35,228 nt of DNA, taken from IMG/VR virus record IMGVR_UViG_3300044640_002948, positions 1 through 35,228 of that record; one strand, given 5' to 3'. The position numbers and the translations under genes were made by a program. Within the stretch, counting starts at the first letter, position 1. Each line of letters begins with the position of its first letter. Positions 1 through 35,228 of the stretch are shown here, in pieces. Source of the DNA: a virus. The notes below the pieces were generated by a model that was not told the DNA's origin, did no database searches, and worked only from the letters and a program-made list of their open reading frames with translations.

Positions 1-69
1 TCTATAATTTGCACCTACATCATATAAAAATCCTATTAGGGATTATAATATCTATTAAAATTTATTAAT

Positions 70-840
70 ATGAAGAATAAAAACAAACTAACAGACGCAG
101 AAGTTCAAGAAGAAATTCAAAGATGGGAAGAGGAGAAAAGAAAGGATTTAGTAAATAAATCTATCAAATCTGCCGGGATTACGATAAAATGTAAATCTAA
201 AGCCCAAAAAGAGGTGATAACTGCAATTGAGACCAAGGACATCAGCATTGTAACTGGACCTCCAGGAACCGGTAAAACCTATCTTTCCTGTGCCAAGGCC
301 CTAAAGCTGCTAAAAGAGAATTCAGGGACCTATAAGAAGATCATCTTGATCAAGTCAGTGAATGTGCCAAAAGATGAAGAGATAGGATATCTAAAAGGCA
401 CCCTAGAGGAGAAGATGGAGATGTATATGTATCCATTCATCTCTAATTTTCACAAGGTGATCGGCAAAGCAGCAACTGAGGTGCTAAAAGCAAACGGAAA
501 TATAGAAATTCTTCCTATTAAATTTGCCCTTGGGGTAACTCTAGATAATTCTATCATTATCATAGATGAAGCTCAACAGATATCGAAAGACAATCTAAAA
601 ACCCTCATAACTCGAATAGGACAGGATTCCAAAATGATATTTTTAGGTGATGTAAAACAGAAATCAGTGAATAAGCGTGAAAAGAGTGCACTTGAGATCT
701 TAATTGAACACTTTTCAGAGATTCCAGAAATTGGAATTGTCGAGCTTGGAAGAGATGATATTGTTCGTCACCCGATAATTAAGAAATTAGAAGAAGTATT
801 TGAAAAAATAGAGGAATCTGAAAAATTAAATGGAAAGTGA
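70..840 (+). CDS. phoH: PhoH-family P-loop ATPase
   Basis: A 256-residue PhoH-like protein, an ATPase family common in phages whose role in infection is unsettled (RNA-associated ATPase/helicase-like). A charged N-terminal helix of about 35 residues precedes the P-loop domain. Walker A is GPPGTGKT at residues 63-70. Walker B is IIIIDEAQ around residues 162-169, and FLGDVKQ at about 192-198 fits the sensor region. PhoH-like domains are usually about 200-250 residues, so the protein looks complete. The ATG follows an A/T-rich leader without a Shine-Dalgarno sequence. Its TGA overlaps the ATG of the next gene, so the two are probably translated together. Family assignment is firm; the biological role is not. 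Confidence 0.93.
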   Translation: MKNKNKLTDAEVQEEIQRWEEEKRKDLVNKSIKSAGITIKCKSKAQKEVITAIETKDISIVTGPPGTGKTYLSCAKALKLLKENSGTYKKIILIKSVNVPKDEEIGYLKGTLEEKMEMYMYPFISNFHKVIGKAATEVLKANGNIEILPIKFALGVTLDNSIIIIDEAQQISKDNLKTLITRIGQDSKMIFLGDVKQKSVNKREKSALEILIEHFSEIPEIGIVELGRDDIVRHPIIKKLEEVFEKIEESEKLNGK

Positions 841-1040
841 TGGAAATCTTAATTCAATTAAAGGCCAAAGAGAAAGCTGAGCAGGTGATTACTAGCTGTA
901 GAACTAAAGAACATCTAAAATCTGCAAGAAACTATATCGACCTATACAGGATAAAATTTGAGGATAATCTAGGTGCAATGCAATTAGAGTATTTGGCCGA
1001 CGATGTTGAAGAATATCTAAAAGGGTGGAATCGAGGATAA
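840..1040 (+). CDS. Small helical protein of unknown function
   Basis: A 66-residue protein, all predicted helix and rich in Lys and Glu, with no recognisable domain. The start chosen is the ATG that shares its A with the stop of phoH (TGATG); a GTG one codon upstream is also possible. The overlap supports a real, translationally coupled gene. It ends about 10 bases before a late-promoter-like element, so it closes the phoH unit. Function unknown. Confidence 0.65.
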   Translation: MEILIQLKAKEKAEQVITSCRTKEHLKSARNYIDLYRIKFEDNLGAMQLEYLADDVEEYLKGWNRG

Positions 1041-1049
1041 GGGGTTGAA

Positions 1050-1062
1050 TAAATAATAAAAA
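1050..1062 (+). promoter_or_regulatory. Late-promoter-like element TAAATAATAAAAA
   Basis: Exact copy of a 13-base element found in front of six genes in this window. It lies 14 bases before the ATG of the 942-residue protein. T4 late promoters have TATAAATA as their core, which resembles the first part of this element. Assignment as a promoter rather than an A-rich translation signal is inference. Confidence 0.5.
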
Positions 1063-1076
1063 TATAATTTAAAACT

Positions 1077-3905
1077 ATGTATTCTGAATCAAACGAAGAA
1101 AGAAGAGCCAGAGAAGCCAGAGAAATCGAGATGATGGCGGAGCAAGCAAGGTGGAGAGCTTTCATGCAAAAAATCAATGAGCAATCAAGATCAGGTAGAA
1201 ACTCTAATTCTACACAGGGAGCGGCTACAGCAGCTGGATCCGCTGGAGGAGGTGGAGGATCTATCATCCACCAAGGAGACCCTGCTTCAAAGAATCAAAC
1301 TTCTCTAGTTATATTACGTGAAAAGGATCATCCTACCTTTAGATACTATATAGCTAATTACTATTCAGAAAAGATATCTGGACCTTTCGACACTGGAGTT
1401 TCAACAGAAGACTACTCCATAGATAACCTATATACGAATACAATATTATATGGAGGATATGGATTAAGATTTTTCAGACCGGATATCAACGAGCATACTC
1501 TAATCTTTTTAACCAAAGAAGGAAAGATCGTAGAATCGATTACTGCGATTTCAACCGATGTTGAAATGAACGACTATGAAGGCAAATTTATAGTTGCAAC
1601 TGACTACGATGAAGATATTCTTTGGGTATTCGACGGGGAGTCCTTGTTGACTAACACTTCAGTATTTGCAGGGTCGACGGGTTTCAGCATCGGAACCAAT
1701 TACGACCAAGCTATATCTGCAGGCGTTGGGTTACGGGTTAATAAAACAATGAACGACTCAGATTTTATTACTGAATTCTACCTGTGTAACGGAGTAGCAG
1801 CGACTAAAATATATGAGCATACACAGACTGATTTAAACGAAGAAATTGTGGACTTTGGATTATATATGGATCTAGACAAACTTGTGGTCAGAGTCAGAGA
1901 CGCAAATACTTCCAGGCTAAAGAAATTACAAATACTTGAAACCAATGGGGAAGTGGCACATCAGATCCAAATTGACGATAGTGTGCTTACTGATAGCGAT
2001 TTAATTTTCTTCGGGAACAATTGTTTCTTTTTACATTTACGGAATTCATCAGATAATACAGTTCAACATCTAATTTTTAATTATGATGGCGCTTCTAACA
2101 CTCTTCAGGATGGCAATGTATCTGCGGAGACATTTACAAACTGGGAATACCAATATCGATCAAGAGATTTTGGCAGTGACTATAATTATGATACTGTAAA
2201 TAATGCAGTAATTGTATTTTACGGGGAATACAATGAAGAGGACGGATTCACAGAATCGGATCAATTTTTAATCTGGTGTATGTATGCAGGAGAAACTACT
2301 TTTTATTATAACTACGCGGATGGTGAATCTAAAAAATTATATACGAATGATGAAGGACTAGTTAACGGTTATTCACTTTTTGCGGCAGATCCTGATATGA
2401 GCGATCAACTATCAGCCCTAGTTATTAAAGCAGGAGGAGAAGTTATTATTACTGAACTCAATCATAGCATCATTGATTTAGTTGATATTGACATAACTGA
2501 AACTAAAAACCGAATTGCGGTAGTAGTGGAGTATGATAATATTGGAAGCCCTTCAACTAACACGATAGTGCACTCTTTTAATTCAGCTGGAGTAAAGAAT
2601 AGTGATGTTTTAGAGTTAGATACACCAAGCCACGGAACTCGAAGTTCTTACGGAACCTATGTGATAAATGGAGACAATTTAGACAGCTACTTGTCGCCAT
2701 CTGGCAATTGGATTAAGTATCCGGCTCTCTCTGATAGTAGCAGTCCTAACTTCCACGTAAATTTAAATCAGACAAGTGGACCTTATGAATTTACCTGGGA
2801 TAAAAATTTTATTACATACACTCACACTCAAATGATAGAAATTGACGGTGAAGCCGCACCTGAAGATTTTGTAATGGATGGGAGCGTTGCCCCTGGAACC
2901 AAGTACTTTGGACAAGGATCTAATTATTTTACAAATCACTATCCCGGTCTATTTGTACTTGCCGCCAAATCAATATCGATAGAAAGCTTTAAAATTGATG
3001 GCAACATTGGAGCAGACGGAAATGGCCAGGTTTCAACCACAATTCTGCCAATACCTGGATACTCTAAGAGCTATACCGCTTATGTTAAACAGGTGTATGA
3101 TAATAACGATCCTTCAATAAACCAAATCATCATTGTAGACACCGATGGCGAGGGAATAGTTCAATCCATTGATGAGAGCACAGAATATGACCTTCACCAA
3201 ATAACTGGAATAGAATCAGCTACCGAAATACATTATCTACTATTTGCAACAGATGAAGATAGCTTGCAAGTAAGTTTAGAAGACATTGAACAGGTAATAA
3301 CTGAATATTTAGACCTAGTAGATGACGCGACTATATCTAATACTCTCTCTATTTTAAATTTAAACTATTCTAATATTACTGGGATCTTTCCAGCCTATGA
3401 TTCAGGAGATCCTAACAGAATATATTATTTTAATAGTGTCGGAGATAATCCTTATTCAATCGACGACGGTGGAGACGATATGTATGATGATGCAAATTTT
3501 ATAAGTACCAACATATCAACTGGACTGCAATGTAGAATATTTAAAGAAAACGGATCAGTGGCCACGTTTGCTGTAGCTATTTTTGACGATGTATTTGCAG
3601 GTAGGAACCGAATATTTACAACTACAGAGTCAATCAACGGTATCATACTGCGTCAATATGACCTCAACGGAACATTAGTAGATCAAGTCAACACTGGTCA
3701 GTATGATTATGACAATGCATGGCACGTAGAAAACAGAGGAATGGTAATCACTGAAAATAAGACCTTTGACGGTATCGATGTTTATATCAACAGCAAGATC
3801 TATATGATATCTAAAAAAGGAATATCTAACATTGAAGTTGATCTATACGACGGAAATAACAAGAGAATTGTTCATAATGATTATGGATGGTTAAACGTCG
3901 GCTAA
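1077..3905 (+). CDS. Large beta-rich protein with Gly-rich linker, probable virion component
   Basis: A 942-residue protein I cannot assign to a family. Residues 1-40 form a highly charged helix (ERRAREAREIE and following). A Ser/Asn/Ala/Gly linker ending in GGGGGS comes next, at about residues 45-62. The remaining 870 or so residues are rich in Asp, Asn, Tyr, Thr and Ile, with frequent short beta segments and few Cys. This looks like a beta-propeller or fibre-type extracellular or virion protein. No signal peptide or membrane segment is visible. It has its own late-promoter-like element, consistent with a structural protein such as a fibre or decoration protein. The helix-linker-beta layout could be an attachment domain joined to an exposed module. 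The CDS is certain, the role is inferred. Confidence 0.9.
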   Translation: MYSESNEERRAREAREIEMMAEQARWRAFMQKINEQSRSGRNSNSTQGAATAAGSAGGGGGSIIHQGDPASKNQTSLVILREKDHPTFRYYIANYYSEKISGPFDTGVSTEDYSIDNLYTNTILYGGYGLRFFRPDINEHTLIFLTKEGKIVESITAISTDVEMNDYEGKFIVATDYDEDILWVFDGESLLTNTSVFAGSTGFSIGTNYDQAISAGVGLRVNKTMNDSDFITEFYLCNGVAATKIYEHTQTDLNEEIVDFGLYMDLDKLVVRVRDANTSRLKKLQILETNGEVAHQIQIDDSVLTDSDLIFFGNNCFFLHLRNSSDNTVQHLIFNYDGASNTLQDGNVSAETFTNWEYQYRSRDFGSDYNYDTVNNAVIVFYGEYNEEDGFTESDQFLIWCMYAGETTFYYNYADGESKKLYTNDEGLVNGYSLFAADPDMSDQLSALVIKAGGEVIITELNHSIIDLVDIDITETKNRIAVVVEYDNIGSPSTNTIVHSFNSAGVKNSDVLELDTPSHGTRSSYGTYVINGDNLDSYLSPSGNWIKYPALSDSSSPNFHVNLNQTSGPYEFTWDKNFITYTHTQMIEIDGEAAPEDFVMDGSVAPGTKYFGQGSNYFTNHYPGLFVLAAKSISIESFKIDGNIGADGNGQVSTTILPIPGYSKSYTAYVKQVYDNNDPSINQIIIVDTDGEGIVQSIDESTEYDLHQITGIESATEIHYLLFATDEDSLQVSLEDIEQVITEYLDLVDDATISNTLSILNLNYSNITGIFPAYDSGDPNRIYYFNSVGDNPYSIDDGGDDMYDDANFISTNISTGLQCRIFKENGSVATFAVAIFDDVFAGRNRIFTTTESINGIILRQYDLNGTLVDQVNTGQYDYDNAWHVENRGMVITENKTFDGIDVYINSKIYMISKKGISNIEVDLYDGNNKRIVHNDYGWLNVG

Positions 3906-3920
3906 AATAAAAAGTACCAC

Positions 3921-4178
3921 ATGAAAAGAATTTGTATATTAAGCACGGATGAAAATGTTGCAGAAGCAAGAAAACTAGCTAAAGCAATTACAAACGGAGA
4001 AGTACTAAAGACTCCAGTTTCTGAAAAAGGAGAGAATCCCGCGACTCATTGGTTCTGTTGCCTTTCAGTTACTGATGAAGGATTTAATGAAATTTCTAAG
4101 ATACAGAAGAACAGCGTGATTGAAGAGATTGGCCCGAAAGAATTTCTTTCTAAATGGAAGTTAAAAATCATAAAGTAA
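3921..4178 (+). CDS. Small protein of unknown function
   Basis: An 85-residue protein with alternating beta and helix segments and a WFCCL stretch near residues 48-52. No family recognised. The first half (KRICILSTDENVAEARKLAK) has the look of a small ferredoxin-like alpha/beta fold. It starts 15 bases after the large beta-rich gene and overlaps the next gene by 25 bases, so it belongs to the same transcript. No Shine-Dalgarno sequence precedes the ATG. Confidence 0.75.
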   Translation: MKRICILSTDENVAEARKLAKAITNGEVLKTPVSEKGENPATHWFCCLSVTDEGFNEISKIQKNSVIEEIGPKEFLSKWKLKIIK

Positions 4179-4795
4179 TAAGCAACTTTATTGATCAGAA
4201 GGATGCTGCTCAATTAATTAAATGGATTGAAGGAATAGAGTATAATGAAACTAGTTCCAATCATCATCTAACTGAACTTGCAAAAGAATTGAATGGAGTT
4301 TCCCATATTTATGATGTCTCTAACACTGAGTTAACCAATTATATAGCTAAATATCAATCGATCACTGAAAATTCAAAAGACTCAGTGCCAGATCTTATTT
4401 ATGATCTGATAGTTAGAATATCTCAAGAGTTAGGAATATCAAAGGACCACACGTTTTTTCAGGCAGTTGACATGAAACAGGGAGGAAAGATAAATCCTCA
4501 TTATGATGCTTCAGTTGAAGGGTACATAAATTATAAATGCAATCTATGTCTGCTATCCGATGATTATAAATTCTATGTAGGAGATCAAAATTTATCGGTG
4601 AAAGAGCTAGATCTATATTGTTTTGAAGCATCCTTGTATAAACACTGGACGGATACCTTTAATTCAAGAAGAGTGTTTATAAGTTTCGGCTTTATGGTTC
4701 CTTATAAAGAACTAGGAAGATCAGAAGAAGATCCAAGAATCAGATTAAGCAGGAGAATCGAAAGATATTTTCAAAGAGCTGGAGAAGCTAATTAA
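4154..4795 (+). CDS. 2-oxoglutarate/Fe(II)-dependent oxygenase-like protein
   Basis: A 213-residue protein with the metal and cosubstrate signature of 2OG-Fe(II) dioxygenases. The HxD pair is H116 and D118 (NPHYDAS). A distal His, H164 (YKHW), is followed 8-9 residues later by Arg172/173 (SRRVFISFGF), the usual 2OG-carboxylate binder. Such enzymes hydroxylate or demethylate proteins, nucleic acids or small molecules; the substrate here cannot be told. The C-terminus is basic (RLSRRIERYFQRA). The ATG lies inside the preceding gene (25-base overlap). The stop region overlaps that of the convergent UvsW gene. The HxD...H...R order and spacing make the fold assignment likely, although overall similarity was judged by eye only. 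Confidence 0.75.
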   Translation: MEVKNHKVISNFIDQKDAAQLIKWIEGIEYNETSSNHHLTELAKELNGVSHIYDVSNTELTNYIAKYQSITENSKDSVPDLIYDLIVRISQELGISKDHTFFQAVDMKQGGKINPHYDASVEGYINYKCNLCLLSDDYKFYVGDQNLSVKELDLYCFEASLYKHWTDTFNSRRVFISFGFMVPYKELGRSEEDPRIRLSRRIERYFQRAGEAN

Positions 4796-6497
4796 TGCTG
4801 GATAGATTTATTCGAGTTTCAGGTAGAATTTTAAATTTTTGTTCTTTATAGATCTTCATCCTTTCAGATCCATGTCTAACTGAATATCCGCTTAAATCAT
4901 CGATGATATCCCAGATGATTACTTCTTCTTTTCCTTTCAGATATCTCATCCCTCGACCGATTGCCTGTCTGATCGTTATCTCAGCTTTAGTTGATTCAGC
5001 AAAAATAATATGATGTACGTTCTTAAGGTCAATCCCAGTTGCAAACGTACCATACGAAGCTACTATCACCGAGCCATCTACTGATTCCATAGTGTCTTTA
5101 TAAATCTCTCGATCTGAATTTTTAATGGATCCGTCTATATAATAGGTATGGTCGTTCCAGAACCTAATTGTGTCACAGATTCTAGAGCCATATCCATTCT
5201 CAATATCAGAGAAGAGTATAAGAGTGTTTTTACCCAGTTTCTTAACAAACCGGCTGATAAACTTGATTCTTTCTTCACTGTCGAAGATGATAGACTTTTC
5301 AATTCCAAGCATATGAATCCCATAATTCTTAGGATCTTTAAATTGGGCCTTGACCCTGTCCTTTAAGTCAGGATCCCGTTGAATTTTGACGTATTCACTT
5401 ATTTTTTCGCCAGATTCATCGTACTCTAGAAATATCTGCTTGATTTTAATATTTGGAGAATAATCATTATCGATTAGGAATTTAGCGTCAAGAGTCATGA
5501 CTAGGGGTCCGACATTCTGCTGCATTTTAAAGAAATCAGAATACTTTTCGTTCAGTTTCATGGTACCAGATAATCCTAGCTTATAGCTCCAATTTTTACA
5601 AGCAGCAATAATATCGCTAATGGATCCTCCTCTGGATTTATGAGCCTCATCGATATTTAGGACCTTAAAGTAGGAAGGAAGATTGATCTTTTTAATTTCA
5701 TTTATCTTTTCGATCAATTTGGCTTTCTTAGCATCTCGATCATCAGCTTCGTCTTTTTTGACCCTCTTCTTGATTAAGGTTTCCAATTTTTTATCTAGAC
5801 ATTCGGGAACCAGGTTTATTAGACTCTGATACGTTGTGATTAGCATATCGCAATCTAAAAATTCCTTTAGATTGAAATCGTTATCTCCTCCTACTGAGTG
5901 AATCTTCCATTTAACCAGACCATTCGAGTATTGTTCAAATGCCTTAACCGTCTGATTAACCAGACTCACATTGGGAACGATCATCAGGGCCTTGTGCTGT
6001 GAATTGATCACTCCTATATGTTTTAGGTAGGAATTAAAAGTATAAAAGATGGCAGTTTTACCGGCTGAAGTGGCTAATTCCTGACAGCAGAATTGGTATT
6101 TAAGGGCTCTAAATGCTCCCTCTAATTGATAGTCTCGAGGATAGAGAGGTTCACCTTTATCAGTTAGGACCCCTTTAAAAAGAGAATCGACGAACTGGGT
6201 ATATGATTCCTTGTCTAAGGATCCGTCCATCATTCGATCTATTCCTTCCACGTCTACCTCGATTCCAGTCTTCTTCGAAAAATTAAGTATTTCTTTCCAA
6301 AGTTCAATTGAAATGACTCCTTCTTTGGTTATGAAGTGATCCATCCCATCCCAGATTTTTCTGGTAACTAGGATATTGAATTCAGCATCTTTAGATTTCT
6401 TTTTAAACCAGGAAAAGAGGCTGGTTTTCTCCATATTAAGAGAATACTCTTCTAATTTAAAATGTTTCTGGTCAGCTAGTAATTTAAATTTAAGCAT
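4788..6497 (-). CDS. uvsW: UvsW-like superfamily 2 helicase
   Basis: A 569-residue SF2 helicase matching T4 UvsW, which unwinds branched DNA and R-loops and helps switch from origin- to recombination-dependent replication. Motif I is ATSAGKT (142-148), motif II DEAH (283-286), motif III SGTM (310-313), and motif VI QAIGRGMR (511-518); a TGIDL element precedes motif VI. The N-terminal 115 residues correspond to the UvsW DNA-binding domain. It is longer than T4 UvsW (about 500 residues), partly through a Lys/Asp-rich insert at about 235-275. It starts within the stop of the upstream gene (TAATG), so it is coupled to the UvsY-like gene. Its 3' end overlaps the convergent oxygenase gene. Confidence 0.93.
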   Translation of the reverse strand: MLKFKLLADQKHFKLEEYSLNMEKTSLFSWFKKKSKDAEFNILVTRKIWDGMDHFITKEGVISIELWKEILNFSKKTGIEVDVEGIDRMMDGSLDKESYTQFVDSLFKGVLTDKGEPLYPRDYQLEGAFRALKYQFCCQELATSAGKTAIFYTFNSYLKHIGVINSQHKALMIVPNVSLVNQTVKAFEQYSNGLVKWKIHSVGGDNDFNLKEFLDCDMLITTYQSLINLVPECLDKKLETLIKKRVKKDEADDRDAKKAKLIEKINEIKKINLPSYFKVLNIDEAHKSRGGSISDIIAACKNWSYKLGLSGTMKLNEKYSDFFKMQQNVGPLVMTLDAKFLIDNDYSPNIKIKQIFLEYDESGEKISEYVKIQRDPDLKDRVKAQFKDPKNYGIHMLGIEKSIIFDSEERIKFISRFVKKLGKNTLILFSDIENGYGSRICDTIRFWNDHTYYIDGSIKNSDREIYKDTMESVDGSVIVASYGTFATGIDLKNVHHIIFAESTKAEITIRQAIGRGMRYLKGKEEVIIWDIIDDLSGYSVRHGSERMKIYKEQKFKILPETRINLSSIN

Positions 6498-6925
6498 TAA
6501 ATTCCAAGAACTTTTTCTATCTCAACTCGAGTTTTAATTCCAAAAAGAACGTTGTCTACCGTTTTGATAGATTCATTAAAGAAGGTGATTTGATTTTCTA
6601 TTAGGTCAATCATGTGCTTAATCTCAGTGGTCCGTCCGTCTATTAAGACAGTCTTTTCAGTGTATTGATATCTTTGCTGTAGGTTGGTTGAAATATTTTC
6701 AAGTTGGGCACTTTTATCAGACCTAAATTGTTTTCTAACATTGGAAGCATGTTCGATTAAGGTGTGATTGTCCTCGAGCAGACGTTGACGCATCGAAAGC
6801 ATTAAGACCTGAACCTCTTTTAGATTCTTGATGTTCATCATCTTTTCTACACATTCCTGTATCTCTCTTGATACTTCTTCTCGTCTTTTACCAAATTTTT
6901 TAGATATCTCAGCTGATTTACTCAT
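6497..6925 (-). CDS. Putative UvsY-like recombination mediator
   Basis: A 142-residue, almost entirely helical, charged protein directly upstream of uvsW and coupled to it by a one-base overlap. Size, position beside uvsW and layout resemble T4 UvsY (137 residues), which loads UvsX recombinase onto gp32-coated DNA. The shared layout is a basic helical middle, an RYQY stretch, an acidic turn, then an amphipathic C-terminal oligomerisation helix ending in a Gly-containing segment. There is no motif definite enough to prove it, so the assignment rests on context and architecture. Otherwise it is an unknown coiled-coil protein. Confidence 0.5.
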   Translation of the reverse strand: MSKSAEISKKFGKRREEVSREIQECVEKMMNIKNLKEVQVLMLSMRQRLLEDNHTLIEHASNVRKQFRSDKSAQLENISTNLQQRYQYTEKTVLIDGRTTEIKHMIDLIENQITFFNESIKTVDNVLFGIKTRVEIEKVLGI

Positions 6926-6956
6926 ATTATATTTTACAGCAACGAGTGAATAGGTT

Positions 6957-7439
6957 TTAAGTGTTTATGAATTTATAGTAGGTTGCTCCGATTTGATAGT
7001 AGTCATCACTCCCTACATCAGAAGGTGAAGTCCCGTTCACTATGTCGTTTCCAAAGTCACCTGAGCTTCCTCCAATATATACAGTAGGATGATCAGATTC
7101 AGCTCCTCCTACGATTATTCGATATATTTGAAATCTTTTAAAAAATTCTTTTACCCTGTCTTCTATTTCTCGGGTTGTTTCGAAAATAAAAACACTAGGA
7201 TAGGTTTTCATGTCTCCATTTTCAGACTGAGCCTGATTATAGGTCTGAACTGCCCATCTTTCATCGTATAGATCTTTTGCTATACAAGAATCATAAGAAG
7301 CTTTATCTTGAAAATCTATTATGATAAATGGAAGCTTGGCCTGCATCGTATTTCTAAGGTCTTGCCAGGTATATTCAGTTTCAGAAAATTCTCCAACTGA
7401 ATCTATAAATTCTTCAAATATTTTTATGTGCTTCCTCAA
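6957..7439 (-). CDS. Unknown protein with capsid-targeting-like N-terminus
   Basis: A 160-residue protein of unknown function. The start is TTG, 10 bases after an exact late-promoter-like element on the same strand; no ATG fits as well. The N-terminus (MRKHIKIFEEFIDS) resembles the short targeting peptide of T4 internal proteins, which sends proteins into the prohead and is removed by the gp21 protease. The rest is alpha/beta, with FIIIDF, SVFIFET and RIIVGG strands. The C-terminus (about 118-160) is rich in Gly, Ser and Asp. It may be a packaged internal protein, but that is inference from the N-terminus and promoter only. Confidence 0.8.
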   Translation of the reverse strand: MRKHIKIFEEFIDSVGEFSETEYTWQDLRNTMQAKLPFIIIDFQDKASYDSCIAKDLYDERWAVQTYNQAQSENGDMKTYPSVFIFETTREIEDRVKEFFKRFQIYRIIVGGAESDHPTVYIGGSSGDFGNDIVNGTSPSDVGSDDYYQIGATYYKFINT

Positions 7440-7449
7440 CTTTTAAAAC

Positions 7450-7462
7450 TTTTTATTATTTA
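7450..7462 (-). promoter_or_regulatory. Late-promoter-like element TAAATAATAAAAA
   Basis: Exact copy of the recurrent 13-base element on the minus strand, 10 bases before the TTG start of the 160-residue protein. It lies in the short divergent gap shared with the kinase gene on the plus strand. Confidence 0.5.
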
Positions 7463-7490
7463 TTAGATAAAATATCTTAAAATCTTTTAA

Positions 7491-8087
7491 ATGATCATAT
7501 TAGTAGAAGGACCAAGAGGAGCAGGAAAATCTTACCTAGTTGACGAATTCTTTAAATCAAATCAGGATCCTAAAATCCTGTATTATAAATTCAAATTCAC
7601 TGACTGGATTAAAATATTAGAGATAGAGGATCAGGAACCGGGTCCAGGCGTACATTATTTCAGTATTTCAAATATAATAACTATTCTTGGCATCTCTTCC
7701 ACTTTTTTAAAGGAAAATCACGTGGTATTCGATAGATCTATCTTTTCCGCTTACGTATGGTCAATATTTAGAAAAAGAATGGACCGAGAGAGACTTTTAA
7801 CTGAATTTAATAATTTTCTATTGACTGACAGTTACAGTAATTGTAAATTGATCTATGTGAATCGATCTAATGAGGTTAATGCTATTAGTCGAGTAAAGCA
7901 AGACGGCTTCGACGTCTTTGAGAACTATGAGGCTGAGAAATTAATATACGATGATGTTTTATTTAGATTTAGAGATCAAATAACTGATTCAAGCAGAGCA
8001 AATGAATTTTTCGAGCTCACTAATTATCTAAATGAGGATAGTGTTGAGTCATTTAGGGTTTTATTATATGATATTCTTAATAAATAA
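7491..8087 (+). CDS. P-loop (deoxy)nucleotide kinase-like protein
   Basis: A 198-residue P-loop protein. Walker A is GPRGAGKS at residues 7-14. A VFDRSIFSAYVW segment at about 78-89 matches the DR(S/Y/H) substrate-binding region of thymidylate and deoxynucleoside kinases. LIYVNRSNE at about 118-126 resembles the strand before the lid. Family members phosphorylate nucleosides or nucleoside monophosphates, fitting a phage dNTP-supply role. The base specificity cannot be read. It could also be a kinase for another small substrate. It is divergently transcribed from the gene at 6957-7439. Its stop codon lies inside the late-promoter-like element of the next gene. Confidence 0.75.
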   Translation: MIILVEGPRGAGKSYLVDEFFKSNQDPKILYYKFKFTDWIKILEIEDQEPGPGVHYFSISNIITILGISSTFLKENHVVFDRSIFSAYVWSIFRKRMDRERLLTEFNNFLLTDSYSNCKLIYVNRSNEVNAISRVKQDGFDVFENYEAEKLIYDDVLFRFRDQITDSSRANEFFELTNYLNEDSVESFRVLLYDILNK

Positions 8088-8093
8088 TAAAAA
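8081..8093 (+). promoter_or_regulatory. Late-promoter-like element TAAATAATAAAAA
   Basis: Exact copy of the recurrent 13-base element. It contains the stop codon of the kinase gene and ends 10 bases before the GTG start at 8104. Confidence 0.5.
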
Positions 8094-8103
8094 ATTTAAC
8101 ACT

Positions 8104-8646
8104 GTGAAAAAGAGAGTTAGCACTTTTAGAGAATACGAAAAATTGTTTGAAGCAGTTGAGATTGATCCGTCTAAATTAAGAGGATATCCAGCCGATCAAA
8201 TGGTTAAACGAATAGAAGAATTGATGGAAATCATGCCTGACCGAACCAGATTCGGAGTACCGGCTGATATTAAAGGGTTCTCTACTTCTTATCGAGACGC
8301 TAACGGTGCAATACAAAAGATTCAGGATATCGATCATTACTATTCTGGCAAAGGAGAAGATGTTAGATTCTACTGCTGGAGCATTTCTTATGCTGGTAGC
8401 TGGGATGCAACTAAAAGCCTAAGAGAGAAGATAGATCAATTTGGAGGATTTGGACGCGAACAGAATATGAATTTAAAGAGGGTGATTGATTACTTTAAAA
8501 AGAATCCTGAAGATGTTGATAACGTTAGAAGTATCTCGATCTCAGTTGATTCAAAATCTATTAGAAAAAATCAAATGAGCCAGTCGGAACCTGAAGAGAT
8601 GCCGGCTAATCCACAAGATCAACAAGAGAGCGATTCAGCAATTTAA
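8104..8646 (+). CDS. Unknown protein with capsid-targeting-like N-terminus
   Basis: A protein of 180 residues with no recognised family. I chose the GTG at 8104 over the upstream in-frame ATG at 8032. The longer form would overlap the kinase gene by 56 bases and run through the late-promoter-like element. The GTG also gives an N-terminus (MKKRVSTFREYEKLFE) like those of the proteins at 6957-7439 and 12269-12826. The middle has a conserved-looking FYCWSISYAGSWDAT segment. The last 35 or so residues are Ser/Glu/Gln/Pro-rich and probably disordered. Possible internal virion protein; function unknown. Confidence 0.75.
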   Translation: MKKRVSTFREYEKLFEAVEIDPSKLRGYPADQMVKRIEELMEIMPDRTRFGVPADIKGFSTSYRDANGAIQKIQDIDHYYSGKGEDVRFYCWSISYAGSWDATKSLREKIDQFGGFGREQNMNLKRVIDYFKKNPEDVDNVRSISISVDSKSIRKNQMSQSEPEEMPANPQDQQESDSAI

Positions 8647-8658
8647 TAAACTTATATA

Positions 8659-10479
8659 ATGGCAGGAATAAATGATTTAAGACAGGTCCATGTAAAAAAA
8701 GGGGATGACTTTTTAAAGAATCTTCTAAACAATTTTGTAATTATCAACGAAAAGATAGATGGAACATTTTTTGGGGTAAGGAAGGAGGAAAACGATAAGT
8801 TTAAGTACTTTAAAAAGACAGGTGAGATCAGCTATGTTGATCGAATGCTGATGAAATATTATAATCCGGCAATTTCTCACTTTGAAGGATTTCCAGAAGA
8901 AAAGAGACAGAGAATACCAACAAGTCTGTTTTTTGGATTTGAGTATATCTCAAAAAAAGATCAGCCTACTAATAAAAAGGTTAAAAATGATCTGGTTCTT
9001 ACCTATATTCACCGATTGGATGACCAGGGCAAACCGATTGAAACCCTACAGACAGGAGAAGATCTTAAAAAATGGGCTGAATTCTTAGAAGTTGAGTCTC
9101 CACCCATTATCTTTGAAGGTATGCTAGATGATGAGCAAAAAAGGGCAATTCAGGAATTCGTATATTCGCCTTTTAAAGAGCTGTCCGACCGATTTAAGAC
9201 TACTTCTTTTACCAAGTATATTATCTCTATTCTAAATCCAGAAGGAGATGAAACGGTGTCGAAAGAAGGCCTAATGGGTGAAATTGAGAGCATCATTTTT
9301 AGATTCTACGACGAAAATGACGAAAATCCAAAGGCTAATATTTTTCTAGCTAAACTAGTTGATCCAATCTTTCAAGAAAAGTCTCAAGAGATTAAATCTG
9401 AGAATCCGACTAAAAAATCCAGCGATTATATCTGGTTAATAGTGATTGATCTGATGAATCATATAGAAATGTACGATGAATTTGATCTTAGAGAAAGATG
9501 TGAAGAGGAAGAGGACTATGACGCTAGATTTATAAAGCTAATCAACAACGTATTTAAAGAATTCATCAAAGAATATTCTTATAAATACGAAGGTCTTGAA
9601 TTAGATGTTCCAGAATATTTAAAGAATCCAGAATTTGATATCGACTATGCATTAATAAACGATGCTGAAGTTGCCTCTGTTTTAAAGAGAGATGAAACTT
9701 ACAAAGAAATTTATAGGATATTGACCAACTTTTTTAGAAAGCCTAGAAAGAAGTCGTCTTCTCCATTTTTCGATGATGATCTTTTAAATCAATTGAATCT
9801 TCAGATTCAAAAATTAAAGAGAGTAGTTATCGGAGATGTGATATATGAAGCGCTCTTCCCTTCTTTTGGAGAATTTATCGGAACTAATCCAAATCAAACC
9901 GGCCTGATTGAAAACCAAGAGGATTTTATCAATTCAGGACGCTTAACCAAAGCAGAAAAAGTTAATCTATTGATTGGGGGATTTGAACCTATCCATAACG
10001 GTCATATCAAAGCAATCAAAGCTTTAAAAAGCAATAACGGGTTACCTTGTGTTGTAGTTGCGATCATTAAAAAGAACCGAGCTACTAATTTTTCGGAGAG
10101 AACCATTAGACTACTATTGGAAAAAGTACAAAGAGAATTTCCAGATCTGATTAAGGATATCAGAATAATCAATTATTCTTCTATAAAGGACATAATCAAA
10201 TGTTTGAAACCAGAATATGATCCGGTGTTATGGGGAACCTCTAAGAGACGAATCAATGATTATATTCTGCAGTTGGACTATATTAAAAAGAAGGACATTC
10301 CATTAAGGCTGTCTGATGATTTTAAATTGGTAGAAATACCTAGCTATCAGGATTCAGAATCAGTTCTAGACTGCATATTAGGTCAAGACTATGCTAAATT
10401 CAAAAATCTTGTTCCGAAATCTATCAGTTCTGAGTTTTTTAATTTACAGAATGAGCTCAATTTAACAGGACAAGGTTAA
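8659..10479 (+). CDS. Fusion of ligase-like nucleotidyltransferase and NMNAT-like adenylyltransferase
   Basis: A 606-residue two-domain protein. The N-terminal half looks like a covalent nucleotidyltransferase of the DNA/RNA ligase superfamily. Motif I is EKIDGTFFGVRK with nucleophile K32; a FFGFEY motif III-like strand has E95; EGLMGE (203-208) fits motif IV; K232 in FLAKLVD could be motif V. The C-terminal part (about 434-600) is an HxGH nucleotidyltransferase of the NMN adenylyltransferase/cytidylyltransferase type. It has GGFEPIHNGH with HNGH at 446-449, and a GTSKR (526-530) signature loop. The two halves could seal nucleic acid and make NAD+, respectively. About 200 helical residues separate them. 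ATGGCA start after a short A/T-rich leader. Domain calls are by motif; substrates are unproven. Confidence 0.8.
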   Translation: MAGINDLRQVHVKKGDDFLKNLLNNFVIINEKIDGTFFGVRKEENDKFKYFKKTGEISYVDRMLMKYYNPAISHFEGFPEEKRQRIPTSLFFGFEYISKKDQPTNKKVKNDLVLTYIHRLDDQGKPIETLQTGEDLKKWAEFLEVESPPIIFEGMLDDEQKRAIQEFVYSPFKELSDRFKTTSFTKYIISILNPEGDETVSKEGLMGEIESIIFRFYDENDENPKANIFLAKLVDPIFQEKSQEIKSENPTKKSSDYIWLIVIDLMNHIEMYDEFDLRERCEEEEDYDARFIKLINNVFKEFIKEYSYKYEGLELDVPEYLKNPEFDIDYALINDAEVASVLKRDETYKEIYRILTNFFRKPRKKSSSPFFDDDLLNQLNLQIQKLKRVVIGDVIYEALFPSFGEFIGTNPNQTGLIENQEDFINSGRLTKAEKVNLLIGGFEPIHNGHIKAIKALKSNNGLPCVVVAIIKKNRATNFSERTIRLLLEKVQREFPDLIKDIRIINYSSIKDIIKCLKPEYDPVLWGTSKRRINDYILQLDYIKKKDIPLRLSDDFKLVEIPSYQDSESVLDCILGQDYAKFKNLVPKSISSEFFNLQNELNLTGQG

Positions 10480-10560
10480 AACTTTTTCTCTGTTTCTAAT
10501 ATAAGAATAAGGATGGAATTATTATTGGATACGATATATTGCTGCCAGCACCTCTTAAAA

Positions 10561-10580
10561 TTAATCTACTTCAAGATTAA
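10561..10580 (+). promoter_or_regulatory. Perfect 7-bp hairpin in the leader of the phosphoesterase gene
   Basis: TTAATCT and AGATTAA face each other across a six-base loop, 20 bases before the ATG at 10601, in a 121-base gap. It has no G-rich stem or T-tract, so it is not a standard terminator. It might be an operator or a leader structure, or chance in AT-rich DNA. Confidence 0.25.
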
Positions 10581-10600
10581 AGTTTCAAAAAATACCAACA

Positions 10601-12268
10601 ATGAAATTTAAAGAATTAACTCAAGAAGACAAGGACTTCTTTAAGAAGATTTATTATGATAAATCTAGCAAATGGGACGATCGAATGAAGGTCCTAATGG
10701 AATTTGCAAATAAGGGTCAGCGTACCATTCAGAAATGGGCAGTTAAACTTGGACTAAAGGAAAAACAGGATACTGAATCAGAGGAATTATTAAAAGCAAA
10801 AGAGAGAAAGTTCAATAAGAAAAAGAAAAGATTCATCATTACTTGGGCCCAGAACAATACTCCGGTACACGAGGTCTTTTTTACTAACCTAATTGAGTAT
10901 GCTAACTTTATAAATGCCGACATTCATGTTATTGCAGGCCGGTATAAAAATCCAACATCTGTATTCTCAGAACAGAATCGAGATGTTTGGCATGAAAGAG
11001 TAGCTGACTATTTAGATGCAGCTCGACACGATGTTCATAAGTATCTTTCCATCATGTCAGATGTGAAAATTCAACCAACTGCAGTTAATCCTATGACTGG
11101 GATGCAGGGTTTAAGCGGAATCAACTCTTGTGTTTTTGGTTCCCCAAAGGCACAGATGGAAATGATTCCAGTCTTGGAAGGTTGTAAACCTAAAATGATG
11201 TTAACAACTGGAGCCTGCACAATCGACAATTATACAGATTCAAAAGCTGGAAAGAAGGGTGAGTTTCACCATACTCTAGGATTCGTGATCGTAGAGATCA
11301 AGGACGATGAGACCTTTTTTGTAAGGCAAGTGACAGCTACTGAATCTGGTGACTTTTCGGATTTCTGCTGGGATGTCAGATTTGAAGGCAAAAAAGAGGA
11401 AATTCAATTTGATACTGCTTTGGAGCAGATGAATTGGATTGCAGCTAATTTTGGAGCAAGTCCAGTTAGATGGATTGGGAACACTCGAATCAGAAAAATT
11501 ACTGATATTGAAGCCTGTATCCTGGGAGATTGGCACTGTAGAAAATTGGATCCACAGGTGGTAGATAAGACCGTTGAACTCCTGGATCGATTGGTCCCTA
11601 AACATGTGGTTCTACACGATGTTTTTGATGGTGATTCAATCAGTCATCATGAAATGAAAGATCCTTTTGCTCAATATCGAAAAGAGATAAAAGGAACCAA
11701 TTCTCTAAAGGAAGAGGTCAATGAGATGTTGGACTCTATTTCTATATTCAAAAAATTCAAGAATGTGGTAGTGGTTAGAAGCAATCACGATGATTTTATT
11801 GATCGATGGTTAAAGAATGAAGACTGGAAGAAACAGCCTACTCCTAAGAATTCAATGGAATATATGGAATACAGTCAAATTTTATTGAGACAGTATGCAG
11901 AAGCTGACCGAATCAAAGGAGTTATACCTGAACTAATTAATCAAAGATATCCAGAATTCATTACCTTAGGCCGTAGTGATAGTTATATTGTTAAAGGATG
12001 GGAACTAGCCCAGCATGGAGATATTGGATCAGGAGGAACCAGAGGGTCTCTACAACAGTTTAGAAAATTAAATACTAAGATCATAGTAGGTCACTACCAT
12101 ACTCCAGGTCGAGCAGACGGAGCAATTTCAGTTGGAACTTCTACTAAATTAAGAGTAGGATACAATCTAGGACCCAGTAGCTGGTTACAATCTCATGTTA
12201 TCATACACAAGAACGGAAAAGCTCAACACATACATTTTATTGACGGAGAATATACTACGATCTATTAG
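10601..12268 (+). CDS. Metallophosphoesterase
   Basis: A 555-residue protein whose C-terminal half is a calcineurin-type metallophosphoesterase. The metal-binding motifs are in order: GDWH (309-312), HDVFDGDS (339-346), SNHD (394-397), HGD (472-474) and GHYH (497-500). The N-terminal 300 residues include a helix-turn-helix-like segment (about 37-52), a very basic stretch (66-77), and an alpha/beta region of unknown function with FIITWAQNN and ADIHVIAGR strands. Enzymes of this fold act as nucleases, phosphodiesterases or phosphatases. A role in DNA handling, as for the phosphoesterase-containing A1 protein of phage T5, is possible but unproven. It abuts the stop of the convergent lysozyme gene without a gap. 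Confidence 0.8.
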   Translation: MKFKELTQEDKDFFKKIYYDKSSKWDDRMKVLMEFANKGQRTIQKWAVKLGLKEKQDTESEELLKAKERKFNKKKKRFIITWAQNNTPVHEVFFTNLIEYANFINADIHVIAGRYKNPTSVFSEQNRDVWHERVADYLDAARHDVHKYLSIMSDVKIQPTAVNPMTGMQGLSGINSCVFGSPKAQMEMIPVLEGCKPKMMLTTGACTIDNYTDSKAGKKGEFHHTLGFVIVEIKDDETFFVRQVTATESGDFSDFCWDVRFEGKKEEIQFDTALEQMNWIAANFGASPVRWIGNTRIRKITDIEACILGDWHCRKLDPQVVDKTVELLDRLVPKHVVLHDVFDGDSISHHEMKDPFAQYRKEIKGTNSLKEEVNEMLDSISIFKKFKNVVVVRSNHDDFIDRWLKNEDWKKQPTPKNSMEYMEYSQILLRQYAEADRIKGVIPELINQRYPEFITLGRSDSYIVKGWELAQHGDIGSGGTRGSLQQFRKLNTKIIVGHYHTPGRADGAISVGTSTKLRVGYNLGPSSWLQSHVIIHKNGKAQHIHFIDGEYTTIY

Positions 12269-12826
12269 TTACTTAATTAAATTATAGATTGAAGTCGCAT
12301 ACTTTATTCGGTCAGCAAGTGCCGCGACTCCTGCTCTTTCATAATGCGTAACGATTGCTTTTGTTGCCCCTGATATTGTTGTTTCAGCTTTTATTTTAGA
12401 CCAAGCCGCTTTCTCTGAATCCTTTAATTCAGATATTACAAAATCTAATTGAGCGTTAGTAGTCGAAGCTCCCGCTTCAATTAATTTATTCTTTCTTTCC
12501 TCAGTCCACTGAGCTAGACCGTATCCAGATTTTTTAGATTGATTTTTTGCTGTTTCAGGAGTTGTAGATTTAAATCCTGTTCCTAACTTTAAACTCTTTA
12601 TTGAACTCTGACTAACATCTGGCCTGACTCCACTCTCTTTAGCAAAATTACCAATAAAGGCGGCAGCATGTACTTTACTATATCCTTTTTTTACTAAATA
12701 ATTAGCAGCTTCTTTTCCTCTTTCTTCCCAACCATTAAAAAGAAGTTGATATTCTGAATCAGGCGATTCTGCTTCTTCAGACTCATTTAGAATCCATTGA
12801 TAATATTTTAAAACGTGATTTAACAT
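12269..12826 (-). CDS. Phage tail-type lysozyme with targeting-like N-terminus
   Basis: A 185-residue protein. Residues about 36-185 match the phage-tail lysozyme family (phi29 gp13 type): AAAFIGNFAKESGVRPD with the presumed catalytic Glu64, then GYGLAQWT (101-108), then a helical region with QLDFVISEL and a final TSIYNLI. It should cut peptidoglycan glycan strands during DNA entry or lysis. The first 20 residues (LKYYQWILNESEE) are not part of the lysozyme fold. They resemble the targeting-like N-termini of two other genes here, including a possible prohead-protease site (LNE before Ser). No signal peptide or transmembrane segment is visible. It is a single gene on the minus strand, facing the tail genes, and may replace the lysozyme domain absent from the spike protein. 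Confidence 0.85.
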   Translation of the reverse strand: MLNHVLKYYQWILNESEEAESPDSEYQLLFNGWEERGKEAANYLVKKGYSKVHAAAFIGNFAKESGVRPDVSQSSIKSLKLGTGFKSTTPETAKNQSKKSGYGLAQWTEERKNKLIEAGASTTNAQLDFVISELKDSEKAAWSKIKAETTISGATKAIVTHYERAGVAALADRIKYATSIYNLIK

Positions 12827-12874
12827 TGATTAATTTACCTTTTTATTATGATTATTTATTTTAAAACCATCAAA

Positions 12875-12887
12875 TAAATAATAAAAA
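12875..12887 (+). promoter_or_regulatory. Late-promoter-like element TAAATAATAAAAA
   Basis: Exact copy of the recurrent element, six bases before the ATG that opens the tail/baseplate module. A degenerate version with inserted bases lies on the opposite strand of the same gap, before the lysozyme gene, so the gap probably fires in both directions. Confidence 0.5.
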
Positions 12888-12893
12888 AGAGCT

Positions 12894-13103
12894 ATGTCTA
12901 AAAAAGATTCAAGCTGGAAAAACTACCAGGACTACACCAGAGGAAAAGCCAAGCTTCAAAACGCTGTTCTTCAACACCCAGAAGAGAGTGAAGGCCCTAA
13001 TTCGGTCTATAACTATATGAAAGGACAGGTAAAGAGGGACATGTGGGTAATGGGATTTGATCAATTTAAAGACGTAGGGCTGGACAAAAAATCTAAAAAG
13101 TAA
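12894..13103 (+). CDS. Small basic protein, first gene of the tail module
   Basis: A 69-residue, Lys-rich, mostly helical protein with no recognised domain. It contains WKNYQDYTRGKAK near the start and a WVMGFDQFKDVGL segment near the end. It follows a late-promoter-like element and shares one base with the next gene (TAATG). The position suggests a small structural or assembly protein. Confidence 0.7.
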   Translation: MSKKDSSWKNYQDYTRGKAKLQNAVLQHPEESEGPNSVYNYMKGQVKRDMWVMGFDQFKDVGLDKKSKK

Positions 13104-13381
13104 TGAAGAATTATCTTAAGATATCAAGACTAGAGGAAGATATGTTGAGCCCAATGGATTCTCCAGCATTTACAATGGAAAACCCAGAGGCTCCCGGACA
13201 GTCATATCAAACCCCTCTAAGCATGCCGTCAGACATGGATACTTTTTCCTTATTAGGCCCAGGTAAAAAGAATGAGACTAGGCCTAAGAAGAGATCTAAA
13301 AAGAAGGAAAAGGATCAAGTGAGCTCAGTAGATTTTACTAAAGTTGTAAAGTTTGACGATTTCATTTCAGGAAATAGATAA
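13103..13381 (+). CDS. Small, probably disordered protein
   Basis: A 92-residue protein rich in Pro, Ser, Met and Lys with a polybasic KKRSKKKEK stretch at about 68-76. Low complexity suggests disorder. Its last residues (VVKFDDFISGNR) and first residues (MKNYLKISRLEED) resemble the short aromatic/acidic targeting-like motifs of other genes here. It overlaps the upstream gene by one base. It may be a virion-associated or assembly factor; function unknown. Confidence 0.65.
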   Translation: MKNYLKISRLEEDMLSPMDSPAFTMENPEAPGQSYQTPLSMPSDMDTFSLLGPGKKNETRPKKRSKKKEKDQVSSVDFTKVVKFDDFISGNR

Positions 13382-13398
13382 TTAAAAACTCATAATTT

Positions 13399-15519
13399 AT
13401 GGCAGGAGAACAAAATAAAGAGCTGACTACAGATCAGTTAATAAACGAGTCGGTCGAATCATTCCAAGCATTAGTAAATGATTACAGCAATGTTGAATAT
13501 GCTCAAGTTGATAAGTTCTTTTTTCCAGTTCCAGGTACATGGTCAATATTTAATCCTTTTAAAGTATTTAGATACAGTAAATTTGGATTAAATGCTGTTG
13601 AGTATCTAAAGGAACTTCATTATGATGCTCCTATTGGAAATGCAGATCAATCTGCTGCTGCTCTAGGCTTAAATTTCACGTCAATAACCGACATTACGCA
13701 AAAAGTACCAGGAGGAAGAGATGTTATAATACCAGGTGTGGATGTTGGAAATGAACAATTTACATCAGATATTTCAAAACTATTTAAAGCAAAGATAGGT
13801 GAATTTAGCAATGTTAGAAAAACGATAATTGAAAATCCAAGTGCTGCCAATATAATAGAGTGGTCTAGATTAATAGCAGGACAGACTAAAGGAGAAATGG
13901 CGTCAGCTATGTCTCCGACTCCATATACCGCTAGAGATTTCTTATGGTGCAAATATTATGGAAAGGTTCCAAACAATAGAATGGTGACTCTTAGAAGATA
14001 TCATATGCCGGTAGAAGACAATTTAAAGATCTCTCCTGAAAAAGGTCCATTAATTCCTCTCGCTCAGGCCGTGACCTGGTACGGTGCGGATGTGGGTAAT
14101 GGAATCGGTTCAATATTACCTTTAGGATGGGGTCTGAACTGGGCACCTAAAAATGCAAAAGTTCAAGATATTCAAGGAAATGAAATCACAATTGAGGAAC
14201 TTCTTAGCGCATTAGGAGTATCTAATACTAAAAATGAAGCAACTGGAAAAACTCTGGTCGATGTTTTAAAAACTCAAATCTTTAGTGGGAATGGAAAAGT
14301 TGATATTTTAAAGCTAGCTGGATACGATAAAAGCATTCAAGAGTATATAAAGAGTGCATACAGCGATGACGGTCCCTATTGGAATAGAATATTGGGACCA
14401 GTCAACGTGATTGATTCAACTCAAATCAGATCAAGAGGATTCACAGAAGGAATTACAGATGTTACTCTAAATTTTGAATATTCTCTAAGATCATTCGGGG
14501 CAGGGGGTGACAAAGGAATAAACCCAAAGATAGCCTTTTTAGATCTAATTAGTAATTTTCTCTCTTTAACTTACAACAGCGCACCTTTTTGGGGAGGAGG
14601 ATCCAGATATTTTCAAAAAACTGGAGTTTCTATACCTGGATTAGACATGGAAAATCAAATTTTAGAAGGAGACGTATTAGGGGCGATTCAAGTAGGGATA
14701 GAACAGCTATCAACAATAGCAGGTAGAAATGTACAACAATTGATATCTCTTGCAACTAGTGCTCTATCTGGAGCGCTAACTGATAAACAGGTACAGGCTG
14801 AAAGAAAAAAATTGGATTTATCATTTGAGCAGGGAAAAAATGTGGATCCTCAGACTTTAAAAAACCTTCAGGATCAAGCAGCTAATACTCCAGGACTTGA
14901 CCCTTCTATGCCTTTTGCCAAATTATTAGCACCTAGGATTGGAGAACTGCTTCAAAAACCTTTGATTTATAGATCTGTGTTAGACGGTAGAGCAACTGGA
15001 GAATGGCACATAACGGTTGGCAACCCAATGAATCCATGGGCAGTGATGGGAAATCTTCTTCTTAAATCAGTAAAAGTCACATTTGATGAAAATTTAAGTA
15101 TTGATGATTTTCCTACTGAAGTTAAATTTGCGGTTACGTTGGGTCACGGCAGACCTAGAGCAAAACAGGATATTGAATCAATATTTAACTTGGGTAACGG
15201 GGCATTAGGGTTTTCAAAAGTAAGTCCACCAAGCTCAGCCTATAACTCATATGGAGAAACAAGCAGCAATCGATTAAACAGCGCGTACGGGGCTGAATCA
15301 GGATTAGTAGATGAAGGAGATGCTATTCCTATTGAGGGAGCTAGAAATACAAATGGAGTAAGCTCACAGAAATCGGATGCTGAAATCTACGCTGAAGATC
15401 CAACTTGGAAAAAATCGCTAGAAGAGTCTAAAAGAAGAGTGACTGAAAGATATGGAGAGATTTACGGAAATGCTCCAATATTACAGGATTATTTCCTTAA
15501 AGTTTATACAAAAGATTAA
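13399..15519 (+). CDS. Large tail or baseplate structural protein
   Basis: A 706-residue protein with no clear named family. It opens the row of baseplate genes (LysM wedge, hub, spike) and has the mixed beta/alpha composition of a virion protein. A C-terminal segment at about 525-590 (WHITVGNPMNPW, then LGHGRPRAKQDIESIFNLG) looks well conserved. The following about 90 residues (Ser/Asn/Gly-rich, then charged helix) look like a flexible tail. There is no signal peptide. The start is ATGGCA after an A/T-rich leader, the usual start context in this genome. Contacting the baseplate or tube is inference from position. Confidence 0.85.
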   Translation: MAGEQNKELTTDQLINESVESFQALVNDYSNVEYAQVDKFFFPVPGTWSIFNPFKVFRYSKFGLNAVEYLKELHYDAPIGNADQSAAALGLNFTSITDITQKVPGGRDVIIPGVDVGNEQFTSDISKLFKAKIGEFSNVRKTIIENPSAANIIEWSRLIAGQTKGEMASAMSPTPYTARDFLWCKYYGKVPNNRMVTLRRYHMPVEDNLKISPEKGPLIPLAQAVTWYGADVGNGIGSILPLGWGLNWAPKNAKVQDIQGNEITIEELLSALGVSNTKNEATGKTLVDVLKTQIFSGNGKVDILKLAGYDKSIQEYIKSAYSDDGPYWNRILGPVNVIDSTQIRSRGFTEGITDVTLNFEYSLRSFGAGGDKGINPKIAFLDLISNFLSLTYNSAPFWGGGSRYFQKTGVSIPGLDMENQILEGDVLGAIQVGIEQLSTIAGRNVQQLISLATSALSGALTDKQVQAERKKLDLSFEQGKNVDPQTLKNLQDQAANTPGLDPSMPFAKLLAPRIGELLQKPLIYRSVLDGRATGEWHITVGNPMNPWAVMGNLLLKSVKVTFDENLSIDDFPTEVKFAVTLGHGRPRAKQDIESIFNLGNGALGFSKVSPPSSAYNSYGETSSNRLNSAYGAESGLVDEGDAIPIEGARNTNGVSSQKSDAEIYAEDPTWKKSLEESKRRVTERYGEIYGNAPILQDYFLKVYTKD

Positions 15520-15525
15520 AAGATT

Positions 15526-16122
15526 ATGCTACTTAGTAATTTATTAAATAAGAAATTGAAATTTGAGAAGGCAAATGGAGATATAGTTAATGATTTAACC
15601 AGATCTACTTTTAGGTTTCCGAACAATCCTGTGAATGGAGGAGGATTAACAGTAGTTACTGATTTCGAACAAATGAGACCTGATCTTGTTGCCAATCGGC
15701 TATTAGGTCAATCCAAATTATGGGATTCTCTTTTGAAATTTAATGGAATATCTAATCCTTTTTCATTAGAAAAAGGAGATACTCTCTATATTCTTCCGGC
15801 TAGTAATCTAGATCAGTGCATTGTTTCTCCAAGAGTATATCCTAATAGAGGGGAAGTCTCTGAAACTAATCCTGACCAGATTTCAACTAGCGCAATATTG
15901 GATCCAAAAACTCAAAAAGATAAGGATAGGTTGCTTAATCTTCAGAAAAAAATAGGGGAAGTTTTACCTCCTAATATTAACAGACAAGGGGTTCAAAATG
16001 CAAGAGAAGTAGATGGAAAAATAGTATTTGGAGACGGAAACACAAATGGAGGAGGAGCATTATCATCTCTAGCAAGAGACCGGGTAAAAACTTCTCTAAA
16101 TCAAAATAATATAGGATTATAA
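15526..16122 (+). CDS. LysM-containing baseplate wedge protein, gp53-like
   Basis: A 198-residue protein resembling T4 gp53 and the LysM proteins of contractile injection systems. Residues about 15-60 contain a beta-rich opening and the FEQMRPDLVANRLLGQ segment. Residues about 63-90 hold a LysM-like fold (WDSLLKFNGISNPFSLEKGD, then TLYILP). The C-terminal 90 residues are low in complexity and probably flexible. T4 gp53 joins neighbouring wedges of the baseplate. The location between a large tail protein and the hub gene fits. It starts six bases after the preceding stop and abuts the next gene. Confidence 0.75.
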   Translation: MLLSNLLNKKLKFEKANGDIVNDLTRSTFRFPNNPVNGGGLTVVTDFEQMRPDLVANRLLGQSKLWDSLLKFNGISNPFSLEKGDTLYILPASNLDQCIVSPRVYPNRGEVSETNPDQISTSAILDPKTQKDKDRLLNLQKKIGEVLPPNINRQGVQNAREVDGKIVFGDGNTNGGGALSSLARDRVKTSLNQNNIGL

Positions 16123-17598
16123 ATGTCATTTAGGGATACTATAAAAGTCACAACTTTACCTACTTTAAAATTAAAGGAATTGTCGGTTATCGATGACACT
16201 AAAGCAAGTGCAGAAAATCCAGGAATAATTACTCCAAAAAATCAAAGAAGCGCTAAAGAAAAAAAAGGATCTGAAATTCCATTAGTTAAAATAAATTCTA
16301 TTGAGATAACTAACGTTGATAAATTAATCATTGAGGAATCAGGAATTATCCCAACAATTAAGCTGATATTCACAGATGCGACTGGAGCCCTAAGCAGCAG
16401 AAATTATCCAAAAAGAGATCCTATTTTAAGTGTATATATTAAAACTGGAAATGAATCTTTTAAACCTATTAGGTGTGATTTTTTAATAACTAGCATTAGA
16501 TCGAATCAGGATGCGGTAATGAATGCATCAGTTATACATAAAGGAGCAACTTACGTAATGACCGGGGAACTTTTTATACCAAAACTCTATGATAATGTGT
16601 CTAGAAGTTATCCTAACATGACTTCTAAAGTGGCACTTAATCAGATTGCGGTTGATTTAGGATTAGGATTTGCTGAAAACGATTTTGAGACTGATGATGC
16701 TATGACCTGGATCAATCCAAATAGAAACAGTTTACACATGATTTCTGAAATAAGAAAACATGCTTATTTAGATGACGATACCCTATTTCATTCTTTTATT
16801 GATAAGTATTATAATTTAAATTTTATTAACGTATCGAATCAACTTATTTTCGGGCAGGAACTAAATAGAACTTATGATACAGATGTTGATGCTTCTCAAT
16901 TAGTTGCGTCTCAAGAAGCAGCTGAAAAGGCCAGATTAAATCGAAATGCGTATACTGTCCCTCTAGCTCTTAATAATTTAGATCAATATAGAGGAAAGCC
17001 AGAATACATCATAAATTATTCGCCTATGGGAGATAATGGATCTATCTTAAAATCTAAAGGATACAGAAAAACTCTATATTATTATGATCACCTATTAGAA
17101 GAAGGATCTAAATTTACCAGTTTTTATCTTAATCCTGCAAAAATTAAAGGAGCTGAAGAAAAGGACGTATATTTAATACCTGAAGACGAGGATTTAAAAT
17201 CAAACATGACTAAAAAATGGATGAATATCGAATATGGTAACGCGCATCGAGAATGGAACGCATCTGCTATTACGCAGGACCACAATGATAGCGAATTAAA
17301 TAAAATAAAGCTAAAAGTTGAAACTGCAGGAATAAACTTTCAAGTCTATAGAGGATGCGGAATTCCAGTAGTGATAACCACTCCGGCCGTTGATAGAAAA
17401 TTAATAGATTCATTCAATAATGATTCTATAGAAACTGGAGAATCTTTTAGCGCAGGGGCCACTATAACTGATCCTTATTTATCAGGAAGATACTATGTAA
17501 ATTCAGTTAAATATATATTTGATAGCATGGATCCTGCTTTTACATATCGAACTGAATTTCAATTGAGCAGAATAGATTGGGAGAATGAAAAAATTTAA
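16123..17598 (+). CDS. Baseplate hub protein, gp27/gpD-like
   Basis: A 491-residue protein that fits the baseplate hub group (T4 gp27, P2 gpD, VgrG N-terminus), the ring that connects tail tube to spike. Visible hallmarks are the paired beta domains in the first 190 residues and a segment at about 200-235 (SLHMISEIRKHAYLDDDTLF, then HSFIDKYYNLNFINVSN) that resembles hub proteins of many myophages. The C-terminus returns to beta structure (GRYYVNSVKYIFD). It directly follows the LysM gene, and the spike gene lies two genes downstream. The family call is from pattern and order, not from an alignment. Confidence 0.65.
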   Translation: MSFRDTIKVTTLPTLKLKELSVIDDTKASAENPGIITPKNQRSAKEKKGSEIPLVKINSIEITNVDKLIIEESGIIPTIKLIFTDATGALSSRNYPKRDPILSVYIKTGNESFKPIRCDFLITSIRSNQDAVMNASVIHKGATYVMTGELFIPKLYDNVSRSYPNMTSKVALNQIAVDLGLGFAENDFETDDAMTWINPNRNSLHMISEIRKHAYLDDDTLFHSFIDKYYNLNFINVSNQLIFGQELNRTYDTDVDASQLVASQEAAEKARLNRNAYTVPLALNNLDQYRGKPEYIINYSPMGDNGSILKSKGYRKTLYYYDHLLEEGSKFTSFYLNPAKIKGAEEKDVYLIPEDEDLKSNMTKKWMNIEYGNAHREWNASAITQDHNDSELNKIKLKVETAGINFQVYRGCGIPVVITTPAVDRKLIDSFNNDSIETGESFSAGATITDPYLSGRYYVNSVKYIFDSMDPAFTYRTEFQLSRIDWENEKI

Positions 17599-17603
17599 AT
17601 AGG

Positions 17604-19499
17604 GTGCATAATTTTATACAAACAACCAGAAACGCAAATAATTTTAGAAAAGGATTTCTTATAGATCCGTTCGATGAGCCTACGTTTTTAACTTTTTCTA
17701 TTGATTTTAACTTAGACACTGAGCCTAAGAATGTAGGATATGAAGATTCTAAATTGTGGGAAAGTCCTCTTTTTAACGCTGGAAGAAAATGGGGAGCTAT
17801 TAATTTTTTAAATAGCAGAAGCTATGCGGCTCAGGCAAATTCTCTAGCTACTTTTAGAGAGATATTAAGATATTTAACCTTTCAAGCTCCTTGGTATTTT
17901 CAATCAATTAGCGGACTAAATAAGCTTAGAAGTCAAGCAAGAGACGTTACTAAGGGTTATAAAACCAAAGACATTGCACTTACAATAGGAACGTTAGAAG
18001 CAGTTGACTTAAGAATACAAGAACTTGCTGAATTATATACTCATTCTATTTATGATTTAACCTATAGAAGAGAACGTGTTCCAGATAATTTAAGATGGTT
18101 TTCAATGGACATCTATATTGCTGAATTTAGAAACTTAAGGTGGAGAATTCCAGGTTTAGGAGGGACTAGCAACACTATCACGGGAGCATTGGGAATCAAT
18201 AATGCAGCTATTGGAAATATAGGAAGCACCCTAAGCGGAGGAAACATACTAGAACAGTATGGATACATTAAATATAAATGTAGACAATGTGAATTTGATT
18301 TTAGTTCAACCCAGCCTTTTGATGATAAATTAGATATAGGAGCAAAACCACAAATGGCTTCAAATAAATTTAATATTAAAATAGGATGGTTTGAAGAGGA
18401 ATATAAATTCGGAGACGGTACTAAGATTTTCGCTGAACCTGAAAAGACTGAGATTGAGAACCCATGGGGAACTCGATTCACAGGTGCAAATGCACAGAAT
18501 ATTGGTGGATTTTTAACAGGCCTACCGATAGTAGGGGACGACATATCAAGAGCAGGTCAAAGAGGATTAAGTTACTTATCCCAAATAGGAGGATTAATTA
18601 ATCCAACTTTAGAAGCAGCTGCTCGATTTGTTAATGGCGCCGATACGTGGGATCAGGTAATAAACAATAGGATTGATTTAGGAGACAGATATGATAAAGG
18701 ATATGCAACAAATGGAGACGAGATACCAACTAAATCTCTTGGAAAAAATTTATTAGGTGAAGCATATGCGCCTCGATTGGGATCAGATTTATATCAAGAA
18801 TCAGCAGATCCTAAACGTCCCCCGGCGGCTGACGCGTATTCAACCGGATATGCGACCAATGGCGATCGAGTTCCAAGTAGAGCTGAAGTTGTGGATCGAA
18901 ATATTTATCCAGATCCGGTAAATCTATCTACAACTCCTGAAGGATCAATATATGTAAGTGACCCTGAACCTGAAAATGAGCCCGACGGATCAGTTTATCA
19001 GGGACCTATAAATTATCAACCAGAACCGAATGGTGACGTTTACAATGGACCTATAAATTATCCAGCGGAACCTAACGGGGATGTTTATCAAGGACCTGTA
19101 AATTATCCAGCGGAACCAGATGGTGACGTTTACACTGGAACGGTAAATTATCCAGCGGAACCTAATCAGAATGCATATCCGGCTTCTAGTCAAATTCAGA
19201 CTCCACCGTCAGGCCAAGTATATGCAGGTCAAGATCAAGTGACACCTCCTCCAGCTGGAGATGTTTATTCTAACCAGGTAAATATTATTCCTCCTCCGGG
19301 TGGAAATATTTATCCAGTATATAATCCTATATCTCAACCTTTAATAGGAAGAGTATATGATAGACCAGCAGGACCAGGAAAAGAGCCCAACGGCGATGTT
19401 TATCCAGATACGAATGAAAACTTAACTGAACCTGATCAGAATGTTTATCCAAAAGTAAAAACTTCTAAAAAGGAACCAGATGGAGATGTTTATCCTTAA
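17604..19499 (+). CDS. Baseplate-region structural protein with C-terminal 15-residue repeats
   Basis: A 631-residue protein starting at GTG, five bases after the hub stop; no ATG is available near this position. Residues 1-240 are a folded domain rich in aromatic residues (FDEPTFLTFSIDFNL, RWFSMDIYIAEFRNLRW) with a CRQCEFDF pair at about 226-233. The middle is Gly/Asn-rich. From residue 429 to the last residue the chain consists of thirteen 15-residue repeats plus an eight-residue end, consensus E-P-x-G-x-V-Y. Between hub and spike genes, it is probably a tail-tip or baseplate component whose repeats form an extended Pro-rich stalk or anchor. No known family recognised. Confidence 0.85.
   Translation: MHNFIQTTRNANNFRKGFLIDPFDEPTFLTFSIDFNLDTEPKNVGYEDSKLWESPLFNAGRKWGAINFLNSRSYAAQANSLATFREILRYLTFQAPWYFQSISGLNKLRSQARDVTKGYKTKDIALTIGTLEAVDLRIQELAELYTHSIYDLTYRRERVPDNLRWFSMDIYIAEFRNLRWRIPGLGGTSNTITGALGINNAAIGNIGSTLSGGNILEQYGYIKYKCRQCEFDFSSTQPFDDKLDIGAKPQMASNKFNIKIGWFEEEYKFGDGTKIFAEPEKTEIENPWGTRFTGANAQNIGGFLTGLPIVGDDISRAGQRGLSYLSQIGGLINPTLEAAARFVNGADTWDQVINNRIDLGDRYDKGYATNGDEIPTKSLGKNLLGEAYAPRLGSDLYQESADPKRPPAADAYSTGYATNGDRVPSRAEVVDRNIYPDPVNLSTTPEGSIYVSDPEPENEPDGSVYQGPINYQPEPNGDVYNGPINYPAEPNGDVYQGPVNYPAEPDGDVYTGTVNYPAEPNQNAYPASSQIQTPPSGQVYAGQDQVTPPPAGDVYSNQVNIIPPPGGNIYPVYNPISQPLIGRVYDRPAGPGKEPNGDVYPDTNENLTEPDQNVYPKVKTSKKEPDGDVYP
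18888..19496 (+). repeat. Tandem 45-base coding repeat, 13 full units plus a partial
   Basis: Thirteen 15-codon units followed by an eight-codon partial unit that ends at the stop codon. The best-preserved units, such as EPNGDVYNGPINYPA, lie at about 18978-19157 and are also close in DNA sequence (aattatccagcggaacc recurs). Outer units keep only the P-x-G-x-(V/I)-Y core, suggesting growth from the centre by recent duplication. Confidence 0.9.
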
Positions 19500-19530
19500 A
19501 ACAAAAAATTTTAAAACTGTATAAATTAAT

Positions 19531-20184
19531 ATGATCGATAGTAAGCATGAGACTGATTCAAATGAATCTGATTATTTAAACAAGTATTTCATGGGAATAG
19601 TCGAGGATATTGCAGATCCTAGAAAAGAGGGCAGATGTAAGGTACGAATCTTTGGAATTCATGAAGACCTACCAACTGCAGATCTGCCTTGGGCCTATCC
19701 TACTCCAAAGAGTATGATTTTTGGTGCTGGAGGCAAATCGGGTTCGATTTCAATTCCTAAGTTGAATTCAGTGGTTGCAATCAGATTTAACGGAGGTAAT
19801 ATCTATGCTCCTGAGTATTTTGCAATTCATGAGCTGGCAGATGATATTAAAGAAGAGGCCCAATCTGAATACGAAGGATCTCATTTTATCCTTTTTGATG
19901 GAGACCAGGAACTCAAGATTTGGTTTACTCTAAATAAGGGATTAACCATACAATTAAAAGGAGCAAGCATTAACATCAATCAAAAAAATCTGATTACGGT
20001 AAAAACGGATAATAAAGTAGTGGTAGATTCTCCACAAATAGAATTAGGAGCTGGGGCAACTGAATCTGTGATACTTGGAGATGCATTTAAAGTCCTTTTT
20101 GATACTCATACTCATGCAGACTTGACTCCACCCCTAGTTCCATTGAATCCAGCAGTACTAAGTAAAATAACCAAGACTAAATAA
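19531..20184 (+). CDS. OB-fold baseplate spike protein, gp5/gpV-like without lysozyme domain
   Basis: A 217-residue protein with the layout of the tail spike that punctures the outer membrane. Residues about 18-110 form the OB-fold domain (FMGIVEDIADPRKEGRCKVR, then PWAYP, then VVAIRF and the Y-x-PEYFAI strand). A short beta-helix-like segment (about 125-185, SININQKNLITVKT) follows. The end is the HTHADLTPPLVPL signature seen in many gp5/gpV C-termini. The lysozyme domain of T4 gp5 is absent; a separate lysozyme lies at 12269-12826. Position next to hub and LysM genes supports the call. Confidence 0.85.
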   Translation: MIDSKHETDSNESDYLNKYFMGIVEDIADPRKEGRCKVRIFGIHEDLPTADLPWAYPTPKSMIFGAGGKSGSISIPKLNSVVAIRFNGGNIYAPEYFAIHELADDIKEEAQSEYEGSHFILFDGDQELKIWFTLNKGLTIQLKGASININQKNLITVKTDNKVVVDSPQIELGAGATESVILGDAFKVLFDTHTHADLTPPLVPLNPAVLSKITKTK

Positions 20185-20185
20185 A

Positions 20186-20764
20186 ATGGCGGCAGCAGAA
20201 CAGTTACAAAAGATGGATGATTTGATCGCAGCTCTTGGAAAGGAAACTAAATTTCCAGTCCCAGGACTTGATAAAGATAAAATTATCGAAGAAATTGCAA
20301 AAAATAATGAGCAGTTATCTGGATATTCTGAGGAATTGGACAGACAGAAAGAAACTGGAGAAAAGACCCCGGAGGAGGCTGAAGAGGAGAAAAAGAAAAT
20401 CCTAGATGATTTTAAAAAGACCTTGGAACCTTCGGTAAATGAACAGGTTGCAGTAATTCAGAATAATTATACCCTGATTCAAAAATCAACCAAACAATTG
20501 ACTGAAAATGTAGCAAGTGCAATTGCATCAACTGCGATTCCGCCGGCGATTGGAGCTCCACCTGTTGCCCCTAATCCAGCGTATGCCGTTGTTGAAAATA
20601 AACAAAAGAAAAACCTGTTATTGAGCATTCTGTCAACAATGAAGAAGGCCTTTCTAGATCTAATAGCTGCAGCTCGTAAAATAGCCTTTCCTCTTCCTGA
20701 TTCGGTCCTGACGTTAGGAGAATCAATAGGCAAATTAGAATCGGTAGTAGCTACAATCCCTTAA
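20186..20764 (+). CDS. Coiled-coil tail-module protein of unknown function
   Basis: A 192-residue protein. The N-terminal 85 residues are charged heptad-rich helix (EELDRQKETGEKTPEEAEEE and on). A Pro/Ala linker (AIPPAIGAPPVAPNPA) follows at about 115-131, and then a helical C-terminus with an amphipathic AFLDLIAAARKIAF segment. It starts one base after the spike stop, so it is in the same transcript. It may be a tail-tip or assembly protein. Its TAA sits in a TTAA that also provides the stop of the first gene on the other strand. Confidence 0.75.
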   Translation: MAAAEQLQKMDDLIAALGKETKFPVPGLDKDKIIEEIAKNNEQLSGYSEELDRQKETGEKTPEEAEEEKKKILDDFKKTLEPSVNEQVAVIQNNYTLIQKSTKQLTENVASAIASTAIPPAIGAPPVAPNPAYAVVENKQKKNLLLSILSTMKKAFLDLIAAARKIAFPLPDSVLTLGESIGKLESVVATIP

Positions 20765-21357
20765 TCCTTTCGATATAGATTTTCTATGCCTTCAGATCTA
20801 AACAGCTTGTTCAATCTGGATCCTGGGGTCACCGAGATCACGTTATAGCCTAGATCCTTTAATCTCTTCCAATTATTAAACATTAGTTCAAACCTGGGAA
20901 CATACCATTGCTTAGAGGGATTGTGCGAGCATCGATAATCTATTTGTTTCCAAAAGTGACTAGGATCAGACCAATTAAGCGAGGTACCAGCAACATAGAT
21001 TGTGTATTCAGATGCATCTAAATATTTATTGAATAGTATCTGTAAGCCGGTTGTGACTGAATCTGGGTACGAGCCTCTATTTACTCGATTATGAACATCA
21101 ATCCAGCCTGGACAAGGTTTAAGGTTTAAATAGTCGCTTGAAAAGCACAGACTTGATGATATTAATTTAGATTTTAGAATTCGGTCCCCTTCTATCTCTT
21201 TTAAGAGAGGAGAATCGTGAAAATAGAAATAGTTCGGAAAGTGTTTCAACCATATTCTATTTACCCCAAATGTTACTATAGAAGGATCCAGTTTATCAAA
21301 TTCAATATCGTTAATCTGAGGACTATTTCCTAGGACTAGCAGCTTTTTAAATCTCAT
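20761..21357 (-). CDS. Sialyltransferase-like protein (CstI/GT42-like Rossmann fold)
   Basis: A 198-residue protein, last gene of the glycan operon. The N-terminus (LLVLGNSPQINDIEFDKLD, then FGVNRIWL) follows the pattern of bacterial sialyltransferases of the CstI/GT42 kind, where GNGPSL...ID...R/N binds the CMP sugar. The S-motif-like region (VTTGLQILF, then EYTIYVAGTSLNW) resembles the second nucleotide-binding segment. The end (RLNKLFRSEGIENL) also fits. With NeuA and NeuB upstream, transfer of a nonulosonic acid is a sensible role. Relatedness to the MptE/DUF115 Rossmann group cannot be excluded. It overlaps the HAD gene by 11 bases. Confidence 0.6.
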   Translation of the reverse strand: MRFKKLLVLGNSPQINDIEFDKLDPSIVTFGVNRIWLKHFPNYFYFHDSPLLKEIEGDRILKSKLISSSLCFSSDYLNLKPCPGWIDVHNRVNRGSYPDSVTTGLQILFNKYLDASEYTIYVAGTSLNWSDPSHFWKQIDYRCSHNPSKQWYVPRFELMFNNWKRLKDLGYNVISVTPGSRLNKLFRSEGIENLYRKD

Positions 21358-21661
21358 TTAAATCAAATTTTGACCAGTCTTGAGAATTGATGTTCTTATC
21401 GTCGATAAAAAGATCGTAAGCTGGTTTTCCAAATTTAAGATCGTGATATTTGACTCCCCAAGTTGCAAACTGGAGCTCAGTTAACTCTCTCCAATCAATT
21501 CTGGTGACGGTTCCACGAGCTGTCCAATAGATCACAGTATGACCGGCATCGTAATAGCTATTTGCTCTGGCTATTGCATCCGGAATCGGAACTGCTTGAG
21601 CATAGTCTCCGTTAACTGATCCGGTGCAGATAGTATCATCAATGTCTATATAAATTATCAT
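21347..21661 (-). CDS. HAD-superfamily phosphatase
   Basis: A 104-residue small HAD enzyme. Motif I is DIDDTIC (6-12), motif II includes the Thr of YWTARG (about 45-50), and motifs III/IV are K78 with the FIDD at about 85-88. The protein has no cap domain, so it is the compact C0 type found in sugar and capsule pathways. In this operon it could dephosphorylate a nonulosonic acid 9-phosphate or another sugar phosphate, which is inference. The start shares ATGA with the Cys-rich gene upstream, and the end overlaps the next gene by 11 bases. Confidence 0.8.
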   Translation of the reverse strand: MIIYIDIDDTICTGSVNGDYAQAVPIPDAIARANSYYDAGHTVIYWTARGTVTRIDWRELTELQFATWGVKYHDLKFGKPAYDLFIDDKNINSQDWSKFDLNEI

Positions 21662-21942
21662 TGAATTTCGATATTATTTTCAGATTTAAACTTTTCCCAA
21701 TCAGACAGATTCATTAAGTCTGGAAATCGATCTCCAGAATTACAGGACTCTTTGACATACAGCTTACCTGGAATATCGCAGCCACAATAGATACAATATC
21801 CCAATCTAATGCAGTCTGACTTGCATATTTGAGAACGATAAAGCACCTGTTCCTGTTGATGTTTAGGAAGCATGCCTAATTCATCTCCTAACATTTTTAA
21901 GTTGCCTTCAATAAACTGTAATACTTTCTTTGGAGTAATCAT
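21658..21942 (-). CDS. Small Cys-rich, probably zinc-binding protein
   Basis: A 94-residue protein. A helical N-terminal 40 residues precede a Cys cluster: CKSDCIRLGYCIYCGCDIPG at about 38-57 and another Cys near 67. Four to six Cys in this spacing point to a zinc or iron-sulfur site. The same kind of short Cys protein occurs in phage and glycan loci, but I do not know its role. It is coupled on both sides by ATGA overlaps, to NeuB upstream and the HAD phosphatase downstream. Confidence 0.75.
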   Translation of the reverse strand: MITPKKVLQFIEGNLKMLGDELGMLPKHQQEQVLYRSQICKSDCIRLGYCIYCGCDIPGKLYVKESCNSGDRFPDLMNLSDWEKFKSENNIEIQ

Positions 21943-22823
21943 ATGCCTCTTAAGCTCTTTCTTTTTTCTAATTCAGACTTAAGAACCGATCTTTGACCAT
22001 ATCCGCCTCTAGCTGATTCAATGTCCTTAATGCTTTTAACTAATTTAATTAATCCCTGAGGCTCAACTGAGGCCATTTGGTCTGATCCCCATAAAGATCT
22101 ATCAAGAGTAACGTGTCGTTCAATCCAGGAGGCTCCTAATAGGGTAGAAGCCATGGTTGTAATTAGACCGAACTCATGACCTGAATATCCTACCTCGTAT
22201 TCCTTTCTAAAATCAGAGCGGATGTGATTAAGATAAACAATATAATCCAGATTTAAATCTTCAATCGGGGATGGGTAGGTTGAATTGGTATGAAACACCA
22301 CATCAGGTTCCCCTATCTGAATTGCCTGATCTATTTCAGGCTGAGTGCTCATTCCAGTTGAAATTAAGAGGAATTCAGAAGAGTCCTTTGCATCTTGAAT
22401 TAATTCAAGGTCAGTAATTAAAGCTGACGGTATCTTCATCACAGGTCCGGATTTACCATTCGGCAAAGCAGTATGATATCGAGTCATGAATTTAACCGAA
22501 TTAAGGTCCCAGACTGAGGCGAACCATCCTATGCCTTTCTCTTGGCAATATCTATCAATCTCATCGTATTCTTCCTGACCGAATTCAATGTCTAATTTAT
22601 ATTGAAGATAAGTGGTTTCCTCTTCTCTCCAAGGAACCCTTTTAGGCTTTGATTTTTCAGCCTCAGGAACGCACACATTGGGATCTCGTTTTTGAAACTT
22701 GACATAGTCACATCCTGCTACACAAGCGATGTCGATTAATTTTTTAGTGTTATCTAAAAACTTAGATCGATCCTTTCCGTATGCGAAATTGATTCCTATT
22801 TCAGCGATAATTTTTGTACTCAT
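21939..22823 (-). CDS. neuB: NeuB-family nonulosonic (sialic) acid synthase lacking the SAF domain
   Basis: A 294-residue TIM-barrel enzyme of the NeuB family, which condenses phosphoenolpyruvate with an N-acetylated hexosamine to make sialic, legionaminic or pseudaminic acid. Visible motifs are AEIGINF (7-13), AGCDYVKFQ, ISTGMST, VGYSGHE and SWIERHVTLDR. The last two carry the His residues expected to bind the metal. Usual NeuB proteins are about 340-350 residues with a C-terminal antifreeze-like SAF domain. This one stops at KSLRGI, the point where the SAF domain normally begins. The TGA overlaps the next ATG, so the short form is designed, not a frameshift. The usual GPDH is GSDQ here. It is adjacent to a methyltransferase and the HAD gene. 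Confidence 0.88.
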   Translation of the reverse strand: MSTKIIAEIGINFAYGKDRSKFLDNTKKLIDIACVAGCDYVKFQKRDPNVCVPEAEKSKPKRVPWREEETTYLQYKLDIEFGQEEYDEIDRYCQEKGIGWFASVWDLNSVKFMTRYHTALPNGKSGPVMKIPSALITDLELIQDAKDSSEFLLISTGMSTQPEIDQAIQIGEPDVVFHTNSTYPSPIEDLNLDYIVYLNHIRSDFRKEYEVGYSGHEFGLITTMASTLLGASWIERHVTLDRSLWGSDQMASVEPQGLIKLVKSIKDIESARGGYGQRSVLKSELEKRKSLRGI

Positions 22824-23401
22824 TTTATATTATTTTTTTTAATTTTAATACCATAGCTAACGCATCCATCATTAGCTTTAATAGATATAGTTTGAGAATA
22901 TTTTTGACAAAATTCATTAACTGCTCTATTTACTCCAAAGTTATATACATTTTTAGTTTTTTCAAAATTTTGTTCATAATCATGCCCCATGATATATCCT
23001 CCGGATTTTACTTTTTTAAAGGAAATCTCCAGGTCAGCCATACACCCTGAATAGCTGTGGTCTGCATCTATGTAAACCACATCAAAATAATCATCTGGAT
23101 ATTTTGACAATGCTGATGTTGTATAATCTCTATGTATTACTATATTTTCGACATTTTGAAATTTAGTGTTAACCTGATTATATAGATCTTCACCGTTTAG
23201 TTTTACAACATTATTGCCGTCAACATCCCCTGACATTATATTTGCGTTTTCCCACAGATCAATTAATATTAACTGAGAAGGCTCACATATTTTTAATATT
23301 GACTCGGAAAAAGTTCCATTAAAAACTCCAAGTTCGGCTACTATTAAATTTTTAGGTAAATCTAGTAGCATTTGATTTCTATTTTCGTATATTTTTATCA
23401 T
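22820..23401 (-). CDS. Class I SAM-dependent methyltransferase
   Basis: A 193-residue methyltransferase. Motif I is VAELGVFNGTFSESIL (about 19-34), an acidic end of beta-2 is ILIDLWE, and DVVYIDADHSYSGCM (about 106-120) is the motif IV/post region typical of the Methyltransf_24/sugar O-methyltransferase group. In a glycan operon it probably methylates a sugar of the product. It is ATGA-coupled to neuB downstream and starts one base after the upstream gene. Base content is lower in GC than in neuB. The substrate is inferred from context only. Confidence 0.8.
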   Translation of the reverse strand: MIKIYENRNQMLLDLPKNLIVAELGVFNGTFSESILKICEPSQLILIDLWENANIMSGDVDGNNVVKLNGEDLYNQVNTKFQNVENIVIHRDYTTSALSKYPDDYFDVVYIDADHSYSGCMADLEISFKKVKSGGYIMGHDYEQNFEKTKNVYNFGVNRAVNEFCQKYSQTISIKANDGCVSYGIKIKKNNIK

Positions 23402-23402
23402 C

Positions 23403-24107
23403 TTATTTATGTTTAAACCATGCTATTTTATTATCCGAGTCGTCGGCTCTAAAGACAGTATTAACTGGGAGACCGTGTACTAAATTAGTTCTATAATAGG
23501 TATACAAGACGTGATTAAACGCACACATATCTACCGTCGTATGAGTGATTTTTGAATGAAGCAGTAAATTACTTATTTTTCCGGTTATGTCGATCAGATA
23601 ATCTCTATTTCCTCCTAATATGCCTGCGTTTATAACCTTTTTATCTAGATATTTTTTTAATTCATTATCAATTTCCTTATTGCTTAATAATTTATATCTC
23701 CTAAGCATCCACTGACTTTCCTGATTGATAATTTCTTCGTCGCCGCAGTATATTTTATCAGGCTGAATGTAATTGAACGGATTTTTAAGAATTACCACGT
23801 CAGATACATCTAGAAAAAATGCACTTGAAATATCTGTGTTCTGACTAAGCAGATCATGATATAATTTCCATCTTATGTCTATCATATTTAAACCAGACGA
23901 GTCGCATCGAACGAATTGTATTTTATCAGTTTTGTATTTTTCGATAAAAGCGTCTGACGAGTTGTCTATTAAGATTATACAATTTAAATCATGCTCTACT
24001 ATAGAATCATAGAATTTTTTTATTATTGTAAAATCGTCATTGGACCATATATTTGAACTTTGAGGGTCCTTTTCTGAAGTAAAATATGTTGTCAATACGA
24101 AATTCAT
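23403..24107 (-). CDS. GT-A-fold glycosyltransferase-like protein
   Basis: A 234-residue protein with features of GT-A glycosyltransferases: a beta-rich start (FVLTTYFTS), a CIILIDNSSD segment, FFLDVSDVVILKNPF at about 92-106, where DVSD may serve as the metal-binding DxD, and VINAGILGGNRD (about 157-168), an acceptor-side motif of several GT families. The family cannot be assigned confidently. Its place between a methyltransferase and a sialyltransferase-like gene points to sugar transfer for the operon product. Confidence 0.65.
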   Translation of the reverse strand: MNFVLTTYFTSEKDPQSSNIWSNDDFTIIKKFYDSIVEHDLNCIILIDNSSDAFIEKYKTDKIQFVRCDSSGLNMIDIRWKLYHDLLSQNTDISSAFFLDVSDVVILKNPFNYIQPDKIYCGDEEIINQESQWMLRRYKLLSNKEIDNELKKYLDKKVINAGILGGNRDYLIDITGKISNLLLHSKITHTTVDMCAFNHVLYTYYRTNLVHGLPVNTVFRADDSDNKIAWFKHK

Positions 24108-24117
24108 GCTGATAATT

Positions 24118-24786
24118 TTATTTTCTTAGTGATTTTTGCTTTTCGTATAAATTAAACAGGTCTTTTAATTTATCGTCTAATTTAATGTTACGGTTTGTTT
24201 TACAAAGATCAGCTAGGAACATGAAATCGACTTCGATCCTATGCAAGCTATTGCTCTGTGATGCAGATGAATCTACAAATTTAAAATCCCACTTTGGATT
24301 GCCGCTTCCAGTATATTCAGGGCTAGTTGGATAATAATTTTCAGTGAACCATTTGCCTGATGTGTAAAAATCAAATCCGGTTATAAATAGCTCCTTTGGC
24401 TTATTATTAATTATTTCGTTAATAGCGTTGATCCCGTTTAAGGGTGCAGGTGAATTTTCAAATAATTTATGGTCGGGAGTTCTTAGTACCTTAAACGGTA
24501 TTTGAGTTTCGTTATTAAAAATTCTTTTACATAAGATAAACTTAATACCTTTTTTGATTAGCAAGTCGTCAGTTAATTGATTATTTCTTATAAACTCTAA
24601 GTTCGTAGTTAAAACATCAATTCTTTCTCCATAATCCTTTGAATTTTTATTATATAATAGACCGTTTATTTTTACGACAACGTCATATGAATCGATTATT
24701 TTTCCGGAATTACTACCTGTTAAGTGATGAGCAGGTCCGACAATAACGACATTTTTGTTTTTTACTAAATCTTCAAAATTTTTCAT
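24118..24786 (-). CDS. GT29-type sialyltransferase-like protein
   Basis: A 222-residue protein. The segment VVIVGPAHHLTG followed by GSNSGKIIDSYDVVVKIN (together residues about 13-41) strongly resembles the L-sialylmotif of sialyltransferases, which binds CMP-sialic acid. APLNGINAINEI and ELFITGFDFYTSG (about 135-170) match the S-motif. A later SLHRIEVDF supplies an H...E pair as in the VS motif. It should transfer a nonulosonic acid from CMP. A TAAATAGTAAATA element, two changes from the late-promoter-like one, lies one base before the ATG, so it may have a start of its own. The region is about 25% GC in a sampled 60 bases. Confidence 0.75.
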   Translation of the reverse strand: MKNFEDLVKNKNVVIVGPAHHLTGSNSGKIIDSYDVVVKINGLLYNKNSKDYGERIDVLTTNLEFIRNNQLTDDLLIKKGIKFILCKRIFNNETQIPFKVLRTPDHKLFENSPAPLNGINAINEIINNKPKELFITGFDFYTSGKWFTENYYPTSPEYTGSGNPKWDFKFVDSSASQSNSLHRIEVDFMFLADLCKTNRNIKLDDKLKDLFNLYEKQKSLRK

Positions 24787-24803
24787 ATATTTACTATTTA
24801 TTT

Positions 24804-25430
24804 TTATACGTCTAGAACCGAGTCGTAATTTCTAAATCCGCCTCTAAGGTCACTATATCCAGGTCTCTGCTTTGTCAAGTGAGGCCTAAAAACAAAAACG
24901 TTAGCTGTCTGTTGATATTTTATAAATAAAGAGTCAACGGGCATTGAATAATTTGAATCGTCGATTATTTTTTTTAGAGAAATAGCTGTTTTTTTAGTTA
25001 TAAAGTAGCTATGTAGCGCTAAAGTACCATTAGTTCTGTAAATATTTTCAGTAACTTTCACAATTGGCTTTGTGTTATTTCCAGAAATATAGACCATATC
25101 CCAGTTTTTAGGCAGCTGGTCTTTAAATAATTGAAAATTTTGATTAAAATCATCGTTGAATACGATATCGTCCTCGAGTATTAGGAATCGGTCACCGTCT
25201 GATTTAATAATTTTTTCTAGAATTGCACGGTGACTTAATAAACAGCCTAATTCAGATTGATTTATCGGACTTGCAGTATTGGGATTGATTAAATTTTCAC
25301 CGTCAATTGCTGAAAGTCTTTCAACTTTACATCCAATTTTATTAAATTCTTCGACTGCTTGCTCCCATCTATCAGGCCGTCGATCAAGATTGATGCAATA
25401 TATTTTGTCAAAATAGTCGTTAAGGGTCAT
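24804..25430 (-). CDS. GT25-family glycosyltransferase
   Basis: A 208-residue member of glycosyltransferase family 25, the LPS/LOS galactosyltransferase family. The start IYCINLDRRPDRW (about 10-22) and AIDG (41-44) are typical. ELGCLLSHRAILEKI is followed by FLILEDDIVFNDDF (about 82-95), where EDD is the catalytic/metal motif. AVYISGN-like (MVYISGN) and TALHSYFITKKTA elements come later. Family members add galactose or glucose to LPS; here it probably extends the phage-made glycan. It starts four bases before the stop region of the upstream GT-B gene. Confidence 0.85.
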   Translation of the reverse strand: MTLNDYFDKIYCINLDRRPDRWEQAVEEFNKIGCKVERLSAIDGENLINPNTASPINQSELGCLLSHRAILEKIIKSDGDRFLILEDDIVFNDDFNQNFQLFKDQLPKNWDMVYISGNNTKPIVKVTENIYRTNGTLALHSYFITKKTAISLKKIIDDSNYSMPVDSLFIKYQQTANVFVFRPHLTKQRPGYSDLRGGFRNYDSVLDV

Positions 25431-25433
25431 ATT

Positions 25434-26279
25434 TTATAATTTTTTATATATGTTGATATATTCATCAGCTATTGTTTTAGGATTCCAATGCTTTTCCATC
25501 CATAAGCGACTGTTATATCCTTTTTCTAGAATTGAATGTATTCCCGAGTCTATTAATTCTACCAATTTATTTTGTAAATTTGAAATGCTTACATTGATAA
25601 ATGGATTAGTTTGGGAATTTGAAGAATTCAAAAGAATCTTTTCAACTTCAGGACCTATTGAGCATACAGTGGCTATACCCATCCCTAAAGACTCTAACCC
25701 TGATCTGTGATATGAAACGGTTTTAACTTCGTCAATAAAAATATTACAAACTGATTTTCTAACTAGGCATTCTTCTAAAGAGACTCCAGTTATGATATCT
25801 ATATCTATCAAGTTTCCAAATCTACTTTTTATTGAATTAAGTATTGGGATCGTTTCAGAATACCCCTTGTCAGCCCATTTAGAAGCAGGATTCAGAGTAG
25901 ATGGAGAGTATCCTATCTTTATCTTGGAATTTTGATATTTTGGTAGAAAGATTTCATCGTATAGATCTATTGGATTTCTAACAATTTCACAGCCTTTGTA
26001 TTCAGGAAGAGTTGCATGATATTGAGCGATGACTAACTTTTTAATCTTCGCATTTAAGTGAACTCTAAATGGCTCACTGTGATACTGAATTATCTTTTTT
26101 CTGTGATCTATAACGTCTAAATTATGTTGATGTACAATATCTGATTTTTTGTAGTCGTCAGTTTTTGAATACCCGTGACCAAATACAAATGAAGAGTGTT
26201 CAGTATACTTATTGATTATGGTCGATACTGCCTCAGGGGCCCGGGCAATTGGAGTCTGCTTATAATGAGCTATTATCAT
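25434..26279 (-). CDS. GT-B-fold (GT4-like) glycosyltransferase
   Basis: A 281-residue protein. The second half has the GT4-like donor-binding region: SYHRSGLESLGMGIATVCS (about 187-205) with a Gly-rich acceptor loop and downstream Glu. The end has NSRLWMEKHWNPKTIADEY, as in many GT4 proteins. The first half is a shorter acceptor domain (HGYSKTDD...IVHQHN). It is smaller than typical GT4 enzymes (about 370 residues), so the N-terminal domain is reduced. Its start overlaps the bimodular upstream gene by 20 bases. Confidence 0.7.
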   Translation of the reverse strand: MIIAHYKQTPIARAPEAVSTIINKYTEHSSFVFGHGYSKTDDYKKSDIVHQHNLDVIDHRKKIIQYHSEPFRVHLNAKIKKLVIAQYHATLPEYKGCEIVRNPIDLYDEIFLPKYQNSKIKIGYSPSTLNPASKWADKGYSETIPILNSIKSRFGNLIDIDIITGVSLEECLVRKSVCNIFIDEVKTVSYHRSGLESLGMGIATVCSIGPEVEKILLNSSNSQTNPFINVSISNLQNKLVELIDSGIHSILEKGYNSRLWMEKHWNPKTIADEYINIYKKL

Positions 26280-27864
26280 AAAAAGTTATAATATTTTGAT
26301 CTTTATCTATTGAATCTGCATTATTTAGTACAAATACTTTTTCAAGTGCATAATCATGTACCTTTGAAATGGGATAGTTCATTCCTTCTTTTTTTCTAAG
26401 GATACTAGCCTGACCTCCTTCATAAAAATTGAAACCAAACATGTTTATTTTTTTATATCCACCTAATTTTAACAGCAGAATCAGAGTTGCAAATCCGCTA
26501 GTAGCCGGGTTGTTGTCTTTAAAAGCGTTAGGTATTATAGAATGATGATTAAATTTTAAGAGAGTGCCTTGACTGTATTTATTAAGGGTCTTTAATTTGC
26601 TTATCCAGTTCTTGGAATGAATTGATAAAATATATCGGATTGGAACATAGACATCTAGATTCTCAGGCTGTAAATATATAGAAACGTGAACTGTTGTTCG
26701 GCTTCCAGTATGTTCAGGCTGTATGTCGTAAGAATTAAATCTGATTACTACGTCATGTGAATCGATTAATTTACCATTTGAAGATTTTAATAGGTCGCTC
26801 GAATTGGCAATTAAAGCAATAGATTTATCTTTAATAAATGCCCTAAAGAATGACAGATCCATAAATGATAGATCCATTCTATTTTTTGATAATTCGGAAT
26901 CCAGTTTACCATTAATCGTCAGGATGTCTGACTCCGATATGGCTGATTTAAATATATGAGTATTTAAATCAGAGCTGATCTTTTTCTTATTAGAAGGAAC
27001 AGGTTTAATATTAGAAGTCTTTGAGTTAATTTGACTTATTTTAATATTAACCAGTTTACTATTCTTCTTGATGTCGACTAATTTTTGTTGTATCGAATTG
27101 TTTTGCTGAAGCCAATAAGTGTGAATTCTTACATAGTTTTTCTTGTTTTCGTGAGTGTTATAGTATATTGATTTTATAGATTTAGAATATCTAACAAAAT
27201 TAGAATATTTCTGATCTATAAAATTTGAAGATTTACACATGAACGTGTTAGATAGTACCTTGACATTTAAATTATTTTTCCTTACGATGTCATTTATTAA
27301 TTTATTTTCGGAAAGAGGTTCAGAAATGTTTATATTAGATAGATTCTGTACCATTGCTGAATAGTTTTCGTTGATCGCATATCGAGAAGGAACAAACATC
27401 AATTTAGAATTAATGTCCTGAGAATTAGAGCCATCAGAATTTGGAAAGCTATTAGAGTCGGAGGGAGCAGTAAGATGATTGGCATCTAACATATCACTTA
27501 CATCTCCCATAAAAACTGTGTTTCTAGAAAAGTAGATGTTTCCTTCTGATTTTATGTTAAATGCAAGCACACCCAGATAATTCAGGACGCGATCGAGAGG
27601 AATGTTTTTCTTTAAGAGTTTAGAGGCAACGTTTTGCATTATCGGATCGTTGTGATCAATTTCTAAAATCTCTGTCTTTTCGTAGATCGACTTTAGGACA
27701 TCTATATTAGGTTGGCTCAGACCATTATTCTTAATTGTTGCGATTATTAATGTTCCGTCAAACCACAAATTATTAGCAACAAAAGTAGATACTGCAAGAC
27801 GAGTCATCGGAAAGGTTGAATTGCTCGATTCAGTTATTGCGCAAAAATTATCGTATGTCACCAT
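26260..27864 (-). CDS. Bimodular protein: GT-A remnant plus GT29-like sialyltransferase
   Basis: A 534-residue protein with two parts. The N-terminal 130 residues look like a GT8-type GT-A domain (TFVANNLWFDGTLI, LNYLGVLAFNI, then IYFSRNTVFMGDVSDML), but the DxD position reads SRN, so it may not be catalytic. A Ser/Asn-rich low-complexity linker fills 130-340. The C-terminal part (348-534) is sialyltransferase-like. The L-motif is SIALIANSSDLL followed by KSSNGKLIDSHDVVIRFN (348-377), the S-motif NPATSGFATLILLLKLGG with INMFGFNFYEGG (452-484), and H503 with E508 (HDYALE) the VS-like pair. Low GC content. It overlaps NeuA by 17 bases. Confidence 0.8.
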   Translation of the reverse strand: MVTYDNFCAITESSNSTFPMTRLAVSTFVANNLWFDGTLIIATIKNNGLSQPNIDVLKSIYEKTEILEIDHNDPIMQNVASKLLKKNIPLDRVLNYLGVLAFNIKSEGNIYFSRNTVFMGDVSDMLDANHLTAPSDSNSFPNSDGSNSQDINSKLMFVPSRYAINENYSAMVQNLSNINISEPLSENKLINDIVRKNNLNVKVLSNTFMCKSSNFIDQKYSNFVRYSKSIKSIYYNTHENKKNYVRIHTYWLQQNNSIQQKLVDIKKNSKLVNIKISQINSKTSNIKPVPSNKKKISSDLNTHIFKSAISESDILTINGKLDSELSKNRMDLSFMDLSFFRAFIKDKSIALIANSSDLLKSSNGKLIDSHDVVIRFNSYDIQPEHTGSRTTVHVSIYLQPENLDVYVPIRYILSIHSKNWISKLKTLNKYSQGTLLKFNHHSIIPNAFKDNNPATSGFATLILLLKLGGYKKINMFGFNFYEGGQASILRKKEGMNYPISKVHDYALEKVFVLNNADSIDKDQNIITFYDNSSL

Positions 27865-28480
27865 TTAATTTATCAAGATCTTTTTGAGTGTCAACATCAA
27901 TAGTATCTGGACTTATATCAAGGTAATAAGTATCCCTATAGTAAAGATTCTGATTAAGTTTATTTATCGATTTGGATTTAAATATGCATATAAAATGACT
28001 CAATTCGAAGCATGCTGGATAATCCTGTCTGCGATATAAATCATGATAGAACAATTGAGATCCTCGGTTTCCTTCCTCCTCTTTTAAAATTAGGAATGGA
28101 GTAATCTCTATTTTCTTCTTACATAAGAGTGATTTTAATTTCTTCTTCTTATAGATTTCTATCGCCGATTCGATTTGATCCCAGGTTCTTTCAGGGTAGG
28201 TTAAGTATAGGACTACCAAGTCGTCATCAATTCCCTGGTTCTGTATAAAGAAGTCCATTAAGGACCAAGTTGAAGCAGTGTCTCCTGAAATTTCTGCGTG
28301 TCGATGCCAAATGTTAAATCCTCTTTCTTGGGCCAATTGCTTTACTACTGAGTCATCAGTTAAGACCCAAACCTGATCCTTCAAGGAAGAAGGTATGGTG
28401 TCAGCGGTAGAATTAAATAACAGTCTATTTTTATGAGGAAGACCTTTGGATCCGGCCCTGGCAGGTATTATGATTTTCAT
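27848..28480 (-). CDS. neuA: NeuA-family CMP-nonulosonate cytidylyltransferase
   Basis: A 210-residue CMP-sugar synthetase. The start IIPARAGSKGLPHKNRLL is the signature of NeuA/PseF/PtmB enzymes that bind CTP. LTDDSVVKQLAQERGF follows at about 40-55, with ISGDTASTWSLM, LYLTYPERTWDQIESAIE, and finally YYLDISPDTIDVDTQKDLDK. It makes the CMP sugar used by the sialyltransferase-like neighbours. Which nonulosonic acid is used (sialic, legionaminic, pseudaminic) cannot be said. It overlaps the upstream gene by four bases (ATGA). A sampled 60 bases gave 42% GC, higher than the central operon genes. Confidence 0.88.
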   Translation of the reverse strand: MKIIIPARAGSKGLPHKNRLLFNSTADTIPSSLKDQVWVLTDDSVVKQLAQERGFNIWHRHAEISGDTASTWSLMDFFIQNQGIDDDLVVLYLTYPERTWDQIESAIEIYKKKKLKSLLCKKKIEITPFLILKEEEGNRGSQLFYHDLYRRQDYPACFELSHFICIFKSKSINKLNQNLYYRDTYYLDISPDTIDVDTQKDLDKLNGDIR

Positions 28481-29091
28481 AATTCTTTAAAGTTTTCTAC
28501 GGTTATTTTTGGAACGGATTCTATTTTGCTATCCTGACTGAGATTATAGAAATCACACCCGTTATTATATAGCTCTTCTTTTAGAATCTCATATCCTCGA
28601 TTTATGTCTCTAGTATAATTCATCCGGTCAAGGGAGTGAGGGCCGTCTTTAGGGGCATAAAAATGACCATGAGTGAAGTCTACTCCGATCATGCCTATTT
28701 TTCTAGCTCCTAGCTTATAGGCAATATTGATTGCAACATAGGGTGAATTTAAAAAATGATCCACTTTATTAGGATCGTTTAAAAAATAGGTTCCCTTTCT
28801 TCCCAGGTCAAAGTGAACCATTCTAGGATGTCTCCATCCCTGTGAACAGGTAAACATATAACGACTCTCGGACTCGTTAATCATCTTTTTTCTAGCATCA
28901 TTAAATCTAATAGAAGCGTCAGTCACTACTAAATAAGTAGGGGTAAAAAGTTTAGGGACGTCGTTGACCCCTATTGTGATGAAATCTTGATGATGATCCT
29001 TAAATTCTAAAAGGGAGATTCCACAACCACATACAACTATTTTTTGATTTAGATGAATATCTTTAAACTCGGATAATCTCTTAACTAACAA
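28477..29091 (-). CDS. Sialyltransferase-like Rossmann protein, first gene of the glycan operon
   Basis: A 204-residue protein. It has IVVCGCGISLLEFKD followed by FITIGVNDVPKLF, a GCG-x-SL...VND pattern like bacterial sialyltransferase/MptE (DUF115) proteins. A later SPYVAINIAYKLGARKIGMIG with GVDFTHGHFY is S-motif-like, as in CstI and relatives. The last residues form a polar tail. The start is TTG, with no better Met near. The 70-base divergent gap with the DnaJ-like gene should hold the operon promoter. Enzyme role is inferred from the operon. Confidence 0.6.
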   Translation of the reverse strand: MLVKRLSEFKDIHLNQKIVVCGCGISLLEFKDHHQDFITIGVNDVPKLFTPTYLVVTDASIRFNDARKKMINESESRYMFTCSQGWRHPRMVHFDLGRKGTYFLNDPNKVDHFLNSPYVAINIAYKLGARKIGMIGVDFTHGHFYAPKDGPHSLDRMNYTRDINRGYEILKEELYNNGCDFYNLSQDSKIESVPKITVENFKEL

Positions 29092-29161
29092 AACAATTCT
29101 GATTTTTTTAAAACCTTAAGTTGATTATCTTATACAATATAAAAAAATAAGGTTTAATTAG
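29092..29161. promoter_or_regulatory. Divergent promoter region between glycan and head operons
   Basis: Seventy AT-rich bases separate the TTG start on the minus strand from the ATG of the DnaJ-like gene on the plus strand. TATACAATATAAAA at 29131-29144 is the best -10-like candidate for the plus strand. No clear -35 at the normal distance was found. Both transcripts must begin here unless they are read through from elsewhere. Confidence 0.35.
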
Positions 29162-30169
29162 ATGACCGATTATTATAAAATTTTAGAAGTAAACGAAAAG
29201 TCTACCGATGCCGAGATCAAAAAATCCTATCGAAAACTAGCTCTTCAGTATCACCCAGACAAAAATGGGTCAGCCGGAGCTGAGGACCGATTTAAACAGA
29301 TAGCTGATGCCTATTCTATTCTAGGAGATGCCGAAAAAAGAAGGGAATATGATGCTAAGAGATCGATGGGATCGCATGCAGGTGGAAATCCATTTAAAAA
29401 TCATAGACCAAGAGGAGGAAATCGAGGAGGAAATTGGAATTTCGAATCCAGCTTTGACGAATGGTCCAAGTCTCAATTTAAGTCAGGAGGATTCGGCAGT
29501 CAGAATTTTTCAGAAAGATCGAAAGGTGCAGCTAAACCTGCCACTGACCATCTGGACATTAATCAAAAACTGGAGATACCTTTAACCCGAATAATAGATG
29601 CGGAACCAATTGAAATCTCCTATGTTAGATATGTAATAGACGGAGAATTTAAAAAATCTGAAGAAGAAAAAACCTTGATGCTCCATCTAGATCTTAGAAA
29701 AAAGCTGGCTAATTTAAAATTAGAAGGGGATTTGGGAATTATTAAAATCAAACTGGATCACTTGGGAAATGAAGATTCAATTGGTAGAAAAAATATATGG
29801 GGAGAGGATGAATCCGTCTTAATGATTGGAAATTTAAACATTGAAATCTCAGTTCAAATTCCAGAAGGAATAAAGCTGGAGGAGAACAATATCGTTCAAA
29901 TAATAGACGTTCCTCTATATAAAGCCATATTTAAGGGAGAAAAAGTAAGAATCACAACTATTTTTAACAAATCATATGATGCTGAAATAGGTTCACCTAA
30001 GAGTCTAAACAATTTAAAATTTAATATAAAAGATCAGGGAATACTGGGAAAGGACGGAAAAATAGGCAATTATACTATTAAATTTAATATAGTTGCGCCA
30101 GATTTTTCAGAATTAGAGCCTGAAAAATTAGAAGAATTAAAAGCTATTTTAAAGAAATATAACGAATAA
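29162..30169 (+). CDS. dnaJ: DnaJ/CbpA-like co-chaperone
   Basis: A 335-residue J-domain protein. The J-domain (residues 3-70) has YYKILEV, the HPD motif in LQYHPDKNG, and FKQIADAYSILGD. A Gly/Arg/Asn-rich linker (about 75-120) follows. Then come two beta-rich C-terminal substrate domains (about 135-335). The Cys-rich zinc domain of true DnaJ is absent, so it is of the CbpA (class B) type. J-proteins stimulate Hsp70 ATPase. Its place directly before the protease, scaffold and capsid genes suggests it recruits host DnaK for head protein folding, which is inference. Confidence 0.9.
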   Translation: MTDYYKILEVNEKSTDAEIKKSYRKLALQYHPDKNGSAGAEDRFKQIADAYSILGDAEKRREYDAKRSMGSHAGGNPFKNHRPRGGNRGGNWNFESSFDEWSKSQFKSGGFGSQNFSERSKGAAKPATDHLDINQKLEIPLTRIIDAEPIEISYVRYVIDGEFKKSEEEKTLMLHLDLRKKLANLKLEGDLGIIKIKLDHLGNEDSIGRKNIWGEDESVLMIGNLNIEISVQIPEGIKLEENNIVQIIDVPLYKAIFKGEKVRITTIFNKSYDAEIGSPKSLNNLKFNIKDQGILGKDGKIGNYTIKFNIVAPDFSELEPEKLEELKAILKKYNE

Positions 30170-30196
30170 TTTTTAATTTTTTTCAAGAGTCTAATA

Positions 30197-30209
30197 TAAA
30201 TAATAAAAA
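30197..30209 (+). promoter_or_regulatory. Late-promoter-like element TAAATAATAAAAA with TATAAATA core
   Basis: The copy here is preceded by TA, giving TATAAATA exactly, the T4 late-promoter consensus. It ends 11 bases before the TTG start of the protease-scaffold gene. Confidence 0.6.
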
Positions 30210-30220
30210 ATTTAAGACTC

Positions 30221-32209
30221 TTGAGTAATTCATTTAATGCTTCTAACAGTTTAAACAGCGATTGGGTATTGATCGTTGAAAACATTGGTGAAGATTTACA
30301 AGTAAGGAGTACTGAATCTAATAATATTATATTAGAAGGAGTATGTGCGGTTTTCGGATCTAAGAATAACAACAACCGAGTTTACGAAAAGGACGAATAT
30401 CTTCCACATTTAAATTATCTTAAGGATAAAATTTCTAAAAAACAATTGGTTGGAGATCTAGATCATCCTCCTCATTTTGATGTTACTTTAAAGAGTGCAT
30501 CTCATATCATTACAGGATTAGATTATGATGGTGGAAATAAAGTAAACATCAAATTAAGAATTTTAGAGGATACTCCAAATGGAAAAATTGCTAAGGCCTT
30601 AATTAATGGTGGTGTAAATCTTTCTATCTCATCAAGAGCTGCTGGTCAGGTTTTAAATGAAGGTAAAGTAAAACTTCATAGAATTTTCACTTATGACCTG
30701 GTTGGAGAGCCTGGATTTACTGAAGCAATGTTAAAGAGAACAGTTAACGAATCTTTGAAAACTGATTTTCAAATGTTAACTGAAAGCTTTGACCATCTTA
30801 AATCTGAATCATTTGTTAGCAAGAATCACTTGACTGACATTTCAGAAAGTTTAGATTATGCAAATAATTTTAAAATTTACAAAATAAATAACTCTATAGA
30901 ATCAGTATTTGAGAATTCTATACAACCTCAAAAAAATAAAAATATAATGGCAGAGAAATTTGTAACAGCAGATTCAATGAACAAGTATTCGAATCTTGTA
31001 AGAGAACAAATTAACAGTATTAAAAGCGAATTGAAGCAACAAAGAAATCTGTTTGAATCTTCAAATTCAGGAATTGATGCTGTTTCAGATAGCGATGTTA
31101 ACATGTCTAAATTAATGGGATTTGTTAATTATCTTGCTGAAAACTTAGAAGGTGTAGTTAACTATGCTGACTATCTTTCTAAAATGGTTAATAAATCAGT
31201 TGCATACACTGAGCACGTAGCTAAAACTACTAACAATGCAATCGAGTACACTAACTATTTAGGAGAAAAGTTAAACACTAGCATCGGTCACCAAGACTAT
31301 ATCGCTGAAAAAGTAAATCAGACTATTAATTACGCTGAATACATCAAAGAGAACTTGAATAATTCTATTAATTATCAAAACTATTTAGCTGAGCAAGTAG
31401 ATCAAGGATTACAATATACTGAATATGTAGCAGAAGGAGCTAACAGAGGAATTGAATTCGCTGAATATCTTTCTGAGAACATCAATATCAACCGCGATTA
31501 TATGCAATATGTTGCTGAAAGAGCAAATAATGGAATTGGATATACTGAATATATTGCAGAGCAATTAAACACTGGAAATATTGTACCAGATAAGAGAAAT
31601 CTTTTAGGTTCAGTAGGTCGAGTTAACGAATCTGCAATTGATTCTCTAGTTAACGGTGTAGATAACATCATCGCTGAAGTTAAATCTACTTCTTCTAAAT
31701 CAGTTTTAGAGAACAAATATCCTTTCTTAAAGGTTATGAGCGAATCTAATAAAAAGAGATTCTACAAATTAGATACTAAAACCAAGCAAGCAATTGTTGA
31801 AACTTTAGGAGCAGCGGTTTGGTTTAATGAGAACGATGTTTTAGGAATCATTGAATCAGTTATGAACGAAAGCGCTAAGCATATTCCTACTCATATCAGA
31901 TTTATGCCACATGAGTACAAACCTTTGTGGAATAAAATGAATGAGTCTGAAAAGAATCGAATTCACGCTAAAGCTCAGTTGTACAGTATTAATACTTCAT
32001 ACCAAGCAAAAGCTTTTTGGGATGAGCAAGATTTGAGAGGAATCAACGAAAGAATTGAAATAGAAAAACAAAATAGAAAACTTAGTAAGCTTAACGAAAG
32101 CCAAAGTACAGAAGGTATGATCCCAGTAGAAAGGGTAGTTGAGCAACAAAGAGGTTATACCTCGAATTATTTAGATAACTTAATGCGAGGAGCAGATTAT
32201 CGAAAATAA
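30221..32209 (+). CDS. 21: Prohead protease (gp21-like) fused to scaffold
   Basis: A 662-residue polyprotein. Residues about 30-180 form a T4-type prohead protease: ILEGVCAVFG, a GDLDHPPHFD segment with presumed catalytic His82, SISSRA with Ser137/138, and DLVGEPGF. It cleaves scaffold and capsid proteins after (L/I)-x-E during head maturation. From residue 243 on the sequence is the scaffold: a helical start, eleven 14-residue repeats (298-451) and a long charged helical tail with possible cleavage sites (LNESQ, LTESF, ISESL). T4 uses separate genes 21 and 22. The start is TTG; the first possible in-frame codon after an upstream stop. A likely internal start is listed separately. Confidence 0.85.
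   Translation: MSNSFNASNSLNSDWVLIVENIGEDLQVRSTESNNIILEGVCAVFGSKNNNNRVYEKDEYLPHLNYLKDKISKKQLVGDLDHPPHFDVTLKSASHIITGLDYDGGNKVNIKLRILEDTPNGKIAKALINGGVNLSISSRAAGQVLNEGKVKLHRIFTYDLVGEPGFTEAMLKRTVNESLKTDFQMLTESFDHLKSESFVSKNHLTDISESLDYANNFKIYKINNSIESVFENSIQPQKNKNIMAEKFVTADSMNKYSNLVREQINSIKSELKQQRNLFESSNSGIDAVSDSDVNMSKLMGFVNYLAENLEGVVNYADYLSKMVNKSVAYTEHVAKTTNNAIEYTNYLGEKLNTSIGHQDYIAEKVNQTINYAEYIKENLNNSINYQNYLAEQVDQGLQYTEYVAEGANRGIEFAEYLSENININRDYMQYVAERANNGIGYTEYIAEQLNTGNIVPDKRNLLGSVGRVNESAIDSLVNGVDNIIAEVKSTSSKSVLENKYPFLKVMSESNKKRFYKLDTKTKQAIVETLGAAVWFNENDVLGIIESVMNESAKHIPTHIRFMPHEYKPLWNKMNESEKNRIHAKAQLYSINTSYQAKAFWDEQDLRGINERIEIEKQNRKLSKLNESQSTEGMIPVERVVEQQRGYTSNYLDNLMRGADYRK
30947..32209 (+). CDS. 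Nested scaffold protein from internal start (gp22-like)
   Basis: Met243 of the fused gene (MAEKFVTADSMNK) begins in ATGGCA, the start used by many genes here (MAGIND, MAGEQN, MARTKI, MATLVS). Its leader (AAAATAAAAATATA just upstream) is the same A-rich kind as at true starts, for example before 1077. Translation from here would give a 420-residue scaffold without the protease domain. That is the arrangement known for the lambda C/Nu3 protease-scaffold pair. It supplies many scaffold copies per protease copy. Evidence is sequence context only. Confidence 0.5.
   Translation: MAEKFVTADSMNKYSNLVREQINSIKSELKQQRNLFESSNSGIDAVSDSDVNMSKLMGFVNYLAENLEGVVNYADYLSKMVNKSVAYTEHVAKTTNNAIEYTNYLGEKLNTSIGHQDYIAEKVNQTINYAEYIKENLNNSINYQNYLAEQVDQGLQYTEYVAEGANRGIEFAEYLSENININRDYMQYVAERANNGIGYTEYIAEQLNTGNIVPDKRNLLGSVGRVNESAIDSLVNGVDNIIAEVKSTSSKSVLENKYPFLKVMSESNKKRFYKLDTKTKQAIVETLGAAVWFNENDVLGIIESVMNESAKHIPTHIRFMPHEYKPLWNKMNESEKNRIHAKAQLYSINTSYQAKAFWDEQDLRGINERIEIEKQNRKLSKLNESQSTEGMIPVERVVEQQRGYTSNYLDNLMRGADYRK
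31112..31573 (+). repeat. Eleven 42-base coding repeats in the scaffold
   Basis: Eleven successive 14-residue units, two heptads each, consensus (G/S)-I-x-Y-x-x-Y-(L/I/V)-A-E-x-x-N-x, for example TINYAEYIKENLNN. Tyr at position 4 and Tyr/aliphatic at 7-8 recur. This fits a long coiled coil or helical rod. DNA identity between units is only moderate, so the repeats are old. Confidence 0.9.
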
Positions 32210-32233
32210 AAATTAAAAAAACAAGCTTAAAAA

Positions 32234-33880
32234 ATGGCACGTACAAAAATTTTCAGAAGGTCAAGCGATAATCGTTTGGCAAACACATGGAAGCCTATTC
32301 TTGAAGGATATGGAGCTGATGTTGAAAAGACTCCTTGGTTAGCTGAGTATGCTCACAACCACGCGATCTTTGATAACACTACTCCAATATTCGAACAAGC
32401 GTATGGCGGACCAGGTTTATTTTATCAACAACCAGGTTCTCTTCCAGGAATGGGTAACCCTTCCGCACCTACATCTAATCAGACTCCGTTCTCTGCAGGT
32501 GTTAAAGGTTCTTACACTGACGCTGGTTCAGGTGATAAATTTCCATCACTTTTACCAGTTGCAATCCAAGTTGCAGCTAAAACTATCGGTTTCGATCTAG
32601 TTCCAGTTGTACCTATGGATTCACCTGTTGGTTTCCTACCTTATTTAGATTATCTTTATACAGGTGGTAGAACTGATAGTGGATTTGAGCCGTACATGGT
32701 TAAAATTCAAGGAGTTACTGAAACAGATCTTGCTGGTGGTACTTTAACACCAGGAACGAACATCACAAAACCTGGAGCTACTGCAACTTACGATTTCGTA
32801 GGATTCTCAAGAGTTGATGGTCACTTGATCTTAAGAGTAGTTACAGATAATGCTACTACTTCTGTAGGCGATGACTTAGTTGGTAACATTACAGCGATCG
32901 GTGGAGCTCTTACTACTCCAGTTGCAATTACTAAACCTCAAGTTCAATTGGTTTCTGCTTTAGAAAACCACATTTCAGGTTTCACATCTATCGGTGATGA
33001 TACTTATGCTGCTGACTCATTTAATGGTCCTTACTTACCTTCAACAGGTAACGTACCTGGATCAATGAAGAGAGAAACTGGTGAGCAATCAAGATTCCGT
33101 CAAATGGGTCTAAGAATGTTTACTAAATTCATCGAGGCTGAAACTGATCAAGTTGCAATTTCTGCTACTGTTGAGCAAATCCAAGACTTGAACAGAGTTT
33201 GGAACTATGACGTTATCTCTATGTTAGAGAACGTTGCAGTTAACGATTTAGCTCAATCAATCAACAAAAGATTGATCGACAGAATCTTTACTTTAGCTGA
33301 TACTCACAATGCTGAAGTTGATTTAGTTGAAGGTTCAGGAATCACTACTTTAGATCTTACTGCAGGTTCTGGTGGATTCGAAAACGTTTCTACATTACAA
33401 AGAAGACTTGTAACTAAGATTCTTGAATTAGCTAACTTAATTTACCACAGAGGTAGATTCGGTGCTGGTACATTCATGATTACTAACGGTAGAGTTGCTT
33501 CTGCTCTTGCAGACGTAGCTGGTTACTCAATCGCTCAAGTTCCTACGGATATGGGTGGAGTAGCAGGTAACCTTTACCCAGCTGGTAAAGTTTATGGTGT
33601 ACAAGTTTACGTTGATCCAAACTTAAGATTTGGAGATACAAGAATCTGTATCGGTAGAAAAGGTGCTGATGAAGAGCCAGGAGTTAAATTTATGCCATAC
33701 ATCATGGCTGAATCACTTCAGACTATTTCTGAAGGTACTTTCTCACCAAAAATCGGTATGAAATCAAGATACGCAATTACTGAGGCAGGATGGCATCCTG
33801 AAACTCAATACATCAACGTTGATGTAGTTGGTAATCTTGCAACTCTTACTGGTGGTGTTGCACCTTCTCAAAGTATCTAA
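32234..33880 (+). CDS. 23: Major capsid protein, gp23-like
   Basis: A 548-residue T4-type major head protein (HK97 fold). The N-terminal delta region contains NTWKPILEGYG, matching T4 gp23 (NKWKPLLEGEG in the same place). The core contains FRQMGLRMFTKFIEAET, then ATVEQIQDLNRVWNYD. The end contains MKSRYAITEAGWHPE. T4 gp23 is cut at a (L/I)-x-E site; here WLAE near 37-40 or PIFE near 55-58 are candidates. Codon choice favours GTT, ACT and GCT, as expected for very high expression. A strong terminator follows. The gene directly follows the protease-scaffold gene as in T4. Confidence 0.95.
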   Translation: MARTKIFRRSSDNRLANTWKPILEGYGADVEKTPWLAEYAHNHAIFDNTTPIFEQAYGGPGLFYQQPGSLPGMGNPSAPTSNQTPFSAGVKGSYTDAGSGDKFPSLLPVAIQVAAKTIGFDLVPVVPMDSPVGFLPYLDYLYTGGRTDSGFEPYMVKIQGVTETDLAGGTLTPGTNITKPGATATYDFVGFSRVDGHLILRVVTDNATTSVGDDLVGNITAIGGALTTPVAITKPQVQLVSALENHISGFTSIGDDTYAADSFNGPYLPSTGNVPGSMKRETGEQSRFRQMGLRMFTKFIEAETDQVAISATVEQIQDLNRVWNYDVISMLENVAVNDLAQSINKRLIDRIFTLADTHNAEVDLVEGSGITTLDLTAGSGGFENVSTLQRRLVTKILELANLIYHRGRFGAGTFMITNGRVASALADVAGYSIAQVPTDMGGVAGNLYPAGKVYGVQVYVDPNLRFGDTRICIGRKGADEEPGVKFMPYIMAESLQTISEGTFSPKIGMKSRYAITEAGWHPETQYINVDVVGNLATLTGGVAPSQSI

Positions 33881-33898
33881 TATTACTTTAGAATATAG

Positions 33899-33927
33899 AA
33901 AAAGGAGATCTTCGGATCTCCTTTTTT
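33899..33927 (+). terminator. Rho-independent terminator after the major capsid gene
   Basis: A perfect seven-base stem GGAGATC / GATCTCC closed by a stable TTCG loop (33904-33921), preceded by AAAAA and followed by TTTTTT, 20 bases after the capsid stop. It should end the head transcript. Confidence 0.95.
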
Positions 33928-33939
33928 GTTTTATAGAGA

Positions 33940-33952
33940 TAAATAATAAAAA
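33940..33952 (+). promoter_or_regulatory. Late-promoter-like element TAAATAATAAAAA
   Basis: Exact copy between the capsid terminator and the ferritin-like gene, eight bases before its ATG. A new transcription start is needed here because the terminator lies just upstream. That supports a promoter role for the element. Confidence 0.6.
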
Positions 33953-33960
33953 AGTTTTTT

Positions 33961-34326
33961 ATGGCAACTCTAGTTTCGGCTTTTTTAGGCCTGCAGTCTC
34001 AATTTAAAGTCTTACATTGGCAAACACAATCTTATGCAAAACATATCGCATACGGAGATGCTTACGATACAATATCAGATTTAGCAGATAATTTTTTAGA
34101 AATCTATATGGGAAAATATGGAAGAGTAGTATTAGAAGATGGAGAATCTATCGAACTAATCAATATCGGAGACATGGATCCCGGTCAATATATAGATGGA
34201 GCAATCTCATTTTTAATTTCTCTAGATAGAGAATTAGATAGCCGAACGGATACTGACCTACTGAACATCAGAGATGAAATGCTGGCAGCCCTTAATAAGT
34301 TGAAATACCTTCTTACCTTAAAATAG
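33961..34326 (+). CDS. Ferritin/Dps-like small helical protein
   Basis: A 121-residue four-helix-type protein with FKVLHWQTQSYAKH at 15-28 and AYDTISDLADNFLE at 34-47. H19, H28, D43 and E47 stand near the spacing of Dps ferroxidase ligands (H28-D43 and D43-E47 match exactly). Similar short phage ferritin-like proteins are known. It may bind iron or DNA, protecting DNA from oxidation, or it may be a virion protein. It is shorter than Dps (about 165 residues). It has its own promoter-like element just after the capsid terminator, and it overlaps the convergent small gene by nine bases. Confidence 0.7.
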   Translation: MATLVSAFLGLQSQFKVLHWQTQSYAKHIAYGDAYDTISDLADNFLEIYMGKYGRVVLEDGESIELINIGDMDPGQYIDGAISFLISLDRELDSRTDTDLLNIRDEMLAALNKLKYLLTLK

Positions 34327-34509
34327 GATAGATCTTTTTCTTTTTCGATCTCTGGCTGATTCAAATTTATTTAAACAGGAAGAGAGTATAGATTTAATCA
34401 TTTCGGTGGTATCGTCTTGATCCTGCTTGTCTACCTGTTTAATGTATTCTTGGCAAAGTATCACCATGCCTTGGATTTCTTCGTCTTTTAATTTAATTTT
34501 GATTTCCAT
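34318..34509 (-). CDS. Small helical protein of unknown function
   Basis: A 63-residue charged helical protein (MEIKIKLKDEEIQ...) with a basic C-terminus (RDRKRKRSILF). No family recognised. It has an ATG and fills the gap between two plus-strand genes; it overlaps the ferritin-like gene by nine bases at its 3' end, as other convergent pairs do here. A real but unassigned gene is more likely than chance. Confidence 0.6.
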   Translation of the reverse strand: MEIKIKLKDEEIQGMVILCQEYIKQVDKQDQDDTTEMIKSILSSCLNKFESARDRKRKRSILF

Positions 34510-34555
34510 AATCTAATTATACTAATATTTTGAAAAAATTAAAATAAATATTTAT

Positions 34556-35228
34556 ATGGACAATTATATATACTCTTATGCTATTTGGGAAAACCTGAAT
34601 TCATTAAAGGACGTTGAGGAAAGGGATCAGGTAATACTATTTACTGACGTTGAATCAAGTTCTAAATTATGGAAATCTGATGAGATTGCCATGTTTAACG
34701 CTCTTAGAGAACACGAAAAAAGAGTGACTGATACTATAAAAAAGTACAACGGAAAAATAATTAAGACTATTGGAGACAGTTATATGCTTTCCTTTGAAGG
34801 AAAGGACAGCCTGTTAAACTCTATTAGATTCGGATATGACATTCAAATGGATCTGGCTAAAAAACCTATTAAGGTCAAGTCTAAAGTTATAAAGATCAGA
34901 TTAGGAATTCATAAAGGTCCTCTTTATAGAAAACAGACCATGATTCAGGGTAAAAAGCTAATGGATTACTTTGGAAATACTGTAAATACTGCCTCTAGAA
35001 TGGAATCAAAGGTAAGTGACTCAGGGCATATTGCATTTAGCTGGACTGGAAAAATAGATGAAGCCGAGGAGAAGAGAATAATGGATTGGATCAAAGATAA
35101 CGGCCTAAAAGTTGAAATAATTGACTATAAGCATCGCTGTTATTCGGGACAGAGAAAGAGATCTGGAAGGCTTTTATCTGATCTGCAAGTCCATACTTGC
35201 GAGCCTCTAAATCAGTTAAAAGGAGTGG
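34556..35228 (+). CDS. Class III adenylate cyclase, incomplete at window end
   Basis: The reading frame is open from ATG 34556 to the window end (224 codons seen), so the C-terminus is unknown. It is a class III nucleotide cyclase domain. Metal-binding Asp are D31 (ILFTDVESS) and D74 (KTIGDSYM). K70 and D137 (MDYFGN) sit at the adenine-selecting positions, and N144 and R148 (NTVNTASRM) at the transition-state positions. A complete active-site set predicts cAMP synthesis from ATP. Only about 25 residues precede the domain, so no N-terminal sensor exists; a C-terminal region (IIDYKHRCYSGQRKRSG) follows. No signal or membrane segment is seen. A start 47 bases after the reverse small gene has only an A/T-rich leader. 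Confidence 0.88.
   Translation, partial: MDNYIYSYAIWENLNSLKDVEERDQVILFTDVESSSKLWKSDEIAMFNALREHEKRVTDTIKKYNGKIIKTIGDSYMLSFEGKDSLLNSIRFGYDIQMDLAKKPIKVKSKVIKIRLGIHKGPLYRKQTMIQGKKLMDYFGNTVNTASRMESKVSDSGHIAFSWTGKIDEAEEKRIMDWIKDNGLKVEIIDYKHRCYSGQRKRSGRLLSDLQVHTCEPLNQLKGV

Follow-up and report, generated by a model that had tools for sequence, protein, structure and literature searches.

A phage-borne nonulosonic acid operon with fixed ends and a swapped middle as a putative serotype-like glycosylation locus

The window analyzed here, the whole stretch of DNA under study, is a 35,228-bp IMG/VR fragment from a large aquatic phage. Twelve ORFs are present on its minus strand (20761-29091; Table 1), and neighbors either share 4-20 nt or lie no more than 17 nt apart, with no large intergenic gap. 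A preliminary description had placed twelve tightly packed genes between baseplate and head genes, and both points are confirmed: a gp5-like gene lies on one side, and dnaJ and the genes for the prohead protease and gp23 lie on the other. Its term "T4-like" applies in a broad sense only, since the capsid proteins closest to the gp23 of the window are those of huge and Lak phages (32-38% identity). A near-DNA search against phage records gave no match to the window. The scan for the T4 late promoter (TATAAATA) gave 5 matches against 6.1 expected and is uninformative on timing; sigma-70 and terminator scans gave counts near chance.

Table 1. Genes of the island and its flanks, with predicted products.
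Gene	Product	Place	Position	Strand	Support
gp5	gp5-like baseplate hub protein	flank	19531..20184	+	phrog_430 2.9e-17
p01	GT42 (CstII)-like transferase (predicted)	last gene, fixed right end	20761..21357	-	AF2 pLDDT 93
p02	small HAD phosphatase (EcbF/BcbF-like)	fixed right end	21347..21661	-	TIGR01689 1.5e-6, below cut-off
p03	small Cys-rich protein	fixed right end	21658..21942	-	phrog_13610 3e-19
p04	NeuB-type NulO synthase, short form without SAF	fixed right end	21939..22823	-	PF03102 1.8e-56
p05	SAM methyltransferase	variable cassette	22820..23401	-	PF13578 (Methyltransf_24) 1.6e-12
p06	phage glycosyltransferase (GT-A-like)	variable cassette	23403..24107	-	phrog_1579 5e-33
p07	GT29-like sialyltransferase	variable cassette	24118..24786	-	PF00777 7.6e-7
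p08	GT25 glycosyltransferase	variable cassette	24804..25430	-	PF01755 3e-21
p09	presumed glycosyltransferase	variable cassette	25434..26279	-	homologues in other viral glycan islands
p10	conserved N-terminal domain and C-terminal GT29 sialyltransferase domain		26260..27864	-	PF00777 1.3e-7, aa 350-395
p11	NeuA-type CMP-NulO synthetase	fixed left end	27848..28480	-	PF02348 5e-7
p12	Maf/CstII-like NulO transferase (predicted)	first gene, fixed left end	28477..29091	-	AF2 pLDDT 94
dnaJ	DnaJ	flank	29162..30169	+	PF00226 2e-26
	prohead protease (S77)	flank	30221..32209	+	PF03420 1.7e-9; phrog_207 7.5e-33
gp23	major capsid protein	flank	32234..33880	+	PF07068 1.5e-35

The NeuB and NeuA assignments made earlier agree with the profiles. 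p04 (294 aa) matches the catalytic barrel of PF03102 with 191.7 bits (curated cut-off 22.1), and its metal-binding pair His216 and His237 and its core residue Asp248 are invariant across 26 viral sequences and align with the corresponding residues of the pseudaminic acid synthase 8h2c. Classical NeuB/PseI/SpsE proteins have a C-terminal SAF (antifreeze-like) domain, whereas the phage NeuB has none (PF08666 is absent in the 19 viral records searched); nearly all cellular relatives of the short form likewise end at about 270-320 aa. In a quick tree, whose cellular members were chosen for their similarity to the phage profile, the phage NeuBs lie together on one side of a branch with 99% support, with a few MAG sequences among them. 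As judged from sequence, the short form belongs to a large, phage-dominated clade of its own. The operon had been called unusual, a term to be qualified: only 3 of 50,697 deposited phage records have this NeuB, but at least 247 IMG/VR stretches do. p11 scores 30.1 bits against PF02348 (cut-off 22.6) and matches the PseF model at 8e-12, under that model's cut-off; its family profile finds solved CMP-NeuAc synthetases at 1e-20 but KdsB only at 0.003.

Two small genes lie next to neuB. The HAD phosphatase proposed for p02 is borne out by PHROG_1238 (1.8e-25), beside the sub-threshold EcbF/BcbF-like match; that model describes a capsule phosphatase, not a known NulO-9-phosphatase. A Pfam match of p02 to LNS2 (E 0.02) was rejected as noise. 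HAD accompanies NeuB in 73 of 80 viral NeuB loci. p03, already described as Cys-rich, falls in a Cys-rich family and keeps about 60% identity or more over 30 syntenic loci.

The preliminary description listed up to four sialyltransferase-like proteins, and the matches found are of two kinds. p07 and p10 are predicted GT29 enzymes by profile (29.2 and 31.8 bits, PF00777 cut-off 23, with the profile aligned only in part), and p01 and p12 are classed as GT42/Maf-like by fold, with no Pfam family at cut-off. AlphaFold2 models of p12 have Maf 5mu5 (E 9e-5) and CstII (5e-4) as best Foldseek matches, and the top 12 matches of p01 are bacterial sialyltransferases throughout, mostly CstI/CstII (E from 8e-5); both proteins match GT42/Maf folds at TM 0.5-0.6. 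p12 also matches the alpha-2,3-sialyltransferase family phrog_4603 (1.7e-6). These matches to CstII and Maf point to NulO transferases, but p12 need not be one, because the same fold is also found in MptE-type HPPK. The first 260 or so residues of p10 are common to 12 relatives whose C-terminal parts differ, with a GT2 domain there in the counterpart from L004. The GT25 and methyltransferase genes are confirmed by their profiles. p09, the "GT-B" protein, gives no credible match in Pfam or PHROG and is presumed to be a glycosyltransferase from homologues 45-64% identical in other viral glycan islands; T4_Y03C (Pfam, E 0.04) was rejected as noise. Transmembrane (TM) segments are absent from every island protein.

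The island recurs in the order DnaJ / p12-NeuA-p10 ... NeuB-Cys-HAD-p01 / gp5 at the same site in more than 30 IMG/VR contigs, and a 207-kb relative, collinear with nearly the whole window, has it at that site too. The related viral records compared are fragments throughout. Between the ends lies a middle of 2-10 kb that differs from phage to phage: 112 ORFs, the window's own six included, fall into 45 clusters (28 single), and GT2, hexapeptide transferases, DegT and methyltransferases predominate among them. In this phage lineage, the island is conserved as a locus whose two ends are fixed and whose middle cassette is swapped. The preliminary description rightly saw a phage-borne operon for NulO synthesis and transfer, and missed this fixed and variable architecture. 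In one pair of phages (L016/L081), the flanks are 93-95% identical in nucleotides and the middle is unalignable but for one gene. In another comparison, the cassette and NeuB of L011 are those of L021 (90.9%), but its flank is that of L012 (92.1%) and matches L021 at only 72.8%. On these two comparisons, closely related phages exchange cassettes. Except for p10, the fixed genes have dN/dS of 0-0.24 and are under purifying selection.

A NeuC-type UDP-GlcNAc 2-epimerase is absent from the window, as had been stated, and of 31 related viral records searched, only one has it. HAD is nearly always linked to NeuB and NeuC nearly always absent, from which we infer a hexose-6-phosphate as a frequent substrate. 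In the distant relative G069, an Epimerase_2 gene lies beside NeuB, NeuA and HAD, so there, at least, the substrate may be unphosphorylated ManNAc. A search for NanE as a source of ManNAc-6-P gave one sub-threshold match among 22 records. The Leptospira NulO synthase is fused to a phosphatase and has been interpreted as part of an animal-like pathway (PMC3438082). The phage locus likewise links synthase and phosphatase, although its phosphatase is a separate EcbF/BcbF-like HAD and its substrate is putative. By likeness to the animal-like route, the phages possibly follow a phospho-route.

We propose, with a probability of roughly 0.5, that the island is a phage-encoded serotype-like glycosylation locus, in which CMP-NulO would be made and a variable glycan built cytoplasmically, with a phage protein as the probable acceptor. 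The fixed genes for NeuB, HAD and NeuA would make the activated nonulosonic acid: NeuB would condense phosphoenolpyruvate with a host six-carbon sugar, often mannose-6-P or ManNAc-6-P, and HAD would strip the phosphate. p12 (Maf-like), p01 (GT42-like) and the GT29 domains would transfer the NulO, and the middle cassette (glycosyltransferases, methyl- and acetyltransferases, aminotransferases and others) would determine the remaining glycan. Recombination in the fixed ends would exchange cassettes between phages. Most likely, p12 would begin the O-glycosylation of a protein of the virion or of another phage protein; Maf enzymes attach NulO to Ser/Thr of flagellin by O-glycosylation and can use Neu5Ac or Kdo (PMC11339370). 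Altered adsorption, decoy binding or recognition may provide the selective advantage. In its most specific form, a lineage-wide locus making CMP-nonulosonate from host hexose-6-phosphate through NeuB/HAD/NeuA, with Maf-like virion O-glycosylation and cassette-exchanged glycans, the proposal is tentative and unlikely to hold in every part.

The operon could instead act on the infected host, changing its surface polysaccharide (LPS core or capsule) so as to exclude rival phages or keep progeny off debris, and the cassette would vary since host surface glycans differ by strain. The middle does resemble an O-antigen/LPS locus (GT2, DegT, hexapeptide acetyltransferase, PIG-L, UDP-sugar dehydrogenase, WbqC, RgpF), and strain-level cassette exchange fits the diversity of host surfaces. 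GT25 and GT42 enzymes act on lipooligosaccharide in known bacteria, and the island has GT25 and GT42-like genes. However, no flippase, phosphoglycosyltransferase or Wzy (PF01943, PF02397, PF04932) is found in 20 viral records, which is weak evidence because host export machinery could serve. The island proteins moreover lack TM segments, the best match of p12 is a protein O-glycosyltransferase, and the phage, if lytic, would have scant time for surface remodeling. We regard the host surface as a less probable target but a live rival.

Beside virion and host surface, hydroxymethylated DNA is to be added as a third target and a live rival. The transferases would then glycosylate hydroxymethylated cytosine of phage DNA against restriction, much as T4 does, though here the glycan would be richer and variable; according to a title cited in PMC12619734, viral glycosyltransferases hypermodify DNA with diverse glycans. 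A thymidylate synthase (TS)-family protein is encoded in 11 of 17 related records, and 10 of the 12 such genes found are of a divergent form, with Asp for the TS Asn (PFN to PTD) in all five sequences inspected. dCMP hydroxymethylases carry Asp at this position. However, we know of no CMP-NulO pathway or sialyltransferase fold acting on DNA, the hydroxymethylase candidate of G063 lies about 20 kb from its island, and the window itself has no TS-family or hydroxymethylase gene, which together make DNA a doubtful target. An assembly chimera or recent insertion of bacterial DNA has next to no probability: NeuB and NeuA do belong to the typical surface-sugar genes of bacteria and have cellular relatives, but the same junctions recur in many independent contigs, the collinear 207-kb phage contains the same island, and the phage NeuBs keep to their side of the tree.

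Phage sugar-modification genes are commonly viewed as single glycosyltransferases. Here, a conserved operon would provide its own activated nine-carbon acid sugar, and the remaining glycan genes are swapped as bacteria swap O-antigen genes. If the glycan is on virions, phages would themselves vary their surface antigens; a glycan on the host would mean that they re-serotype it. Short NeuB with HAD is a candidate NeuC-free route to NulO. Searches of open papers for phage with neuB or nonulosonic acid found no earlier report of such an operon; the 2005 genome paper on cyanophages P-SSM2 and P-SSM4 reportedly described LPS genes in phages.

To our knowledge, NulO synthesis has no part in mycobacteriophage virion glycosylation. 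Those phages likewise encode glycosyltransferases, and their virion proteins are glycosylated (Freeman 2023, as cited in PMC12619734); they are a different phage group, and the virion-protein target suggested here is putative. Moraphages, large aquatic phages near Lak, share PhoH, a UvsW-like helicase, gp23, prohead protease and DnaJ, and have core glycosyltransferase orthogroups and genomic islands, in a paper that makes no mention of sialic or nonulosonic acid (PMC12619734). In gene content, the window is compatible with the moraphage lineage, and no moraphage record was among the matches in the collections searched. Bacterial NeuC-NeuB-NeuA clusters and Maf flagellin/capsule loci also have the genes for NulO synthase, CMP-NulO synthetase and NulO transferases next to one another, the latter loci with the Maf-like fold predicted here. 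In contrast to these clusters, the operon is phage-borne, its NeuB has no SAF, NeuC is missing from all but one of 31 records, a search of 20 records found no export system, and a variable cassette lies between fixed ends. Compared with O-antigen/capsule serotype loci, the phage locus lies in a virus and Wzx/Wzy were not found (20 records), but it resembles them in its conserved ends, interchangeable middle and exchange via flanking recombination.

The glycan operon of twelve minus-strand genes that the preliminary description placed between baseplate and head genes is present, running from 29091 down to 20761 of the 35,228-bp IMG/VR virus record. A chimera of phage and bacterial DNA is ruled out, and the island is real. 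The gene order DnaJ / p12-NeuA-p10 ... NeuB-Cys-HAD-p01 / gp5 recurs in more than 30 IMG/VR contigs, each showing only the stretch of the island that it covers, with the Cys gene missing or displaced in a few. Collinearity of the window with a 207-kb record (G063) reaches from PhoH through the gene after gp23, the two gp23 proteins being 73% identical.

Features of the window, with the island genes in minus-strand order
Feature	Assignment	Coordinates	Strand	Place	Basis
dnaJ, prohead protease, gp23		29162-33880	+	other flank	
p12	Maf/CstII-like		-	first	fold match
p11	NeuA		-	second	profile
p10	N-terminal domain + GT29		-	third	profile
p09			-	fourth	putative
p08	GT25		-	fifth	profile
p07	GT29		-	sixth	profile
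p06	glycosyltransferase		-	seventh	profile
p05	methyltransferase		-	eighth	profile
p04	NeuB		-	ninth	profile
p03	Cys-rich		-	tenth	profile
p02	HAD		-	eleventh	profile
p01	CstII-like		-	twelfth, last	fold match
gp5-like baseplate gene		19531-20184	+	flank; one small gene behind	
cyclase	class III adenylate/guanylate cyclase domain	34556-35227		downstream of gp23 and DUF5856 gene; truncated by window end	PF00211, E 5e-23
DNA transfer	'DNA transfer protein' phage family, strong match	10601-12268			phrog_1745, E 7.5e-151

The cyclase domain is unusual for a phage. Profile searches gave no family match for p09, so 'GT-B' is a provisional label.

The span between the fixed ends, p12-NeuA-p10 and NeuB-Cys-HAD-p01, varies from 2.3 to 9.6 kb; at one locus (L030) NeuA adjoins NeuB and the cassette sits between NeuB and HAD. 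The 112 middle ORFs of fourteen loci, grouped together with the six of the window itself, form 45 clusters, 28 of them single, and include GT2, GT8, GT29, hexapeptide transferases, DegT aminotransferases, methyltransferases, PIG-L, UDP-sugar dehydrogenase, asparagine synthase, WbqC, RgpF and sulfotransferase. p10 is itself modular, with related N-terminal and differing C-terminal domains. Purifying selection acts on the fixed genes (dN/dS 0-0.24), with p10 standing apart at 0.56. Exchange of the cassette between phages is shown by two comparisons of loci. L016 and L081 are 93% identical to the left of the cassette (4 kb) and 95% to the right (11.6 kb), and from the end of p10 to the last middle gene have one gene alone in common at the DNA level. 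A second dip, to 67-74% between neighbours at 97-100%, marks the first half of p01 (L016:11483-11876) as an apparent second exchange hot spot. L011 and L021 have cassette and NeuB in common (90.9% over 7.7 kb) with a flank only 72.8% identical, while L011 and L012 match at 92.1% over 12.5 kb that take in the flank, NeuB and the final two genes of the cassette. This design of a fixed frame with a swapped middle makes the island more interesting than first described. In a 484-kb phage (LR756508; L144:28593-29738) a GIY-YIG nuclease gene comes right after NeuB within the glycan island, and could drive cassette exchange.

Because p01 and p12 match no Pfam family at cut-off, we infer from fold that both have a nonulosonic acid (NulO) transferase-type function. 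AlphaFold2 models built on alignments of 22 (p01) and 13 (p12) viral homologues reached mean pLDDT of 93 and 94. All of the twelve top PDB matches of p01 are bacterial sialyltransferases: CstI, CstII and a Pasteurella enzyme, starting at E 8e-5. The list for p12 opens with the Magnetospirillum Maf glycosyltransferase (E 9e-5), followed by CstII (5e-4) and an archaeal HPPK (1e-3). Profile comparison shows a weak relationship between the p01 and p12 families (73% probability, E 3e-5). Maf enzymes transfer NulO to Ser/Thr residues of flagellin, and in engineered cells can use Neu5Ac or Kdo as donor (PMC11339370).

The NeuB of the island keeps its catalytic barrel, with His216, His237 and Asp248 invariant, and stops short of the SAF domain, which was found in none of 19 viral records with this type. 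It is a viral gene, common but little-seen, with a match in only 3 of 50,697 deposited phage records but in at least 247 IMG/VR stretches. Uncultured archaea and bacteria, among them Omnitrophota, Nitrospirota and Neomarinimicrobiota, also have short relatives. In a quick tree, whose cellular sampling is skewed toward the phage profile, a 99%-supported branch splits 45 cellular sequences from 59 viral and 9 MAG sequences; some of the MAG contigs grouping with viruses (L082-L087, L090) may be unrecognised viral ones. One archaeal locus, in a Thermoplasmatales MAG (L093), holds homologues of p12, NeuA, p05, p07 and NeuB together.

The lack of a NeuC-like epimerase, noted earlier for the window, extends to 30 of the 31 viral records searched, the sole exception being a distant relative (G069) with NeuB-NeuA-HAD-epimerase in a row; NanE gave nothing over cut-off in the viral records searched. 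HAD accompanies NeuB in 73 of 80 loci, those without it including one contig that ends early. HAD domains are also present among the neighbours of cellular short NeuB relatives, with at least one NeuA fused to HAD (L101). A Leptospira NulO synthase-phosphatase fusion has been interpreted as an animal-like route via NulO-9-phosphate (PMC3438082). The phage would, on an unproven inference, tap host hexose-6-phosphate as starting sugar; mannose-6-P would yield Kdn and ManNAc-6-P Neu5Ac, and the actual NulO could be either or another. In four cellular loci (L101, L102, L110, L098) the neighbours of the short NeuB include NeuA-HAD fusions, DegT aminotransferases, Fe-dependent alcohol dehydrogenases and radical SAM/SPASM genes. 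This setting may point to a NulO type not yet described.

Assembly of the glycan is probably cytoplasmic, since the island proteins have no TM segments and no Wzx-type flippase, phosphoglycosyltransferase or Wzy was found in 20 records searched. As acceptor, a phage protein would be more probable than LPS core or DNA, in view of p12's resemblance in fold to Maf and the placement of the island between virion genes. Phage DNA is a possible target: most related records hold a divergent thymidylate-synthase homologue, a candidate dCMP hydroxymethylase, with the Asn-to-Asp change known from those enzymes (as at G063:C1:70911-71804 and in L219, L220, L221 and L233). G063 carries a normal thymidylate synthase besides. 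The host LPS core, reached through host export, is likewise possible.

The capsid protein has its relatives among huge phages and Lak phages, and the island of LR756508 is partly similar to that of the window. Moraphages are large aquatic phages close to Lak that carry DnaJ and core glycosyltransferases, and their description makes no mention of sialic or nonulosonic acid (PMC12619734). The gene content of the window is compatible with theirs and would fit a moraphage-like phage; 'aquatic' would apply to it through this resemblance only. The middle cassette holds the same families as surface-glycan loci, and phage-encoded glycosylation is not new as a category; the variant described here is.
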